The position numbers were made by a program, and so were the translations under genes. The notes below the pieces were generated by a model that saw only the letters and a list, made by a program, of their open reading frames with translations, searched no databases and was not told the DNA's origin. From assembly GCA_949295025.1 (NCBI GenBank), contig CASFJK010000001.1, positions 186,001 to 250,000 of the forward strand: DNA of 64,000 nt, given 5' to 3'. The stretch is from an uncultured Pseudomonadota bacterium. Lineage in GTDB: Bacteria; Pseudomonadota; Alphaproteobacteria; RF32; CAG-239. Every line of letters starts with the position of its first letter. The stretch's first letter is position 1. This document shows positions 1 to 64,000 of this stretch, in pieces.

Positions 1-1
1 C

Positions 2-1057
2 ATTAATATTGACAAATTGGTTGAAGCTATTTTGTTGCAAGCTGAAATTTTGGATTTGAAGGCTAATCCGAACCGTGCTGCAGAAGGTGCCGTTGTTGAG
101 GCAAAAATGGAAAAAGGTCGTGGTTCCGTTGCAACTGTGTTGGTACAAAAGGGAACACTTAAAGTAGGTGATATTATCATTGCTGGTAAAGAATGGGGTC
201 ACGTTCGAGCCATGTTTAACGAAAATGGTAAGAAAGTGTTTGAAGCAAAACCTGCTACTCCGGTTGAAGTTTTGGGCTTGCAAGGAACCCCTGCCGCAGG
301 TGATGATTTTATTGTTGTTGCTGATGAAACTCAAGCTAAGCAAGTTACCAATTATCGTATTTGTAAAGAGCGCGATGCTAAGATTGTAAAATCTGCTAAA
401 TCAGCTATGGAATTGATGATGGATAAAATCAAATCCGGTGAATCTAAACATTTGCCGATTATTATTAAAGCTGATGTTCAAGGTTCTATTGAGGCTTTGG
501 AAGGTACATTGAACAAACTTTCAACTGATGAAGTTTCGGTTCAGATTTTGCACTCTGCCGTTGGTCCGATTTCTGAATCTGATATTTCTTTGGCAAAAGC
601 ATCTCATGCTTTGATTATTGGCTTTAACGTACGTGCCATTCCGCAAGCTCGTGATGCTGCTCGTCGTGACGGAATTGAGATTAAATACTATTCCATTATT
701 TATGATGTGGCAGATGACGTGAAGAAAGGTTTGGAAGGTATGCTTTCTCCTGAATTGCGTGAAAAACTTTTGGGTTATGCCGAAATCCGTGAAGTTTATA
801 ATATTACCGGTGTAGGTAAGGTTGCCGGATGTATGATTACCGAAGGTATGGTAAAACGTGGTGCCAAAATCCGCTTGTTGCGTGATAACGTGGTTATTCA
901 CGATGGCTCTATCGGACAGCTCAAACGCTTCAAAGAAGACGTTAAAGAAGTTCGTGAAGGCTATGAATGCGGTATCAGTTTTGAAAACTATAATGACATT
1001 CAAAAAGGCGACTTCATTGAATGTTATGAAATCGAAGAAATCGCCGCCAAGCTTTAA
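2..1057 (+). CDS. infB: Translation initiation factor IF-2, C-terminal part (5' end outside window)
   Basis: IF-2 places initiator tRNA on the 30S subunit and drives subunit joining with GTP. Only the last 351 residues are present; the reading frame is open to the left edge, so the G domain lies outside. What remains is the segment after the G domain (domain II beta-barrel with [15 protein letters not shown] and [12 protein letters not shown]), domain III ([26 protein letters not shown]) and the fMet-tRNA-binding C-terminal barrel ([20 protein letters not shown]). The gene precedes rbfA, as in most proteobacteria. The stop codon lies at the border of a long palindrome that begins at 1056. Confidence 0.97.
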
Positions 1058-1180
1058 AATCTCATATAACGGGGAACTAGAGCAGTTTAGCGTCGTCTCG
1101 AAAAATTCATGTACCTTTTTGTACACTAGAATTTTTCTCGCTCCTAAAACCACTCTATTTCCCTCGTTCTCTGAGATTTT
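1056..1180. repeat. Palindromic intergenic element A
   Basis: About 125 bp of imperfect palindrome between infB and rbfA. The outer arms AAAATCTCA (1056-1064) and TGAGATTTT (1172-1180) match. Inner arms pair GGAACTAGAGCAGTTT with the region around CCACTCTATTTCC, and AAAAATTC with GAATTTTT. The centre is TGTACCTTTTTGTACA. Centre and right arm recur almost unchanged at 11645-11700, and the centre recurs at 9606-9622, so this is a dispersed family and not a gene-specific hairpin. Confidence 0.75.
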
Positions 1181-1247
1181 AGTAAAAAATCGTATAATGG
1201 CTGATTAAATAAAAATTTTGGCAAATTAATTGATAAGAGAGAAGATT

Positions 1248-1622
1248 ATGCCTAATAAAGAACCATCACAAAGACAACTTCGCGTTAGTCAAGAAATCAG
1301 AAAAATTATCACTTCTGAAATCGAGCGCGGTGAAGTCAGAAATTTGCAAGGGATTAATACAATCGTAACTATCACAGATGTTACTGTATCTCCCGATTTG
1401 AAATATTCTACCGTCTATTTTATGACCTTGAACGGAACTTTTCTTAAGGAAGTTTTGGAAGGTTTGAATTTGGCGGCAAATCACTTTAGAAAAAGTGTGG
1501 CACGTAATACCAGTTTGCGTTATGTGCCGGAAATCATTTTCAAAATTGATGATACTTTTGCCGAAGTTGATAAAATTGAAAAACTGCTTCATGATCCGAA
1601 AGTTCAACAAGATTTGAAATAA
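1248..1622 (+). CDS. rbfA: 30S ribosome-binding factor RbfA
   Basis: RbfA binds free 30S subunits and helps mature the 5' end of 16S rRNA, notably in the cold. The 124-residue product has the KH-like RbfA fold signature: RQLRVSQEIRKIITSEI at the N terminus, then TDVTVSPDLKYSTVYF and a C-terminal RYVPEIIFKIDDTF...VDKIEKLL. The start at 1248 is preferred over TTG 1230 because GAGAGAAG lies just upstream. It follows infB as usual, but truB, its usual next neighbour, is displaced about 2.7 kb downstream by unrelated genes. Confidence 0.96.
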   Translation: MPNKEPSQRQLRVSQEIRKIITSEIERGEVRNLQGINTIVTITDVTVSPDLKYSTVYFMTLNGTFLKEVLEGLNLAANHFRKSVARNTSLRYVPEIIFKIDDTFAEVDKIEKLLHDPKVQQDLK

Positions 1623-1630
1623 AATTTAAC

Positions 1631-1658
1631 AAAAGACCTCCGCAAGGAGGTCTTTTTT
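1631..1658 (+). terminator. Rho-independent terminator of infB-rbfA
   Basis: Stem AGACCTCC / GGAGGTCT with a GCAA loop followed by a run of six T, directly after the rbfA stop. Confidence 0.92.
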
Positions 1659-1721
1659 ATTGTCTTTAAAATTCCTAGGTGTTAGTTTTTTTTCAGTTCC
1701 TAATTATTAAATTTAAGAATT

Positions 1722-2177
1722 ATGTTAAGCAAAAAAAATCAAGCAAAATTTTTACCAACACCCGAGCTAATGGATGTTTATTTGAAAGATGAACAGTATA
1801 TCAATTCTTTTAATGTGTTAGATAGAAATGTGTTTTTTGAGTTAAAATCTCTGATAACACCAAAAGAAAAACGGTCGGAAATTCAAGCTGCATTTGATAC
1901 CCAAATGCCGGAATATATGATGTATTTATGGTCAAAAAAGTTTTCAGATGATGTTTGTTTGCGCATTAATTTAGATTGTTATGCTCAAGGAAATTTTGAT
2001 AAAAAATTTACTATCTATGCAGAGGAAAACGGATATACCAGAGATTCTGATTTTTTTGATGTGAAGTATTCTAAAAAGCTGCAGAGCGAGGTTTTAATGG
2101 TTAAAACTGCAGAGGGTTATGATTTGTTATATAGCGCAGTCTGCGATTATATTGACTTTTTTGCTCAAGAAAGATAA
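1722..2177 (+). CDS. Hypothetical protein (151 aa)
   Basis: I do not recognise this family. The 151-residue product is soluble, without signal peptide or membrane segment, and mixes acidic and basic residues with many aromatic ones (YMMYLWSKKF, DYIDFFAQER). The start is ATG 1722. No Shine-Dalgarno lies upstream, only an A/T-only leader (AATTATTAAATTTAAGAATT) that resembles the leaders of other orphan genes in this window. It is a single-gene unit between the rbfA terminator and another terminator-bearing unit, inserted in the normally contiguous rbfA-truB region. Confidence 0.7.
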   Translation: MLSKKNQAKFLPTPELMDVYLKDEQYINSFNVLDRNVFFELKSLITPKEKRSEIQAAFDTQMPEYMMYLWSKKFSDDVCLRINLDCYAQGNFDKKFTIYAEENGYTRDSDFFDVKYSKKLQSEVLMVKTAEGYDLLYSAVCDYIDFFAQER

Positions 2178-2204
2178 ACTTGCTTCAAAAATGAGGTTTA
2201 TGGT

Positions 2205-2327
2205 ATGGGTGTTTACGAAGAGTTTGCTCCGATACCAGTGAGGAGTTTGTTTGTTATCAAAGATGTATGTTCCAATCAACTGAAAGAATATGATCTTTGT
2301 CCTATGAAAAAAGGCACTTCTAAATGA
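2205..2327 (+). CDS. Possible 40-aa small protein
   Basis: A short open frame of 40 codons starts at ATG 2205 (MGVYEEFAPIPVRSL...) and stops inside the following terminator stem. I see no ribosome site and no known family. It may be a real small protein, or untranslated 3' sequence of the previous unit. Confidence 0.25.
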   Translation: MGVYEEFAPIPVRSLFVIKDVCSNQLKEYDLCPMKKGTSK

Positions 2328-2340
2328 AGTGCTTTTTTTA
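2307..2340 (+). terminator. Rho-independent terminator
   Basis: Stem GCACTTC / GAAGTGC with a TAAAT loop and a T-run; ends the 1722 unit. Confidence 0.88.
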
Positions 2341-2402
2341 TTGTCTTTTGGTTCGTTTTTCTATAAATTGTTCTTATCGTTTTATTATTAATCTTTAAGC
2401 TT

Positions 2403-2801
2403 ATGAAACAAATTGAACCTTATGCTTATTTGAAAAAAGAAAATAAGATTTATTTATTGGAATTTTCTTTAGATAAAGGAAGGTATGAACTTATTGGAAA
2501 ATATGATAATCTTTTTGATGGAAAGGATTATGCCGTTTTGGCTGATTATAATTCTTCCTACTTTACGGCAGTTTTCGTAAAGCAAAGAAAAATATATAAG
2601 GCAATTCAAGGAAACTTTGTCGGTTTTGGGAATGGTTTTATTTATTTTGAAAATGAAGATAAAAGGTTATTTATGCTTTCTGAAAACCGAAACATTATAG
2701 AAGTTGCTCATTCTTGTGGTATTTCTACTAAAATGTGGGAGAATGAGTATTTGATTTTTAAGTTGTCGGATAAAATGAAAGTAGAAATGAATAAGAAGTA
2801 A
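2403..2801 (+). CDS. Hypothetical protein (132 aa)
   Basis: Unrecognised 132-residue protein rich in aromatic residues and short beta-type stretches (KIYLLEFSLDKGRYELIGKY, FIYFENEDKRLFML). A repeated beta fold, perhaps propeller-like, is possible but not demonstrable here. There is no signal peptide. The start ATG 2403 has no Shine-Dalgarno; the upstream sequence is the A/T-only type (TTATTATTAATCTTTAAGCTT). It forms its own transcription unit with a strong terminator directly after the stop codon. Confidence 0.7.
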   Translation: MKQIEPYAYLKKENKIYLLEFSLDKGRYELIGKYDNLFDGKDYAVLADYNSSYFTAVFVKQRKIYKAIQGNFVGFGNGFIYFENEDKRLFMLSENRNIIEVAHSCGISTKMWENEYLIFKLSDKMKVEMNKK

Positions 2802-2803
2802 CA

Positions 2804-2838
2804 AAAAAAGCGATTGGATTTTTCCAGTCGCTTTTTTA
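2804..2838. terminator. Bidirectional terminator between convergent genes
   Basis: Stem GCGATTGGA / TCCAGTCGC flanked by A-run and T-run, so it can serve the + strand gene before it and the - strand amidotransferase after it. Confidence 0.9.
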
Positions 2839-2850
2839 TTAAAGTGATTT

Positions 2851-3675
2851 TTATTCAGCCGCTTTTCGAGCCAGCCAATTGTAAATTTCTTGCATGGAAA
2901 AGTTTCCTTCTGCTGCAAAATCTTCCGGATGCCATTGAACGCAAAGAAGCTTTTTTTCTTCACTGCCCCACGCTTCAGGAATACCATCTTCCGCCACAGC
3001 GTAAAGGTCTAAGCCAGACGGAATGTTGGATTTTAAAGCTTCTCTATGGCGAGAGTTTGTCAAAAAGCTTTTTGAATGGAACATTTTTGATAAGGGATTA
3101 CCAGGAAGCAAAGAAACCCAATGTGCTAAATGAAGCGGACTTTTATGTATGATGTTTGTATGTTGTTTAACATCTCTGTCTAATTGACCACCTAATATGC
3201 AGGCCATTATTTGCGCTCCGGCACAAATTCCGAGAATAGGAATATTGTGTTGTCGAGCGATAATGAATGCTGTTTGGTAAGCTTCATATCTAGAGTTGGG
3301 TTTATATTCTTCTTTACCATCTTCATAGAAATAGTCAGGTGAAGAAAAAGATCCGCCCGGAAGAATTAAACCGTTTAATCCCATCATTTGTTGGACCGTT
3401 TTTTCATACGTTAGAAGCCTTAATTTTACTCCAGATTGAGCAATGCTTTTGGCATAGTTATAATCAATGGAGTAGTAACCACTTTCCCTACACATTAAGA
3501 ATCCGACAACAGGAGCTTTAAGAGATTTATTTCCCAGAGCCGTATAATCTTCATCTTTGAGCAAAATCTCCGGTGTTTTCCCTGTTGCAATAGCATCAGA
3601 AACTTGTTTATCACTTACGCAATAAGCGTTGAACTTAGGCATATAAGCCGCAAAAAGTCTAATAGTATTTTTCAT
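2851..3675 (-). CDS. Class I glutamine amidotransferase-like (peptidase C26, PuuD type) hydrolase
   Basis: The 274-residue protein has the class I glutaminase fold. The nucleophile elbow is GICAGAQ with Cys in the middle, preceded by GLILPGGSF, and the C-terminal catalytic pair lies in CVQWHPEDFA (His-x-Glu). This matches gamma-glutamyl-gamma-aminobutyrate hydrolases and related free-standing C26 hydrolases, which cut gamma-glutamyl bonds. The N-terminal 60 residues are atypical. No polyamine-degradation genes lie nearby, so the substrate is uncertain. It is monocistronic, with a leader (GAATTTAAATTATTATGTT) lacking a Shine-Dalgarno. Confidence 0.82.
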   Translation of the reverse strand: MKNTIRLFAAYMPKFNAYCVSDKQVSDAIATGKTPEILLKDEDYTALGNKSLKAPVVGFLMCRESGYYSIDYNYAKSIAQSGVKLRLLTYEKTVQQMMGLNGLILPGGSFSSPDYFYEDGKEEYKPNSRYEAYQTAFIIARQHNIPILGICAGAQIMACILGGQLDRDVKQHTNIIHKSPLHLAHWVSLLPGNPLSKMFHSKSFLTNSRHREALKSNIPSGLDLYAVAEDGIPEAWGSEEKKLLCVQWHPEDFAAEGNFSMQEIYNWLARKAAE

Positions 3676-3731
3676 AACATAATAATTTAAATTCTGATTC
3701 TTTTATATGTTGTTTATGATGATTTGTCTAT

Positions 3732-3776
3732 AAAAAAGCGCTTACTTTGTCTTTTTGTAAGCGCTTTGTTTTTTTA
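3732..3776 (-). terminator. Terminator of the 3774-4169 gene
   Basis: Stem AAAGCGCTTAC / GTAAGCGCTTT; on the - strand it is followed by a T-run directly after the lipoprotein gene. Confidence 0.85.
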
Positions 3777-4169
3777 AGGTAGAGGGACCAAAACAAAATT
3801 GTTTTTTTGTTCCTCAATTTTGTAAGGTTTGCCGCCTAAATAGAGTTTACCTAAAATGCGGCTGGCTGTTTCAAACGGTTTTTTGATAATATTTTTTGCA
3901 AAAGCATCTATGCTATATACAAAGCCCGAAATGGAATCTGTTCCGGACCAACGTACAGTTGGTTGATTTTGCAAATCAAACACTAAAAAAACCTCTTTTA
4001 AAAAAATTTTTTCTTGAGCCAAACATTCTAATGCTTGTTTAGAAGATAAAATCTTGGGCTCAGGGTCTTTTCTTTGAGGTGATGCAGAATAATGAATTAT
4101 GGAGCATCCACAAAATAACATTAAGCACAAGAGCAAGAAAAGTCCCAAAAAAACAGTAATAGTTTTCAT
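3774..4169 (-). CDS. Small putative lipoprotein (131 aa)
   Basis: The protein starts with MKTITVFLGLFLLLCLML followed by FCGC, a hydrophobic signal ending in a lipobox-like Cys, so it is probably exported and lipidated. The mature part has no recognised domain. It contains a beta-rich middle (VFLVFDLQNQPTVRWSG) and a basic C-terminal half. The leader is A/T-only with no Shine-Dalgarno. It is a single-gene unit with its own terminator, divergent from truB. The lipobox -3 position is Phe, which weakens the lipidation call slightly. Confidence 0.65.
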   Translation of the reverse strand: MKTITVFLGLFLLLCLMLFCGCSIIHYSASPQRKDPEPKILSSKQALECLAQEKIFLKEVFLVFDLQNQPTVRWSGTDSISGFVYSIDAFAKNIIKKPFETASRILGKLYLGGKPYKIEEQKNNFVLVPLP

Positions 4170-4260
4170 AATATTAAAAAATTATAGATTATTGATTTCA
4201 TGTTAAAAGCTTGATTATCCATAGTCAAGGATGCAAAAAACAAGTCACAGTTTTTTTGTG

Positions 4261-4288
4261 TTGACGAATTGAGGTTTTTTCTTATCCT
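4261..4288 (+). promoter_or_regulatory. Predicted sigma-70 promoter of truB
   Basis: TTGACG at 4261-4266, a 16-nt spacer, then TATCCT at 4283-4288; the truB start lies 25 nt downstream behind GAGGG. Confidence 0.6.
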
Positions 4289-4312
4289 AAAACAAAAAAA
4301 GATGAGGGAAAA

Positions 4313-5254
4313 ATGTCCAGACGTAAAAAAGGTGAAAATATTAATGGTTGGCTTGTGATTGATAAAGACCGCGATATAGGCTCGACCGATGTTGTTAACT
4401 TTACCAGACGCTTTTTTAATGCCAAAAAAAACGGGCATACCGGTACGCTCGACCCTTTTGCCACAGGTGTGTTGCCGATTGCTTTCGGTGAGGCGACAAA
4501 GCTTGTGCCTTTTGTGACTGACGGCGAAAAAGAATATGAATTCATCATCCAATGGGGTGCGGAAACTTCAAGCGGCGATACCGAAAGCGAAGTTGTTGCC
4601 ACCACGGATGTTTACCCGACAAAAGAAGAAATTTTAGCCGCTATCCCTCAGTTTATCGGCGAAATCAAGCAGGTGCCGCCTGCCTATTCCGCCATCAAAA
4701 TTAACGGACAACGCGCTTATGATTTGGTGCGCAAAGGGCAAGATGTGGAAATACCGGAGCGAATCGTAGAAATTTATGATTTAACCTTGCTTGAAGAACT
4801 TCCGAATCATCAGGCTAAGTTTAGAGTCCGTTGCTCAAAAGGCACATATGTACGCACTTTGGGCATGGATTTGGCCCAAGCACTCGGTACTAAAGGCTAT
4901 TTATTAGAGCTTAGACGTACCAAATGCGGTAAATTTTCTCTTGCTGATACGATTTTACTGGAAAATTTGAAAAAAATGGTGCATAGTGAAGATGCAAAAA
5001 AAGTTTTGCTTCCGGTAATAACTGCTCTGCGCGACATCGCGGAGTTAGCTCTAACCGAGGCAGATGCAGCTAAACTCCGTCAGGGACAAGCCATTTCTCC
5101 ACGCTCTTATCAAGACCAAAACTTGAAAGATGGTGTGGCTGTTGCTTCTTTTGACGGTGAGTTGGTTGCCATAGTGCGAATCGAGGAAAAACGAATTTCT
5201 CCTCAACGCGTTTTTAATTTTAACTCTGATGCGGAAAATTCCGTATCTCAATAA
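4313..5254 (+). CDS. truB: tRNA pseudouridine(55) synthase TruB
   Basis: TruB isomerises U55 in the T-arm of tRNAs. The 313-residue length is typical. The signature [15 protein letters not shown] carries the catalytic Asp, preceded by GWLVIDKD near the N terminus. The downstream [27 protein letters not shown] and [22 protein letters not shown] are the family's tRNA-binding motifs. It has its own promoter and a GAGGG ribosome site. It probably forms an operon with rpsO, whose start is 13 nt after the truB stop. Confidence 0.97.
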
Positions 5255-5267
5255 AAGGAAAATATTG

Positions 5268-5537
5268 ATGTCGATTTCTAATGAAAACAAACAAGATTTG
5301 ATCAAAACTTATGCTATTAATCCGAACGATACCGGTTCTCCGGAAGTTCAGATTGCTATTTGGACTGCTCGTATTAACAGCCTTATTGAACACTTCAACA
5401 CCCACCCGAAAGATAAACACTCTCGTTTGGGTTTGATGAAAATGGTTTCTCGCCGTCGTCACCTTTTGGACTACCTCAAAGGTAAGAGCGAAAGCCGTTA
5501 TCAAGAAATCATCAAGAAATTAGACTTGAGAAAATAA
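5268..5537 (+). CDS. rpsO: 30S ribosomal protein S15
   Basis: S15 binds the central domain of 16S rRNA and organises the platform. The 89-residue product is full length, with the family core [48 protein letters not shown] and a C-terminal [16 protein letters not shown] 5268 is chosen because AAAGGAAAA precedes it. It sits between truB and pnp as in most proteobacteria; a terminator and a long hairpin separate it from pnp. Confidence 0.97.
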
Positions 5538-5540
5538 TTT

Positions 5541-5629
5541 TATGCGGTACCTAGAGCGAAAAATGCAAGACAGAAAAAATTCACGTACAAATACAGACAT
5601 TTTTTCTATTGCTTTTTTAGGTGCGCATA
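5541..5629. repeat. Palindromic intergenic element C
   Basis: About 89 bp of imperfect inverted repeat directly after rpsO: TATGCG at the left end and CGCATA at the right, with inner arms GCAAGACAGAAAAAAT and ATTTTTTCTATTGC. The centre CACGTACAAATACAG carries one GTAC. It resembles the other long palindromes after translation genes, though its core is diverged. Confidence 0.55.
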
Positions 5630-5641
5630 GATAAAGTTTAT

Positions 5642-5678
5642 AACGAGTGCGGAGATTAAAGCTTCGCACTCGTTTTTA
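5642..5678 (+). terminator. Rho-independent terminator after rpsO
   Basis: Stem ACGAGTGCG / CGCACTCGT followed by TTTTTA. Confidence 0.88.
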
Positions 5679-5712
5679 TAAAATCCTCTGGCTTTTTAGA
5701 GGTGAGATGTGT

Positions 5713-5772
5713 GGACTTAACTCTTAGGTAAAAATCTTTGATTATGGTGGTTTTTATCTAAGAGGTAAGTCC
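5713..5772 (+). promoter_or_regulatory. Long leader hairpin upstream of pnp
   Basis: Two 22-nt arms (5713-5734 and 5751-5772) pair with one mismatch and one G-U pair, enclosing a 16-nt loop; the pnp start lies 33 nt downstream. In E. coli a comparable pnp leader stem is cut by RNase III and gives PNPase autocontrol. The same role here is inference. Confidence 0.65.
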
Positions 5773-5804
5773 GAAAAGAAATATATATTATGAAAGGATA
5801 TTGT

Positions 5805-7925
5805 ATGATTGATTTTAAAGTTTCTCGCAGAGAAATGGAATGGGGCGGCAGAAAACTGGTGCTCGAAACCGGTAAAATTGCTCGTCAAGCTGAAGGTGCT
5901 GTTGTGGCATCTTATGGTGAAACCGTCGTTGTTGCCACAGTTTGCGCTGCTAAAGAAGTTGCTGCTGACCAAGATTTCTTTCCGTTGACCGTAAACTATC
6001 AAGAAAAGTATTATGCTGCCGGCAAAATCCCCGGTGGTTTTATGAAACGCGAAGGTAAACCTTCCGAGCGTGAAGTTCTTATCTCTCGCTTGATTGACCG
6101 TCCAATCCGTCCGCTCTTTCCGGATGCTTTCAAAAATGAAGTTCAAGTTGTTTGTACCGTTTTGTCTCATGACAAACAAACCGACTCCGATATCATTTCC
6201 ATGATTGCCGCTTCTGCTGCTTTGAGCTTGTCCGGTATTCCGTTCTTAGGTCCTATCGGAGCTGCTAAAATCGGTTACAAAGACGGACAATACATTTTGA
6301 ACCCAACCATTGAACAACAAAAAGAATCTTTATTGGAACTTTCTGTTGCAGGTACTAAAGAAGGTGTTTTGATGGTTGAATCCGAAGCACAAGAGCTTTC
6401 TGAAGAAGTTATGCTCGGTGCCGTTATGTTTGGTTTTGAAAACTTCCAACCGGTTATTCAAATGATTGAAGATTTGACTAAAGAAGCCGGTAAACCGCGC
6501 TGGGAAATGCCAACCTTCCCGAAAGAATTTGATGAACTCTATGAGAAAGTTGCTAAACAATTCCGCGCTAAATACGAAGAAGCATTCAAAGAAACCGATA
6601 AACTCAAACGTGGTGAAAACTTGGGAGCTTTGGCTGAAGAAGTTAAGGCTACCATTGATCCCGAAAATGAGATGGAAGTTAAATATGTTAACGATGTAAT
6701 TGAAAAATTGATGCATCGTGTTATGCGTGAAGGTGTTTTGAATACCGGTCGTCGTATTGATGGTCGTGATACCAAAACCGTTCGTCCGATTTCTTGCCAA
6801 GTAGATGTTTTGCCGATGGCTCATGGTTCTGCTTTGTTTACTCGTGGTGAAACTCAGGCTTTGGTTGTTACCACCTTGGGTGCAGGCGATGATGCTCAAA
6901 TTGTTGATGGCTTATTGGATGAATATAAAGAAGACTTTATGCTCAACTATAACTTCCCACCGTTCTCAGTTGGTGAATGTGGTCGTTTGGGTACACCAGG
7001 TCGTCGTGAAATTGGTCACGGAAAACTTGCTTGGCGTGCTATCCACCCGATGATGCCAAAAGATAGTGATACTTTCCCTTACACTGTTCGTGTTGTATCT
7101 GATATTATGGAATCTAACGGTTCTTCTTCTATGGCTACCGTTTGCGGTACAACCATGTCTTTGGAAGCAGCCGGTGTTCCGTTGAAAAAGCCAGTTGCCG
7201 GTATTGCCATGGGCTTGATTAAAGAAGATGACGGTCGTGTTGCTATTTTGACCGATATCTTGGGTGATGAAGACCATCTCGGCGACATGGACTTTAAAGT
7301 TGCCGGTACTAAAGACGGTGTTACCGCATTGCAAATGGATATTAAGATTACATCCATTACCAAAGAAATTATGGAAAAAGCTTTGGCTCAAGCTCATGAA
7401 GGTCGTATCCATATTATGGGTGAGATGGCAAAAGCTATTTCTGAACCACGTCCGCACGTTTCTGACAAAGCTCCACGCATTGTATCAATCAAAATTCCGG
7501 TTGATAAAATTCGTGAAGTTATCGGAACCGGTGGTAAAGTTATTCGTGAAATTACAGAAAAGACCAATACCAAGATTGAAATTACCGATGATGGTATCGT
7601 AAAAATCGCTTCTCTCAAAAAAGAAGATGGTGATGCCGCTCTTGAATGGGTAATGGGTATTGTGGCTGAACCTGAAGAAGGAAAAATCTATAAAGGTGTA
7701 ATTACCAAGATTATGGACTTTGGTGCATTTGTTCGCTTCCTTGGCACAACCGAGGGCTTGATTCATATCTCTGAAGTGAAAAACGAACGTATTGCTTCTG
7801 TTTCTGACTTCTACAAAGAAGGTGATACCTTGTGGGTTAAATGCCTTGGTACCGATAATCGCGGTAAGATTAAACTTTCTGCTAAGAGAGTTAACCAAGA
7901 AACAGGTGAAGATTTGGAAAAATAA
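5805..7925 (+). CDS. pnp: Polyribonucleotide nucleotidyltransferase (PNPase)
   Basis: PNPase is the phosphorolytic 3'-5' exoribonuclease of the degradosome. The 706-residue product has two RNase PH domains ([22 protein letters not shown] near the N terminus; the second around [17 protein letters not shown]), the linking helical domain, a KH domain ([13 protein letters not shown]) and a C-terminal S1 domain ([26 protein letters not shown]). Of two candidate starts, ATG 5805 is preferred: GAAAGGA lies 6 nt before it, and [15 protein letters not shown] matches family N termini. A terminator follows. Confidence 0.97.
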
Positions 7926-7944
7926 TTCCATATTTCATGTCGAT

Positions 7945-7976
7945 AAAAAAAGCACTCCTTGTGAGTGCTTTTTTTG
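7945..7976 (+). terminator. Rho-independent terminator of pnp
   Basis: Stem AGCACTC / GAGTGCT with a CTTGT loop and T-run. Confidence 0.92.
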
Positions 7977-8046
7977 TTTATGCTTGACCGGAGGATAAAA
8001 AAGTTATTTATTTAGCGGTATATGAAATCTTATTTATTTAATAATT

Positions 8047-8337
8047 ATGGAAACAGGTTTATATATTGTGGCATTTCTTGTTCTGTATAGCTTATATGTC
8101 TATAATGAAATAAGATTGGCCAGAAAAAAAAGACGTCAACAGCAATGTAAAGATAATATTGTCGTGGCTCGATTGAAAAAAGAAGAAAACGGACTTTGGC
8201 TTTGTAAGTTCTTTCTTTGTGGGGACCATCTGGGGTATTTTGAAAAACAACCTTCTTCAGAAAGGGTGAAAGCTGTTGTGGTTGAATATAACAAACAAAA
8301 TCAACTTTATAAGTTGGAAGAGTTTGTTGAAGATTGA
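8047..8337 (+). CDS. Small membrane-anchored hypothetical protein (96 aa), paralogue of the next gene
   Basis: One N-terminal hydrophobic segment (GLYIVAFLVLYSLYVY) is followed by a basic stretch and a cytoplasmic-looking domain. The C-terminal 60 residues (ARLKKEENGLWLCKFFL...GYFEKQPSSERVKAVVVEY...YKLEE) align with the C-terminal domain of the protein at 8463-8999, which shows MWICKF, GYLDEKPS and VEAAVLKY at the same spacing. The two are therefore tandem paralogues. The function is unknown. The leader is A/T-only without Shine-Dalgarno. Confidence 0.65.
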   Translation: METGLYIVAFLVLYSLYVYNEIRLARKKRRQQQCKDNIVVARLKKEENGLWLCKFFLCGDHLGYFEKQPSSERVKAVVVEYNKQNQLYKLEEFVED

Positions 8338-8340
8338 TTA

Positions 8341-8382
8341 AAAAGACTCGTCTTCTTGAAAAACAAGAAAACGAGTTTTTTT
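8341..8382 (+). terminator. Rho-independent terminator
   Basis: Stem ACTCGTCTTCTTG / CAAGAAAACGAGT followed by seven T. Confidence 0.88.
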
Positions 8383-8462
8383 GTCTCAATTATTGACAGT
8401 ATGAAGATAATGTGGTATTTTAATTTTAGTTAACAATATTATTAATTTTAAATTTTAAGAAT

Positions 8463-8999
8463 ATGGATTATTTGATTTTATGCTGTTTAGCTGCTTTAGT
8501 TTTGTTTGTAATATGTCTCCTTTATTGGTTGCCTAAATATGCCACAAAAGGAATAGTTGTGTTTTGTGAAAAAAAGGACATGCGAGACTTAAAAACAGTT
8601 GGAGATATGAGTGGCTTTATTTCAGCTCTTTTATTGGTCTTCTTTACCTTTTGTTGCTTTGTTATTTTTTGTGTCTGGAACAATTTTCAACAAAATTTAG
8701 TGCAAAAATTTAGTCGGTTTGAATTGGTTGTTTTTGCTTTTCTTTTGGTCGTTTTTATTGTTCGAATGCATATAATTAGAAACAAAGCGTTAAAATCCTT
8801 ACATTCACTTTGCATAAATAATATTATAGAGGCTTCAGTTGAAACACAGCAAAAAGGTATGTGGATTTGCAAATTTACTATATATGGAGAAGTATTTTGG
8901 GGGTATTTGGATGAAAAACCTTCATTTGATATGGTAGAAGCTGCTGTTTTAAAATATGACAACAGAAGGAAAATGTATCGGTTGCAAGAGATGCATTAG
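8463..8999 (+). CDS. Membrane protein of unknown function (178 aa)
   Basis: Three hydrophobic segments are visible (residues about 3-23, 50-72 and 86-104). A C-terminal domain of about 60 residues follows and is shared with the smaller gene just upstream (MWICKFTIYGEVFWGYLDEKPS, VEAAVLKYDN). The pair probably arose by duplication with gain or loss of membrane segments. I recognise no family. The leader (ATTATTAATTTTAAATTTTAAGAAT) has no Shine-Dalgarno and is the clearest example of the window's A/T-only leader type. Confidence 0.68.
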   Translation: MDYLILCCLAALVLFVICLLYWLPKYATKGIVVFCEKKDMRDLKTVGDMSGFISALLLVFFTFCCFVIFCVWNNFQQNLVQKFSRFELVVFAFLLVVFIVRMHIIRNKALKSLHSLCINNIIEASVETQQKGMWICKFTIYGEVFWGYLDEKPSFDMVEAAVLKYDNRRKMYRLQEMH

Positions 9000-9027
9000 T
9001 GTCTAACAATTTAAAATCTTTAATTTA

Positions 9028-9072
9028 TGTTGATGATGTTTTGTTTGCTTTGCTTTTTATGTGGAGCATAAG
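9028..9072 (+). other. Leader, 14-codon ORF and terminator; possible gene relic
   Basis: After the 8463 gene, the A/T-only leader pattern (CAATTTAAAATCTTTAATTT) recurs and is followed by a 14-codon hydrophobic frame (MLMMFCLLCFLCGA). A terminator comes soon after. This could be a tiny membrane peptide or the remains of a third unit; nothing decides between them. Confidence 0.25.
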
Positions 9073-9100
9073 TACTTATCAAAGGATTTGTGAATTGTAA

Positions 9101-9138
9101 AAAAACTCGTTTTCTTGAAAAAAGAAGACGAGTTTTTT
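9101..9138 (+). terminator. Rho-independent terminator
   Basis: Stem AAACTCGTTTTCTT / AAGAAGACGAGTTT with T-run; nearly the same stem as the terminator at 8341-8382, consistent with duplication of the unit. Confidence 0.88.
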
Positions 9139-9171
9139 GTTGCCTTTTTTTGATAAAAAATACTTGAAATA

Positions 9172-9200
9172 TCTGAAAAATCGGTGTATTAGTCTGCTTA
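9172..9200 (+). promoter_or_regulatory. Predicted sigma-70 promoter of rplY
   Basis: TTGAAA, a 17-nt spacer, then TATTAG. Downstream a direct repeat GTTTGAACA flanks CCCCTGGAG before the rplY ribosome site AAGGAAG. Confidence 0.5.
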
Positions 9201-9265
9201 ATTGTTTGAACACCCCTGGAGGTTTGAACAAGGATTGTTAAAATTTTTTATAAGGAAGTAATAAA

Positions 9266-9556
9266 ATGTCTAAAATTACATTTAATGCTTTGGTTCGTGA
9301 ACAAGCAGGTAAGGGGGCAGCTCGCGCATGTCGTAAAGAAGGTCGTGTTCCTGCCGTTATTTATGGTAACAAAAAAGATGCTCAAATGATTAGCTTGAAT
9401 CCTGTTGAGTTGGAAAAAGCTTTGAACATGGCTGATTTTTACAGCTCTGATATTGAAGTTGTTATTAACGGTAAGGCAGAAAAAGTTTCTTGCCAAGATG
9501 TTCAGTTCCATCCGGTTTCTGACATGCCGTTGCACGTTGACTTCTTAAGAAAATAA
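9266..9556 (+). CDS. rplY: 50S ribosomal protein L25, short form
   Basis: L25 binds 5S rRNA. The 96-residue product has the L25 motif order: an N-terminal REQAGKGAARACRKEGRVPAVIYG, a middle MISLNPVELEKAL and C-terminal DVQFHPVSDMPLHVDF. It lacks the extra C-terminal beta domain of the CTC/TL5 form common in alphaproteobacteria, so it is the E. coli-length type. The Shine-Dalgarno AAGGAAG is clear. The neighbours pth and ychF are the usual ones. Confidence 0.93.
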   Translation: MSKITFNALVREQAGKGAARACRKEGRVPAVIYGNKKDAQMISLNPVELEKALNMADFYSSDIEVVINGKAEKVSCQDVQFHPVSDMPLHVDFLRK

Positions 9557-9567
9557 GTTGTATTTTG

Positions 9568-9657
9568 GCTTATTAATACAGAAATTGCGGGAGAAAGTTT
9601 CCTCATGTACGTCTATGTACACTGCGGTACTTTCTCCCTTATTTCTTATTACTAAGC
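9568..9657. repeat. Palindromic intergenic element B
   Basis: About 90 bp of imperfect palindrome between rplY and pth. The arms contain GGGAGAAAGT and ACTTTCTCCC, with outer arms GCTTATTAATA and TATTACTAAGC. The centre ATGTACGTCTATGTACACT shares the ATGTAC-N5-TGTACA core with elements A and E. Confidence 0.7.
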
Positions 9658-9706
9658 TCAAACTCCGCCTTATTTTAATAGCTCCTTTTTTGATGAGGAT
9701 ATAGAT

Positions 9707-10273
9707 ATGTTTTTGATTGTTGGTTTGGGTAACCCCGGTGCAGAATATGATAAAACACGTCATAATATGGGTTTTATGACGGCTGATGCTTTGCATTCTG
9801 CTTATAGGTTTTCTCCTTTTAAATCTAAATTTGATGGCTTGATTGCTGAAGGAAATATTAATGGCGAGAAAGTTTATCTCTTAAAACCCCAGACCTATAT
9901 GAACCTTTCGGGTAATTCAGTTGTTAAGGCTGCTAATTTCTACAAAATCTTACCGCAAAATGTGATTGTTATTCATGATGATATGGATTTGCCGGTTGGT
10001 AAAATTAAAGCTAAAATCGGTGGCGGAGCCGGTGGTCACAATGGACTAAAGTCTATTGATGCCGCTATCACACCTAATTATAATCGCATACGAATCGGGG
10101 TTGGTCATCCGCAAGGAAATGGAGATGCCGTGGTGAACCATGTGTTATCTCGTTTTTCTAAAGCCGATGCAGAAGTGATTGAAAAAAATATTCAAATTAT
10201 CTGTGAGACTTTGCCGATTTTGCTTAAAGATGGTATGGCGAAGTTTTCTGGCCAACTTGGAATGATGAAATAA
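9707..10273 (+). CDS. pth: Peptidyl-tRNA hydrolase
   Basis: Pth frees tRNA from peptidyl-tRNAs that drop off ribosomes. The 188-residue product has the N-terminal LIVGLGNPGAEYDKTRHNMGF with the catalytic His in RHN, then KPQTYMNLSG, VIHDDMDLPVGKIKAKIGGGAGGHNGLKSI and RIRIGVGHP. The length is typical. The start ATG 9707 has GATGAGGA upstream. It follows rplY and precedes ychF, a conserved neighbourhood. Confidence 0.97.
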   Translation: MFLIVGLGNPGAEYDKTRHNMGFMTADALHSAYRFSPFKSKFDGLIAEGNINGEKVYLLKPQTYMNLSGNSVVKAANFYKILPQNVIVIHDDMDLPVGKIKAKIGGGAGGHNGLKSIDAAITPNYNRIRIGVGHPQGNGDAVVNHVLSRFSKADAEVIEKNIQIICETLPILLKDGMAKFSGQLGMMK

Positions 10274-10309
10274 GAAAAATATTGCTTGAAAAAGGCGCTC
10301 TTATCATAT

Positions 10310-10349
10310 AAAACTCTGTTTAAGTTATTTAATTTAGACGGAGTTTTTT
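10310..10349 (+). promoter_or_regulatory. Terminator-shaped hairpin covering the ychF ribosome site
   Basis: AAAACTCTGT (10310-10319) pairs with ACGGAGTTTT (10338-10347), followed by T residues ending at the ychF ATG (10351). The GGAG of the ychF ribosome site is inside the right arm, so read-through RNA from pth could terminate or hide the site. Confidence 0.5.
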
Positions 10350-10350
10350 T

Positions 10351-11460
10351 ATGGGTTTTAATTGTGGTATTGTTGGTTTGCCAAATGTTGGAAAATCAAC
10401 CCTCTTTAATGCTTTAACACAAACTATTGCCGCTCAAGCAGCAAATTTTCCTTTCTGCACCATTGAGCCGAACACTGGTCGTGTGGCTGTTCCTGACAAA
10501 AGATTAGATAAATTGGTAGAACTTGTTAAACCAAAATCAGTCGTACCAACACAGCTTGAATTTGTGGATATTGCTGGCTTGGTTCAAGGTGCCTCCAAAG
10601 GTGAGGGCTTAGGTAACCAGTTCTTGGCTAACATTCGCGAAACCGATGCAATCATCCATGTTTTGCGTTGCTTTGAAGATGATAATATCACTCACGTTAT
10701 TGGCTCGGTTGACCCAATCCGCGATGCTGAAATCGTTGAAACAGAGTTGATGATTGCCGATTTAGATTCTTTGGAAAAACGCTTTGACCAAGTGAACAAA
10801 AAAGCTAAAGGCGGTGATAAAGATGCCATTGTCAATGTGCAAGTAATGACCCCAATTATTGAGGCTTTGCGTGAAGGTAAACCGGCTCGTACCGCTGCTC
10901 CCGACGCTTCTAACAAAGATGCGTGGAAAGCCTATAAAATGTTGCAACTTTTGACCTCTAAACCGGTTCTTTATGTTTGCAACGTGGATGAAGAATCTGC
11001 TGCAACCGGAAATGAGTTTTCAAAGCGCGTGTTTGAAAAAGCTCAAGCTGAGAATGCCAAGGCTGTTATCATTTCTGCCGAAATTGAATCAGAAGTAGCG
11101 CAGCTTGAAACAGAAGAAGAAAAGAAAGAGTTTCTTTCTTCTTTGGGTTTGGAAGAATCTGGCTTGTCAAAAATTATTCGTGCTGGATATGATCTTTTGG
11201 GCTTGCAAACCTATTTTACTTGCGGACCCAAAGAAGTCCACGCTTGGACATTTTTGAAAGGTTCTAAAGCACCACAATGTGCCGGAATTATCCATACCGA
11301 TTTTGAACGCGGCTTTATTCGTGCCGAAACCATTGCTTATGATGATTATGTTGCCTTAGGTGGAGAACAAGCTTGTAAAGAAGCCGGAAAAATGCGCTCT
11401 GAAGGTAAAGATTACGTCGTTCAAGACGGGGATATCTTGGAGTTCCTTTTCAACGTATAG
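10351..11460 (+). CDS. ychF: Redox-regulated ATPase / GTP-binding protein YchF (OLA1 family)
   Basis: YchF is a ribosome-associated P-loop NTPase of the Obg-related group that prefers ATP. The 369-residue product has Walker [15 protein letters not shown], switch [20 protein letters not shown] and a base-recognition segment YVCNVDEE in place of NKxD. The coiled-coil insertion lies around residues 130-200. The C-terminal TGS domain ([32 protein letters not shown]) is complete. The start is fixed by GGAG 8 nt upstream. A long palindrome begins immediately after the stop. Confidence 0.97.
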
Positions 11461-11463
11461 AAA

Positions 11464-11588
11464 AAAGGCTTGTATAATGGGCGATTAGAGCAGAAACTGC
11501 AAATAAAATTTTCAGTCATTTACTAATATGTAAACTCTTTCAAATTTTTTCTGGTTTCTTACTACTCGCCACATTCTCCAAGCCTTTA
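11464..11588. repeat. Palindromic intergenic element D
   Basis: About 125 bp of imperfect palindrome starting right after the ychF stop. Outer arms AAAGGCTTGTATAATG and CATTCTCCAAGCCTTT, middle arms GGGCGATTAGAGCAGAAAC and TTTCTTACTACTCGCC. The centre around TACTAATATGTAAA is diverged from the GTAC core of A and B. It may also act as the ychF terminator. Confidence 0.65.
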
Positions 11589-11610
11589 TAAAAGGTTGTT
11601 CTGTGGGAAG

Positions 11611-11812
11611 CTAATACAGATTTTGCGGATAAATTACTCTGTTATGTACCCTTTTGTACATTAGAATTTTTCTCGCTTCTAAAATCACTCTATTTTCCCA
11701 ATTCCGACTAGGCTTTGTTGCGAAAGCTGTCGCATTCTGCCAAAGCCAAGTCTCATTGCGTCTCCTTAAAGAAAGCACATTAAGTGCTTTCTTTTTCGGC
11801 CGTTTCCGAACT
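11611..11812. repeat. Half-element E plus two smaller hairpins
   Basis: The centre ATGTACCCTTTTGTACAT and the right arm up to about 11700 match element A closely, but the left arm is not complementary, so this looks like a recombined or truncated copy. It is followed by a hairpin GGCTTTG...CAAAGCC (about 11711-11747) and a terminator-like stem AGAAAGCAC / GTGCTTTCT with T-run near 11770-11800. No convincing gene lies here. Confidence 0.55.
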
Positions 11813-11958
11813 TTTTCAAGCAGAAGCCAGCTTGACCGTGTCAGATTCTTCTCAATAAATATTTTTTTTGACAAAAAATTGACAATAAGAATTTTCTGTG
11901 CTATATGGAGTCGTAGAGAAACTATTATTTATTGTTAAATTTAAAAATATTATTGGCT

Positions 11959-12495
11959 ATGGGAATTTTTGAATCTCAAGAATGGTTATTTGATTTAGTG
12001 TCTGATAAATTTGCTGATGTTTCAGGTCTTCGTACCGGAATTGAAGAAGATACCGTTGTTTATACTAAAAATGGTATGTCTTTGTGGATGAAACTTTGTG
12101 AAACTTTAAAAATCAGAGCAAATTTCGTTCCACACTTGATGACTGTTGAAGACTATGTTCATGAATGGTCATCTATTATAAAAAAACACAATGAGGCGAG
12201 AGCCATTTTTGTGGAATGCTTGCAGAAGTTTGTAGAGAACAAAACAGGGCATGTTTATGCTCCTGATGAATTGCTTTGTTCTGAGTTACAACCTAAATCT
12301 ATAGATGAGGCTAAAGCAACAAAGTTGGAAAAAGATCAATATCTCCGTGAGGAGATGGCTTTTGCTAACAAAGTTGGGTCTTTAAAAAATGCGGTTCGAA
12401 ATCATTATCGCTATTTTAAGTATGATACGCCTTTTTATGAGGCGGATACAATAAGTAAATTAACAGATGTACTCTTCGGGAAAGAGTATCGTTAA
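11959..12495 (+). CDS. Hypothetical protein (178 aa)
   Basis: Unrecognised soluble protein, mostly helical by composition, without signal peptide or membrane segment. The start is set at ATG 11959 (MGIFESQEWLFDLVSDKF); the upstream TTG at 11932 would add only leader-like sequence. The leader GTTAAATTTAAAAATATTATT is of the A/T-only type seen at other orphan genes. It is a single-gene unit with its own terminator, following a 500-bp repeat-filled gap. Confidence 0.65.
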   Translation: MGIFESQEWLFDLVSDKFADVSGLRTGIEEDTVVYTKNGMSLWMKLCETLKIRANFVPHLMTVEDYVHEWSSIIKKHNEARAIFVECLQKFVENKTGHVYAPDELLCSELQPKSIDEAKATKLEKDQYLREEMAFANKVGSLKNAVRNHYRYFKYDTPFYEADTISKLTDVLFGKEYR

Positions 12496-12523
12496 TAATT
12501 GTAAAGATTTGCCACAAGTGTTT

Positions 12524-12561
12524 GAACAGGTTTCGTCGTGATGACGCGGCCTGTTTTTTTT
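12524..12561 (+). terminator. Rho-independent terminator
   Basis: Stem AACAGG...CCTGTT with inner pairing CGTC/GACG, followed by eight T. Confidence 0.85.
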
Positions 12562-12620
12562 GCTTGATTTTACACTTTCTTGGTTGTATTTGAATCCTAT
12601 AATTTTTAGGAGAAGAATAG

Positions 12621-13097
12621 ATGAGATTGGCGCTTTTTCAACCAGATATTCCGCAAAACACCGGTACTTTGTTGCGTTTGGGAGCTTGTTTGGATGTTGA
12701 GTTGGATATTATAGAACCATGCGGTTTTGTTTTTTCTGAGCATACACTTAAACGCTCTGGTATGGATTATTTACATTTGGTGAAATATCGCCGTCATAAT
12801 TCTTGGTATGATTTTTTGCAATATCGAAAAGAACATCCGGAAGAATATGGTCGTATAGTTTTGCTTACAACCCATGCGAATGAGCCTTATTATAATTTTG
12901 AGTTCAAACCCAATGATATTATCCTGATGGGAAGAGAGAGTGCCGGCGTGCCGCAAGAAGTTCATGAAACAGTTGATGCCAGATTGCTGATACCCATGAA
13001 TGAAAATGCGCGCTCGATAAATGTTGCCGTTTCTGCCGTGATGGTGGTTGGAGAATGTTTACGTCAGACCGACGGTTTTCCGAAAGTTTCTAAGTAA
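12621..13097 (+). CDS. trmL: tRNA (cytidine(34)-2'-O)-methyltransferase TrmL (SPOUT family)
   Basis: TrmL methylates the wobble ribose of tRNA-Leu isoacceptors. The 158-residue length is typical. Motifs: N-terminal LALFQPDIPQNTGTLLRLGACL, the SPOUT knot elements IILMGRESAGVP and RLLIPMNENARSINVAVSAVMV, and KRSGMDYLHL. A good ribosome site (AGGAGAAG) precedes ATG 12621. It stands alone between terminators. Confidence 0.95.
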   Translation: MRLALFQPDIPQNTGTLLRLGACLDVELDIIEPCGFVFSEHTLKRSGMDYLHLVKYRRHNSWYDFLQYRKEHPEEYGRIVLLTTHANEPYYNFEFKPNDIILMGRESAGVPQEVHETVDARLLIPMNENARSINVAVSAVMVVGECLRQTDGFPKVSK

Positions 13098-13099
13098 TA

Positions 13100-13133
13100 A
13101 AAAAAACCCGCTTTTCAGCGGGCTTTTTTTATT
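13100..13133. terminator. Bidirectional terminator
   Basis: Stem ACCCGCTTTT / AGCGGGCT with A-run on one side and T-run on the other, between convergent trmL and the charged-protein gene. Confidence 0.9.
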
Positions 13134-14335
13134 TATCTACTTTTGTTCATTTCTAAGTTTTTCAAAAAGGCTTTGTAAGCCGCAGTCTCTATCTTTTGAC
13201 CTTTGTCATTTTGTTTGTAAACAAAGTTTCCGTCTTTATCTTTTTTGTAAATCGGTTTTCCGTCTTTAACACCTTCAACTTCTCTTTCATATTTGAATTC
13301 ATCAGTTAAAGTTTTTTCTCGGCGTGCATACAGTTCGCTGGCAGCTTTTTTATCTCCTTCTTTAGCTTGACCACGTAACTCACGAAGTTTGATTTCTTCT
13401 GCACTCATACCTTCTTGCTCGATGGCTTTTCTTTCTTCTGGAGATATATCTTTAGCGGCTGCATCAAGTTTGCTTTGACGATCTTGTATTTGTTTTCTCA
13501 ATTCGGCAATGCGTTTCATTGCTGCTGTTGGCTCATTTTTAACTTCTTGTTTGTTTTCTGTTTTTGTTTCTTTTTCTTTTTCTGGAGCTGTTTTTCCTGC
13601 TTGAGCTTTGGCATCTTCTACCATTTTTTTCAAATCATCCGGCCAAGCAGCCATTTCTTCTGCTGTAGGACCATTAATGATTTGTGCGTTGCCTTGTTTG
13701 TAGCATGCTGCCAATAATTTGGCTTTAAATTCGGGTGATTTGATGTTACCAAATTCAATGGCTGTTCCATTGTTGACAGCCATACTAACAGCTTTTTCGA
13801 AGTATTTGCTATCAGGAATTTTTCCATCACTTCCGCGTAATCTAATGTTGTATGGTGAATCATATGTAATTTCGGCAGCAAAACCTTGTTCTTTACCATC
13901 TATAAAGCGAAAGCTCAGGCTATCTCCTTTGCTTGGGACGGAAGCATCCTGAAATTCCAGATTATTTTGTTCCCCCCAAGTGCGCCATTCTTTGGCATAG
14001 GCTTCTTTCCATAAGTTATCTTCAGAGGTTTTTTCCTTTTGCTCTTCAGCAGTTTCTCCTTCGTTTACAACAAGCTTTTTGACATTATTTTCATCTTTTT
14101 TATCTTCAACTTTATCTTCTTTGGAAGGAGTATCATTATTTTGTGAATTATCTTTTTCATCCTTTTTGGAGTCTTCTTTTTTTGTTTCATCTTTTTTATA
14201 ATAGTCTTCAACATTGATTTTTTCGCCTTTTTCAAAGGCGGTTTTTAATTGCTCTAGTTTCTCTTCATTCAAAATATATCCTTGAGGAATATTCTTTTGA
14301 AATTCTTCTTTATATTCTTCGAAAGATTGAGCCAT
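13133..14335 (-). CDS. Highly charged Lys/Glu-rich protein of unknown function (400 aa)
   Basis: Three parts are visible. Residues 1-115 form a low-complexity Lys/Glu/Asp-rich tail. A folded middle (about 120-250) contains SLSFRFIDGKEQGFAAEITY, AVSMAVNNGTAIEFGNIKSPEFKAKLLAACYKQG and QIINGPTAEEMAAWP. A Lys/Glu-rich, probably coiled-coil C-terminal half ends in MNKSR. The middle faintly recalls the domains that decorate large polyvalent mobile-element proteins, but I cannot assign it. There is no signal peptide. The ribosome site GGAGAAG is good. Confidence 0.65.
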   Translation of the reverse strand: MAQSFEEYKEEFQKNIPQGYILNEEKLEQLKTAFEKGEKINVEDYYKKDETKKEDSKKDEKDNSQNNDTPSKEDKVEDKKDENNVKKLVVNEGETAEEQKEKTSEDNLWKEAYAKEWRTWGEQNNLEFQDASVPSKGDSLSFRFIDGKEQGFAAEITYDSPYNIRLRGSDGKIPDSKYFEKAVSMAVNNGTAIEFGNIKSPEFKAKLLAACYKQGNAQIINGPTAEEMAAWPDDLKKMVEDAKAQAGKTAPEKEKETKTENKQEVKNEPTAAMKRIAELRKQIQDRQSKLDAAAKDISPEERKAIEQEGMSAEEIKLRELRGQAKEGDKKAASELYARREKTLTDEFKYEREVEGVKDGKPIYKKDKDGNFVYKQNDKGQKIETAAYKAFLKNLEMNKSR

Positions 14336-14412
14336 TTTTCTTCTCCAAAAGTTTTTTTTGAAATATTAATATAAATATATCATGCTTTTATTGTTTTGTC
14401 TATTTTTTTTGT

Positions 14413-15126
14413 TTATAAAAGGTGTTTCAGTTCTGTTAAATTTTTTGCCAATAAATAAGGATTACATTCTTTTTCAAATTTAAGTGTAACAGGAGCAACA
14501 GGTAGTCCTTGGCTTAATCTTTGTTGTGCCCTTTGAATATATTGTTCCAGTTTGTTAGAATTAGGAAGCAGATATTGAGCTTCTTTAGCAAAATGCATGG
14601 TGTATTCATGTCCAGGGTAAAATTCTGTGTCATCTGGTAAAGATTTTATTTTTTCCAAGGCAGAATACATTTCTTCGACTGTTCCTTCAAACAAGCCTCC
14701 GATACATAAATTGAAGAGCGTATCTCCGGTAAAAACAATTTTATCTTGAGGAAAATACCACAAGATATGACCTTGGGTATGCGCTGATACATCAATTATT
14801 TCAGCTGTACTTTCTCCGATGTTGAATGTTGATCCAGGTTCAACCCCAATATCTAATCCGGGGATGCGGTTAGAATCGTGTATATTTCCAACCACCTGAC
14901 AATGATATTTTTGTTTTAGAACAAGGTTGCCGTCCGTATGGTCAAAGTGGTGATGTGTATTGAGAATATAACAGGGAGTTGTTTTCAGTTCTTCACATTT
15001 TTGAATGATGGGAAGTGTTTCTGAGGGGTCTACTACCGCGCTTGTTTGTGTTTTTTCATCAATTATCAAATAAGCATAATTGTTCATTATGCCAGCACGG
15101 CAAAGAATCGGATATACTTTAAGCAT
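14413..15126 (-). CDS. gloB: Hydroxyacylglutathione hydrolase (glyoxalase II)
   Basis: Glyoxalase II hydrolyses S-lactoylglutathione to lactate and glutathione. The 237-residue protein has the metallo-beta-lactamase metal motif NTHHHFDHTDGN, then AHTQGHILWY, FTGDTLFNLCIGG and FYPGHEYT. The C-terminal PVTLKFEKECNPYLL segment is the glyoxalase II substrate domain ending. Its start overlaps the stop of the HD-GYP gene by one base, so the two are co-transcribed. Confidence 0.9.
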   Translation of the reverse strand: MLKVYPILCRAGIMNNYAYLIIDEKTQTSAVVDPSETLPIIQKCEELKTTPCYILNTHHHFDHTDGNLVLKQKYHCQVVGNIHDSNRIPGLDIGVEPGSTFNIGESTAEIIDVSAHTQGHILWYFPQDKIVFTGDTLFNLCIGGLFEGTVEEMYSALEKIKSLPDDTEFYPGHEYTMHFAKEAQYLLPNSNKLEQYIQRAQQRLSQGLPVAPVTLKFEKECNPYLLAKNLTELKHLL

Positions 15127-16808
15127 TATAAATAATCCTCAGGATTTACATTATCAATTTGTTCTTTGCTTATATATTGTTCTGCATATTCTTTATATAC
15201 GCCTGAACGAATGAAAACATCATACAAATCGGGATCAATATGTCCGCTGTTTTTCATATATTTCATAATTTCTAAAACTTGAGATATTTTTTTAGGCTCT
15301 TTGTACGGACGGTCATTGGCAGTCAAAGCTTCAAAGATATCTGCAATTGCCATTATTTTTGCTGGAATTGACATCTGATCCCCGGTTAAACCATTAGGAT
15401 ATCCTTTTCCGTCAATGCGTTCATGATGAGCACCTGCATATTCGACAACATTGGAAAGTTCTTTGGGGAAAGGAAGAGCTCTTAACATATCAATGGTTAC
15501 AATGATATGTTCATTTATTTTTTCTCTTTCTTCTTTGTTGATGGTGCCACTGCGGACTTTCAGATTGTATAGTTCACCACGATTGTATGGACCCCAAACA
15601 TGGTCTTTTCTATTTTGTAAAAGATTTTCCATTTGAGGATGTGCTGCCGCTTCCAAATCATCCATATGGTCTCTTTCGGCCCAAGATATACCTTTAACAC
15701 GGCTAAAATAACGGACGAATTGTTTTTTGCTGATTTCTTCTAACATTTCTATTTCTTTATCGGTTAGAGGAGTGTCTCCTATATTGCATTTTGCAACAAG
15801 GTCGAACTCAGCTTCAAGCTCTCGGATTTTGTTTACAAATTCAGCCTGCAATGTTTCTTGAGGAGCAACATTGGCCAAACGTTTTTTCAGATATTCAATA
15901 TGAGCATCGCGACGTAAGATTTCAAAACGATTACGAATTTCATGAATGCGATTGTTTATGGTTTCCAGCTTGGTTGCTTTATCAACAATATATTCCGGAG
16001 TGGTTACTTTTCCGCAGTCATGTAACCAAGAGGCAATATTTAGAGCATACCAGTCATCATTGCTCATTTCAAAATCTTTTAATGGGCCATTTTCTTCTTG
16101 TACGGCTGCTGTTGCAAGCATACGAGCAATAACCGGAACTCTTTGACAGTGTGCTCCTGTGTATGGAGATTTTGCATCAATTGCGCGAGCCAAAACTTCA
16201 ATAAATGACTCTAATAGCTGACCATAGTCTTCATTTAATTTGCGGTTTTCTAAAATCAAAGTTGCCAAATTGCATACGGAAGAAATCTCTTTTTGCATAT
16301 CTTTGGTGAAAGAGATGTATTTTCCTTTTATGTCTTTGGGGTTGATATATTGTACAGCTCCGACAACGTAGCCTTTGCGGTTTACTAAAGGAATGGTCAA
16401 TAAAGATACGGAAGCATAGTTATTGAGGGCATCATAATTGGCAAAGAAGGTGTTGTCTAACTTTGTGGAGGTGTAAATTTCGGGAAGATTGATAATTTCA
16501 TTATTAATGATGCAAGTTTCAATAGCTGATTTTACTTGTTTATTTCTGCTTTCGGGAATGAATATGCTGGTTTGATATTGGTTATTATCTGAACCCAATT
16601 TGCGAATATGAAGTTTTTCGTTATAGCTATATTCCAGATTTAAAAATTTATCGTCTGCCAGAGTATAAAAAAATCCGGCTTCAGCTGAACATATATGACC
16701 AGCTAAGTCTATGATTTTGCCAATGGATACTAAATAGTCCGTTTCTTTGATTAGTGAATCGGATATATTTAAAAATTCTTCTAAAATTGATGAATCTTCG
16801 TATTGCAA
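15126..16808 (-). CDS. GAF and HD-GYP domain protein (probable cyclic-di-GMP phosphodiesterase)
   Basis: HD-GYP enzymes hydrolyse cyclic di-GMP. Residues about 15-195 form a GAF-type sensor (ASVSLLTIPLVNRKGYVVGAVQYI). The HD part starts with NIASWLHDCGKVTTPEYIVDKATKL. A long helical insertion of roughly 100 residues follows, then EYAGAHHERIDGKGYPNGL and AKIMAIADIFEALTANDRPYK. All metal-binding His/Asp positions appear present. It has no membrane segment, so it senses a cytoplasmic signal. No GGDEF partner is in the window. Confidence 0.88.
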   Translation of the reverse strand: MQYEDSSILEEFLNISDSLIKETDYLVSIGKIIDLAGHICSAEAGFFYTLADDKFLNLEYSYNEKLHIRKLGSDNNQYQTSIFIPESRNKQVKSAIETCIINNEIINLPEIYTSTKLDNTFFANYDALNNYASVSLLTIPLVNRKGYVVGAVQYINPKDIKGKYISFTKDMQKEISSVCNLATLILENRKLNEDYGQLLESFIEVLARAIDAKSPYTGAHCQRVPVIARMLATAAVQEENGPLKDFEMSNDDWYALNIASWLHDCGKVTTPEYIVDKATKLETINNRIHEIRNRFEILRRDAHIEYLKKRLANVAPQETLQAEFVNKIRELEAEFDLVAKCNIGDTPLTDKEIEMLEEISKKQFVRYFSRVKGISWAERDHMDDLEAAAHPQMENLLQNRKDHVWGPYNRGELYNLKVRSGTINKEEREKINEHIIVTIDMLRALPFPKELSNVVEYAGAHHERIDGKGYPNGLTGDQMSIPAKIMAIADIFEALTANDRPYKEPKKISQVLEIMKYMKNSGHIDPDLYDVFIRSGVYKEYAEQYISKEQIDNVNPEDYL

Positions 16809-16894
16809 TTTCTTTTCCCAAAATTAATTATTTTTATATAATATATTTTTTATTTGTTAAAATTTGTATAAAATCATGAATTTATCAGCGTTTT

Positions 16895-17998
16895 CTAGCA
16901 TATTTTTGATATTAAGTATTTAACATCATCTTCGCTGAGGTCTTCTCCGGCAGAACCATAAGACAAAATACGTTCAATTACTTTATGCGCAAATGATTTG
17001 CTATCATTTTTTTTGTAATCAAAACGGATGTCTTTTATGACTTTTAAGGCACTGAAAACAGCCGGAAACATAGATTTGGGAATGTAGGCTTTTCTTAATA
17101 AATTGCGAATCATAAAATCCATAGAATTGCTGAATAATATTTTACGGACTTCCATTATTGGGGTGTTTGAAAGATAAACTAAGGCATATTCAAAAAACTT
17201 TAAATCGCCCATGCATATTGCTCTAACAACAAGAGATGCTGTTAAACGATTGGAAGTGTAAAGCTCGTGAATCAGTTCTTCAATCTTTTTATCCGAACTG
17301 TATTCTTCTGATATTTTTAATGTTGTTTTTTCTTTTACTTGTTCAACAATGTCGCAAGCTATGTCATTCGGTAAGTTGTGCGTTAAAACCAAATGTCTTA
17401 ACAATTCATCAGAAAGAGAATGAACAATTTTTTCTATGATGGAGACCGGAAGCTCTGAACGATAAACCATATTCTTTTTTATTTGTTCGCTGTCAGCGAA
17501 ACGGTCAATAATGACATCGTAGGTATTTTCTCTGATTTTTGCACTTTCGTTTGAAACTAACACGCCGATAACGTCTTCAGAACAAGTTTCTGCAATGTAG
17601 TGAGAAATGTTTTCCGATAAGTTGGAGCGCATAGCAACAGCTTTTTGTTTATCAATATTTTGTGAATCTATAATATTGATGATGTCTTCTTGGGATAGGT
17701 CGGCATAGTATTTAATAAACGGCATAGAAACACTATCAACATCGTTTATTAAATCTTTTACAATATCGGATGGAAGGTTTCGACAATTCTTTAAGCTTTC
17801 GGCCAGAGATTCACGAACTTTTATCTCAACGTCTTTAACTAAAATTCGGAAAATTGCTTCAGCTAAATCTAATGCTTGGCCAGAAATTTTTTCAGAATTA
17901 TAAAGCGCACTAACTTTCTGAGCGGTAACGGATTTATTTACCGCGTTGGGGTTTTTTGATAGCGTTACAATATCTTTTTTGCTCAGTTCGTTATTCAT
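16895..17998 (-). CDS. DUF2336 domain protein
   Basis: The 367-residue protein matches the alphaproteobacterial DUF2336 family: HEAT-like helical repeats with VKDVEIKVRESLAESLKN near residues 53-70 and repeats such as LSENISHYIAETCSEDVIGVLVSNE. A family-type tail follows around SNRLTASLVVRAICMGDLKFFEYAL. Family members sit near PAS or regulatory genes, and their biochemical role is unknown. It is monocistronic on the - strand between the HD-GYP gene and the bax gene. Confidence 0.8.
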   Translation of the reverse strand: MNNELSKKDIVTLSKNPNAVNKSVTAQKVSALYNSEKISGQALDLAEAIFRILVKDVEIKVRESLAESLKNCRNLPSDIVKDLINDVDSVSMPFIKYYADLSQEDIINIIDSQNIDKQKAVAMRSNLSENISHYIAETCSEDVIGVLVSNESAKIRENTYDVIIDRFADSEQIKKNMVYRSELPVSIIEKIVHSLSDELLRHLVLTHNLPNDIACDIVEQVKEKTTLKISEEYSSDKKIEELIHELYTSNRLTASLVVRAICMGDLKFFEYALVYLSNTPIMEVRKILFSNSMDFMIRNLLRKAYIPKSMFPAVFSALKVIKDIRFDYKKNDSKSFAHKVIERILSYGSAGEDLSEDDVKYLISKIC

Positions 17999-18057
17999 TT
18001 TTTTTGTCCGCTTTTATTCCTAGAATATATTATATTACTTTTATGTCAATTCTTACG

Positions 18058-19023
18058 TTAATTTTTTATGACAATTTCTTGTTTTGCTGGTTTACTTAGT
18101 GGAAGTTGGTAAACTAATTTTGAAGAATCAATGTTTATCAACTCATAAAAAGTTACGGTGTAATCTAATAACCCAATAAAGTTTTTTTGTGGTGAATAGA
18201 GTACAAAACTGCTGGCTAAAGATCTTCCGTCGATAATTTTTCTACGTCGTCTCATATCTGCTCTCAGTGTTCTCATATTGGCATAATTTACGTTTGAGTT
18301 TAGTTTAAGCGCAAAAGATTTCATAGCGTCATATAAAGAAGGAAACTTTTTAATGCTGTAGTTTGCTTTTTTATCTTCATCAAGCGGGAGCATGCCGCTT
18401 TTATCGTTCCATAAAATTTCTTTGTAGAGAGCGTTTCCTTCTTTTACAAAACGAGACTTTCCCCAATCGGTTTCAATGCCTGCAATCGCTATTAAAATTG
18501 AAGGTGGAATGATATCTATTTTCTCTTTGAGTTTGTAGATTAGAAAATCGGTTCTGGAGTTGTTTTTCAGCCGAGTGAAAACATCATATTTTTTTGCTTT
18601 CTCTTCTAGCCAGATGCTTTCTTGTTGATTTATTTTTTTGTTTTTTTTGTAGCTTGTTTCTATTTTTTCAAGTGCAGCTCTTTCAGCCAAAATTTCATTA
18701 TTTAATTTTAGGGCTAAAGGAGACAAAATTTGGATGAATAACTCATTGTGCAAGTTTTCATCTTTAATTTGGTAGAAATCTTGCGGAAAAGTTTTTAAAA
18801 ATATGGCTGGAACTTGCCAATTGTCTCGGGGAATATAATAATTGCTGTTGTTTTCCTTAAAAATTTTTTGAAGTTCAGGAATGCTGATGTTTTCAAAATA
18901 TAAACCTTGATTTTCTGAGGCAACAGAAGGAAGCTCTCCAGAAGCAGGAAAACTTAGGAGAATGAAAGCGCCGCAAATTATCAAAGCTAAATGTTTAATC
19001 TTTATTCTCCTTTTTTTTCTCAA
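18058..19023 (-). CDS. Bax-like glucosaminidase-domain protein (cell wall hydrolase)
   Basis: An N-terminal basic stretch and hydrophobic segment (HLALIICGAFILLSFPASG) indicate export to the periplasm. The C-terminal half is a GH73-type glucosaminidase domain as in E. coli Bax: PPSILIAIAGIETDWGKSRF carries the presumed catalytic Glu, followed by NALYKEILW, YDAMKSFALKLN and RRKIIDGRSLASSFVLYS. It probably cleaves peptidoglycan. It is the last gene of murJ-DUF2333-nfuA-bax and overlaps nfuA by 29 bp. Confidence 0.82.
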   Translation of the reverse strand: MRKKRRIKIKHLALIICGAFILLSFPASGELPSVASENQGLYFENISIPELQKIFKENNSNYYIPRDNWQVPAIFLKTFPQDFYQIKDENLHNELFIQILSPLALKLNNEILAERAALEKIETSYKKNKKINQQESIWLEEKAKKYDVFTRLKNNSRTDFLIYKLKEKIDIIPPSILIAIAGIETDWGKSRFVKEGNALYKEILWNDKSGMLPLDEDKKANYSIKKFPSLYDAMKSFALKLNSNVNYANMRTLRADMRRRRKIIDGRSLASSFVLYSPQKNFIGLLDYTVTFYELINIDSSKLVYQLPLSKPAKQEIVIKN

Positions 19024-19558
19024 AGTTTCTGACTTCTTTTACTTGGGGAATGTAAGTTTTTAATATTTTTTCAACCCCTTCTTTTAAGGTAACCAAAGCG
19101 TAAGGACAGCCGGCACAATTACCTTTCATTTCAACATAGACAATGCCTTCTTCAAAAGATTTGAAAACAATGTCTCCTCCATCTTGTTTTACGGCGGGAC
19201 GAATGCGCGCATTTAATAAGCCAATTATTTGTCCGACCACTTCATCATGAACTTGAGAAGAATCTGGTTCTGTATCAATAACGGTGGGTTCTCCGGTCGA
19301 TAAATAATCCATGATTTCTGCTAAAATTTGCGGTTTTAAATCTTCCCAATTTGCAGAGCTTTCTTTCGTTATGGAGATGAGGTCTTCAGTGATGAAGATT
19401 GATTTTACACCGCCTAAATCAAAGATTTTTTCCGCTAAAGGAGAACGACGCATTATTTTTGAATCTATAAATTCAATTTTTCCTTGAGGAAGCATTTTTT
19501 GTGGAGGAAAAAAGTTGAGTACGTCTTTATCGGCAGTTTGTTGTGTCTCTATCAGCAT
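18995..19558 (-). CDS. NfuA-type Fe-S cluster scaffold/carrier protein
   Basis: The 187-residue protein has an Nfu N-terminal domain (residues about 1-88: FIDSKIMRRSPLAEKIFDLGGVKSIFITEDLISITK) and a NifU-like C-terminal domain. The latter holds the cluster-binding CxxC in VYVEMKGNCAGCPYALVTLKEGVE, preceded by RPAVKQDGGDIVF. Such proteins carry [4Fe-4S] clusters to target enzymes. The length and domain order match the eukaryotic/alphaproteobacterial NFU1 type. It overlaps bax and lies 9 bp after the DUF2333 gene. Confidence 0.92.
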   Translation of the reverse strand: MLIETQQTADKDVLNFFPPQKMLPQGKIEFIDSKIMRRSPLAEKIFDLGGVKSIFITEDLISITKESSANWEDLKPQILAEIMDYLSTGEPTVIDTEPDSSQVHDEVVGQIIGLLNARIRPAVKQDGGDIVFKSFEEGIVYVEMKGNCAGCPYALVTLKEGVEKILKTYIPQVKEVRNFEKKKENKD

Positions 19559-19567
19559 TGCTTTTCC

Positions 19568-20614
19568 TTATTTCATTCTTTTGTTTTTGTTCAATGCAGA
19601 AATAATATCTTTATTTATTGTTTGTGCTTTTTCCATGTAATAGGCGAGATAAACCAAATGGTTGGGTGCTGTTAAACTATTTAACTCTGCATTGCGAATA
19701 GAAAAGGCATCTATTGAAGAAGCATCTTCCAATGCTTTTATGGTCTTTGTCCAAAGGATGTAAACATTTTTTTCTACCAAAATGTCTTTATAGTCATGTC
19801 CGATTGCTTTTAAAAGTAGATAATATGCGTAAGCTTTACCTTGGTTATAATAGAAAACATCGTCAGCTTTGAAATCGGTCCAACTGGAACTTTCTTCTCT
19901 GATTTGGTTGTCTAAAGAATCGAGAGATTTTTTTAAATTGCAGTTAACTTTCTTTAATATAAAAGCCAAATCTTCGGAACGACGATAAAAAACAATTTCA
20001 TCATTGTTCAGGGCTTGGTTAAAAGCTATGAGATCTTTACGAGCTTTGCGATATTGGGTGTTGGCAGATGGAACAGGTGTGAATCTGTTGTTAGGAGAAA
20101 ACATCCAGATTTTTCCGTCATATTTCAATAACTCTGCAGCGTTTCTCAAGACAGAGTTTTGCTCTTGATTAATGATAGGAGAATCTATTCTTTTGCTGAA
20201 AGAATTGATGATGTCAGCGGTTGCATTAATCATTCCCAATTGGAAGTTGGGCATGTTGTCTAAAAAGTAAGACGGGAAAAAGAACGGAACGTTAGCTGTC
20301 CATAACTTATCATTAACTTCTCGGTTAATGATAAAAGAAGCCATTTCAATTCCGGCGGATTGTTTGTTGTTGTCAGAATTTATTTCGTAACCTGTATTGC
20401 GATCCAATTCATGTGTGAACCAAGCTCCTAAGGGATAATACAGGCAGATAAATAGAACAAATCCAGATAAAAGAATGTGCCACCAAGATGTTAAAAAACG
20501 AAAAGTTGCCAAGAAAGATGTTTTTAATTTTTCCCAACTAAAAATCTTCCAGTTTAATTGTTTTAACCGGTCTTTTTGAGTGTTTATAAACTTTTTTATC
20601 TCTTCTTTAGGCAT
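19568..20614 (-). CDS. DUF2333 family membrane protein
   Basis: The 348-residue protein has a cytoplasmic N terminus of about 45 residues, one strong transmembrane helix (HILLSGFVLFICLYYPLGAW) and a large periplasmic domain with SAGIEMASFIINREVNDKLWTANVPFFFPSYFLDNMPNFQ. This matches DUF2333, found in proteobacteria and of unknown function. The gene overlaps murJ by 8 bp, so a role in the cell envelope is a reasonable inference. Confidence 0.82.
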   Translation of the reverse strand: MPKEEIKKFINTQKDRLKQLNWKIFSWEKLKTSFLATFRFLTSWWHILLSGFVLFICLYYPLGAWFTHELDRNTGYEINSDNNKQSAGIEMASFIINREVNDKLWTANVPFFFPSYFLDNMPNFQLGMINATADIINSFSKRIDSPIINQEQNSVLRNAAELLKYDGKIWMFSPNNRFTPVPSANTQYRKARKDLIAFNQALNNDEIVFYRRSEDLAFILKKVNCNLKKSLDSLDNQIREESSSWTDFKADDVFYYNQGKAYAYYLLLKAIGHDYKDILVEKNVYILWTKTIKALEDASSIDAFSIRNAELNSLTAPNHLVYLAYYMEKAQTINKDIISALNKNKRMK

Positions 20615-22190
20615 TCTTTTGTTTCTTTTTTATAATCAACGCTATGATTTCATTTATATTTAATGCTCCTGTCAGTTTAGCCGCAATTACAAAACTTGCA
20701 ACTCCTATTACGCATAAACCCACAAGAATCAATATTTTTAGCCAATAAGTTTGATTGAGCCAGTTTCCATAATAAGCATTTAATCCATATTCGGCAGCAA
20801 AAATTATTCCGCCCATGATAAGAGAGCTGATAGTGATTTTGATGATTTGTTTTATCAAGCGTTGCTCAAATGTCCAGTATTGGCGCTTTTTGAGACCGTG
20901 AATATATTGGTACAAAGAAACATAGGCTGCAATTGATGTGGCAGTTGCGACTCCGACGTGACCAAATTTTGGCATAAGAGAGATGGAAAATATAAGATTG
21001 GCAATAAATACTACCATGCTGTATTTTACCGGCGTTTTAGTATCTCCCCTTGCAAAAAAATTAGGGGTCATGGCTTTGACCAAAACATAGGCCGGAAGCC
21101 CAAAAGAATAAGCTATAACAGCCAAAGATGTCATCTCAGTCTCCAAAGCTCCGAATTTTCCGTGTTGGAAAAGAATGTTGACAATTGGAGTGCTTAAAAA
21201 GATGAGCGCGACCGCTGCCGGAATGGAGAGTAAAGCCCCATATTCGCATGCTTTGGTTTGAGTTTGTTTTGCTTCATTTATGTTGTTTTCTTTTAGGTGT
21301 TTGGATAAGATAGGTAAAACTGCAACACTGATAGCTGCACCAACAACACCTAAAGGAAGTTGTTGTAGGCGGTTTGCGTAATAAAGCCAACTAATGGCTC
21401 CGGTTCCAACCAAAGAAACGATAATCGTATCAACCACCATATTTATTTGATAAATGCCAGCACCCAAAATACCTGGGGTAATGCGTTTGAAAAGTGTTTT
21501 TATTTCCTTATCTTTAATGATGTTGTTTATATCTGTTTGTGGTTTGATATACACTTTTTGACAATGTAAAAAATAAGTCAACCATAAAATCTCAATAAAA
21601 CCGGCAAAGGTGACGCTGAAAGCAATGCCGTGAGCAGGGGTTAAACCAAAGGGAACAAAAATGAAAACAGCTCCCGTCATCATTAAATTTAAAATTACCG
21701 GAGCGGCTGCCGGAGCAGCAAATTTTCCCAAAGAATTTAATATTCCAGATTGGAAAGATACAATTGAAATGAACAATAAAAAAGGAAAGGTGATGCGGGA
21801 TAAGCTAACGGCTAGAGCAAAATTTTCCGGATTGTCTGAGAATCCGGGAGCCATCAGACGAACTATCCATGGCATGCCAAATTCCATTAACAGAACAAAT
21901 AAGGTTAAAATGACTGCTAAAACAGAAATAGCTTGAGATGCAAATTTTATTGCGCCGGCTTTGCCTTCTCCGGCAAGTTTTTGAGAAACCATAGGTACAA
22001 AAGCTGATGTGAAAGCACCTTCAGCAAACAGACTCCGAAATAAATTGGGTAACTTAAAGGCTACAAAAAAAGCATCGGCAATCATTCCGGCACCAAGGAA
22101 ACGAGCCAACACCATATCGCGGATAAAACCTGTTATACGGCTTAATAAAGTGAAACTTCCAAATGTGGCAATTGATTTGAATAAGGACAT
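20607..22190 (-). CDS. murJ: Lipid II flippase MurJ (MviN)
   Basis: MurJ moves lipid II across the inner membrane for peptidoglycan synthesis. The 527-residue product has about 14 membrane segments. The N-terminal family signature is TLLSRITGFIRDMVLARFLGAGMIADAFFVAFKLPNLFRSLFAEGAFTSAFVPM. Other MVF motifs are PGILGAGIYQINMVVDTIIVS and AMTPNFFARGDTKTPVKYS. Length and motifs indicate an intact gene. It leads the operon murJ-DUF2333-nfuA-bax. Confidence 0.96.
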   Translation of the reverse strand: MSLFKSIATFGSFTLLSRITGFIRDMVLARFLGAGMIADAFFVAFKLPNLFRSLFAEGAFTSAFVPMVSQKLAGEGKAGAIKFASQAISVLAVILTLFVLLMEFGMPWIVRLMAPGFSDNPENFALAVSLSRITFPFLLFISIVSFQSGILNSLGKFAAPAAAPVILNLMMTGAVFIFVPFGLTPAHGIAFSVTFAGFIEILWLTYFLHCQKVYIKPQTDINNIIKDKEIKTLFKRITPGILGAGIYQINMVVDTIIVSLVGTGAISWLYYANRLQQLPLGVVGAAISVAVLPILSKHLKENNINEAKQTQTKACEYGALLSIPAAVALIFLSTPIVNILFQHGKFGALETEMTSLAVIAYSFGLPAYVLVKAMTPNFFARGDTKTPVKYSMVVFIANLIFSISLMPKFGHVGVATATSIAAYVSLYQYIHGLKKRQYWTFEQRLIKQIIKITISSLIMGGIIFAAEYGLNAYYGNWLNQTYWLKILILVGLCVIGVASFVIAAKLTGALNINEIIALIIKKKQKNA

Positions 22191-22323
22191 ACTTATTAAC
22201 CTTAGTTTAATTGTTTATTGAATTTTAAGCATTCTAGTGTATTAATATGCTAAAAGCGAGTAAAATTCTTGATTTATAAAACGAAGATTTTGACTTTTAT
22301 CCTTAATTTTTGTCAGATTGCGG

Positions 22324-22352
22324 TTGACAAATAAAAACAATATTGCGATAAT
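22324..22352 (+). promoter_or_regulatory. Strong predicted sigma-70 promoter
   Basis: TTGACA at 22324-22329, a 17-nt spacer, and GATAAT at 22347-22352, upstream of the 22388 gene. Confidence 0.7.
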
Positions 22353-22387
22353 AGACAAAAAAAGAGATAAGTATGAGGAGAAGTTTT

Positions 22388-22768
22388 ATGACTAAATTGG
22401 ATGAATTTTTTGCAAAGGAAGGTGACGTGAAAATATTGCACGAAAATCTGTATATTCCTGGTGCAATTAAAGAAAAAATGAAAGATACGGCAAGCAAAGA
22501 TTTGTCTCAGCAAGATAAAGGTTTGATGCCGAATCAAGAAAAAATGAATGATATGGCAAGTGAAAATTTGCCTCAGTGGGTTAAAGATTTGATGCCGAAT
22601 CAAGAAAAGGACGCTTTAATTAAGGGTTTTGTAGATGGTAGAATGACTGCACTTTCTATCGGAAAAAAAGATATGCTTGATTCTTTTGCCGCTAAATATG
22701 GTTTTAATTATGATACTTCAAAATCTAATATCATGATTAATAACATGAACAGAAGTCGAGATAGATGA
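22388..22768 (+). CDS. Hypothetical protein with internal duplication (126 aa)
   Basis: Unrecognised protein. The start ATG 22388 has an ideal AGGAG just upstream. An in-frame tandem repeat of about 22 residues occupies the middle: KMKDTASKDLSQQDKGLMPN is followed by KMNDMASENLPQWVKDLMPN. The C-terminal part (IKGFVDGRMTALSIGKKDMLDSFAAKYGF) is basic and helical. There is no signal peptide. It is a single-gene unit with a consensus-like promoter and strong terminator, which suggests high expression. Confidence 0.7.
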   Translation: MTKLDEFFAKEGDVKILHENLYIPGAIKEKMKDTASKDLSQQDKGLMPNQEKMNDMASENLPQWVKDLMPNQEKDALIKGFVDGRMTALSIGKKDMLDSFAAKYGFNYDTSKSNIMINNMNRSRDR

Positions 22769-22815
22769 GAGTTATTATGTTCTTTTGATAGAACTTCTCA
22801 TTCTCATAAAATTCA

Positions 22816-22842
22816 GACCCTTCCTTTTGGAAGGGTTTTTTG
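22816..22842 (+). terminator. Rho-independent terminator
   Basis: Stem ACCCTTCC / GGAAGGGT with TTTT loop and T-run. Confidence 0.92.
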
Positions 22843-22906
22843 TTGCTTTTATAAAAAAATGTGATAATAATTTTTGTCTAAATAATTAATTATTAAAATT
22901 TTTATT

Positions 22907-24139
22907 ATGAACGTGAATGATTTTTATGAAAATAAAAAGCAAAAAACAGACAAAAGTTTTGCTTTTTTGATTGAACGTTGCTCTCGCTCTGAAGAGAATC
23001 CATATGGAATTAAATTGAGCCATGTTGATTTTAAACGCACAACAGTTGTCCTTTTGCCGGGAACGGCTGATGATGGTAGTGTTTTATATTGGTGTAACGG
23101 ATTTTTGAAAAAATTAAGTGAATGTGTTTTTCAGTTCCTTCACTTTGAACAAAAGGATGTGCAAGTTTGTGCCGCAATTAATCATTTTGGAAAGTTTTTT
23201 AATCCGGATATGGCTCGTAAGCTTCTTTATTCTTTCTATTTGGATTATCATTCTTATACAGAACAAATACATAATTTTGATCAGTCTGAAATTTGTGAAT
23301 ATACTGTTCCAAATTATGTTGTTGATTTGTACGAGCAAATTGTTTTGCCACGTCTCTGTGATGAAAAGGACCATTTTTTTCCTTTTGAGAAAGCACTGCA
23401 AAATATGCAAAAATTGATTGTTGTTTGCTATTGTCACGGAGCATATACATGGATGAAAATTGAAGAACATTTGAATCTTTTGTTGATGGGAAGTAAATAT
23501 TCTTCTCGACAGAAAAGACGCCTGCTTAAGAGTGTTACAGTTTTGGCTTATTCTCCCGATTGTCCGTTAGGTTTTTCTGAAACGCAATTTATTTCTATTG
23601 CATCTGCTTCAGATTTGACAATTCAACATGGAAATGGCTTTGTTCGCTATGTGCATAGAGGCTTTTTTGTTGAAGATTTTGGCTTGAGTTATTTAGCTGG
23701 AAATTGGGGTAAAATTTTTTATTGTGCTCAATATTCTAGAAGCGGAGTGGAGGGGAATCCTCGGATTGTAAAGAGAATTGATCCTGAAACATGGTGGCAA
23801 GAAAGAGAGAAAAAACAACCAGAAAAACCAAAAGAAGATGTTTATATCAATGAACATGCTTTTTTGGGTTTTACTCCTTACATTAACATGAGTAAGGCAG
23901 CTATAAATTTACAAAAAATAGGTATCTTTATTTTGATGACGGCTATTGAAAATAGTTTGGAAGATAAGCCAAAAAATCTTTCTGTTTTTAGTTTGGTAGG
24001 AGGAATAAGATATAATTTTTGGACGTGTTTTTTGGCGGCAATGAAAGGGTATTTTATAATGTTAAAATACTATCATTGGGCTAGAAAACCAAATAGATAT
24101 AGTTTTGCCGATAGTGTTAATTTTGTGAGTTTAGATTAA
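22907..24139 (+). CDS. Hypothetical protein, possibly alpha/beta-hydrolase-like (410 aa)
   Basis: No family is recognised. The N-terminal half has features of an alpha/beta hydrolase: an early strand and turn TTVVLLPGTADDGS (about 45-58), and a later strand-turn-helix LIVVCYCHGAYTWMKIEEHL, where a GxSxG elbow would be but with Cys176 in place of Ser. The C-terminal part has two weakly hydrophobic stretches (IGIFILMTAIENSL, FWTCFLAAMKGYFIML). It has an A/T-only leader without Shine-Dalgarno and is monocistronic with its own terminator. Confidence 0.6.
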   Translation: MNVNDFYENKKQKTDKSFAFLIERCSRSEENPYGIKLSHVDFKRTTVVLLPGTADDGSVLYWCNGFLKKLSECVFQFLHFEQKDVQVCAAINHFGKFFNPDMARKLLYSFYLDYHSYTEQIHNFDQSEICEYTVPNYVVDLYEQIVLPRLCDEKDHFFPFEKALQNMQKLIVVCYCHGAYTWMKIEEHLNLLLMGSKYSSRQKRRLLKSVTVLAYSPDCPLGFSETQFISIASASDLTIQHGNGFVRYVHRGFFVEDFGLSYLAGNWGKIFYCAQYSRSGVEGNPRIVKRIDPETWWQEREKKQPEKPKEDVYINEHAFLGFTPYINMSKAAINLQKIGIFILMTAIENSLEDKPKNLSVFSLVGGIRYNFWTCFLAAMKGYFIMLKYYHWARKPNRYSFADSVNFVSLD

Positions 24140-24140
24140 A

Positions 24141-24173
24141 AAAAAGGTCGGAATTTTCCGACCTTTTTTGTGT
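24141..24173. terminator. Bidirectional terminator
   Basis: Stem AAAGGTCGGAA / TTCCGACCTTT with A-run and T-run, between convergent 22907 gene and typA. Confidence 0.92.
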
Positions 24174-24176
24174 TTA

Positions 24177-25997
24177 TTATTCAACAACATCCGGTTTTTG
24201 ACGTTTACGTTGTAACGGATCCAAAATGCGTTTTCTCAAGCGCAAGCTCTTTGGTGTTACTTCCAATAATTCGTCAGCTTGGATGTATGACAAACCTTGT
24301 TCCAAGGTCATTTTTCTTGGCGGAATAAGGTCGATGGCATCATCTTTACCTGCCGCACGAATGTTGGTTAATTGTTTAGATTTAGTTGGGTTTACTTCCA
24401 AATCGTTGGGTTTAGTATGTTCACCGATAATCATACCAACATAAACCGGAGAGTTGTGTTCAATGAACATCGGACCACGGTCTTGCAATTTCCATAAAGA
24501 ATATGCAACTGCGGTTCCTGCTTCAGAAGAAATGAGAACACCATTGCGACGTCCTTCAATTTCACCTTTATAAGGTTCATAATCTTTGAAGCTGCGGTTC
24601 ATAACACCTGTACCACGGGTATCGGTTAAAAATTCGGAGTGATAACCAATCAAACCACGAGAAGGTGCGTTGAAAATTAAACGAACTTTGTTACCGATCT
24701 GAGATGGAATCATATCTACCATTTCGGCACGGCGAGAACCTAACTTCTCAACAACAGTACCGGAGAATTCTTCATCCACATCAACAACAACTTCTTCAAT
24801 CGGTTCTAACAAGTTGCCGTTTTCGTCTCTGTGCATCAAAACGCGCGGACGAGAAATGGAAAGTTCAAAACCTTCACGGCGCATGGTTTCAATCAATACG
24901 CCTAATTGCAATTCACCACGTCCGGCAACTTCAAAAGAATCGGTAGATTCGGTGCGAGAAATTTTCAAAGCGATGTTACCTTCGGCTTCTTTGCACAATC
25001 TATCCCAAATCATACGGGAAGTTACTTTATCTCCTTCACGACCAGCTAAAGGCGAATCGTTAATAGAGAATGTCATGGCCAATGTCGGAGGATCAATCGG
25101 TTGAGCCGGAATGTGTTTTTCAACTTCAAAAGCGCAAATGGTATCAGCAACAGTACCTTTAACGACACCGGCAACGGCAATAATATCTCCGGCGTGAGCT
25201 TCTTCCAATGATTCACGGTTCAAACCGCGGTAAGCCAAAATTTTGCTGATGCGAACACGTTCAACTTCTTTATCTTCTGCATTCAAAACTTTTACGGTAT
25301 CGTTAACTTTAAGAGTACCCGATTGAACTTTACCTGTGAGCAAACGACCAACAAACTTATCTGCTTCCAAGGTTGTTGCCAACATGGAGAATGGTTTATC
25401 GGGTTCGCAGTTTGGTTCCGGAACATAGGAGCAGATGAGTTCAAACAAAGGAGTTAAATCTTTTTTCTCATCGTTCATATCTTTAACAGCCCAACCGTTA
25501 CGTCCGGAAGCATACAAAACAGGGAAGTCAAGTTGTTCATCGTTGGCATTTAAGCTGACGAACAAGTCAAAAACTTCATCCAAAACTTCATCTACGCGGG
25601 CATCGGGTTTGTCGGCTTTGTTAATGACAACAATCGGTTTTAAGCCGAGTTTCAAAGCTTTTCCGGTTACAAACTTGGTTTGCGGCATAGGACCTTCTGA
25701 AGCATCTACGAGCAAAACAACACCATCAACCATAGATAAAATACGTTCTACTTCACCACCAAAGTCTGCGTGACCCGGGGTGTCTACAATATTGATATGG
25801 GTGCCGTGCCAGTTAACGGATGTGCATTTTGATAAAATGGTAATACCTCTTTCGCGTTCCAAATCGTTGCTATCCATAACGCAGGTTTCAACTTTTTGGT
25901 TATCGCGGAAGGTGCCGCTTTGTTTCAAGAGCCCATCAACCATTGTGGTTTTACCATGGTCAACGTGGGCGATAATGGCAATATTTCTTAAATTCAT
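24177..25997 (-). CDS. typA: Translational GTPase TypA/BipA
   Basis: BipA is an EF-G-like ribosomal GTPase that helps 50S assembly at low temperature and under stress. The 606-residue product is full length: G1 AHVDHGKTTMVDGLL, switch region RGITILSKC, G3 DTPGHADFGGEVER, G4 NKADKPDAR, then domains II, III and V with the BipA-specific C-terminal domain (ETRGTGVMNRSFK-like segment and KQLTNIRAAGKDDAI). It is monocistronic on the - strand. Confidence 0.96.
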   Translation of the reverse strand: MNLRNIAIIAHVDHGKTTMVDGLLKQSGTFRDNQKVETCVMDSNDLERERGITILSKCTSVNWHGTHINIVDTPGHADFGGEVERILSMVDGVVLLVDASEGPMPQTKFVTGKALKLGLKPIVVINKADKPDARVDEVLDEVFDLFVSLNANDEQLDFPVLYASGRNGWAVKDMNDEKKDLTPLFELICSYVPEPNCEPDKPFSMLATTLEADKFVGRLLTGKVQSGTLKVNDTVKVLNAEDKEVERVRISKILAYRGLNRESLEEAHAGDIIAVAGVVKGTVADTICAFEVEKHIPAQPIDPPTLAMTFSINDSPLAGREGDKVTSRMIWDRLCKEAEGNIALKISRTESTDSFEVAGRGELQLGVLIETMRREGFELSISRPRVLMHRDENGNLLEPIEEVVVDVDEEFSGTVVEKLGSRRAEMVDMIPSQIGNKVRLIFNAPSRGLIGYHSEFLTDTRGTGVMNRSFKDYEPYKGEIEGRRNGVLISSEAGTAVAYSLWKLQDRGPMFIEHNSPVYVGMIIGEHTKPNDLEVNPTKSKQLTNIRAAGKDDAIDLIPPRKMTLEQGLSYIQADELLEVTPKSLRLRKRILDPLQRKRQKPDVVE

Positions 25998-26211
25998 AAA
26001 ATGTTTCCTCTCAAAAAGGCTTGTTATTTTTATTATGTGCCTTTTATCTTAAAATTCACCCTTAACATACCAACTTAAAATTAAAATACAAGATTTTAGT
26101 GTAATTTTTTTTGATTTTTTAATTATCCTTTAATTGGTTTATGACAACATATATGTATGAAAAAAATTATATTGTCATATTTTAGTGAATTATGATGCAA
26201 ACAGATGCTTT

Positions 26212-26508
26212 ATGGTACAAGTATTTACAATTTTGTTTTTTACCGGATTAGGCTTTGTTTTGCTTAATTTTTTGTATCAGCTGTTTATGCAAAAAATTTC
26301 TATGAGGTCTTGGTCGGTGGTTCGGATACTCGGTTATATTTTTACTGTTGTTTCCAGTGTGTTTTTTGCTTTTATGAATCCGGATTGGTTTCATAGTTTT
26401 GAAGGATATACTTGTGCCGTTGCTGTTTCTTGGACAATGCCGTTTATAGAAGAATGGTTGCTTCTTCTGGGATGGGATATGTTGAAACGGCCTCGTATGT
26501 CAGTATAA
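26212..26508 (+). CDS. Small polytopic membrane protein (98 aa)
   Basis: Three hydrophobic segments (VFTILFFTGLGFVLLNFLY, VRILGYIFTVVSSVFFAFM and AVAVSWTMPFIEEWLLLLGW) suggest a small inner-membrane protein. I recognise no family. The start is uncertain: ATG 26212 gives 98 residues, while GTG 26185 would add nine residues unlike a membrane start. No Shine-Dalgarno is visible at either. It forms a single-gene unit ending in a terminator shared with the kinase gene. Confidence 0.6.
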   Translation: MVQVFTILFFTGLGFVLLNFLYQLFMQKISMRSWSVVRILGYIFTVVSSVFFAFMNPDWFHSFEGYTCAVAVSWTMPFIEEWLLLLGWDMLKRPRMSV

Positions 26509-26548
26509 AAAAACGGAACTTTTCATGAAAAAAAGTCCCGTTTTTTTT
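26506..26548. terminator. Bidirectional terminator
   Basis: Imperfect stem AAACGGAACTTT / AAAGTCCCGTTT with A- and T-runs, between convergent genes. Confidence 0.82.
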
Positions 26549-26561
26549 AGTTTTTCTTTTC

Positions 26562-27584
26562 CTATACTCTTATGCCGTATTCTATCAGTTTCTTTCTGAC
26601 AAAACCACGTAAAGAAACCTCAGGTCTGGCTCCATAGTGTGAAATTACTTCGGAAGCAGCAATACTGCCGATGATGGCGCATGTTCCTAAAGAGCGTCCT
26701 TGGATGATGCCATATAAAAATCCGGCAGCGTAAGAATCTCCGGCACCTGTTGTATCAACAACATCGGTTACTTTTTCAGCTTCTACAAAAGTTTGAGTAC
26801 GTCCATTGACAATGACAGAACCTTTTTCGCTACGTGTTACTGCGGCAATTTCAACATGAGGTTTGATCATGTCTAATGTTTTGTATAAATCTTGTTCTTC
26901 AAACAAATCTTTGATTTCTTCTTCATTGCAGAACAAAATATCGACATATTTTTCTACAATTTTTTTGAATTCGGGACGATGACGGTCAACGCAAGAACAA
27001 TCAGATAAGCTGAAAGCTACTTTGCGACCATGTTTGTGAGCCAATTTGCAAGCTTTTATCATAGCTTTTTGTGCGCTGTATGTATCCCATAAATAACCTT
27101 CCAAATAGATGATTTTTGCAGCTTTAATGATGTTTTCATCAATGTCGGCAGTGGAAAGTTTTTTTGCGGCTCCAAGGTAGGTGAACATGCTGCGTTCAGC
27201 ATCGGGAGTAACCAAAACAATACTACGTCCGGTCATTGGTCCTTCGTTTAAAGAAGGCGTGTCAAAATCAACCCCGGCAGCACCAATATCTCTTTTGAAG
27301 AGTTGGCCTAATTCATCATCATGGACTTTGCCGATGAATGCCGGAGAGCCACCTAATGATGCCAAACAAGCAACAGTATTGGCTGCCGAACCACCACAAA
27401 TTTCTCTTTCAGGAATCAAATCTTGATAGATTTTGCCGGCATCTTTGGCCTCAACCAAAGTCATTCCGCCTTTAACCAATTGGCGTTCGCTTAAAAAGCC
27501 TTCACCAACTTTTGCTAAAACATCAACAATGGCATTGCCGATGCCAACAACGTCATAATATGTGTTATCCGATTTTGTTATCAT
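26562..27584 (-). CDS. PfkB-family sugar/nucleoside kinase, adenosine kinase-like
   Basis: The 340-residue protein has the PfkB N-terminal motif EICGGSAANTVACLASLGGSPAFIGKVHDDELG and the C-terminal motif DTTGAGDSYAAGFLYGI with the catalytic Asp. VVGIGNAIVDVLAKV at the start and the overall layout match the alphaproteobacterial adenosine kinase branch. The substrate cannot be fixed from sequence alone. It is monocistronic and divergent from nothing obvious; the ferredoxin gene lies upstream on the same strand with its own terminator. Confidence 0.85.
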   Translation of the reverse strand: MITKSDNTYYDVVGIGNAIVDVLAKVGEGFLSERQLVKGGMTLVEAKDAGKIYQDLIPEREICGGSAANTVACLASLGGSPAFIGKVHDDELGQLFKRDIGAAGVDFDTPSLNEGPMTGRSIVLVTPDAERSMFTYLGAAKKLSTADIDENIIKAAKIIYLEGYLWDTYSAQKAMIKACKLAHKHGRKVAFSLSDCSCVDRHRPEFKKIVEKYVDILFCNEEEIKDLFEEQDLYKTLDMIKPHVEIAAVTRSEKGSVIVNGRTQTFVEAEKVTDVVDTTGAGDSYAAGFLYGIIQGRSLGTCAIIGSIAASEVISHYGARPEVSLRGFVRKKLIEYGIRV

Positions 27585-27657
27585 TATGAAAAATCCAAAT
27601 AAATTAAACTTACTTTATTTACTTAATATAGTTTTACGGATTCTGCAAGGCAAAATA

Positions 27658-27692
27658 AAAGCCCTGACAAAATATGCAGGGCTTTTATTAAA
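27658..27692 (-). terminator. Terminator of the ferredoxin gene
   Basis: Stem AAAAGCCCTG / CAGGGCTTTT, followed on the - strand by T residues. Confidence 0.85.
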
Positions 27693-27705
27693 ATTTTTTT
27701 GACTA

Positions 27706-27945
27706 TTAGTCTTTAGCAGCAGGCCATTCAGCAGCTTTTTCGGCGTTGAAGTCAATCCATTTTTGATCAGCATCGGCATCGTTGCAGATTGCGCCTTGTG
27801 GGCATTCAGAGATGCAAACACCGCAGTCAATGCAGACATCAGGATTTACAACCATTTGAGATTCGCCTTCGTGGAAAGCTTCTACCGGACAAACATCTAC
27901 GCAAGATCTGCATTTGATGCAGGAATCATTTACTACAGATACCAT
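27706..27945 (-). CDS. 2[4Fe-4S] ferredoxin (79 aa)
   Basis: A small electron carrier with two cluster motifs CIKCRSCVDVCPVEAF and CIDCGVCISECPQGAI, both CxxCxxCxxxCP. It is therefore the 8Fe type; FdxA-type 7Fe ferredoxins have a CxxCxxxxC spacing in the first motif that is absent here. The C-terminal tail is acidic (DADADQKWIDFNAEKAAEWP), as in alphaproteobacterial FdxA relatives. The start at 27945 is chosen because GGAG lies 9 nt upstream; ATG 27960 has no ribosome site. Confidence 0.9.
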   Translation of the reverse strand: MVSVVNDSCIKCRSCVDVCPVEAFHEGESQMVVNPDVCIDCGVCISECPQGAICNDADADQKWIDFNAEKAAEWPAAKD

Positions 27946-28030
27946 ATTAAAAAACTCCATGTAATTACATTAATATCAGAAGTTACTCTAGTCTGATTGA
28001 ATTTAAAATCAAGCTTTTTTCTTTTTACAG

Positions 28031-28060
28031 CTTGCGAAATATATTTTGACTTCCCATATA
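28031..28060 (+). promoter_or_regulatory. Predicted sigma-32 (heat-shock) promoter of htpG
   Basis: CTTGCGAAA at 28031, 15 nt from the end of CTTGCGA to CCCATATA at 28053-28060; close to the proteobacterial RpoH consensus (CTTGAAA / CCCATnT). The htpG start lies about 35 nt downstream. Confidence 0.7.
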
Positions 28061-28095
28061 TATCAATAATCAGAAGACTTTGAGGAGTTTATAAA

Positions 28096-29934
28096 ATGTC
28101 TGAAAAAATGAATTTTCAAGCTGAAGTCAGCAAACTCTTGGATATTGTGGTCAACTCGCTTTATTCAGAAAAATATATTTTTTTGCGTGAACTTATTTCA
28201 AATGCTAGTGATGCTTGTGATAAGCTCAAATATTTGGTTTTAACAAATCCGGATATTGCTAAAAGTTCAGGTGAATTTAAAATTAAAATTACTCCAGATG
28301 CCAAAGAAAACACATTGATGATTTCTGATAACGGTATTGGTATGAATAGAGATGATTTGATTAATCATTTGGGAACAATTGCAAAATCGGGTACTGCAGA
28401 TTTTGTGAATAATGCCAAAGATAATGGTTCCAGCGTTGACTTAATCGGTCAGTTCGGTGTGGGTTTTTATTCTGCTTTTATGGTTGCTTCTAAGGTAGAA
28501 ATTGTTACCAAAAAAGCCGGTGAAGACAAAGCTTGGAAATGGACTTCAGACGGTATCGGCGGATTTGAAATTGAAGAAGCACAAAAAGATGTGAACGGTA
28601 CCGATATTAAACTTTATTTGAAAGAAGATGATAAAAACTTTACCGATACTATTTATTTGCGCTACATTATTCGTACATATTCTGACCATATTAACTATCC
28701 AATTGTTCTTTGCTTGGGTGAAGCCGGTGAGGAAAATGTGAATACCGGTTCAGCTTTGTGGGCACGTCATAAAAGTGAAATTACCCAAGAACAATATAAA
28801 GAATTTTATCATCATCTTTCGAAAAACTTTGATGAACCGTGGATGACACTTCACTTCAAAGCAGAAGGAAATATGGAATATACCGGTTTGTTGTATATTC
28901 CAAAACAAGCACCATATGATTTGTTTCAACCAGATAAGAAAACAGGCTTAAAACTCTATGTTAATAAGGTCTTTATTTCAGATAAAGTTGAAGAGCTTTT
29001 GCCTTCTTATTTGCGTTTTGTGGTTGGGGTTATCGACTCCTCGGATTTACCATTGAATATTTCTCGAGAAATGTTGCAACAAAGTGCACTTTTGGAAAAA
29101 ATTCGTCACGGTACGGTTTCAAGAATTTTGAAAGAGCTTAAAAAACGTTCCGAAAATTATGATGATTATATGCTTTTTTGGAAAGATTTTGGAATTGCTT
29201 TCAAAGAAGGTATTTATGAAGACTTTAATAATCGCGAAGAAATTGCCTCTCTTTCTCGTTTTATGTCAACGCATGATACTGAAAAATATACTTCGCTTGA
29301 TGATTATATTTCGCGAATCGCCGATGATAAAAAAGTTATTTACTATATTACCGGTGATGATGAAAAAGTTTTGCGTAACAATCCGCAATTGGAAGCTTTC
29401 AAAGCCAAAAATATTGAAGTTTTGTTGCTTACCGACCCGATTGATGAATTTTGGACTCAAACTTTGCAAAATTATAAAGGCTATGCCATCAAACACATCA
29501 ATCAGGCAGATATAGATTGGAAGTTAGAACGAGACTCTCAAAAAGCAGCAGATGGCGATATGCAAAAGTTGATTGATAAGTTGACTGAAATGTTTAAGAC
29601 CGAAGTAGGCAAAGTGGTTACAACCGATAAATTGACTAAATCTCCGGTTAGCTTGACAGTTGAAAATGGTCAAATGTCTATCCATTTGGAGCGTTTGATG
29701 CGCAATCATCAGCAACAAACAGCTTTTGCCAGCACGAGAATTCTTGAACTGAATCCGTATCATCCGTTGATTATCAAGCTTTCTGAAATGGTGGGTGAGA
29801 ACAAAGATATGGCAAAAGTGGAAGAAGTGGCAAAAATTTTGCTTGACCAAGCTAAAATTGCTGAAGGTGAAGCTATTTCAGATCCGTCTTTCTATGCTGA
29901 AAAACTTTCAGAATATATTTTGAAAGCTATTTAA
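28096..29934 (+). CDS. htpG: Molecular chaperone HtpG (Hsp90)
   Basis: HtpG is the ATP-dependent bacterial Hsp90. The 612-residue product carries the GHKL ATP-binding domain: NSLYSEKYIFLRELISNASDACDKLKY, DNGIGMNRDDL and IGQFGVGFYSAFMV. The middle domain follows with PLNISREMLQQS, and then the C-terminal dimerisation domain. AGGAG precedes ATG 28096. The upstream sigma-32-type promoter fits heat-shock control. Confidence 0.97.
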   Translation: MSEKMNFQAEVSKLLDIVVNSLYSEKYIFLRELISNASDACDKLKYLVLTNPDIAKSSGEFKIKITPDAKENTLMISDNGIGMNRDDLINHLGTIAKSGTADFVNNAKDNGSSVDLIGQFGVGFYSAFMVASKVEIVTKKAGEDKAWKWTSDGIGGFEIEEAQKDVNGTDIKLYLKEDDKNFTDTIYLRYIIRTYSDHINYPIVLCLGEAGEENVNTGSALWARHKSEITQEQYKEFYHHLSKNFDEPWMTLHFKAEGNMEYTGLLYIPKQAPYDLFQPDKKTGLKLYVNKVFISDKVEELLPSYLRFVVGVIDSSDLPLNISREMLQQSALLEKIRHGTVSRILKELKKRSENYDDYMLFWKDFGIAFKEGIYEDFNNREEIASLSRFMSTHDTEKYTSLDDYISRIADDKKVIYYITGDDEKVLRNNPQLEAFKAKNIEVLLLTDPIDEFWTQTLQNYKGYAIKHINQADIDWKLERDSQKAADGDMQKLIDKLTEMFKTEVGKVVTTDKLTKSPVSLTVENGQMSIHLERLMRNHQQQTAFASTRILELNPYHPLIIKLSEMVGENKDMAKVEEVAKILLDQAKIAEGEAISDPSFYAEKLSEYILKAI

Positions 29935-29995
29935 TATTAATCAATTTTTATGCTTTTTAACGTACACTCCTTTATGAATGTAAAGGAGTGTACTT

Positions 29996-30673
29996 ATGTT
30001 ATATGCTGTTTTAGGTTTTATATTTGGTTGTCTTATTCCTTATTTAGCGCGCCGATTTGCAAAGTTTATGCCAGCTACATTTGCTTATGCGTTGGTTGAA
30101 ATTTGTCGTCCCGGTAAAAGACTCTCTGCAGCCAAAAGACAAGATATGCGGTATAAAAAACTTAAAAATAAATTTTTATGGCACTCTTTTGTTTGCGGTA
30201 TTGTTACTGCTGTTTTGTCTTTGATGGCATTGCTTCATTTTGGGGAAGCGGCAATAGGTTGGTATTTGTTCTTTATTTGGTCTTTGCTTTTGATGACAGA
30301 GATTGATTATCGCATGTTCTTGTTGCCAGATATTTTAACACTTCCTCTTTTGATTGTTGGTTTTGTTTATGCTGTTTTTGTTTCCGATTGGACTTTTGCC
30401 GCTGATAGTGCGTTGGGGGCTTGTTTTGGATATTTTATGCCGGTTTTTGCCAGTTTGCTTTTGGTTTGGAAAAACAAAGATATGTTTGGCGGTGGAGATA
30501 TTAAGTTGCTTGCAGCTCTTGGGGCTTGGTTTGGTCTTGAAAGACTTATTTATACAATCTTGCTTTCTGTTGTTGTTTTTGTTTTGCAGTCAATTATTTT
30601 GCGGCAGCGTGCCGGTGCTTATGGGCCGGCAGTGGCAATATCCGCAATTGTTATTGCATTCTATTTCTTTTAA
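29996..30673 (+). CDS. A24-family prepilin peptidase (PilD/GspO type)
   Basis: Membrane aspartyl protease that trims type IV pilin or pseudopilin leaders. The 225-residue protein has about seven membrane segments. The two catalytic Asp regions are EIDYRMFLLPDILTLPL and the GxGD motif in MFGGGDIKLLAALGAWFG. The N-terminal cytosolic loop lacks the CxxC...CxxC zinc ligands of classical PilD, so methylase activity may be missing. No pilin or secretion genes lie in this window. The spacing after htpG is short, with its own ribosome site AAAGGAG. Confidence 0.85.
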   Translation: MLYAVLGFIFGCLIPYLARRFAKFMPATFAYALVEICRPGKRLSAAKRQDMRYKKLKNKFLWHSFVCGIVTAVLSLMALLHFGEAAIGWYLFFIWSLLLMTEIDYRMFLLPDILTLPLLIVGFVYAVFVSDWTFAADSALGACFGYFMPVFASLLLVWKNKDMFGGGDIKLLAALGAWFGLERLIYTILLSVVVFVLQSIILRQRAGAYGPAVAISAIVIAFYFF

Positions 30674-30711
30674 GATAAAATAAAAAAAATTAAATTTTAA
30701 GGACAAAGGTC

Positions 30712-31449
30712 ATGATGTTTGAAAAAGTAAAAAAATTGGTTGAGGAAAAGTTCTTTTATAAACAACCAGAAGATAAAAGAAAACTGAACCGTCTTTTAGA
30801 AAGTCATAATTTTGACTTGTTTATCATCTCTGTTATTTTGGTAGATGCCTTTGTCTTAGGGCTTTTGGCTTCTGATGTCTTTGATATTTATTATAGCCAT
30901 CTGCTATTTTTGCTAGATAGATTGTTTATGGGAATTTTCATTATGGAAATGCTCTTAAAGATATATGTCTATCGCAAAGCTTTTTTTAAAAATGGTTGGA
31001 ATGTTTTTGATTTTATTATCGTGGCTGTTTCATCCGTACCATACGCAAGTTCTTTAATCGTTTTGAGAACTTTTCGTATATTCAGATTGTTTAAATTTTT
31101 GGATCATTTCAAAAGTTTGGACAATTTGGTAGATACTTTTATTAAGTTGTTGCCAAACTTTGTATCTCTATTGGCTGTTGAAGCTGTTATCTTTTATTCA
31201 TTCGCGGTTATCGGTGTGAGCTTATATGGTGATGTATTTAAAGATTTTTCAACACTGGGGTCAACATTGTTTGTTTTGATGCAAGCATTTACTTTGGATG
31301 GTTGGGCAGCATCAATTGCTCGTCCGGTGATGTTGGTTTTTCCTGATGCATGGCTCTATTTTACATCATTTATTTTATTATCATTTTTGATTTTGGTTTC
31401 TTTTTTGATGAATGCTATAACAACAGTAATGGACCATCTGAAAAAATAG
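30712..31449 (+). CDS. NaChBac-like voltage-gated cation channel subunit (245 aa)
   Basis: Single-domain six-segment ion channel. S1-S3 are hydrophobic, and S4 has spaced basic residues in VLRTFRIFRLFKFLDHF. The pore loop reads FVLMQAFTLDGWAASIARP before S6 (LYFTSFILLSFLILVSFLMNAITTVM). The filter TLDGWA replaces the TLESWS of sodium-selective NaChBac/NavAb, so ion preference may differ. It is shorter than NaChBac at the C terminus. It probably acts as a homotetramer in the inner membrane. Confidence 0.87.
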   Translation: MMFEKVKKLVEEKFFYKQPEDKRKLNRLLESHNFDLFIISVILVDAFVLGLLASDVFDIYYSHLLFLLDRLFMGIFIMEMLLKIYVYRKAFFKNGWNVFDFIIVAVSSVPYASSLIVLRTFRIFRLFKFLDHFKSLDNLVDTFIKLLPNFVSLLAVEAVIFYSFAVIGVSLYGDVFKDFSTLGSTLFVLMQAFTLDGWAASIARPVMLVFPDAWLYFTSFILLSFLILVSFLMNAITTVMDHLKK

Positions 31450-31462
31450 GACACTATAAAAA

Positions 31463-31500
31463 AGAAAAGGCCTTCTGTTTTTTTGCAGAAGGCTTTTTCT
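31463..31500. terminator. Bidirectional terminator
   Basis: Stem AAAAGGCCTTCTG / GCAGAAGGCTTTTT between convergent genes. Confidence 0.9.
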
Positions 31501-32121
31501 TTATAGTTTGATTGTACCGTTTTTACAGAGTTCAATAACTTTCTGTATATCTTCAGGATAGAAAATATATTGTGTATACATGAACCAAACTGTAAGTAGC
31601 TGACGGTAATGTTCAACAGAAAACTCTGTTTCAACAATCGGATCACTTTCATCATGGTGTGGAAAGATTTTTCTTAATAAACTGTATTCCAGTTTTTTTA
31701 GTTCAGCGAATTTACTTTCATCAAATCCAAGCAGATAAGATCTGTGTTTGGATGCTTTTTCCATTTCCCGAAAATAGTGTTCAAGTAAAATATCTTTTTC
31801 GGGAATGTTGCTTTTTGGTCCAACTTCAGGTTCAATTTTGTAATCTTCTGAGACTTGTTTGATAATATCTGACAGAACCATGTGGCAAAAAACTTGGAAG
31901 TGTTGTTTGTATTTATAGTTTTCATCGGCTCGTAGCATTTGCACTTGAACATGCTCATCGCAAACCAAGTCTTCAAATAACTTATAATCAGGATGTTCCT
32001 GACCAAACATAACCCCAATGATGCCGAGAAAGTGTTTTTTTGTTTTTTCGGCCATTTTAATAGAACCGATAATACGCAGGATATCATTCTGCATTTTTTC
32101 AATAGCTACTCTATTTTCCAT
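31501..32121 (-). CDS. Hypothetical protein (206 aa)
   Basis: Unrecognised soluble, mainly helical protein with several His and Cys residues (FGQEHPDYKLFEDLVCDEH, FQVFCHMVL). It has no signal or membrane segment. The leader (TTTTAATTTTTTTTAATT before ATG) is A/T-only without Shine-Dalgarno, like the other orphan genes in this window. It lies between the channel gene and groES and ends in a shared bidirectional terminator. Confidence 0.65.
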   Translation of the reverse strand: MENRVAIEKMQNDILRIIGSIKMAEKTKKHFLGIIGVMFGQEHPDYKLFEDLVCDEHVQVQMLRADENYKYKQHFQVFCHMVLSDIIKQVSEDYKIEPEVGPKSNIPEKDILLEHYFREMEKASKHRSYLLGFDESKFAELKKLEYSLLRKIFPHHDESDPIVETEFSVEHYRQLLTVWFMYTQYIFYPEDIQKVIELCKNGTIKL

Positions 32122-32226
32122 AATTAAAAAAATTAAAATTCATACATAATTATTTTTTTGAGATTCATAAAATAGATAGTTGTATTTTTATTGTCAAAAA
32201 CTTTTTTAAATTTTTTTTCTTGTTTG

Positions 32227-32256
32227 CTTGACTTTGCTCTTCTTAATACCTACTTT
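32227..32256 (+). promoter_or_regulatory. Predicted promoter of groES-groEL
   Basis: CTTGACT at 32227-32233 and TACTTT at 32251-32256 with a 17-nt spacer. The -35 fits both sigma-70 and sigma-32; the -10 is a poor sigma-32 match. No CIRCE (HrcA) inverted repeat is seen. Confidence 0.5.
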
Positions 32257-32292
32257 CTGAATCAGAAAAATATATAATCATGGAGAAAAGTT

Positions 32293-32583
32293 ATGGCTAT
32301 TAAACCGTTACAAGACAGAGTTTTGGTTAAAAGACTCGATGAAAATACTAAAACAGCCGGCGGAATTATCATTCCGGATACAGCTAAAGAAAAACCAAGT
32401 GAAGGTATTGTTGAGGCTGTTGGTCCGGGAATGGTTACTCCTGATGGAAAAACTATTCCGATGACTGTTAAAGTCGGTGATAAAGTTTTATTCGGCAAAT
32501 GGTCAGGCACTGAAATCAAAGTTAAATGCGAAGATCGTTTGATTATTAAAGAGCCTGAAATTTTGGCTATTGTTACAGAATAA
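32293..32583 (+). CDS. groES: Co-chaperonin GroES
   Basis: GroES caps the GroEL ring. The 96-residue product has [36 protein letters not shown], the mobile loop region that contacts GroEL, and the [15 protein letters not shown] and [14 protein letters not shown] beta-barrel strands. Length and motifs are typical. It starts the groES-groEL operon with a 36-nt gap before groEL. Confidence 0.97.
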
Positions 32584-32601
32584 TTGATTTTGAAGTTTTA
32601 A

Positions 32602-34266
<1,665 letters not shown>

Positions 34267-34281
34267 CCAATCGTTCTTGAT

Positions 34282-34320
34282 TAAAAAGCCGAAAGTGTTA
34301 ATATACTTTCGGCTTTTCTT
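34282..34320 (+). terminator. Rho-independent terminator of groESL
   Basis: Stem AAAGCCGAAAGT / ACTTTCGGCTTTT with a T-rich tail. Confidence 0.9.
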
Positions 34321-34331
34321 TTAGGAGAAAT

Positions 34332-34835
34332 ATGATGACAGATATGGTCAGTTTGGAGACCTTGAATAAACTTTTAGAAGAAGGAAAAATATCTTCAACA
34401 GAATATGAGGAACAAAAGAAAATTTTGTTTCGCCGGACTTTGCGCGAATCGGGAGAAAGAGAAAATCCCAAAAGTGGAATAATCTATATATTGTTGGCTT
34501 TCTTTCTTGGAACTCTTGGGGTGCACAATCTTTATGCCGGTTTTTGGAAAAAAGGTTTAATACAATTGTTTTTGACCCTGATGGCACCAATGTTTTTATT
34601 TTTACCCTTGATTGTTACTTCATTGTGGGCATTGGCTGAGCTTTTGTTTAAGCGTAAATCAGCTGATGGGCATATAATGTCAGGAAATCGCAAGTTGATT
34701 TGGTGTTTGCGTTTGTTTGCAATAGTTATTTTTATATCAACTGTGCTTTCGGCAAACTATGTCGATGTAACAATGCCTACGACCAGCGTAAGCGAAGAAG
34801 ATTTATCTGCTATTTCTGAGATTGTGAATTCTTAG
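34332..34835 (+). CDS. TM2 domain protein with SHOCT-like N terminus (167 aa)
   Basis: Residues about 5-35 (SLETLNKLLEEGKISSTEYEEQKKILF) look like the short SHOCT-type oligomerisation motif. A TM2 domain follows: IIYILLAFFLGTLGVHNLYAGFWKKGLIQLFL and a second helix, with the GVHNLYAG turn typical of TM2. A third hydrophobic segment lies near residues 130-147. The role is unknown; TM2 proteins are small inner-membrane proteins. AGGAG lies before the start. The 3' end overlaps the convergent glycosyltransferase gene by 26 bp. Confidence 0.78.
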   Translation: MMTDMVSLETLNKLLEEGKISSTEYEEQKKILFRRTLRESGERENPKSGIIYILLAFFLGTLGVHNLYAGFWKKGLIQLFLTLMAPMFLFLPLIVTSLWALAELLFKRKSADGHIMSGNRKLIWCLRLFAIVIFISTVLSANYVDVTMPTTSVSEEDLSAISEIVNS

Positions 34836-35595
34836 ATTTTTCTTTTTGGATAAATTCATAGTATTTGGCAATTTTTAAAAATCTAAAATTGGCTAATACC
34901 AATGCTTGGATGTAGCCCTCCGTTCCAAGCAGGCAATATCTTTTACCAAAGTAATAATGCAAAAATTGGCGTGGAAATTCAGTAAAAATACGTAGTTTAG
35001 AAATTTTGCGTTTATTCTTAGCTAAGGTTTTGACCAATTCTGAACTATGAATATTATATTTTGCCGTAGCTTGTTCCAAACTCAAAATGCAAAAATGATG
35101 AATCTTATTTTTTAATTGTCCGATTTTTTGACCATCATCAACCTTAATACGGTCTTTGTTCATCAAATCTTCCGGCATATGGGCAAATTGGCGATTGTAT
35201 AAACGCACAACATTGAAAGTGTGTGTAAAGCGACGTGGTTTTTTATCGTTCGGAAACATGTTGCAGATTTTGAGTTTATAGGCATTAAACTCAGGTGTTG
35301 TTTTTTTCCAAGCTTTTAATTCTGCTACCAACTCGTTAGATAAAACTTCATCAGCGTCAAGCATCAAAACCCAATCATTTGAACATTGCTTTTCAGCAAA
35401 GGATTTTTGTTTGCAATAAGTTTCCCAATCATGATGAATGACTTTGGCGCCAAGCTTTTTTGCAATTTCCGTTGTGTTATCTTTGGAACCACTGTCAACT
35501 ATAATGATTTCATCGGCAACTTTTTGAGCTTGTTTGATTGTGTTTTCGATTCTGGCTTCTTCATTCAATGTGATGATATAAACGGAAAGCTGCAT
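34810..35595 (-). CDS. Family 2 glycosyltransferase (WaaE/KdtX-like)
   Basis: The 261-residue GT-A fold protein starts LSVYIITLNEEARIENTIKQA and has IIIVDSGSKDNT and the metal-binding WVLMLDADEVLSNEL, followed by RRFTHTFNVVRLYNRQ. This layout matches the lipopolysaccharide core beta-glucosyl/heptosyl transferases of the WaaE group. It has no membrane segment. No other LPS gene is adjacent. It overlaps the TM2 gene tail to tail. Confidence 0.83.
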   Translation of the reverse strand: MQLSVYIITLNEEARIENTIKQAQKVADEIIIVDSGSKDNTTEIAKKLGAKVIHHDWETYCKQKSFAEKQCSNDWVLMLDADEVLSNELVAELKAWKKTTPEFNAYKLKICNMFPNDKKPRRFTHTFNVVRLYNRQFAHMPEDLMNKDRIKVDDGQKIGQLKNKIHHFCILSLEQATAKYNIHSSELVKTLAKNKRKISKLRIFTEFPRQFLHYYFGKRYCLLGTEGYIQALVLANFRFLKIAKYYEFIQKEKSKNSQSQK

Positions 35596-35703
35596 TTTTC
35601 TTTATCCTTTTGTTAGTTTATTGTAAAAATATGAAAAAAATTTAGGAAAAGCAAGGAAGATTGTGTCTTTATAAAAAAAAGTGAAAAAAATTAAAAAAAA
35701 TGC

Positions 35704-35731
35704 TTGCAATATTTTTTTTATATGGTATTAA
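35704..35731 (+). promoter_or_regulatory. Predicted promoter of tRNA-Gly
   Basis: TTGCAA, a 16-nt spacer, then TATTAA, ending 18 nt before the mature tRNA 5' end. Confidence 0.55.
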
Positions 35732-35749
35732 ATATCTCGTTCTGATGAT

Positions 35750-35824
35750 GCGGGCGTAGCTCAGGGGTAGAGCGCAACCTTGCCAAGGTTGATGTCGAGG
35801 GTTCGAATCCCTTCACCCGCTCCA
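35750..35824 (+). tRNA. tRNA-Gly (anticodon GCC), CCA encoded
   Basis: Cloverleaf: acceptor GCGGGCG / CACCCGC (one C-A mismatch), D-arm with AGCTCAGGGGTAGAGC, anticodon stem-loop AACCTTGCCAAGGTT with GCC, and T-arm GAGGGTTCGAATCCCTT. The 3' CCA is encoded. Confidence 0.96.
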
Positions 35825-35912
35825 ATTTCTAAAGACCTCCACGAAAAGTGTTGAGGTCTTTTTTTTTATCTTAAGTTTTGTTTATGCGGGTGAAGGGATT
35901 GCATCCCTGTCT
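35816..35912 (+). repeat. Direct repeat, copy 1 (tRNA-Gly end, terminator, inverted tRNA end)
   Basis: Starts in the tRNA-Gly 3' end (CCCGCTCCA), contains the terminator AGACCTC...GAGGTCT (35831-35868), then GCGGGTGAAGGGATT (35886-35900), an exact 15-bp reverse complement of tRNA positions 35806-35820. Copy 2 at 36060-36154 is almost identical. Confidence 0.85.
35831..35868 (+). terminator. Terminator after tRNA-Gly
   Basis: Stem AAAGACCTC / GAGGTCTTT followed by T-run; duplicated at 36073-36108. Confidence 0.85.
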
Positions 35913-36059
35913 GGCTAGTAAGTTCGCTTTAGCTCACTAACAGCGCTACGGTCACTTAATTTGTAACGCTTTGTCGGCGAGGCTGTCGCTTGCCTTAAAG
36001 CTAACAAATTTTCGCCTGTCGTTAGAAAATCCTCCGCCGGAGAATTTTCTTTCCTTCAG
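35913..36059. repeat. Structured spacer between the two direct repeats
   Basis: About 147 bp, more GC-rich than its surroundings, with nested inverted repeats: AATTTGT...ACAAATT and GAAAATCCTCC-GCC-GGAGAATTTTC. No coding frame is convincing. Possible folded RNA or mobile remnant. Confidence 0.5.
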
Positions 36060-36154
36060 CCCGCTCCAATTTCTAAAGACCTCCACGAAAAGTGTTGAGG
36101 TCTTTTTTTATCTTAAGTTTTGTTTATGCGGGTGAAGGGATTACATCCCTGTCT
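36060..36154 (+). repeat. Direct repeat, copy 2
   Basis: About 95 bp nearly identical to 35816-35912, preceded by CCTTCAG, so it begins with a degraded copy of the tRNA-Gly 3' end. It includes a second terminator stem and a second inverted tRNA end (36128-36142). Confidence 0.85.
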
Positions 36155-36218
36155 ATATATCAACTTGAAAATATATTCCAAAAGATTATATTTATTGAAG
36201 TTGAAGGAGATAAGTACG

Positions 36219-36692
36219 ATGTTGCAAAAAATTAAAGATTGGTTTGTTAAAGAAAAATCTTATATTGATCATTGGTTTGATATTGATGAGCGTTGGCGCT
36301 ATTTGACTGTTGCTCTCACCAATGTGGTGTTTAAATATCTGGTCTTTTTTGTTTTGACAATGATGTATCATCAAAGCTATCAGTTGAATTTATTGCTCTC
36401 ATGGTTGTTGTCTTCTTTTACGGCTTTTATCGGTTATAAGATTTTGGTCTTTGCAACTGAAGGAAACCATTTGAAAGAATATTTCAAATCAACAATGATT
36501 TTGGCTGTAGGCTATGTTGTAAATTCTTTCTTTTTATGGATTTTTGTTGAGAAGAACGGATATAATCCATACCTTTCCCAAGCTCTTATTTTGTTTGCAA
36601 TAACCTTAGCAAACTTTCTGCTTTTTAAACACTTTGCATTCAAGCAGCAAAAATTGCATTTTTGGGAAAAAATTTATGCCGTTTTTGATTAA
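36219..36692 (+). CDS. GtrA-like four-helix membrane protein (157 aa)
   Basis: Four hydrophobic helices follow a short charged N terminus (WFDIDERWRYLTVALTNVVFKYLVFFVL, LLLSWLLSSFTAFIGYKILVF, MILAVGYVVNSFFLWIFV, ALILFAITLANFLLFKHFAF). This matches the GtrA/DPMS-like group that supports lipid-linked sugar transfer. The ATG 36219 start has GAAGGAGA upstream. Its 3' end overlaps the convergent outer-membrane gene by 4 bp. Confidence 0.72.
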   Translation: MLQKIKDWFVKEKSYIDHWFDIDERWRYLTVALTNVVFKYLVFFVLTMMYHQSYQLNLLLSWLLSSFTAFIGYKILVFATEGNHLKEYFKSTMILAVGYVVNSFFLWIFVEKNGYNPYLSQALILFAITLANFLLFKHFAFKQQKLHFWEKIYAVFD

Positions 36693-37210
36693 AATTTAAT
36701 ACGGACACCGGCGCTAATTTCGTTAACGGTTTTCAGATTATCTACTTCTTCTGTTAAAGCAGAGTAGTGATACATGGCTCGAATTGCCATATATTTGTTG
36801 AAATTGAATTGAAAACCGACGCCAAGACGCAGACCATCGCTTTCAAGATCGCGTAATTTATTTTCAATTTTGTAGTTTACATATCCGATTGAAGTAACAA
36901 AATCTAAGTATTCTGAGGTTGGAAGTCTTAAAATAAAATCGGCACCGTATGATGTTGTTTTAGATGTGAAATTATTGCCATTGATTGTGTCATCAGAAAA
37001 TTGGTAAAAACCTTCAATACCAACACCATTAAAATCAAAACCCAGAACAGCGGCAATCATATCATAATTATCTTCCGCATAGGTATCAAACTCTTGACTG
37101 GTATCTATAAATGTTCTGTAAACATCTGCTCCTAATACCAAATCTGCTTGTGCTGGTTTGGATATACTTATCATCAAAGTCAGGGCAAATATTGTTAAAA
37201 ACTTTCTCAT
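36689..37210 (-). CDS. Small outer-membrane beta-barrel protein (173 aa)
   Basis: A signal peptide (MRKFLTIFALTLMISISKPAQA) is followed by DLVLGADVYRTF and alternating amphipathic strands, ending VNEISAGVRIKF with a C-terminal Phe as in barrel proteins. Size suggests an eight-stranded OmpA/OmpW-like barrel. The start at 37210 is set by GAGGAAG just upstream and by the signal peptide. Function unknown. Confidence 0.8.
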   Translation of the reverse strand: MRKFLTIFALTLMISISKPAQADLVLGADVYRTFIDTSQEFDTYAEDNYDMIAAVLGFDFNGVGIEGFYQFSDDTINGNNFTSKTTSYGADFILRLPTSEYLDFVTSIGYVNYKIENKLRDLESDGLRLGVGFQFNFNKYMAIRAMYHYSALTEEVDNLKTVNEISAGVRIKF

Positions 37211-37336
37211 ATCTTCCTCGTGTTCTGGATTTAGTTTACATATAACATTATATTTTTTAATTGTCGACCCACTAAATATTTGAAAGTTGTTTTTTTTCGA
37301 GTTACTCTCATATGTATGTATAAAGGGAGACCAAAA

Positions 37337-37915
37337 ATGAAACATACAATGTATTTGATGCGTTTTGCTTTTGATAAAATAGTAAACGGAACCAAGAGAG
37401 TAGAAGTTCGTCTTTTTGATGAAGAACATCAAAAAATAAAACTTAATGATGTTTTAGAGTTTGTTTGTCAAGAAACATCTGAACGCGTTGTCTGTTTAGT
37501 TCGAGGTATTTTAGTTTTTGAACGTTGTGATGATTTGGTTAATTTGCTTCCGGCCAAAGTTTTTGGTTATGATAATAAAGAAGAAGTTCGTTTGCGATTA
37601 AATCGACGTTTTGGTTTTGAAGAACAGCTACTTAATCATGTTGTGGGAATTTTGATTATGCCTCTACAAGTTTCAGAGTCAGAGCATGAAGATAAGGAGT
37701 ATGTTGAAGAAGGACGAAACGCGGAAAGAGAAGAACGAAAGTCTTTTAAACAAAGTTTTTCAGAAGTAAAGCAAATGCTTAAAGAAGAAAAAAATTGGCA
37801 TCCTGTTAGTCAAAAAATTGTTCATAGTAATGAGGAAGGTATAGAAGCAAAAGAAAAAGCTGCTCAGATTGAAAAATTACGTCGCTGTGGATTGGAAGAT
37901 GAGGGTAGAGAATAA
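37337..37915 (+). CDS. ASCH-domain protein with charged C-terminal half (192 aa)
   Basis: The first 105 residues fit the ASCH/PUA-like fold: MYLMRFAFDKIVNGTKRVEVRLFDEEHQKIKLNDVLEFV and ERVVCLVRGILVF, typical of small RNA-binding ASCH proteins. The C-terminal 85 residues are highly charged and probably helical. ATG 37337 is preferred because GGGAGA lies just upstream. It is the last core gene before the tRNA-Ser that hosts the island. Confidence 0.78.
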   Translation: MKHTMYLMRFAFDKIVNGTKRVEVRLFDEEHQKIKLNDVLEFVCQETSERVVCLVRGILVFERCDDLVNLLPAKVFGYDNKEEVRLRLNRRFGFEEQLLNHVVGILIMPLQVSESEHEDKEYVEEGRNAEREERKSFKQSFSEVKQMLKEEKNWHPVSQKIVHSNEEGIEAKEKAAQIEKLRRCGLEDEGRE

Positions 37916-37946
37916 GACGTTTTGTTGCGGAAGTTTAAAATAACTC

Positions 37947-37975
37947 TTGCCAAAAAGACTAATAAAAATTATTAG
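37947..37975 (+). promoter_or_regulatory. Predicted promoter of tRNA-Ser
   Basis: TTGCCA, 17-nt spacer, TATTAG, ending 14 nt before the tRNA 5' end. Confidence 0.5.
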
Positions 37976-37988
37976 TATCAAAGATATT

Positions 37989-38080
37989 GGAGAGATGGCA
38001 GAGTGGTCGAATGCGGTTGACTCGAAATCAATTGTGCTCGGTAACGGGTACCTAGGGTTCGAATCCCTATCTCTCCGCCA
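37989..38080 (+). tRNA. tRNA-Ser (anticodon CGA), CCA encoded
   Basis: Class II tRNA: acceptor GGAGAGA / TCTCTCC, anticodon stem-loop TTGACTCGAAATCAA with CGA, a long variable arm (TGTGCTCGGTAACGGGTACCT) and T-arm AGGGTTCGAATCCCT, with CCA encoded. Its 3' end is the attachment site of the adjacent island. Confidence 0.96.
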
Positions 38081-38083
38081 TAA
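38064..38083 (+). repeat. Attachment site copy (attL) in tRNA-Ser
   Basis: TCCCTATCTCTCCGCCATAA, covering the T-arm end, acceptor, CCA and 3 nt beyond. The identical 20 bp occur at 54225-54244. Confidence 0.93.
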
Positions 38084-38154
38084 CAATTAAAGCCATTTGT
38101 TTTATCACAATTTTTAATGGTGCTAAACCTTGTTTTTTTAGGTGGTGCTATGGG

Positions 38155-40152
38155 GTGATACAGCAGATGGCTTTTTTATATCCAAGATTGATGCTCAGAA
38201 AACACACTTATTATATTAGAGTCCAAGTCCCAAAATCTCTCATTGATATTACAAAAAAGAAAAATATAATATATTCATTGAATACTAAGAATTATCAAGA
38301 AGCTCTATATAGGGTCAGAGAAGAATCCTACAAAGTGGATTTGTTCTTGAAACATTGTGGAAGAAGCAAGATGTATGTGGAAAATGGCAAAAAAATTTTT
38401 TTCAATGATGAGGATTATAAACACTTTTTAGTCTCAAGATGGGTATTTTTATTAAAAGAATTAGAAAAAAATGAAGCCAAAATTAAAAAAGGCATTGTTA
38501 CATATAAGGATTTGAGTTTCTACCAACCAGCTCAATTAGATGATGCAGATAGAGTTGAGGTTGTTGATACATATGATAATGATGGCAATCCTATTCAAAT
38601 ACTTAAAGAAGTTGTTGATGTGTGGGATGGCTATAAAATTAGAGAACCCAATAGTGATGTAGCTTATAACCCATCTGAAAATCATATGGAATATCAATTG
38701 TACCAATTCATTCTGCAAGAAATTCAGAAAATGAAGAATGAAGGCAAAATAGATTCTGATGTTGTTGACATATTGGAAGATGGGGGAGAATTGCCTTTCT
38801 TCAAAAATAAAACAGATTCTATATCAGAGTTAGATGATTTTTCTTCCAATTTTATTGGATGGCATAATTTATCTGATAGAATGAGAGAGTCTGAAAAATT
38901 GTTGTATGATAAAATTGAGAACATTAAAAATAAGACACCTGTTGAAATATCAATCTATTTTGAAAATATTTTAGCAATAGCAAGAGAAGTTATCAAGAAC
39001 TCATCAATGAATAGAAAAATTGAGGCTAAACTTCCTAATTATGAGAAATTACTACAAAAATGGTATGATTATCAACTAGCAAAGGGTAGTTCAGTTAAGG
39101 ATACCAAAAACCATATCTATAAAATTAATATTATTATTTCATTGTTAAATAACAAGAAAATTAAAGATATAACTAAAAAAGATATGAGAAATATTGAGCA
39201 GAAATTATTATTGTTGCCCAAAAATGCATCAGCCAAATATCCTAACCAAAAATTCAGTGATATTATTGAGAAAACAAAAAATAATAAGAATATCCCAAAA
39301 ATCAAGCCCATCACTGTTAGAGACTACATCTCTATGTTCAGTTCATTTTTAAATTTTTTGGTTGATGAGGAAATTTTATTGTCAAACCCTATCAGAGACT
39401 ACAAATTTAAATATGCTGTTGGGAAAAAAGAGGCCTATGAACCTTTTACAGATGAAGAATTAGCTTTAATTTTTAACCCTAAAACATTTCCTGAATATGT
39501 TGTGAAAAATGACACTAGCAAATACCCAGAGAGATTTTGGATTTTATGTCTTATCATCTTTTTAGGGTGCAGAGAAGATGAATTGTGTCAATTAGATGTG
39601 GCAGATATACAGTGTTTTAAAGGTGTTGATTGTATAGTTATTCAGCCATCATCTGATAAAGATAAAAAAACAAAAACTAAGCAAAAAAGGATATTACCAA
39701 TCCCTCAAAAAATTTTAGATATTGGCTTCCTAGATTATGTAAATAACAGGAAAAATGATAACTGTAAAAAGTTATTTAACCTCAAACATAATCCCCATAA
39801 TGGATATGCTCAGGAATTTGGTAGGTGGTTTGCCAGTTATCTGGACAAGATTGGTATAACTTCAGAGCAAAAAGTGTTCCATAGTTTTAGACACCTTATG
39901 AAAATGAACTATAGGAATAATGATATTTCTGATAGTGCCATTAAAATTATTGGAGGATGGTCTGATAATAATGGGGATGGGTTCAGTTGCTATGCTCAGG
40001 GGGCAATGGATATTGTTAAATTGAAGAAAATTGTTGATTCAGTTGATTTTCCAATGATTGATTTTGAGACTCTAAAGAATAGAACTGTTGAGGATATTGA
40101 CCCTGCTTTTAGGTCTAGAAGGAGACCCAGAAAATCTATTTTGGGAAAATAA
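38155..40152 (+). CDS. Tyrosine recombinase / integrase (665 aa)
   Basis: Site-specific integrase, presumably the enzyme that inserted the island. The N-terminal domain (YIRVQVPKSLIDITKKKNIIYSLNTKNYQEALYRV) is of the DUF6538 type found in long phage-like integrases. A core-binding SAM-like domain covers roughly residues 285-430. The catalytic domain shows Arg in LGCREDELCQLDVADI (about 470), HSFRHLMK (about 576) and the nucleophile Tyr in SCYAQG (about 613). The start is GTG 38155 or ATG 38167; no clear ribosome site decides. It lies 75 bp from the tRNA. Confidence 0.93.
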   Translation: MIQQMAFLYPRLMLRKHTYYIRVQVPKSLIDITKKKNIIYSLNTKNYQEALYRVREESYKVDLFLKHCGRSKMYVENGKKIFFNDEDYKHFLVSRWVFLLKELEKNEAKIKKGIVTYKDLSFYQPAQLDDADRVEVVDTYDNDGNPIQILKEVVDVWDGYKIREPNSDVAYNPSENHMEYQLYQFILQEIQKMKNEGKIDSDVVDILEDGGELPFFKNKTDSISELDDFSSNFIGWHNLSDRMRESEKLLYDKIENIKNKTPVEISIYFENILAIAREVIKNSSMNRKIEAKLPNYEKLLQKWYDYQLAKGSSVKDTKNHIYKINIIISLLNNKKIKDITKKDMRNIEQKLLLLPKNASAKYPNQKFSDIIEKTKNNKNIPKIKPITVRDYISMFSSFLNFLVDEEILLSNPIRDYKFKYAVGKKEAYEPFTDEELALIFNPKTFPEYVVKNDTSKYPERFWILCLIIFLGCREDELCQLDVADIQCFKGVDCIVIQPSSDKDKKTKTKQKRILPIPQKILDIGFLDYVNNRKNDNCKKLFNLKHNPHNGYAQEFGRWFASYLDKIGITSEQKVFHSFRHLMKMNYRNNDISDSAIKIIGGWSDNNGDGFSCYAQGAMDIVKLKKIVDSVDFPMIDFETLKNRTVEDIDPAFRSRRRPRKSILGK

Positions 40153-40456
40153 AATTTTTTTCATTTTATTTTTGCTTTTTGAAATATCTGTGTGGTATCT
40201 TAATATAAATAAATTTATTAGTATGAGGAAAGTCACACAGATAATTGTTGGTATTATTGTCTGTGAATACCAAAAATAGAACAGGCTTGCTATTTATTTT
40301 CCTCATACCCCACAGTATGGACTGAATGCCTAATGGCTACTTTCCATTGATTTTGCAGCAAAAAAATTAAAACAAAATAGCACCTAGAATAATCTAGGTG
40401 CTAAATCTAACCTTTTGCCAAATTATTAAAAAATTATATCAAAAAAAGGAATAATT
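40153..40456. other. Hairpin-rich non-coding region before the Rep-like gene
   Basis: No gene is seen. Several inverted repeats are nested: ATCTGTGTG...CACACAGAT, TATGAGGAAA...TTTCCTCATA and GGTATT...AATACC. A perfect 10-bp hairpin AGCACCTAGA-ATAA-TCTAGGTGCT (40379-40402) without a T-run follows. Location before a HUH Rep-like gene makes a replication or nicking origin plausible; a structured RNA is the alternative. Confidence 0.5.
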
Positions 40457-41005
40457 ATGACTAAAATATTTAAAAACAGAATTACTCAAGAATCACCATC
40501 AACTATTAGAAAATTAAAATCTTTGTTCATTAATATGAATAAAGATAAAAAACATAATGAAGATACACCATATGGATTATTTTCATTTACTTTATCTCCA
40601 AATAACAATATTGATGAAATAAAATTGGAAAAAGATTTTAAATCTATTTTATCACATTTTTATAAATGGAGATATGGAACAAAATGGAAATCTATTAAGA
40701 ATATTCAATATAAATTTGAAGGAATTATTGAAAAACAAGCCTGTGGCATTAATCACATTCATTTAACAATTTATCAATTTAATGTTGAAGAATTATCTAT
40801 TTTTGTAAGTTATATAACAAAAATGTTCAAAGAATTGTATTCAAAATCCTCTTTTAAAATTTCCAAAATTTATAATATAAAAGGTTGGGAAAACTATATT
40901 TCTCCTTTTAAAACCAATAAAGACAACTTTATATCCAAAATGAGAATAACTCCTCCTATCATTATTAATGATTTACTTTTTTCTCCATCAAAAAATGATA
41001 AATAA
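40457..41005 (+). CDS. HUH-endonuclease Rep-like protein (182 aa)
   Basis: Three rolling-circle Rep motifs can be read in order: LFSFTLSPNN (motif I-like, residues about 41-50), NHIHLTIYQF with the metal-binding His-x-His (about 99-108), and FVSYITKMF containing YxxK, Tyr about 119 (motif III). Such enzymes nick single-stranded DNA at an origin. It is short and lacks a helicase, as in small plasmid, inovirus and satellite Reps. AAAAAAGGA precedes ATG 40457, and the hairpin-rich region lies upstream. Assignment rests on motifs alone. Confidence 0.6.
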   Translation: MTKIFKNRITQESPSTIRKLKSLFINMNKDKKHNEDTPYGLFSFTLSPNNNIDEIKLEKDFKSILSHFYKWRYGTKWKSIKNIQYKFEGIIEKQACGINHIHLTIYQFNVEELSIFVSYITKMFKELYSKSSFKISKIYNIKGWENYISPFKTNKDNFISKMRITPPIIINDLLFSPSKNDK

Positions 41006-41027
41006 TTATATCACTAATTAAGGATTT

Positions 41028-41297
41028 ATGATGAATGAAGAATTAAAATTATTATATGAAATAGCAGATTGTTTAATAGCTGAAAAATTTATAAAAAGTT
41101 ACAGAAATTTTAGCCTAAATTATCTAAATAAATGTCCTCCATATCTAAGTGTTCTGAAGTATTTACATAAAAAACCAAGTTTAAGGACTTTGTCTTTTCT
41201 TTTATATAAGTTGAATATGCAAAAAATTTATCCAGAAGTTCAATCTCAATTACATTTAATAATTAAAAATAAATTAGCATCAAAGGACTTGATATGA
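41028..41297 (+). CDS. Small hypothetical protein (89 aa)
   Basis: Unrecognised, basic and helical (YEIADCLIAEKFIKSYRNFSLNYLNK). It has an AAGGA ribosome site before ATG 41028. It overlaps the ankyrin gene by 4 bp (ATGA junction), so both are translated from one message, probably together with the Rep-like gene 22 bp upstream. Confidence 0.65.
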   Translation: MMNEELKLLYEIADCLIAEKFIKSYRNFSLNYLNKCPPYLSVLKYLHKKPSLRTLSFLLYKLNMQKIYPEVQSQLHLIIKNKLASKDLI

Positions 41298-41962
41298 GGG
41301 AAGATGTTAATTTTGACAACTTAATAAGTAAAATAGATTTGATACTAAATTCACCCAAACCAATTCCAAACTTTATTAAAAAGGATAAAGAATTAGCTCA
41401 AATGTTGGAAGATTTGCAAGAAATTTCAGAATATGAGACACTCAATCAATTTGAGGAGTTATTTGATAAAGAGCCATTTTTGATGCAATTTTTGATAGGT
41501 GCTGATTTTACAAAACTTTTGAAAATTATAGATAGAACTACTATGAAATATGAGCATCTGGATGACTATACAGCTCTTCATATGATAGTGGTTAATCCTT
41601 GTATTGCTAATGTTGAAAAAACAGTAATTATTGATAGAATGCTGGAAATGGGTTGCAATATTAATCAAACATCAGCAAGAGGTGAAACAGCTCTATTTTT
41701 AGCAGTGAAGAGAAATAACAGAAAAATGATTGAATATTTGCTTCAAAAAGGAGCAAACCCAAATATTTCTAATAATTTGAGAATAACTCCAATGATGGTG
41801 GCAACATTTAATTCCCAACTCTATAATATGGCAATCCTCAAATTTTTTAATTCTCAAATGGGTGCAACCTGTACATCCTATCAGTTTGATGTTTTTGACA
41901 TAGCAGAAATAACCAAAATCTCAAATACAATGGAAGTCTTGAGGGATTTGAGAAGAAGTTAA
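41294..41962 (+). CDS. Ankyrin-repeat protein (222 aa)
   Basis: Residues about 95-190 hold two clear ankyrin repeats and a weaker one: DDYTALHMIVVNP, the long ARGETALFLAVKRNNRKMIEYLLQKGANPNIS and LRITPMMVATFNS. The N-terminal 90 residues are helical without a known domain. Ankyrin proteins bind other proteins; in mobile elements they can be effectors, inhibitors or immunity factors. Co-translation with the 89-aa protein suggests a pair. There is no secretion signal. Confidence 0.8.
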   Translation: MREDVNFDNLISKIDLILNSPKPIPNFIKKDKELAQMLEDLQEISEYETLNQFEELFDKEPFLMQFLIGADFTKLLKIIDRTTMKYEHLDDYTALHMIVVNPCIANVEKTVIIDRMLEMGCNINQTSARGETALFLAVKRNNRKMIEYLLQKGANPNISNNLRITPMMVATFNSQLYNMAILKFFNSQMGATCTSYQFDVFDIAEITKISNTMEVLRDLRRS

Positions 41963-41969
41963 TACTAAA

Positions 41970-42000
41970 TAAAAAAGCCAGAAATAAATCTGGCTTTTAG
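41970..42000. terminator. Bidirectional terminator
   Basis: Stem AAAAGCCAGA / TCTGGCTTTT between convergent ankyrin and serine recombinase genes. Confidence 0.88.
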
Positions 42001-42001
42001 T

Positions 42002-42592
42002 TTAAATAATAAATTCTGTTACATATCTATGAAGAGTAGTCCAGGTGCACCCCATTAATCTTGCTATTTCAGCTTTTGATACTTTTTTATCCAATAATTC
42101 TTTAATTTTATTATGTTTTTTCTTCAATTTTTTATAAGAAAACCCATAAGGTCTACCTAAATGTTTCCCCTCATTTTTCAATCTTTTTAATGATTCTTTT
42201 GTCCTCTGTGAAATTAGTTGTCTTTCAATTTCACTGGCAAGGGAAAAGGCAAATGCTAATACTTTACTCTGAATATCAGCCCCTAAATGATAGTTTTCTT
42301 TAACAGTTATAATTTCACACTCTTTTTCAAGACAAGTTTGCAAAATTCCCATAACTTCTAACATATTTCTACCAAGTCTTGAGATTTCAGTTGTGATTAC
42401 TATATCTCCTTTTTTGAGCTTATTTAACAACTTTCCCAATTTTCTTTGAGCCAAAGGTTTTCTTGATGAAATAATTTCCTCAACAAATTCATTTATGCAT
42501 AAATTATTTTTCTCTGAGAAATTTTTAAGTTCAAACTTCTGATTTTCACAATTTTGCAAATCAGTACTAACTCTAATATAACCATATATCAT
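42002..42592 (-). CDS. Serine recombinase (resolvase/invertase), 196 aa
   Basis: Small serine recombinase: catalytic Ser in GYIRVSTDLQN at the N terminus, then TTEISRLGRNMLEVM, FAFSLASEIERQLISQRTKESLKRLKNEGKHLGRP. A C-terminal helix-turn-helix follows (KVSKAEIARLMGCTWTTLHRYV). Length is typical of resolvases or invertases. It is divergent from the mod gene and shares a hairpin-rich regulatory gap with it. It may act as a resolvase, a DNA invertase or a regulator; no invertible segment is obvious. Confidence 0.9.
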   Translation of the reverse strand: MIYGYIRVSTDLQNCENQKFELKNFSEKNNLCINEFVEEIISSRKPLAQRKLGKLLNKLKKGDIVITTEISRLGRNMLEVMGILQTCLEKECEIITVKENYHLGADIQSKVLAFAFSLASEIERQLISQRTKESLKRLKNEGKHLGRPYGFSYKKLKKKHNKIKELLDKKVSKAEIARLMGCTWTTLHRYVTEFII

Positions 42593-42654
42593 ATTTAATC
42601 CTTTGTTATTACATTGATATTTATCAAAAATAACTATACAAAGGTTACAAAAAT

Positions 42655-42690
42655 AATAGCTAAACTAAATGTCCATCTAGTTTAGCTATT
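42655..42690. promoter_or_regulatory. Perfect 12-bp inverted repeat in the divergent recombinase/mod gap
   Basis: AATAGCTAAACT and AGTTTAGCTATT enclose the loop AAATGTCCATCT. Ten loop bases (AAATGTCCAT) are the exact reverse complement of ATGGACATTT at 42812-42821 in the mod leader. Operator or RNA interaction site. Confidence 0.6.
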
Positions 42691-42801
42691 ACAAATAATG
42701 GTATTATAAAATAATAAAAAATATATTAAAGCAAGTTATTTCCTTGTTTTTCATATAATTAAGGTGTTTTAAGAGAGGTTTCCTCATTTATCATAATTTA
42801 G

Positions 42802-42829
42802 CTCTCCATAAATGGACATTTGTGGAGAG
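42802..42829 (+). promoter_or_regulatory. Hairpin hiding the mod ribosome-binding site
   Basis: CTCTCCATAAAT-GGAC-ATTTGTGGAGAG folds into a 12-bp stem with one G-U pair. The ribosome site GGAGAG (42824-42829) is entirely in the right arm, 7 nt before ATG 42837. Confidence 0.65.
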
Positions 42830-42836
42830 TATGTCT

Positions 42837-44510
42837 ATGTCTTTAAAAGAAGAATATATTGCCAAACTTGATAAGATACCAACAGTATCATTCAACAAAG
42901 AACAAAAACAAATTGCTAAAACAATTATTGAAAATACTCCTGATAAAGATTTGGATGCTGTTTATGGTTTAATCACACAAAGAGTTAAGACAGGATTTGT
43001 TTTTGATGAAGCTCCTGAGGTAAATCATAATGCTGTTGCTCTTATTAAAGAAAATAGTACTTTAGGTATAAATGTTGATTTAGTGGGAAAACTTGAACAT
43101 AAGTTAATAATTGGGGAAAACTATGATGCTTTAAAAAATTTATGTGCCACTTATATAGATAAAAATGGCAAAGGTTTAATTGATGTTATCTATATTGACC
43201 CTCCATATAATACAGAAGCAACCAAAGAAGATGGAAATGATTATAAAGAAGAAGTTGAAGCTAGTAAATTTGTTTATAGAGATAAATTTACCAGAGATGG
43301 TTGGTTAAATATGATGAATGAAAGGTTAAAACTAGCCAAGAGATTATTAAGTGATTCTGGTGTCATTTTTATATCTATTGATGATAGTGAGCAGGCATAT
43401 TTAAAGGTATTATGTGATGAAATTTTGGGAGAAGATAATTTTATTGCCAATTTTATTTGGGAAAAAACACAACATTTTGGAAGACAAAAATTAAATAGTT
43501 ATACAAATGGTGATTATATTTTATGTTATGGGAAGAATTTAAAAAGCAATGGGTTAAAAGAACTTTTGGTTGAAAAAATAAATACTCAATTGTTAGATGC
43601 TCCACTATATAATGCCTCCAATAATACAAAAGTCCTTACATTTCCTAAAGGTTCTGTAAAATTTAATTTAAGAGATGGTATATATAATGAGACAACATCA
43701 TCTGATTATATATTGAAAAATCAAGTAAATGTTGTAAATGGAGTAAATGATAATGATTTTATGTTAGAATTTAAATCAAGATGGTCTGCAAAGACTGTAA
43801 AAGAAGAAATTGAAAAAGGAACAAAATTTTGGGTAAAGACACAGAGTTTTGCTATAAGAGCCATCTATTCTAATGATAAAGAGGCCAAAGTGTCTCCAAG
43901 ACAAATAATTTTTACTAATAAGAACAATCCATACTGTACATACAGCAGATATGGAACAAAAGTTGGTACTAATGAAGAGGCATCTAGTGAATTAGAGTGC
44001 ATTTTAAAAAATAAATTATTTTCATACCCCAAACCTGTATCTTTAATAAAATATCTATTATCTTTATTATTTGATAATAGCCAACAAAAAACTAAAATAG
44101 ATGCCATTATCCTTGATTTCTTTGCTGGTAGTGGAACAACTGGGCAGGCTGTAATGGAGCTAAATGAAGAAGATGGAGGACAAAGAAAGTTTATTTTAGT
44201 TACCAATAATGAAAATGGTATTGGTGAAAAGATAACAAGAGAAAGACTTTATAGGGTCATCAATGGAGAAGGTAGTCAAGGTGAAAAGATTGATTGGATT
44301 TACACCAAAGAGAAGCCATATTTGACCAATAATAGTGTAAGGGTATTTAATATTGAAACAGAAGAGCTGACCTTACAAGATTTAGATAAGGCAGAAAAAT
44401 TAAAAGACAAAGCAAAATTAGAATTTAAGAAACTTAATGAAAATTATAATATAAATAATGATTTTGACATCTATAATGAATTGTCAGCACTTAATCCACT
44501 AAAAAAATAG
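42837..44510 (+). CDS. Type III restriction-modification methyltransferase (Mod)
   Basis: Adenine-specific DNA methyltransferase that also supplies target recognition. It has the beta-class order: catalytic DVIYIDPPYNTEA near residue 121 precedes the AdoMet motif ILDFFAGSGTTGQAV near 430. The variable target-recognition region lies between. The 557-residue length is on the short side but normal for type III Mod. ATG 42837 is preferred over GTG 42822 and ATG 42831 because of GGAGAG spacing. It is followed 11 bp later by res, forming one operon. Confidence 0.93.
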   Translation: MSLKEEYIAKLDKIPTVSFNKEQKQIAKTIIENTPDKDLDAVYGLITQRVKTGFVFDEAPEVNHNAVALIKENSTLGINVDLVGKLEHKLIIGENYDALKNLCATYIDKNGKGLIDVIYIDPPYNTEATKEDGNDYKEEVEASKFVYRDKFTRDGWLNMMNERLKLAKRLLSDSGVIFISIDDSEQAYLKVLCDEILGEDNFIANFIWEKTQHFGRQKLNSYTNGDYILCYGKNLKSNGLKELLVEKINTQLLDAPLYNASNNTKVLTFPKGSVKFNLRDGIYNETTSSDYILKNQVNVVNGVNDNDFMLEFKSRWSAKTVKEEIEKGTKFWVKTQSFAIRAIYSNDKEAKVSPRQIIFTNKNNPYCTYSRYGTKVGTNEEASSELECILKNKLFSYPKPVSLIKYLLSLLFDNSQQKTKIDAIILDFFAGSGTTGQAVMELNEEDGGQRKFILVTNNENGIGEKITRERLYRVINGEGSQGEKIDWIYTKEKPYLTNNSVRVFNIETEELTLQDLDKAEKLKDKAKLEFKKLNENYNINNDFDIYNELSALNPLKK

Positions 44511-44521
44511 GATAATAGATT

Positions 44522-46756
44522 ATGGAACTGACATCATTACAATTAAAGACAACAACAGATATCTTAAATTTATATAACCCAAATGAAAAGGTTATATGTG
44601 AATTTAAATCTCCAACAGGTAGTGGTAAAACTTTAATGGCATCTTATTTTATATCTGCCTTAATTGAACAGAATCCAAATGATAAGTTTATTTTTGTCAT
44701 AGCAACCCCTTCTTCATCATCACTACCATACTTTTTTGAACAAAAAATAAACAAATACAAGGTTGATTTGCCATATTCAAATTTTGAGGCAGAGTATATC
44801 CAATCTCCATCATCTGCCAAAACAGATAAAACAGAAAGCATAGAGAAAATAATACCTGAACAAAATAAGGTTTATATTTTTGGAAAAGCTTCTTTTGGAA
44901 AAGGAAGAATATTAAGTGAATATGGAATCATTGATGATTTTGTAGTGTCAGCAATAGATAAAGGTTATAAACTCATTTATATTAGAGATGAGGCTCATAT
45001 TGGTGGTGAAAAACAAACCAAAGATGAAAATTTTGAAACATTAATGAATAACAATGCTTCCTTTGTTCTGAAAATGACAGCAACACCAGATAATAACAAT
45101 CCTTTTACAAAAAAAGTAATATTAAAAGAAAGCCAATTAAACAATCCTGTTCTAAATGATGGCAAGTGGCTATTAAAAACAATCCCAGTATCATTATTAG
45201 ATAAAGATTTAGAAGACACAGAAATCTTGGAAGATGCTATTAAACATTTTAAAAAAATAAAAGAGGATTATGCCAAACTTAATATTGGTATTCATCCTGC
45301 AATGCTTATTCAAGTGGATAATGATGCTCCAACAGATAAAATTAAATCCCAAAAATTTAAAGAGGCACTGATTGAAATAAAAAAAACATTTGATGCTCAT
45401 AATATTGCTTGGGTTCAATACTTTGGAAACAATGATAAGGATTCAAATAGAGTTTATAAAAAAGATTTTACTTTGGATGAAATTACTGAAAACAATAACA
45501 TCATTGATGCTATTATATTTAAAATAGGTCCTTCAACAGGTTGGGATATTCCAAGAGCAAATATGCTTATTCAATTAAGAAATGTATCTTCTTCAAGTCT
45601 TAATATTCAAACTTTAGGAAGAATTAAAAGAAATCCATATCCAAATCTTGAATGGAATGAAACAACATCAAAATATTATATCTATTCTAATACCCAAAAA
45701 ACAAATGATGATGTAAGTGAATATAATTATAAGGTTAGAGATAAATTTTCTACTGAAACATTTTTATCTATAGATATAGAAAATAAAGCAGAAATTAAAG
45801 ATTCTAAATCCAATGAGGAATTTAAAAAGAATTTTAGCTCTTGGCTATATGGGGTGGAAAATCCAATTTTACAAGAAGTAGAGAGTACATTTATTGATAA
45901 TCACAAGACATATAGAAAAGTTTTAAGTACTGCAAAAGGTAATCAAATTTACACAACAATAACAAATCCATTTATCTTTTTAAGAGACTACAAAAGGTTT
46001 ATAACTGTAAATAAGCAATTGTGTGATTTAATAAAACCAATCACAGATATTTTTTGTGATAAACATAAGATTCAAAAAAAATTTCTAAATATAATATTAT
46101 TGAATAGCCATAAGAAAGATATATTAAACATTATCTCAAAAACAAGAACAAGAAAGCCAAAATACAAGATTACAGAACATCCTTATAATCCTGTCTTTTA
46201 CAAAGAGATTTATGAAAAAGACCAAGAAAAAAAGAAAATTTCAAAAAGAGATTATCTCTTTGGCATAAATGAAGATGATATGCTGAATGGAAATCAGCAA
46301 CCACTAGATTCTACCCCAGAAAAAGTTGTATTTAATTTAATACAAAATTATACAGAAGATTATGAAGGTATACATATATGGGCAAAAAATCTAACAGCAT
46401 CAAATATTTTTGGAGAATATTTAGATGATATGCTTAATGTTAAAAAAAGTTATTTTGACTTCATATTGAAATTTGAGAATGGCTTCTATCTTTATATTGA
46501 AGTGAAAGGAATACCGGATATCAATGCTGATAAAACAGAATTATTGAAAAGTGCTTATTCTGATTATTTTAATAAAAGAATTGATGATTTATTTTCTCCC
46601 AAATTAGCTATAGCTGTGTGGGAAGTTAATACTACAAATAATAACTATTCTATACATTCCTCAGTGTATTATGATAAACAAACAATCACAGAAAACTTAA
46701 ATAAATTCTCTGCAGAGCAATTGTTGGATAAATTAGCCAATTTAAATATAAAATAA
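44522..46756 (+). CDS. Type III restriction endonuclease subunit (Res)
   Basis: The 744-residue protein is a superfamily 2 helicase-nuclease. Walker A lies in FKSPTGSGKTLMAS (about residues 28-41), the DEAH box in YIRDEAHIGGE (about 155), and motif III in KMTATPDNN. Helicase C-terminal motifs are IFKIGPSTGWDIPRANMLIQLR and TLGRIKRNP. A PD-(D/E)xK-type nuclease occupies the C terminus (YFDFILKFENGFYLYIEVKGI, about 640-665). It cuts DNA when complexed with Mod at unmethylated sites. All key motifs appear intact. Confidence 0.92.
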   Translation: MELTSLQLKTTTDILNLYNPNEKVICEFKSPTGSGKTLMASYFISALIEQNPNDKFIFVIATPSSSSLPYFFEQKINKYKVDLPYSNFEAEYIQSPSSAKTDKTESIEKIIPEQNKVYIFGKASFGKGRILSEYGIIDDFVVSAIDKGYKLIYIRDEAHIGGEKQTKDENFETLMNNNASFVLKMTATPDNNNPFTKKVILKESQLNNPVLNDGKWLLKTIPVSLLDKDLEDTEILEDAIKHFKKIKEDYAKLNIGIHPAMLIQVDNDAPTDKIKSQKFKEALIEIKKTFDAHNIAWVQYFGNNDKDSNRVYKKDFTLDEITENNNIIDAIIFKIGPSTGWDIPRANMLIQLRNVSSSSLNIQTLGRIKRNPYPNLEWNETTSKYYIYSNTQKTNDDVSEYNYKVRDKFSTETFLSIDIENKAEIKDSKSNEEFKKNFSSWLYGVENPILQEVESTFIDNHKTYRKVLSTAKGNQIYTTITNPFIFLRDYKRFITVNKQLCDLIKPITDIFCDKHKIQKKFLNIILLNSHKKDILNIISKTRTRKPKYKITEHPYNPVFYKEIYEKDQEKKKISKRDYLFGINEDDMLNGNQQPLDSTPEKVVFNLIQNYTEDYEGIHIWAKNLTASNIFGEYLDDMLNVKKSYFDFILKFENGFYLYIEVKGIPDINADKTELLKSAYSDYFNKRIDDLFSPKLAIAVWEVNTTNNNYSIHSSVYYDKQTITENLNKFSAEQLLDKLANLNIK

Positions 46757-46904
46757 ATTTACAGTGTTTTATTCAGATTAAGCTGTAAATTTAGAGTAGA
46801 GGCTGATTTAACAATTTTAAAACTGTAAAGTTGAGGTTAAAATACTTGACAATTTTACAGTTTTTATCTATTGTAAAGCTATGTATAAGATTTTAACTTT
46901 ACAG
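46756..46904. promoter_or_regulatory. Array of TTTACAG/CTGTAAA sites over the second recombinase promoter
   Basis: Five copies in either orientation: 46758-46764, 46783-46789, 46823-46829, 46854-46860 and 46898-46904. They form two inverted repeats, AATTTACAG/CTGTAAATT and AAAACTGTAAA/TTTACAGTTTT. One copy sits in the spacer of a predicted promoter (TTGACA 46846-46851, 17 nt, TATTGT 46869-46874), and the last touches the ribosome site. Probable operator array. Confidence 0.6.
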
Positions 46905-46912
46905 GTGATGAT

Positions 46913-47464
46913 ATGATTTTTAATTATAAGAGAGTATCTACAATAGAGCAAAGCACAGAAAGACAGTTATTAAATATCAAGTGTGATAGAGAATTTGAAG
47001 ACAAGCTATCTGGAAAAGACAGAAATAGGCCTCAACTAGAATTATTGCTTTCTATTATTAGAGAAGGAGACCTCATCAATGTGCATTCTATGGACAGATT
47101 GGCTAGAAATACCAGAGATTTGTTAAATTTGGTGGAAGAAATAACATCAAAAGGTGTCACTATAAAATTCCATAAGGAAAATCTGACTTTTGAAGTAGGT
47201 AAAAATGACCCATACCAAAAATTGATGATGACAATGCTTGGAGCAGTTGCTGAACTTGAGAGAAGTTTAATCCTTGAAAGACAAAGAGAAGGAATTGCTT
47301 TGGCTAAAATGAAAGGCAAATATAAGGGAGGAAAGCATAAATTATCTCCTCAAGAGGTTTCAGAACTTAAAGAGCTAGCTAATTCTCAAAAAATTTCTCT
47401 CTCAGAATTGGCAAGAAAGTATCATATATCCAGACCTACTTTGTATTTATATCTGAAAAATTAA
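46913..47464 (+). CDS. Serine recombinase (resolvase family), 183 aa
   Basis: N-terminal catalytic domain with Ser in NYKRVSTIEQSTERQ, then SMDRLARNTRDLLNLV and MTMLGAVAELERSLILERQREGIALAKMKGKYKGGK. A C-terminal HTH (KISLSELARKYHISRPTLYLYL) follows. The Arg of the usual Y-x-R-x-S motif is Lys here (YKRVS). It is distinct from the island's other recombinase, being closer to Tn3/Hin-type resolvases. The TTTACAG array over its promoter suggests autoregulation. Confidence 0.9.
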   Translation: MIFNYKRVSTIEQSTERQLLNIKCDREFEDKLSGKDRNRPQLELLLSIIREGDLINVHSMDRLARNTRDLLNLVEEITSKGVTIKFHKENLTFEVGKNDPYQKLMMTMLGAVAELERSLILERQREGIALAKMKGKYKGGKHKLSPQEVSELKELANSQKISLSELARKYHISRPTLYLYLKN

Positions 47465-47700
47465 ACTCCAACATCCTAGTGCTGTTGGAGCTATTTAATG
47501 TAACATATATAATTATTGAAACAAATTCATATTTATTTATCTGAAAAGCCTACTTTTGATAAATTTTTTTCAAAAAAATAAAAAAAGAGGGCTCCTTTTT
47601 ATTATTTGTTATGATAGATTTTTTATGGATGCTAAAAACTGTATAAACAGATAGGGTGGAGTTGGTGTTTTTGCCACTCCACTTTGTTTAATAAAAAAAA
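47465..47700. other. Intergenic region with two hairpins, no gene seen
   Basis: CTCCAAC...GTTGGAG directly after the recombinase (about 47466-47491) could end that transcript. A second stem GTGGAGT...ACTCCAC (about 47658-47683) lies at the end of the convergent radical SAM operon. Neither has a strong T-run. Confidence 0.45.
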
Positions 47701-48771
47701 TTACAGAGAACATAAATTATTACATAAGTTTAGCTTGCATTTTCCAACACATTTATTTTTTAACAGGCAAGAAGAACAGCTATCTATTTGAATGTTCCTA
47801 AACTGATTAAACACCTCTGAATCCCATACTTCTTTAATGGTTGAATTTTGCATATTAACCTTAAAATCACCTCTATCACAATCAAAAGAACAGGGATAAG
47901 CATTTAATTCTGAATCTATGTACATAGAAAATCTGGCTGCTTCACAAAAATCTAAGGAATTTTCTAAAACAGATTGGCATTTTCTTAGCAATGCTGGTGT
48001 GCAGCAAGTATCAAACCCTATTCTGAAAGAAAAATTATTTAATTGTACTAAATCTAAAAAATGAATAAATTCCTTATTCTGCAAGGATATTTCATTAATT
48101 TTATTTCCTAATCCAGTTCCTTTGTATAATAAAAATATAATAGCATTAATTCCCTGAGGAAAAAGATTATGTTCAAGCCTATATACAGCATCTTTTATGC
48201 TATTTTTAGAAAGGACATAATGAATATTTGTTCTGCATCCAGCTTTTACCAATTTATTAATTGCTTCTATTGTCATTGGATTAGATTCTTGACCATCTTT
48301 TAATGTAGTATAAAAAGAAACAGCTACAGCTCCACAATATGTTTTCATAGCAGATATTTCATTATCTGACATAAAGTATCCAGTTGTAGTTAAATTAGGG
48401 ACAATATTATATTTTCTAGAAAGCTTCAGAATTTCTAGAAAATCAGGATGCTTGTTGGGGTCTCCTGCTCCACCTAAGGCAATTTGAAATGTCTTGCCAG
48501 AGGCCTCTTTAACAATTCTTTGAAAATCAATTAGCTTCATATGAGGTTTATGCTTTTTTATTGCACTTTGGTAACAATCAACACCTGCTTTTTTACAAAT
48601 TCCTAATGAAGCAACATGACAACTTCCCATAATTCCAACATCTATTAATTCAGGAAAAGACCTTTGTACTGGGGTGGATTGAGTTCCTTCAATATCTCCT
48701 CTATAAAGGAAGCCATTTTTGGGGTTAAAAATTTCAAAGAAATTATATTTTGTATCTTTATAAATAATCAT
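47701..48771 (-). CDS. Radical SAM/SPASM-like enzyme with atypical CX7CX6C motif (356 aa)
   Basis: Radical SAM enzymes cleave S-adenosylmethionine at a [4Fe-4S] cluster. After ELIDVGIMGS the candidate cluster cysteines are C51, C59 and C66 (CHVASLGIC...DCYQ), spaced CX7CX6C and not CX3CX2C. Next come IALGGAGDP (the GGE-like SAM-binding segment), LTTTGYFMSD and VAVSFYTTL. The C-terminal part has a SPASM-like Cys cluster: CCTPALLRKC, AYPCSFDCDRGDF and SCSSCLLKNKCVGKC. SPASM enzymes usually modify peptides. It is the last gene of a six-gene operon, 3 nt after the small FVTNSSS protein, its likely substrate (inference). Confidence 0.78.
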   Translation of the reverse strand: MIIYKDTKYNFFEIFNPKNGFLYRGDIEGTQSTPVQRSFPELIDVGIMGSCHVASLGICKKAGVDCYQSAIKKHKPHMKLIDFQRIVKEASGKTFQIALGGAGDPNKHPDFLEILKLSRKYNIVPNLTTTGYFMSDNEISAMKTYCGAVAVSFYTTLKDGQESNPMTIEAINKLVKAGCRTNIHYVLSKNSIKDAVYRLEHNLFPQGINAIIFLLYKGTGLGNKINEISLQNKEFIHFLDLVQLNNFSFRIGFDTCCTPALLRKCQSVLENSLDFCEAARFSMYIDSELNAYPCSFDCDRGDFKVNMQNSTIKEVWDSEVFNQFRNIQIDSCSSCLLKNKCVGKCKLNLCNNLCSL

Positions 48772-48774
48772 GTC

Positions 48775-49155
48775 TTACCAAATACAATTTTGCCCATCTA
48801 GAAAAAAATCATCATCATCTATTATAAAAGAATCTGTTGTAAAAAAACTAGTAATGATATTATCATCTGAATTAGTTTTTCCTACTAATATATAATATCC
48901 TGAATTTTTATAGCTTTTCCATTTGTTGGCAGTGCTTTTACCAAACATTTTCCTAACTTTATTATATGTTAATTTCTCTTCTTGATTTATTCCTTTTAAT
49001 ATGCATGAAGCTAATTGAATTCCTACCTCTTTTAGAGGAGAATCTTCTAAAAATCCTAATTTTTTGTACAGATTATCAACAGTGAGTTCTTCTTTACTCA
49101 TAATTATGAAATTAGTTGAAGAGCTATTTGTAACAAAACCATTTCTAATTTTCAT
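48775..49155 (-). CDS. Small protein starting MKIRNGFVTNSSSTNFII (126 aa), possible radical SAM substrate
   Basis: The start at 49155 is set by GGAGAAAG five nt upstream and puts the Ser/Thr/Asn-rich motif GFVTNSSSTNF exactly at the N terminus. I recall N termini of the type RNGFVSNSSSSSF in many unrelated hypothetical proteins of phages and bacteria; this is memory, not a search. The rest has no known domain; the tail is acidic (FIIDDDDFFLDGQ) and ends NCIW. It overlaps the upstream gene by 11 bp and is followed 3 nt later by the radical SAM gene, so modification of this protein is a strong possibility. Confidence 0.7.
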   Translation of the reverse strand: MKIRNGFVTNSSSTNFIIMSKEELTVDNLYKKLGFLEDSPLKEVGIQLASCILKGINQEEKLTYNKVRKMFGKSTANKWKSYKNSGYYILVGKTNSDDNIITSFFTTDSFIIDDDDFFLDGQNCIW

Positions 49156-49558
49156 TAAAACTTTCTCCAAAAAAATCATTAAACAAATTTAGAAAAAATT
49201 CATCCTCTGTCAGAAATTGTACATTATATTCATTAACATCATTAAGATTGGTATAATAACAATTATGTTTTTTAAAATAACAAATCTCTTTTTTAAAAAG
49301 TTTATGTCGTATTTTTAAATAGTCAGAAAAGCTATCAAATTCTTTTGAATAATACTTATGATACTCTTTTTTTAAACTAACTGCATATTTAGCATATCTA
49401 TTAAACATTTTTTCTACAATCCTAGCAGCATAAGAACCTTTTTTAACCTGAGCCATTTTTAAAAAAGAGTTTAGATTGCTATTCTTTTTAGTCTTTATGT
49501 AATATAGAAAAGCTTCATCATAATCATTTTGATTCTTGATTTTTAAATATTTATACAT
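49145..49558 (-). CDS. Hypothetical protein (137 aa)
   Basis: Unrecognised, Lys- and Tyr-rich, helical protein (EKMFNRYAKYAVSLKKEYHKYYSKEF). It has no membrane segment or known motif. It overlaps the NTPase gene by 8 bp and the small FVTNSSS gene by 11 bp, so it is translationally coupled to both. In this operon it may be an adaptor or effector, but the sequence gives no direct hint. Confidence 0.7.
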   Translation of the reverse strand: MYKYLKIKNQNDYDEAFLYYIKTKKNSNLNSFLKMAQVKKGSYAARIVEKMFNRYAKYAVSLKKEYHKYYSKEFDSFSDYLKIRHKLFKKEICYFKKHNCYYTNLNDVNEYNVQFLTEDEFFLNLFNDFFGESFNEN

Positions 49559-51692
49559 TTTCCTTTTTTAATTCCCTGATAAAATTCTGACATCTTTGTT
49601 TTAAAATGCTACAGCTACTTTTTTTTGTAATATTATCTAATATGATTTCAATATTTTTATATTTTTTAATCAAATCATACAAAAAATTTTTTTTATGATA
49701 ATCATCTGATAAATAACAAATCAAAATCAATTGTATAAAGATATCTAAATTATCTGCTAAAAGTTTTCTATCTACTACTTCTAAAGATTTACTGCTTACT
49801 ACTAATAAAGCACCTATATTTTCATAATTCATTAAGATATTATAAAATATATCCAAAGAATAACAACCATGTTGCAACTCATTAATTACTAAAAATTTAA
49901 ATAATATAAATATATCATTATTTGCTAATCCAAATCCTGTATATTCTTTAAATACTGATAATATATAAATATATTCAAAATCTAACAACTCTTTGTTACA
50001 GTTGAAAATAATGTTAAGTCCCATATTAACAAAAGTTTTGTTTTCATTATTGTTTATGGAGAATATTCTTTCTTTCAAAAATTTGTTAATAATTTCCAGA
50101 CATAGAATAGTGTTGTTCTCAGCTCTAAAATGAGCATATGAATAAGTCAGGATTCCTTCAAATGGAGAAAGATGAGATTGTTGCATTTTAGTCAATGTAT
50201 CAAATAATAATTGATAGTGTTTCATATTTTCATTTTGACAATTGGATATTAAATATTTTGCTATGCAATAATCTCTTAACTCATCAAATACAAAATAAAA
50301 CTCTTCATCAGCCTCTTCACTAATAAACCCTTTATGTTTTATAATTTTTCTGCTCATTAATAAGTTTTCATCACATATTTTTCTAAATTCATTTAATTGA
50401 AAAGAGGTTAAATTTAATCTACTTCCACAAATTTTATCATAATTTTCTTGTTCAACCATTTTTGAGATTAATCTGTTGATATATAAACATATGTCAGGAA
50501 CTTTTGTTTCTAGGTTATGAATAAAATTTTTATAAATTTCATATCTATTTAAATTAACAAAATTGTCTTTTTTATTTTTACAATATTCAAAAAAGATTCT
50601 CATTAGCAATAAAGAATTCATCAAATAATGAAAAATATTATAACTAATTTTTCCTTTAAAATTATAATAAGCCTTGTAAGTTTGATATAAAAAAGAAACT
50701 GTCCTAGGATTTATATTAGAACTTAAATAATAATTTTCCATATCATATACAAAAGGAGAAATTTCTGAATCAATAAAAATTTTATTATACCTTTCTTCAA
50801 AGTATTCACTTCTGCAAGATATTAAAATTTTTATTGTTCTAAATTTTAATAAGTTATGTAACAATTTAGGCAAAGTATTTTTAAATTCAGAACTATCATT
50901 TTCATTAATAGCATCTATTACTATGAATAAATTAGTTCTCAATATAATATTTTTAATATTAAGTAAATTCAAAGAAAAATTTGGAAATATTTTAATTGGC
51001 AAGTGTAACTTTTCTAACAAATCAGCCTCTACATTAGACAAATCTCTAGAATTTACAAATACACAAGTATTTTTTAACTTTATAATTAAAGAAACTAAGT
51101 TACAAAGAATACTGGTTTTCCCATTTCCAGCACTTCCTTTCAATAATACCAGTCTCTCTGTTGCAAGGACTACTTTTCTCAAAATTTTTTCTAATTGATA
51201 TTTTTTTAAGGAGCAGTTATGTGTATTATCTTTTTCTCCAACATCTAAATTTATTAACAGCTCTTTGTTACAGGGATATTGGTTATAAAGTTCTTTATTT
51301 TTTTCTATACATTTTTTTATTTTGTTAAGAGACATAATTTTATTTAATTTAAATGAAATAGCTTTATTCTTAATATGAGTCTTAAGGAAATTGCCATTTT
51401 CATCATTATATAAGTTATTAAAATCATTAATGATTCTAGTCTTCCACTTTCCTCCATATACAAAATATCTTAAAGATTCTTTTGTCTCCCCTAATTCAAC
51501 ATATAAATCTTCTAAATATTTTTCTTCTTTTTTAAATTTATCAATTAATTTTTGAGAGTCTTTATTAACTAGTTTTCTATTAAAAAATAGATTTATAAAG
51601 GGAAGAATCAAAATGAAAAGAAGTGTTTCAATATTAGAGAATAAATCTTTAATATCTATTATGTTTTGTAAATAACTTGGTAATTCTATCAT
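49551..51692 (-). CDS. Membrane-anchored NACHT/STAND-type NTPase (713 aa)
   Basis: An N-terminal transmembrane helix (LLFILILPFINLFF, about residues 23-37) is followed by a charged linker. The NTPase has Walker A GSAGNGKT (186-193), Walker B LFIVIDAINEND (around 255-266) and sensor ILISCRSEYFEERY. Asp-Ala-Ile-Asn-Glu after four hydrophobic residues is of NACHT/STAND style. The 400-residue C-terminal helical part is probably the sensor. Such proteins oligomerise on sensing phage components. Its start directly abuts the rloB-like stop, so it is part of the same operon. Confidence 0.82.
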   Translation of the reverse strand: MIELPSYLQNIIDIKDLFSNIETLLFILILPFINLFFNRKLVNKDSQKLIDKFKKEEKYLEDLYVELGETKESLRYFVYGGKWKTRIINDFNNLYNDENGNFLKTHIKNKAISFKLNKIMSLNKIKKCIEKNKELYNQYPCNKELLINLDVGEKDNTHNCSLKKYQLEKILRKVVLATERLVLLKGSAGNGKTSILCNLVSLIIKLKNTCVFVNSRDLSNVEADLLEKLHLPIKIFPNFSLNLLNIKNIILRTNLFIVIDAINENDSSEFKNTLPKLLHNLLKFRTIKILISCRSEYFEERYNKIFIDSEISPFVYDMENYYLSSNINPRTVSFLYQTYKAYYNFKGKISYNIFHYLMNSLLLMRIFFEYCKNKKDNFVNLNRYEIYKNFIHNLETKVPDICLYINRLISKMVEQENYDKICGSRLNLTSFQLNEFRKICDENLLMSRKIIKHKGFISEEADEEFYFVFDELRDYCIAKYLISNCQNENMKHYQLLFDTLTKMQQSHLSPFEGILTYSYAHFRAENNTILCLEIINKFLKERIFSINNNENKTFVNMGLNIIFNCNKELLDFEYIYILSVFKEYTGFGLANNDIFILFKFLVINELQHGCYSLDIFYNILMNYENIGALLVVSSKSLEVVDRKLLADNLDIFIQLILICYLSDDYHKKNFLYDLIKKYKNIEIILDNITKKSSCSILKQRCQNFIRELKKENV

Positions 51693-52286
51693 TTACATAG
51701 TTCCATTCTTTAATAACTCAGAAATTACTTTATGCATATTTGTATAAGGATTAGAGTTTTCATCTAAATCCAATTCTTCTGCATTTTTTATAGCAAAATC
51801 CAAACCTTCCTTTAAATCATTGAAGATATCTGATTTGGCTTTTAGCTGAGGCAATTCATAAGCTGTTTTGAATTTTTTATTATATAAATTTCTAAAATAT
51901 TCACAGCATTCTTTAGCATTTAAAAATGATTTACTGGTTTTTTGAATATGAAGTAAAAGCCAATACTCATAACAAGGAACAGAAACAGCTTCAATAAAAC
52001 CTTCTGTCCTACATTCTTGTATTACCCTTTTGAATTCAACATCAGAACTATCATCCTTGTCAAAAAAACAGTAAATTTTGACAAACTCCTTATCTATAAA
52101 GGAATTATATTTTTCTTTTGCTGTTCTTAAAACATTATCAGGACTTGTGCCATAAGCATTTTCTGCTTTAATGTTAATTCCTTTTGCTTTTCCCAATCCT
52201 TGCATATAGTATTTGGAAGATTTGCTATCTTCACAAACAAAAAGATGTAAAGGTTGTAACTGTCTATTTCTTTGAGACCTTGCCAT
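51693..52286 (-). CDS. RloB-like TOPRIM-type protein (197 aa)
   Basis: Matches the RloB family seen next to RloA ATPases. An early Glu in LHLFVCEDSKSSKYYMQGL, the acidic pair in VKIYCFFDKDDSSD and VPCYEYWLLLHI give a TOPRIM-like metal site. RloA/RloB pairs resemble the AbiL abortive-infection pair and, in architecture, PARIS (ATPase plus TOPRIM effector). It is thus the probable nuclease effector controlled by the ATPase encoded 3 nt upstream. Confidence 0.85.
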   Translation of the reverse strand: MARSQRNRQLQPLHLFVCEDSKSSKYYMQGLGKAKGINIKAENAYGTSPDNVLRTAKEKYNSFIDKEFVKIYCFFDKDDSSDVEFKRVIQECRTEGFIEAVSVPCYEYWLLLHIQKTSKSFLNAKECCEYFRNLYNKKFKTAYELPQLKAKSDIFNDLKEGLDFAIKNAEELDLDENSNPYTNMHKVISELLKNGTM

Positions 52287-52289
52287 TAT

Positions 52290-53444
52290 TTAGTCTCCAT
52301 TTATATGAGGAACAGCACCAAATATACCATACATATATTCATTATAAAAAGTGCCTTTTCTTCTTTTAATCTGTTTGAAGTCACTTAATGAATACAATTC
52401 ACTGGAATATCCATTTTCTTTTGATGTAAACCAAATCTGGTCTCTGGTTAAGTGTTCTCCATCCATTAAATAATGAGCATGAGAGGTAAAAATAAGTTGA
52501 GCTCCCTTAGGATTTGTTTGGGGTGAATTGAACAAATCTACCAAATACTTTACTAAATGAGGATGAAGAGAATTATCCAACTCATCAATAAAGAGCACAC
52601 TTCCTTTATCTAACACCCAGAAAATATCTTCAGACAGACACAGTAACATCTGAGTTCCATCAGATTCTTCTAACATAAAGTCAAAAGTAATCTCCTGTCC
52701 ATCCTCACTTTTATGTGTTGAATACAAACCATCTCTATTTACAATTAATTTTGTAATAGGAATATCTGCTTTTCTTAAAAATTCAGCTTTTTTCTGTAAA
52801 TTAGATTTAGAAGACAATATCTTATCTTTCAAAACATCTTTATAATCAATGCTAAGAATATCAATATCCATAATCCAATTATATATATCTAAAATATGCT
52901 GGTCTTGATTATTTCTATTGTTGACTAACTCACTGACAAGAAGTCTTGTCTTAATAGTCTGTTTTGCTATTTCTTTATCTAAACCATAAGGGCTATTAAA
53001 ATCTTCAGAAGTCCTTTTAAATAAGCACTTCTCTCTTTTATCTTCTTCTAATTCTGTATAATAAGCTTCTTCTTTTACAATTCCATTATCATTCAATTCC
53101 ACAAAATATCTATATGCTGTTTGATTTTTTATGAATTCAAATTCAAAAGTTGAATTTTTATTCTGCTCACTTAACTTATAAGCAGGAACTTCCATTTGCT
53201 CATTAAATCTCTTTAAATAACTTACTTCCATTAATCCCTGAAAATAAGAAACAGCATGAATAAAACTTGATTTTCCTGAAGCATTAGCTCCAAAAATTGC
53301 AGATGTTCTATAAACAACAGGAGATTTTTTATAACCTGTCTCTATTATATTATCTACTTCTCCATTATTGGTTAAGGGCTCCATAGAAAATTCAACTTCA
53401 TCCTTAAAACTTTTATAATTGCTAAATTTAAAACTTATCAGCAT
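52290..53444 (-). CDS. RloA-like ABC/AAA-type ATPase (384 aa)
   Basis: SMC/ABC-like ATPase of the AAA_21 type. N-terminal LISFKFSNYKSFKDEVEFSM and Walker A IFGANASGKSS (52-59) precede a coiled-coil/helical insertion. The signature region is followed by Walker B GSVLFIDELDNSLHPHL and the His switch IFTSHAHYLM. It pairs with the RloB-like protein and heads the six-gene operon. By analogy with AbiL and PARIS it would sense infection and release or activate the TOPRIM partner (inference). Confidence 0.88.
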   Translation of the reverse strand: MLISFKFSNYKSFKDEVEFSMEPLTNNGEVDNIIETGYKKSPVVYRTSAIFGANASGKSSFIHAVSYFQGLMEVSYLKRFNEQMEVPAYKLSEQNKNSTFEFEFIKNQTAYRYFVELNDNGIVKEEAYYTELEEDKREKCLFKRTSEDFNSPYGLDKEIAKQTIKTRLLVSELVNNRNNQDQHILDIYNWIMDIDILSIDYKDVLKDKILSSKSNLQKKAEFLRKADIPITKLIVNRDGLYSTHKSEDGQEITFDFMLEESDGTQMLLCLSEDIFWVLDKGSVLFIDELDNSLHPHLVKYLVDLFNSPQTNPKGAQLIFTSHAHYLMDGEHLTRDQIWFTSKENGYSSELYSLSDFKQIKRRKGTFYNEYMYGIFGAVPHINGD

Positions 53445-53487
53445 ATAAACACCATTCTTTGCAAATTTTTAACATAGATATGCATCT

Positions 53488-53516
53488 AATATATGAAATA
53501 TATATAAATAAGTCAA
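53488..53516 (-). promoter_or_regulatory. Predicted promoter of the six-gene defence operon
   Basis: On the - strand TTGACT (53511-53516), a 17-nt spacer and TATATT (53488-53493), about 44 nt before the rloA-like start. Confidence 0.6.
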
Positions 53517-53643
53517 GTTATTATCAAATAAGATTTTGTGTAACATATTGCTAAATCTCAACAGTTTCTAATATAGATTCATTAATTTTAAATAGAATTA
53601 AAATACTATTCTCTAAATAATAGATAAAGGAGTATAGTAAAAA

Positions 53644-54057
53644 ATGAATGAAACAGAGCTTGCTTGGATAACTTATAGTTTATGGTTTGTTATTGGACTT
53701 CTTGTATATCTTTATGAGCAAAATGAAATTATTATAAAAAACAAAACAATAAAAAAAATCCAAATAAAAGTATCTAAAATTTATGCAAAAATGAATGTGT
53801 TATATAATGTAAAATTTATGATGCTATTATTAATTCTGTATATTTTCATTCCTCCTTTATTTATTGAGTCTTTTTTAACTTCTATATTTGGTGAAGCCTA
53901 TGGAGTATGTTTTAGAGATGAAATATGTAGTTACTCTTTGGTCTCATTACTTATACATCTTTTTATTACTGCAATTTTAGTTTGTTTATTCATAAATAAA
54001 AAGTATGTCCAACACTATAGCCATATATATAAAGCAAAAAAATACAATAGTTTTTAA
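53644..54057 (+). CDS. Small membrane protein (137 aa)
   Basis: Three hydrophobic segments (AWITYSLWFVIGLLVYLY; MMLLLILYIFIPPLFIESFL; LLIHLFITAILVCLFI), with a basic loop between the first two. No family is recognised. It lies divergent from the defence operon near the far end of the island. AAGGAG lies about 9 nt before ATG 53644. It could be an accessory of the defence operon or cargo of the element. Confidence 0.65.
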   Translation: MNETELAWITYSLWFVIGLLVYLYEQNEIIIKNKTIKKIQIKVSKIYAKMNVLYNVKFMMLLLILYIFIPPLFIESFLTSIFGEAYGVCFRDEICSYSLVSLLIHLFITAILVCLFINKKYVQHYSHIYKAKKYNSF

Positions 54058-54224
54058 CTAATTATTTTTTTTGGAATTCATTATTTAAAATAAAAGAAAA
54101 CCATTTATAAAAATTATTATTGCATTCAAGTGCTAAATAGTGTATATTTTGAGGAAAATTGGAGTGATAGAAATGTCAATTTTGTGTTGTTAAAACAAAT
54201 GGTTATGTGGCAAAAATTTTACAG

Positions 54225-54244
54225 TCCCTATCTCTCCGCCATAA
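54225..54244 (+). repeat. Attachment site copy (attR)
   Basis: Exact 20-bp copy of the tRNA-Ser 3' end (38064-38083), not linked to a complete tRNA. Marks the right border of the island. Confidence 0.93.
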
Positions 54245-54275
54245 AAAAAGCCTGCAAAAGCAGGCTTTTTTATGA
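54243..54275. terminator. Terminator, probably the original one of tRNA-Ser
   Basis: Stem AAAAGCCTGC / GCAGGCTTTTTT beginning right after the attR CCA. In the uninterrupted chromosome it would directly follow the tRNA; it also serves the convergent gene ending at 54277. Confidence 0.85.
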
Positions 54276-54276
54276 C

Positions 54277-55125
54277 TTATCGTTCATTTCCTTTTATTAA
54301 TTGTTTTTTTATAGGATCTGAAAATGGACGGAAACGTTTTTTCCCCAGAACCTCAAAATCTTTTTCTCCAGGGTAATAATTTAAATTGCTAAAAAATTCT
54401 TGTATTTTTAAATTTTGTTTTTTTATCCCGCCTGTTCTCATTTCATATAGCTTTTTTTGGTAGTACGGAAGTTGTTCTTTTGAACTAAATCGCACTACAT
54501 TTCTCATTATCTCTAAACCGTTATCGCGGGCTTTGCGGTCATAATCGAACTCAGACATAAACATTCTCATACCCATATCGAAGAAAGCTCTTTTATTTTC
54601 TGTATCTAAAGCCATAAGATTTGCTCGTCCGTTGTACTTTTCTCTATAAGTACATAAACCGGTTTTTTTGAAGATATGCATTGCTATAATTTCAGAATTT
54701 TCTGCTGAGTAACTTACAAATCCGGTTTGAGCGGCTAACCTTGTTATGTCTGTGGAGGTAATTGATAAGCTACATCCTAAATAAAAAGAAGATTTTTGAA
54801 GCTTTTCAGGATTTTGGGCAATCTTGTTTGCTAAGTATCTGTCTTTATCAAAATCGTCATCTTGGCGGCTGTTTAGTATGGAATAATATTTTCTGGCTCG
54901 ATGTGCTCTTGCGCATTCTTCTCTAAAAATATCGGCATTATAGCCATCAGGTATTTTAAAAAATAAATCTTCTGTATCATAAGGACCTTCAGTAAGGATT
55001 TTTTCTTTTTCTTTTTTTCTTTTTTTCCTTTGTTCGCTTATTTCTATGATGTCTTGGATATTATTTTTTATGTGTTCACCTAATTTTTGTAAAAAATCAG
55101 GGTCGTTCATAAGCTTTGCATCCAT
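54277..55125 (-). CDS. Hypothetical protein (282 aa)
   Basis: Unrecognised. The N-terminal 45 residues are highly charged and helical (ISEQRKKRKKEKEKIL). The central part has ECARAHRARKYYSILNSRQDDDFDKDRYLA and YREKYNGRANLMALDTENKRAFFDMG. It has no signal or membrane segments. AGGAG lies before the start. Its codon use, with CGT and CGC present, resembles core genes, so it belongs to the chromosome and not to the island. Confidence 0.68.
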   Translation of the reverse strand: MDAKLMNDPDFLQKLGEHIKNNIQDIIEISEQRKKRKKEKEKILTEGPYDTEDLFFKIPDGYNADIFREECARAHRARKYYSILNSRQDDDFDKDRYLANKIAQNPEKLQKSSFYLGCSLSITSTDITRLAAQTGFVSYSAENSEIIAMHIFKKTGLCTYREKYNGRANLMALDTENKRAFFDMGMRMFMSEFDYDRKARDNGLEIMRNVVRFSSKEQLPYYQKKLYEMRTGGIKKQNLKIQEFFSNLNYYPGEKDFEVLGKKRFRPFSDPIKKQLIKGNER

Positions 55126-55240
55126 TATAATCTCCTTTGTTTATATATTTTTATAGTTATATATCATATATCATACACAAAAAAATATTTTTGTCTATTC
55201 TTGTTGCAAATTTTGGAGAATAATGGCTGTTAGTATATTT

Positions 55241-55582
55241 CTAATCCCATTTTTTAAACACAAAAAAGACGGCGAGTAAAATCAGAGCAAAGCCGACAAG
55301 GTAGTTCCATTTTAGGTCTTCTTTTAGATATAAAATTGAAAATACGCAAAAGATAATGATGGTGATGGCTTCTTGCATGATTTTTAATTGAGCGGCACTG
55401 AAAAACTCATGTCCGATACGGTTTGCCGGAACTTGAAAAATATATTCAAAAAAAGCAATACCCCAACTGGCTAAAATCACAAGCCATAATGCTGTGGATT
55501 TAAATTTGAGATGACCATACCAAGCAAAGGTCATAAAAATGTTTGATATCGTTAATAAAATTACAGGATAAAATTGTCTCAT
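55241..55582 (-). CDS. DUF486 / DMT-like small membrane protein (113 aa)
   Basis: Four hydrophobic helices, with YPVILLTISNIFMTFAWYGHLKF at the start and the family-typical WGIAFFEYIFQVPANRIGHEFFSAAQLKIMQEAITIIIFCVFS. This matches DUF486, a small drug/metabolite-transporter-like family. The substrate is unknown. It lies 11 bp after ogt, in the same - strand run. Confidence 0.87.
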   Translation of the reverse strand: MRQFYPVILLTISNIFMTFAWYGHLKFKSTALWLVILASWGIAFFEYIFQVPANRIGHEFFSAAQLKIMQEAITIIIFCVFSILYLKEDLKWNYLVGFALILLAVFFVFKKWD

Positions 55583-55593
55583 CTTTTTTCTCT

Positions 55594-56058
55594 TTATTTA
55601 TATTGTTTTTCTAAATTTAATAGTTTTTGTTTAATATCAAGTCCGCCGGCGTATCCGACAAGTTTTCCGTTGCTGCCAATTACACGATGACAAGGAATGA
55701 ATATGGCAATGGGGTTTTTATTATTTGCTAAACCTATTGCTCGATATGCTTTGGAATGGTTGATGCTGATAGCAACATCTTTGTAACTTGCCGTTTCTCC
55801 ATAAGGAATTTTTTGTAAAGCTTGCCATACTTTTTGTTGGAATGTTGTGCCTTGTGGTTGCAAGTTGATGTCAAAATTTTGGCGTTTGCCTAAAAAATAT
55901 TCTTCTAATTGTTTTTTTGCTGTTTGTAGAATGGGAATATTTGTTTCGTTTGGAAAATTTTCGGATTTTGAAATAAAGCGGCAGCCGATTAATTGGTCTC
56001 TTTGGGCTTCTAACAATATTTTTCCAAAAGGTGAATCTAAGGATAAATGGAAAAACAT
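55594..56058 (-). CDS. ogt: Methylated-DNA-[protein]-cysteine S-methyltransferase (Ogt)
   Basis: Suicide enzyme that removes methyl groups from O6-methylguanine. The acceptor Cys is in IFIPCHRVIGSNGKLVGYAGGLDIKQKLL. The HTH part FQQKVWQALQKIPYGETASYKDVA precedes it. At 154 residues it is the Ogt type without an Ada N-terminal domain. It is 7 bp after the TPR gene in one - strand run, so it may be co-transcribed. Confidence 0.93.
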   Translation of the reverse strand: MFFHLSLDSPFGKILLEAQRDQLIGCRFISKSENFPNETNIPILQTAKKQLEEYFLGKRQNFDINLQPQGTTFQQKVWQALQKIPYGETASYKDVAISINHSKAYRAIGLANNKNPIAIFIPCHRVIGSNGKLVGYAGGLDIKQKLLNLEKQYK

Positions 56059-56065
56059 TTTTCCC

Positions 56066-57433
56066 TCATAAGAAATTGAGAATATGACTGGTTTTGGCTA
56101 TGTCGGTTGACACTTTTTTAGCTTCTTCTGCGAGTTCCATATTTTCATATATATAGAGAGCATCATGAAAATATTCCAAAGCTTCTTCCAACAGAGCTTT
56201 ATCTTCTTTATTTTTGCCCAGGCGATAATAAATCTCTCCGATATGATTTTGAATGCGTGCCCATTCTAAAGGATCTCTTTTTTCTGTGATTACCTTCTGT
56301 CGGTTTTTAAAACAGGTGATTGCCAGTTCAGAGATATCTTCACTGTTACTAAAGTTTCCCAGCAGGGAAAGCATGTGAGCAAGTTCTCCTTGAATGTTGG
56401 CCCAAAACTCAGGAAAAAGTGCATAGGTATATATTTTTTCGGCTTCTCTTAATTGGAAGACAGCATCACGCAAAGCTTGAATATCTTCTTTTTGCCGCCA
56501 ATAAGTGTAAAAAAGTTGGGACAGGCGGTATGAAATATATCCGTAATCGTAGGGATAATTATATTTACTTAAATATTTTTGAGCTTGACGAAAATAGCTG
56601 ATTGCATTTTTCAGATGGTTAATCGGACGTTTGGGAGAATATTCGCTAGAGGCATCAAAAAGTTGTCCCATGTGATTGTAGATGCAACCTAAATGAATGG
56701 GATTTTTGATTAAATCTTGATGGCTGAGAGCCGTATCAAACAAATTTTTGACAATTTTATAATCTTTTCCTTCGCCGCGATCATAAGCATAGCTCAGATA
56801 GATGATGCCTAATAAATTCATGATGTAAGGCATATATTCTATTGATAATGTTTTGGCAGAGTTGTCTTTTGATAATGAATTGATGATTTTTTTCAAAAGG
56901 AATTTCTTTTGAATTTGAGTTTCTTTGTTATGTGGGTTGATAGCGCTGATAACACCGCCATAAATCAAGTTGTTTAATGCAGACGGAAAATCTTTTTCAG
57001 AGCTGCTTAAATCTGCCGGAATATAAAAACTATCCATTAAAGAGATAAACGCATTGTCATCTTTTTCATATTGTTTGGAGTTTTGGAAGTTGATGCGAAT
57101 TTTATCTCCTTCACGATAACCCCAGATCAAGACATCTGCTTTGGTGCGGTCAATGATGTTTAAGCCGCGGTCAATTAAATCAAATAAGGTACGGCTGTCT
57201 AAGTTTAGAAAATTTTTGGGGAAAGGATCATCAAAATAGAAAACCTGCAATCCTTCCATCTGTTCTAGTTTTTTAGCAATAATTTCGCCACTGCGACTTT
57301 CTACATTATCAGAAAATTCAATTACGCCAACTTTGAATTTGATTAAGTTGTTGGCATCAAAAACGAATTCCGGTTCTTCTTTTTTGTGACCGGAGGAGAA
57401 AAACATTTGTTTTATTTTGTTTAATAACTGCAT
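56066..57433 (-). CDS. TPR-like repeat protein (455 aa)
   Basis: Residues about 30-160 form an alpha/beta N-terminal domain (FKVGVIEFSDNVESRSGEIIAKKLEQM, ADVLIWGYREGDKIRINF). From about 200 on, helical TPR-like repeats follow, such as HLGCIYNHMGQLFDASSEY, LRDAVFQLREAEKIY and RIQNHIGEIYYRLGKNKEDKALLEEALEYFHDALYIYE. It is probably a cytoplasmic scaffold; partner unknown. It starts 1 bp after the stop of the polytopic membrane gene, so the two products may act together. Confidence 0.75.
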   Translation of the reverse strand: MQLLNKIKQMFFSSGHKKEEPEFVFDANNLIKFKVGVIEFSDNVESRSGEIIAKKLEQMEGLQVFYFDDPFPKNFLNLDSRTLFDLIDRGLNIIDRTKADVLIWGYREGDKIRINFQNSKQYEKDDNAFISLMDSFYIPADLSSSEKDFPSALNNLIYGGVISAINPHNKETQIQKKFLLKKIINSLSKDNSAKTLSIEYMPYIMNLLGIIYLSYAYDRGEGKDYKIVKNLFDTALSHQDLIKNPIHLGCIYNHMGQLFDASSEYSPKRPINHLKNAISYFRQAQKYLSKYNYPYDYGYISYRLSQLFYTYWRQKEDIQALRDAVFQLREAEKIYTYALFPEFWANIQGELAHMLSLLGNFSNSEDISELAITCFKNRQKVITEKRDPLEWARIQNHIGEIYYRLGKNKEDKALLEEALEYFHDALYIYENMELAEEAKKVSTDIAKTSHILNFL

Positions 57434-57434
57434 G

Positions 57435-58511
57435 TCAATCTCTGTTTATGGTGTTTTTGAAGTCGTTTATATTTTGGCGTAAATCATTCATAAATTCTTG
57501 ATTTATTTCTTTGATATTTTGGTTCGGTTCATCCCAATGTTGAAGTTTGTTTAAAAACCATGCAGCCAAAAATAATGATGCGATGGGCAGAGAGGTCGCA
57601 TTGGGCAAATAAGCTTGGAAACAACTTAAAATTATGAAAAGTAGTTGGATTTTGATTATGGCAAAACAAACTTGCTGAGGAGCTAAGCCTCTAATGTGGG
57701 CTTGATAATAAATTGTGTTGGAGCTTAATTTATTATAGCGATCTCGTAGGGAAAGTTTTTTCGCAAGACTTTGTAGTAATTCTAAAGCAAAGAGGGTTAG
57801 AATTATGGAAAAACATGGTGCTAAATTTTCTGAACTACCAAAGACCATTAAAGCTCCTAAAATAAAGCCGAATATTTTGCAAGAATTATCGGTTAATTTG
57901 ATTTTTGCCGGACACCAATTGAAAATCATAAAGCTGCCATTGATGGTCAGTAAACTTAGTCCAGCTAAGCCATAGAACAAGGGGGCAGCATCTAAAAAGC
58001 ACAAAATGACTAAGGTTAGAAGATAAGCCGAATTGAATGTTGCCAAGATGCCATCTATGCCGTTTAAAATAAAATAAAAACAAGAAAAAACAGACCATAA
58101 AATGAAGATTAAGGTACGATCGGCCCAAAAAGGAATAATGCCGTTAAACATTAAAAAATCTTGCGGTAAAAATGATATTGATACGGCAACGGAAAAAATG
58201 AGTGCAATATCTAAAAACTTTGCGGTTTTGGAGAACAAGCTCAGTGTGTAGCATATTCCAGCCAGTAAAAGCGGAATGAATGTTTCTGTAGCCCTAAAAT
58301 CATGAATAAAGTCATCTTCAATGGGGGTGATGAGATAAAGTAGTGATAAAAACACAACACAACATAAATAGATTGGAGCAAAAGCTAATTCTTTTTTTAA
58401 TACATTTGAAGACACGGTTTTTATTTTTTTAGAATATAAATAAAAACTTACAAAGCTTAATGAAAAACCAACAAACAAGGTTATTATTGTTAAAATTAAT
58501 TGATATGTCAT
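57435..58511 (-). CDS. Polytopic membrane protein (358 aa)
   Basis: About ten hydrophobic segments along the first 310 residues (LILTIITLFVGFSLSFVSFYL; YLCCVVFLSLLYLITPI; FIPLLLAGICYTLSLF; TLILFALELL-type stretches later). A short cytoplasmic tail (NIKEINQEFMNDLRQNINDFK) ends the protein. No transporter motif is recognised. It is the first gene of the run with the TPR protein, ogt and DUF486. Confidence 0.72.
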   Translation of the reverse strand: MTYQLILTIITLFVGFSLSFVSFYLYSKKIKTVSSNVLKKELAFAPIYLCCVVFLSLLYLITPIEDDFIHDFRATETFIPLLLAGICYTLSLFSKTAKFLDIALIFSVAVSISFLPQDFLMFNGIIPFWADRTLIFILWSVFSCFYFILNGIDGILATFNSAYLLTLVILCFLDAAPLFYGLAGLSLLTINGSFMIFNWCPAKIKLTDNSCKIFGFILGALMVFGSSENLAPCFSIILTLFALELLQSLAKKLSLRDRYNKLSSNTIYYQAHIRGLAPQQVCFAIIKIQLLFIILSCFQAYLPNATSLPIASLFLAAWFLNKLQHWDEPNQNIKEINQEFMNDLRQNINDFKNTINRD

Positions 58512-58597
58512 GACCTGTGCCCGTTTATCTTGTTGTTGCTATGGTTATATCTTGTTTTTGTGTTTTCTTCAAGTATCAATCTATAATTATGCCTAAT

Positions 58598-59548
58598 CTA
58601 TTTTTTCAAAATATAATCATAATTTTCTTTTATCAGGCGGTTTAGTTGCGGAATTTGATATTTATAGGTTTGAGCTTTTGTTCTCAGCATGCTGTATAAT
58701 TGTCCTAAGCGAGAAGCCTGTTCTGTTGGCGATTGATGATTGTTTTTATAGTAGAAACTGCGAGGTGTTTCTAATAAGGTTCTTAAAATTTCTTCTTCTG
58801 AAATTTTTACTTTTTCAAACTTTGCTAATTGGCAAAGTTCTTTAGCTGCTGTTTTAAGCAGTTCTTTTTCTTCTTTATTATTAATTTGCTCTGAGATGTG
58901 GTGTTTGGGAGCGGAAATTAAATAACCGATAATTTGAGCCGCATTGTTCTTCCAAAAATTGTAATTATCTTTCTCGTTAAAAGTTATTTTTAATTCGGTT
59001 GCTTTTAAAATTGCTTCAATGGGTAAAGGTTCATCCGTTTCCTGAGGAGCTGATAAAGTTATTTCAGGAAGAAGCCCGCATGCCGTCAGGTTTGAATTGT
59101 TGTTGAGAAGATAGCCATTAAAATAGGCTTGATAAAAAAACTCTCCAAACAAAGGTCGGATTAATGAAAGATTGTCAATTTGGTTAAAACATACGATAGG
59201 AACATTTTGACAATATTGCGGTGAAAGAAGGGTTAAATGAGCTCGTAACGAATTGTTGTTGCAAGAAATTAAAACAGCAGAAGGTGTTTGCGAGATATGA
59301 GAGCAAGCATTGAAAGTGTAAGAATTTTTTTGCAGGTTATATTCTTCTTTTAAAGATATTTCAATTCGTTGATATTCAAAAACAGGAGCTTTGGTGGTTA
59401 AAAGGATGGCTTTTTTTCCGCCGGCTTGTAATTTTGCCATTAAAAATAAAGCTAAATCATTATCTCCAAGAACATAAACAGGGTGTTCTTCTGTTGAAAT
59501 ATTGTTGTTTTCAATATCCGGTTGAGTGTGATTTTTTTTGAAAAACAT
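58598..59548 (-). CDS. Rossmann-like protein, possibly degenerate ketopantoate reductase family (316 aa)
   Basis: The N-terminal PVYVLGDNDLALFLMAKLQAGGKKAILLTT looks like a PanE/ApbA Rossmann start, but GxGxxG is replaced by GDNDLA, so NADP binding is doubtful. The C-terminal half (FWKNNAAQIIGYLISAP, LETPRSFYYKNNHQSPTEQASRLGQLY) loosely matches the helical ketopantoate reductase domain. It may be a non-catalytic relative. It directly follows rsmB (adjacent codons), so it is co-transcribed. Confidence 0.55.
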   Translation of the reverse strand: MFFKKNHTQPDIENNNISTEEHPVYVLGDNDLALFLMAKLQAGGKKAILLTTKAPVFEYQRIEISLKEEYNLQKNSYTFNACSHISQTPSAVLISCNNNSLRAHLTLLSPQYCQNVPIVCFNQIDNLSLIRPLFGEFFYQAYFNGYLLNNNSNLTACGLLPEITLSAPQETDEPLPIEAILKATELKITFNEKDNYNFWKNNAAQIIGYLISAPKHHISEQINNKEEKELLKTAAKELCQLAKFEKVKISEEEILRTLLETPRSFYYKNNHQSPTEQASRLGQLYSMLRTKAQTYKYQIPQLNRLIKENYDYILKK

Positions 59549-60835
59549 TTAAGCTTCCTTTTTTAGACGAGCAACAAAAAACGAATCTGTACCACCATAG
59601 TTTGCCAAGTGTTGAGGCAACGTACGGATAAATCCTTCTTCGGTGATTATTTCAGCCAAATCGTTTGTTCCGCAAAGCTCTTGAGATGTTATTGGTACAA
59701 TTTTGAAGTTTTGATTATTAGCCAGAAAAGCAGCAATTTGCTTTTCCCCTTCTAATTTGGAAATGGAGCAGGTGCAATAGATTATGATGCCGCCTTGCTT
59801 TAAAATTTTAGGTGTTTGAGATAATATCTCTTTTTGCAGTTCGGCTTGTTTTTCAACATCTTTTAGGCGTTTGATGTGCATCAGTTCGGGGTGGCGGCGA
59901 ATCGTGCCGGTAGCAGAGCAGGGAGCATCTAACAAAACGGCATCATAACCTTCTTCTTTATAGTTCTTAATATATTCAAGTGCATCTGAGCAAACAACTT
60001 CAGCATTAAAATGTAATCTTTGCAGATTTTCTTGCAATTTTTTTAAGCGTGTGGCAGATATATCCAAAGCCGTAACTTTAGCTTCCTTATTAATTAGTTG
60101 GGCGGTTTTACCTCCGGGGGCGGCGCACATATCCAAAACTTTTTTATCTTTGATGTTTGGCAGTGCTTTAACAGCCAAAGCAGCAGCAAAATCTTGTACC
60201 CACCAATCACCGTTTTGATATCCTTCTAAATCGGTGATTTTGCCATTATTTTCCAAACGAATCGTATCTGAGGGTAAAAGTTTTCCCCCTAGGGTTTCTG
60301 CCCAATGTTGGGCATTGCTTTTAACGGTGATGTCGAGCTTTGGTTCAATCATGGCTGCCGATTGGATTTTTTGAATGGTCTTTTTGCCATAATCTTGATT
60401 CAAAATATGAAAAAATTCAGGCGGAAAAAACTCTCCTGTTTCTTCTTTTTTGAGTTCTTCTTTTTGTTTGCAAATGTTGCGTAAAACCGCATTAACAAAG
60501 CCGCCCACATATTTATCTGCCAAGTGTTTGGTTATTTCTACATATGAATTGATTACGGCATAATCAGGTGTGTTGAGGTATAAAATTTCGGTTGCGCCGA
60601 GAATTAAAGCATATTGTCCGTTAATGGCTGAGGCGGGGAGCTTTTTCTTTATGAATTTTTTGAGAGTTTTTTTTATGAAAACCAAATGCCGAAATGCCGT
60701 TAAAACTAACATATTGGCAAAAGCCGAATCTTGCGCAGAAAATTTGTTTTGTTCAGTTTTGACTTCACTGAAAAAACTTTTGTTTTCTAAAACTTCTTTT
60801 AGCATTTCTACCGCCGTTTGGCGAATGGTACTCAT
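59549..60835 (-). CDS. rsmB: 16S rRNA (cytosine(967)-C5)-methyltransferase RsmB
   Basis: The 428-residue protein has an N-terminal NusB-like RNA-binding domain (residues about 1-135) and a C-terminal Fmu/NOL1 methyltransferase domain. Motifs: VLDMCAAPGGKTAQL for SAM binding, ALDISATRLKKLQENL, YDAVLLDAPCSATGTIRRHPE with the PC Cys, and IIYCTCSISKLEGE with the second catalytic TC Cys. Length and motifs indicate an intact gene. Confidence 0.94.
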   Translation of the reverse strand: MSTIRQTAVEMLKEVLENKSFFSEVKTEQNKFSAQDSAFANMLVLTAFRHLVFIKKTLKKFIKKKLPASAINGQYALILGATEILYLNTPDYAVINSYVEITKHLADKYVGGFVNAVLRNICKQKEELKKEETGEFFPPEFFHILNQDYGKKTIQKIQSAAMIEPKLDITVKSNAQHWAETLGGKLLPSDTIRLENNGKITDLEGYQNGDWWVQDFAAALAVKALPNIKDKKVLDMCAAPGGKTAQLINKEAKVTALDISATRLKKLQENLQRLHFNAEVVCSDALEYIKNYKEEGYDAVLLDAPCSATGTIRRHPELMHIKRLKDVEKQAELQKEILSQTPKILKQGGIIIYCTCSISKLEGEKQIAAFLANNQNFKIVPITSQELCGTNDLAEIITEEGFIRTLPQHLANYGGTDSFFVARLKKEA

Positions 60836-60966
60836 AATCTTGCGTCCTGATATATTTATCTGATATTTTGTTGTATTCTAGTGGAAGTTTTGCATTAAGT
60901 CTATTGTGTTTTCAACAAAATTATTATAGGTTTAATTAATTTTGAAAAAAATGAAGGAAAATGACG

Positions 60967-61398
60967 ATGAAAAAGTTTGTCCCTCTGGTGATAATCGGTG
61001 CATTTCTGCTTGATGGTTGTTCCTATATGCAACAATGGAATCCATGGGCTGAAGAAAAGCCGCAAGAAGAAGTTCGCGAATCGAATGTTAATCTGTTTTT
61101 GTGGCAAGCATCTCTTGACAAATTGGGCTTTATGCCCATTCAAAGCAAAAATCAAGAAACAGGGGTGATTATAACCGATTGGTATAAAGAATCCCCAAAT
61201 GCTCTGGAGCAGTTCAAACTTGAAGTACGTGTTTTATCTAAAGAATTGCGCTCCGATGGCGTGAAAGTTAGCGGTCAAAGTCGAAGATTTGTTAATGGAA
61301 AATGGCAAACAGAAGACATGTCGTTACAAATGGAACAAGTTATCGAACTCTCAATTCTTAAAAGAGCAAGAGTTTTATATCAGAAAAGTTTTAATTAA
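60967..61398 (+). CDS. DUF3576 lipoprotein (143 aa)
   Basis: Start ATG 60967 is preferred because AAGGA lies 8 nt upstream. The signal MKKFVPLVIIGAFLLDGC ends in a lipobox Cys, so it is probably an outer- or inner-membrane lipoprotein. The mature domain (NLFLWQASLDKLGFMPIQS, GVIITDWYKES, RFKLEVRVLSKELRSDGVKV-type segment) matches DUF3576, an alphaproteobacterial family commonly encoded just before leuS. Function unknown; envelope assembly is inferred from lipidation. Confidence 0.85.
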   Translation: MKKFVPLVIIGAFLLDGCSYMQQWNPWAEEKPQEEVRESNVNLFLWQASLDKLGFMPIQSKNQETGVIITDWYKESPNALEQFKLEVRVLSKELRSDGVKVSGQSRRFVNGKWQTEDMSLQMEQVIELSILKRARVLYQKSFN

Positions 61399-61425
61399 TA
61401 AAAACAAAGACAAGGTAAAGTAACT

Positions 61426-63903
61426 ATGTGTGAAAATTGTGACAGATATAATGGTAAGAGCTTTGATGAATGGTCTAAAGAATGGAAACTGGAAGACCGT
61501 TACAATTTTAAAGCAATTGAAAAAAAATGGCAGTCCATTTGGGAAAAAGAAAAAGCCTATAAAGTAGAGATTGATAAAAACAAAGAAAAATTTTATGCGT
61601 TGGTAGAATTTCCTTATCCGTCAGGTGCCGGTTTGCATGTTGGACACCCGCGCTCTTATACCGCTTTGGATGTTATTTCTCGTAAAAAACGCATGCAAGG
61701 CTTTAATGTTTTATATCCGATGGGTTTTGATGCTTTCGGTTTGCCTGCTGAAAACTATGCCATTAAAACCGGTGTGCACCCTGCTGTTTCTACCAAAGCC
61801 AATATTGAAAACTTTACCAGACAATTGAAGTCTTTGGGTTTCAGTTTTGACTGGGACAGATGTATTTCTACTTGTGATCCGGAATATTATAAATGGACAC
61901 AATGGATGTTCATCAAATTCTTTGAAAAAGGTTTGGCATACAAAGATAAAATCGCAATCAACTGGTGCCCGAGTTGTAAGGTCGGTTTGGCTAACGAAGA
62001 AGTTGTTAACGGTTGTTGCGAACGTTGCGGTGCGCAAGTTGTTCGTAAAAATAAAGAACAATGGATGATTGCCATTACTAAATATGCAGACAGACTGATT
62101 AATGACTTGAAAGATGTGGACTTTATTGACCGCGTTAAATCTCAACAAATCAACTGGATCGGTCGTTCCGAAGGTGCCGAGCTTGACTTCGGTTTAACTG
62201 ACAACAATGGCGAATCTTTGGACCGTAATTTAACCGTATTTACCACTCGTCCGGATACGGCTTTCGGTGTGACCTATATGGTTATGGCACCGGAGCACAA
62301 ATTTGTTGCCGAATTGATGGATAAGTTTGAAAATGCTGCCGAAGTTCAAGCTTATGTTGACGAAACTGCGAAAAAGTCTGATTTGCAACGTACAATGACA
62401 GATAGCAAAACCGGTGTCGAACTCAAAGGTATTAAGGCTAAAAATCCTTATACCGGTGACTTGATTCCGGTCTTTATTTCTGACTATGTTTTGACCGGTT
62501 ATGGTACCGGTGCAATTATGGCGGTTCCGGCACATGACCAACGCGACTATGACTTCGCCAAAGCTTTCAATTTGCCGATTATTCAAGTTTTGGATGGCGG
62601 TGATATTTCTGAAAAAGCTTTTGAAGAAGATGGTCCACACATCAATTCCGGTTTCTTAGACGGTATGAATAAAACCGATGCTATGAAGGCTGCTACTGAT
62701 TATGCGGTTAAGAACGGTTTTGGACAAGCTAAAGTAAACTTTAAGCTGCGTGACTGGGTCTTCTCTCGTCAACGCTATTGGGGTGAGCCTATTCCGATGG
62801 TTTATTGCGAAAAATGCGGTTGGCAACCCATTCCGGAATCAGAATTGCCGTTAACCTTGCCGGAAGTTCCAGATTATCATCCGAATGATGAAGGAGAATC
62901 TCCGCTTTCTAAAGCCGGCGATTGGCTTAATGCCAAATGTCCGAAATGCGGCGGTCATGCTCGCAGAGAAACAGATACTATGCCAAACTGGGCTGGTTCT
63001 TCTTGGTATTTCTTACGTTATTGTGATCCGCACAATACAAAAGAATTTGCATCTAAAGAAGCATTAGACTACTGGATGAATGTGGATTGGTACAATGGCG
63101 GTATGGAACACACCACATTGCACTTACTCTATTCTCGTTTCTGGCACAAATTCTTATATGATTGCGGTTTGGTTCCAACCAATGAGCCATACAACAAACG
63201 TACTTCTCATGGTATGATTTTGGCTGAAAACGGCGAGAAAATGTCTAAATCTCGCGGTAATGTTATCAACCCAGATGATATTGTCGATGCTTATGGTGCT
63301 GATACTTTCCGTTTGTATGAAATGTTCATCGGACCATTTGATCAAGTGGCTATGTGGTCAGAAGAAAGCTTGATGGGGGTATACCGTTTTGTGAACAAAG
63401 TTTATGGCTTGTTCAAGAAGGTTGCTAAAGTTCAACCGAATGAGAAAGATTTGCGCGCTATGCACAAATGCATTTTGGAAGTGACCGAACGTATTGACCA
63501 AATGAAGTTCAATACTGCCGTTTCTTCTTTGATGGAATATGTAAATTATATGAGCTCTATGGAGAAAATTCCTGAAGAAATGTATTTGAACTTGCTCAAA
63601 CTGCTTTCTCCATTTACACCGCACTTGGCTGAAGAAATGTGGGCTCGTATGGGCAAAACAACTTTGGTTATTACTGAGGCTTGGCCGAAAGGTGATGCAA
63701 AACTCGCACAAGATAATGAAGTGACCATTGCTGTACAAATTTGCGGTAAGGTTCGTGGTACTATCACCATGCCGAAAGATGCTCCTCGTCCTGATGTCGA
63801 GGCTGCAGCTTTGGCGGTTGAAAATGTGAAACGTCAACTTGAAGGTAAAGAAATTAAAAAGATTATTGTTGTTCCGAACAAAATCTGCAATATTGTTGCC
63901 TAA
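61426..63903 (+). CDS. leuS: Leucyl-tRNA synthetase
   Basis: Class I synthetase of 825 residues. HIGH motif GAGLHVGHPRSY (about residue 67), CP1 editing domain with TTRPDTAFGVTYMVMAPEH and the conserved Asp in VPAHDQRDYDFA, zinc-like Cys clusters CPSCKVGLANEEVV...CCERCG and CPKCGGHARRETDTMPNWAGSSWYFLRY. The KMSKS loop is GEKMSKSRGNVINP. The N terminus carries about 24 extra residues (MCENCDRYNGKSFDEWSKEW) before the usual RYNFKAIEKKWQ start. It lies 27 bp after the lipoprotein gene. Confidence 0.97.
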   Translation: MCENCDRYNGKSFDEWSKEWKLEDRYNFKAIEKKWQSIWEKEKAYKVEIDKNKEKFYALVEFPYPSGAGLHVGHPRSYTALDVISRKKRMQGFNVLYPMGFDAFGLPAENYAIKTGVHPAVSTKANIENFTRQLKSLGFSFDWDRCISTCDPEYYKWTQWMFIKFFEKGLAYKDKIAINWCPSCKVGLANEEVVNGCCERCGAQVVRKNKEQWMIAITKYADRLINDLKDVDFIDRVKSQQINWIGRSEGAELDFGLTDNNGESLDRNLTVFTTRPDTAFGVTYMVMAPEHKFVAELMDKFENAAEVQAYVDETAKKSDLQRTMTDSKTGVELKGIKAKNPYTGDLIPVFISDYVLTGYGTGAIMAVPAHDQRDYDFAKAFNLPIIQVLDGGDISEKAFEEDGPHINSGFLDGMNKTDAMKAATDYAVKNGFGQAKVNFKLRDWVFSRQRYWGEPIPMVYCEKCGWQPIPESELPLTLPEVPDYHPNDEGESPLSKAGDWLNAKCPKCGGHARRETDTMPNWAGSSWYFLRYCDPHNTKEFASKEALDYWMNVDWYNGGMEHTTLHLLYSRFWHKFLYDCGLVPTNEPYNKRTSHGMILAENGEKMSKSRGNVINPDDIVDAYGADTFRLYEMFIGPFDQVAMWSEESLMGVYRFVNKVYGLFKKVAKVQPNEKDLRAMHKCILEVTERIDQMKFNTAVSSLMEYVNYMSSMEKIPEEMYLNLLKLLSPFTPHLAEEMWARMGKTTLVITEAWPKGDAKLAQDNEVTIAVQICGKVRGTITMPKDAPRPDVEAAALAVENVKRQLEGKEIKKIIVVPNKICNIVA

Positions 63904-63916
63904 AGCAAATTGAAAT

Positions 63917-63956
63917 GAAAAAACACGCTGAATTTTATGTTCAGCGTGTTTTTTTG
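63917..63956. terminator. Bidirectional terminator after leuS
   Basis: Stem AAACACGCTGAA / TTCAGCGTGTTT with A-run and T-run. Confidence 0.9.
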
Positions 63957-63960
63957 TTTG

Positions 63961-64000
63961 TTACTTAAAAGCATTTTCCAATATTGAAAAGTCAAGACGC
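63961..64000 (-). CDS. 3' end of a convergent gene (12 codons visible)
   Basis: On the - strand an open frame enters from the right edge and ends RLDFSILENAFK-stop immediately before the shared terminator. Too short to identify. Confidence 0.4.
   Translation of the reverse strand, partial: RLDFSILENAFK

Follow-up and report, generated by a model that had tools for sequence, protein, structure and literature searches.

The window, by which we mean the whole 64,000-nt stretch analyzed here and not the operon alone, carries six minus-strand open reading frames at 47701 to 53444, spaced by +3, 0, -8, -11, and +3 nt, as an earlier note on this DNA had described. In order of reading, they encode RloA, an AbiLi-like ATPase (52290..53444); RloB, an AbiLii-like protein (51693..52286); a 713-aa STAND/NACHT NTPase with an Avs2-like core (49551..51692); X, a mostly helical conserved partner of 137 aa (49145..49558); the 126-aa NSSS protein, with an MKIRNGFVTNSSSTNF start and a C-terminal Trp (48775..49155); and a radical SAM/SPASM enzyme (rSAM; 47701..48771), presumed to be the maturase of the NSSS protein. 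The -11 spacing presupposes that the NSSS gene, whose reading frame opens at 49179, starts at a conserved internal ATG at 49155, which agrees with the start in relatives. The NTPase has one N-terminal hydrophobic segment (residues 17 to 35), consistent with its earlier description as membrane anchored. Co-transcription of the six genes is plausible. The single promoter predicted previously does correspond to a site, TTGACT-17-TATATT at 53516-53488; sites of this kind, however, show no excess over shuffled sequence (53 observed; shuffled mean, 59.8).

The operon lies inside a 16.2-kb integrative element at a tRNA-Ser gene, and the boundaries now found bear out its earlier placement in a mobile element. 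A 23-nt repeat with one mismatch marks the ends: the putative attL at the 3' end of tRNA-Ser(CGA) (38064..38086, plus strand) and the putative attR, identical at 22 of 23 positions (54225..54247, plus strand). A tyrosine integrase (DUF6538 and Phage_integrase; 38155..40152, plus strand) adjoins the first copy, and the type III restriction-modification pair noted near the operon (Mod and Res; 42822..46756, plus strand) belongs to the same element.

Two units within the six-gene set

The six genes form two units, rloAB and a four-gene cassette. RloB matches PF13707 with 99 bits and RloA matches AAA_21 with 101 bits; in the PADLOC models the pair resembles AbiL (AbiLi, 1.7e-83; AbiLii, 2.7e-19), as had been proposed, and a RloB domain stands side by side with an AbiLi-type ATPase at 51693-53444, the arrangement expected of AbiL. 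No RloA/RloB pair occurs in the fetched stretches of other complete cassettes, some of which end at contig ends, and the only other RloA match beside a locus (L056) is weak (1e-11) and lacks RloB. The rloAB pair is therefore a separate AbiL-like system in the same integrative element, perhaps on a shared transcript, and the alternative offered in the earlier note, two adjacent systems, is correct, given that the adjacency of rloAB and the cassette is confined to the window among these stretches.

The check suggested there, a search for joint occurrence of the four downstream genes in other genomes, gave a positive answer, and the observation that would have refuted the idea, a lack of any such joint occurrence, was not made. 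Of 72 genome loci, 65 carry the complete set on one strand, ordered NTPase-X-NSSS-rSAM; all 72 were found through the rSAM, so that the scan was anchored on that gene. An NTPase-anchored search returned seven plasmid records, and the rSAM search returned the identical seven plus one unrelated record. The hosts are distantly related, coming from many phyla of bacteria as well as from some archaea, and gene order is kept among them; carriers include plasmids and five viral contigs. In 71 of 78 rows, the X and NSSS genes share 4, 11, or 17 nt. Furthermore, the four proteins diverge together, with pairwise distances that correlate across 59 cassettes at r values of 0.80 to 0.92, versus at most 0.25 in 500 permutations. 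At the level of sequence, comparison thus demonstrates a conserved module with a fixed order, co-diverging proteins, and, as described below, varying N-terminal domains. The cassette is rare: the window's own genome is the one carrier among 398 from the phylum. No description of an NTPase-X-NSSS-rSAM cassette was found in literature searches, and the set appears to be a phage-sensing immune system of a kind not described before.

Components of the cassette

The window NTPase scores just below the Pfam NACHT cut-off (24.6 versus 26.7 bits), as do 15 of the 17 relatives scanned, the gathering score being reached by L027 (35.5) and L080 (31.7) alone. The PADLOC Avs2 model is matched by the window protein (1.5e-19; best stretch, 271-466 of 1504) and by all seven relatives scanned (1e-31 to 1e-17), whose best stretches end by position 808 of 1379-1504, and an NTPase profile finds the solved Avs2 chain 9o4e at 2e-9. 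The N-terminal domains vary. Among 65 cassettes, they are SMEK/Mrr-like in 23, trypsin-like in 11 (of three such copies scanned, L061 alone passed the Pfam Trypsin_2 cut-off), a shared unassigned domain in 4, a PNP phosphorylase in 2, DUF4062 in 1, and NNH5 in 1, with 23 unassigned. Within the profile, the SMEK portion aligns with an Mrr domain of solved structure from a prokaryotic Argonaute (1e-36). An MBL-nuclease gene lies upstream in all 11 trypsin-like cassettes, and the product of the one that was compared resembles both LmuA and Avs1a; a trypsin-MBL pair is also reported for certain systems of the Avs, Lamassu, Hachiman, and DRT types (PMC12799240). These varying effector domains and the family resemblance favor the earlier reading of the locus as a candidate defense system.

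The NSSS protein is predicted to be folded. Its N-terminal tail is conserved as MK[IV][RK]x[DG]FV[ST]NSSSTSF, and a C-terminal Trp is present in 62 of 65 copies. Neither X nor the NSSS protein has a Pfam match above cut-off or an NCBIfam or PADLOC match, and a search for a recognizable fold found none in either. The window rSAM passes the SPASM cut-off (PF13186; 27.6 versus 21.5 bits), is closest to peptide-modifying SPASM enzymes (5v1q 'Radical SAM', PqqE, and SkfB), and falls below every NCBIfam equivalog cut-off listed. Its first Fe-S motif is CX7CX6C instead of CX3CX2C. The window clade mostly has CX5-7CX6C, and the remaining cassette rSAMs, outside that clade, have the canonical CX3CX2C in the alignment. 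Identification as a prokaryotic viperin was rejected (NCBIfam, 15.2 bits versus a cut-off of 180; PADLOC pVip, a weak 6e-6). In the rSAM tree, window-type cassette enzymes form one clade (support, 0.999), enclosed by a larger clade (0.938) that also holds rSAMs from viral contigs and from bacterial loci without an NTPase.

The NSSS protein need not be an immune sensor. Three of the 72 loci (L020, L022, and L023, with 7 kb inspected on both sides) have an rSAM and a motif protein without NTPase or X, and L024, on a 3.8-kb contig, is perhaps a fourth; the pair therefore serves elsewhere too. Viral contigs encode 1 to 14 diverse proteins that begin with the NSSS motif, and among viral loci anchored on the motif an rSAM of the cassette family accompanies 56 of 74 and 27 of 35, compared with 1 of 28 controls, the single positive being a contig with motif proteins. 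This linkage of motif and enzyme is thus demonstrated by sequence on viral contigs as well, a connection to phages that the earlier note did not have. The fetched stretch contains no rSAM at the other 18 of 74 and 8 of 35 loci, one of which has 14 motif proteins. Coliphage Lw1 has both a motif protein and a related rSAM. Beyond the motif, eight viral motif proteins at seven loci resemble the body of the cassette NSSS protein, compared with none in a reversed-sequence control.

Proposed mechanism and comparison with known systems

We propose that 47701-51692 is probably a self-contained immune system of the STAND type, in which an NSSS protein modified by the rSAM provides the sensing or licensing function in trans. 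The Avs2-type STAND NTPase would bear an exchangeable N-terminal killing module, which in the window copy would be a membrane segment. The rSAM would modify the conserved N-terminal tail of NSSS, and modified NSSS, together with X, would serve the NTPase in trans as a subunit for sensing or licensing. A change in the state of NSSS and X upon phage infection would be followed by assembly of the NTPase, and the effector would then bring about death or arrest of the cell. Three elements of this scheme are inferred: that NSSS is chemically modified, that it acts as a sensor in trans, and that the result is directed against phages. A wider idea is possible but rather doubtful: large phages may use a hitherto undescribed post-translational tag, in which an N-terminal sequence common to as many as 14 proteins that differ otherwise is converted by a dedicated radical SAM enzyme. 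Bacteria and archaea may in turn have adopted this tag, along with its enzyme, to trigger a STAND receptor. With tag and enzyme reused in this way, the cassette would watch the phage's own protein-modification system.

Alternatively, NSSS may be a guarded decoy that resembles the tagged proteins large phages carry, such that a phage rSAM or another tag-acting factor alters it and triggers the NTPase. The motif and a related rSAM are indeed common to phages, the eight viral proteins are NSSS-like beyond the motif, and the window-type clade sits among viral-contig and NTPase-less bacterial enzymes. We nevertheless regard a decoy as unlikely, since a pure decoy would make the cassette's own rSAM superfluous, and that enzyme is present in all seven plasmid records found through the NTPase and in all five viral contigs found through NSSS that have an NTPase; moreover, the analysis found no phage of a cassette-carrying host. 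A module for stress responses or cell fate in general, without specificity for phages, would suit the lack of a known phage trigger and the occurrence of such effector domains in other conflict systems, but it is improbable in view of carriage by plasmids, by five viral contigs, and by an integrative element that also holds restriction genes, and of the link between the NSSS motif and phages.

Slightly less credit still goes to a RiPP pathway, in which the rSAM and NSSS would make a peptide toxin or signal and the NTPase would regulate or counter the product. A SPASM enzyme beside small proteins that share an N-terminal motif and vary elsewhere does recall precursor families. However, among the 14 top neighbor clusters listed from 69 loci, neither an exporter nor a peptidase gene recurs as a constant neighbor; MBL-nuclease genes are the most frequent (11 loci), and the next families occur at 4 loci each. 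NSSS is, besides, a predicted folded protein of 126 aa that mostly ends in Trp, and killing-type domains are already on the NTPase. (One four-locus neighbor cluster resembles ABC ATPases by eye.) A single system of all six genes, the main reading of the earlier note, in which RloA and RloB would do the sensing or act as effectors for the NACHT-rSAM unit, draws on the 0- to 3-nt spacing and common strand in the window; it is very hard to sustain when relatives of both proteins adjoin the cassette nowhere else in the fetched stretches and match AbiL.

If the proposed trans-acting role of NSSS is right, STAND immune receptors would gain a chemically modified partner protein as a further means of sensing, and there would be a first lead on an as yet unassigned protein family of large phages, including laboratory-tractable T4-like phages. 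The cassette is compact, its gene order is constant over many phyla, and its effectors are recognizable; the question of the trigger is therefore directly testable.

Among known systems, RloAB/AbiL corresponds to the two upstream genes in the window and has no link to the cassette elsewhere in the fetched stretches. SPASM peptide maturases share the SPASM domain and radical SAM core of the cassette rSAM, whose presumed substrate differs in being a folded intracellular protein. In FtsH ternary conflict systems, a radical SAM enzyme is likewise proposed to modify a stand-alone protein or peptide effector; these systems, however, are based on MoxR-vWA-FtsH, without a NACHT NTPase (PMC7159879). 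bNACHT proteins combine a NACHT-type P-loop with an N-terminal effector, as the cassette NTPase appears to do (2 of 17 relatives scanned pass the Pfam NACHT cut-off), and the words 'radical' and 'SMEK' do not occur in the main text of the bNACHT25 paper (PMC12169576). Exchangeable N-terminal domains are common to Avs/AVAST and cassette NTPases; the trypsin-MBL pair of Avs1 recurs in 11 of 65 cassettes, some of which have Avs1a/Avs1b-like effector parts. The core is like that of Avs2, to whose models the window copy and all seven relatives align. In Avs2, which directly binds a phage protein such as terminase, a long C-terminal half after the NTPase is the sensor, whereas cassette NTPases are shorter, their best stretches stop before that half, and three conserved genes, X, NSSS, and rSAM, are added.

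Two units in the operon

An ORF check of the window bore out the six minus-strand frames (47701-53444) and the spacings described in the earlier note. In family scans, the two upstream genes (51693-53444, minus strand) were RloA and RloB of the AbiL type, while the four downstream genes (47701-51692, minus strand) encode an Avs2-like STAND NTPase that scores slightly below the NACHT cut-off, a 137-aa partner (X), the 126-aa FVTNSSS protein (NSSS), and a SPASM radical SAM enzyme (rSAM). X and NSSS matched nothing above cut-off in Pfam, NCBIfam, or PADLOC. Among PHROGs, NSSS was closest to phrog_7397 (1e-4) and rSAM to phrog_7293 (7e-23), both families of unknown function.

A plasmid tblastn search returned NTPase matches in seven records (Agrobacterium, Rhizobium, and Rhodobacter) and rSAM matches in eight, namely the same seven and one Vagococcus plasmid, whose rSAM is unrelated. 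Five of these eight were opened for gene order, and four of the five carried the NTPase, a small protein, an FVSNSSS protein, and rSAM in that order, without rloAB. At locus L004 the X gene was not annotated and a shorter X-like frame was detected; at L006 the NTPase was broken into two frames. A single genome scan using the rSAM alignment, which is silent on the frequency of the NTPase alone since it was anchored on rSAM, gave 72 loci, and in 65 of them all four genes lay on one strand in the order NTPase-X-NSSS-rSAM. Among the other seven loci, L019, L058, and L062 begin no more than 0.5 kb from a contig end, which makes them uninformative on upstream genes, L024 lies on a contig of 3.8 kb, and L020, L022, and L023 (7 kb on both sides) have rSAM and a motif protein (any protein starting with an NSSS-type N-terminal motif), with the NTPase and X absent. 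The overlap of X with NSSS measures 4, 11, or 17 nt for 71 of the 78 rows. Complete cassettes occur in Bacillota, Alpha- and Gammaproteobacteria, delta-type groups, Campylobacterota, Bacteroidota, Verrucomicrobiota, Chloroflexota, Planctomycetota, and methanogenic archaea, as assigned by reading record titles.

In the stretches fetched, RloA/RloB relatives adjoined the cassette nowhere outside the window. The earlier note had proposed a six-gene combination; the joint occurrence of the four downstream genes holds elsewhere, and their union with rloAB is confined to the window. Judged from sequence comparison, the operon is two units, rloAB and a conserved four-gene cassette.

Two incomplete loci are of separate interest. 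At L023 (4886-8370), an rSAM-NSSS pair lacking NTPase and X comes directly after the gene for a dynamin-family GTPase (PF00350, 93 bits) and possibly serves another effector. At L062 (263-4662), four NSSS paralogues, whose bodies resemble the cassette type, come after rSAM; the NTPase and X are perhaps missing only because the contig end cuts the upstream genes.

The window copy lies in a 16.2-kb integrative element (38064-54247) in tRNA-Ser(CGA), bounded by a 23-nt repeat. One repeat copy is at the tRNA 3' end, adjoined by a tyrosine integrase, and no further copies were found in the window, allowing up to 5 mismatches. Beyond the integrase, the element carries a type III restriction-modification system, two serine resolvases, an ankyrin protein, rloAB, the cassette, a 182-aa protein (40457-41005) unmatched in Pfam, and a membrane-like protein of 137 aa (53644-54057) divergent from rloA. 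The window's own genome was the sole carrier of rSAM among 7 genomes of the genus, of NSSS among 398 of the phylum, and of the full NTPase among 299 of the phylum; two more of these 299 had a match to the NTPase core only, within frames of 1404 and 1566 aa. As single examples, L009 has Fic and GmrSD genes as neighbors, and L020 is close to a type I restriction system.

Co-divergence and the NSSS-rSAM link

Pairwise distances of rSAM, the NSSS body, X, and the NTPase core correlated (r 0.80 to 0.92; maximum r 0.25 in 500 permutations) across 59 of 79 cassette rows, the other 20 being duplicates, cut or broken copies, or copies with no located Walker A. Between cassettes L040 and L072, identity was 74% for rSAM, 36% for the NTPase core, 28% for X, and 44% for the NSSS body, and their NTPases have unlike N-terminal domains (NNH5 versus PNP_UDP_1).

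The 72 distinct cassette NSSS proteins mostly begin MK[IV][RK]x[DG][FY][VI][ST]NSSST[SN][FY]. S11, S12, and T14 are invariant in all 72, as is N10, which was required by the search pattern. A C-terminal Trp ended 62 of 65 cassette NSSS proteins examined (the other three end in R, I, and Y) and 2 of 160 motif proteins outside cassettes. AlphaFold gave NSSS a mean pLDDT of 86.7 and its first ten residues 53, so the body is predicted to be folded and the low-confidence tail possibly flexible. X had a mean pLDDT of 81.8, and neither predicted structure gave a clear structural match.

The nearest solved relatives of the rSAM profile were 5v1q ('Radical SAM'), PqqE, and SkfB. Most cassette rSAMs have CX3CX2C; the spacing is mostly CX5-7CX6C or CX5CX3C in the window rSAM, in its relatives from Clostridia, and in one viral group, and the remaining viral rSAMs show CX3CX2C or still other spacings. 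By alignment of the first three cysteines, the group in which the unusual spacing prevails comprises the window rSAM (47701-48771), L009-L024, L081-L085, L090, L106, L111, L113, L118, L122, and L123. In a midpoint-rooted FastTree phylogeny of 97 rSAMs, this group formed one clade of 27 tips (support 0.938) that includes L020, L022, L023, L024, and the canonically spaced L087, and within which ten window-type cassette rSAMs formed their own clade (0.999).

Outside complete cassettes, 160 distinct motif proteins were found in 35 loci (among L001-L127), and the viral loci, 29 in number, account for 150 of these proteins; the 160 bodies fell into 73 clusters, 52 of them singletons. After motif removal, 13 resembled the cassette NSSS body (one in L019, four in L062, and eight in seven viral loci), with no matches in a reversed-body control. 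A scan anchored on motif proteins rather than rSAM gave 74 viral loci with 1 to 14 motif proteins each. An rSAM of the cassette family lay in the fetched stretch of 56 of these 74 and of 27 of 35 viral loci from a cassette-NSSS scan, against 1 of 28 in a ThyX-anchored control (Fisher p 1e-11 and 1e-9; some contigs occur more than once, so independence among loci is incomplete). The single positive control contig is the source of the ThyX query and carries motif proteins. The flank was 8 kb for the 74 and 7 kb for the 35 and the control. The 18 and 8 loci with rSAM absent in the fetched stretch include some near contig ends and some rich in motif proteins, such as L170 (14) and L108 (8). These gene neighborhoods link rSAM to the NSSS motif. 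Viral contigs at L122, L104, L105, L113, L123, L170, and further IMG/VR loci encode as many as 14 distinct proteins with a common N-terminal motif some 18 residues long; one radical SAM gene is usually close by, and some bodies resemble zinc ribbons by eye.

rSAM relatives were present in 171-172 of 50,697 phage records, most of them Klebsiella, Enterobacter, Cronobacter, and Citrobacter phages; the matches listed include RB43, Lw1, KP15, and Miro. In coliphage Lw1, rSAM is gp161, and gp111 and gp116, which start MKIRSGFVSNSSSSSF, lie about 20 kb off; in Vibrio phage D479, a motif protein lies 1.4 kb from rSAM.

Variable NTPase effectors and a proposed mechanism

The NTPase N-terminal domains vary. 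Profiles of our own, built partly from the same copies that they typed, marked, among the 65 genome cassettes, 23 as SMEK/Mrr-like, 11 as trypsin-like, and 4 as sharing one unassigned domain. Pfam added PNP_UDP_1 (L071 and L072), DUF4062 (L080), and NNH5 (L040); the remaining 23, some truncated, fell outside these types. Of the 10 genome copies that are closest to the window and have a located Walker A, 9 contain one hydrophobic segment, as is also the case in L063 and L064; none was seen in L013, whose called start looks wrong. Pfam found SMEK_N in both copies scanned (L005 and L027), and the SMEK-holding profile matched a prokaryotic Argonaute's Mrr domain (1e-36). Trypsin_2 passed the cut-off in L061, scored under it in L065, and had no match in L028; PADLOC assigned Avs1b to L061 and L065. 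An MBL-fold gene lies immediately upstream in all 11 trypsin-like copies, and a twelfth precedes L054, whose NTPase frame starts late; the L026 MBL protein matched LmuA, Avs1a, and RT-associated models in PADLOC. This protease-nuclease pair has been acquired repeatedly by antiviral systems, according to PMC12799240, from the main text of which NACHT and radical SAM are absent, and DUF4062 proteins are described in PMC13174449 as TIR-like NADases in defence.

We propose that a complex of X and NSSS would hold the NTPase off or, alternatively, render it competent, and that rSAM would modify the NSSS tail. Infection may alter the state of X, NSSS, and the NTPase such that the NTPase assembles, whereupon its N-terminal module would act, presumably at the membrane in the window copy. 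Of this scheme, sequence comparison establishes the four-gene module with its conservation, the changing N-terminal domains, and the tie between NSSS and rSAM; the remaining steps are inferred.

Among the literature matches listed, from a literature largely without subscription papers and with no bioRxiv preprints, the cassette of NTPase, X, NSSS, and rSAM is without description, and the NSSS motif strings had no use in this sense (one unrelated match). The closest comparison is with Avs2, whose C-terminal half senses phage proteins. For the window NTPase, the best stretch of the PADLOC Avs2 models covers model positions 271-466, and in seven relatives the best stretches end by position 808 of 1379-1504; the cassette NTPases scanned therefore show no match to that half. 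X and NSSS may replace, in trans, the C-terminal half of Avs2.
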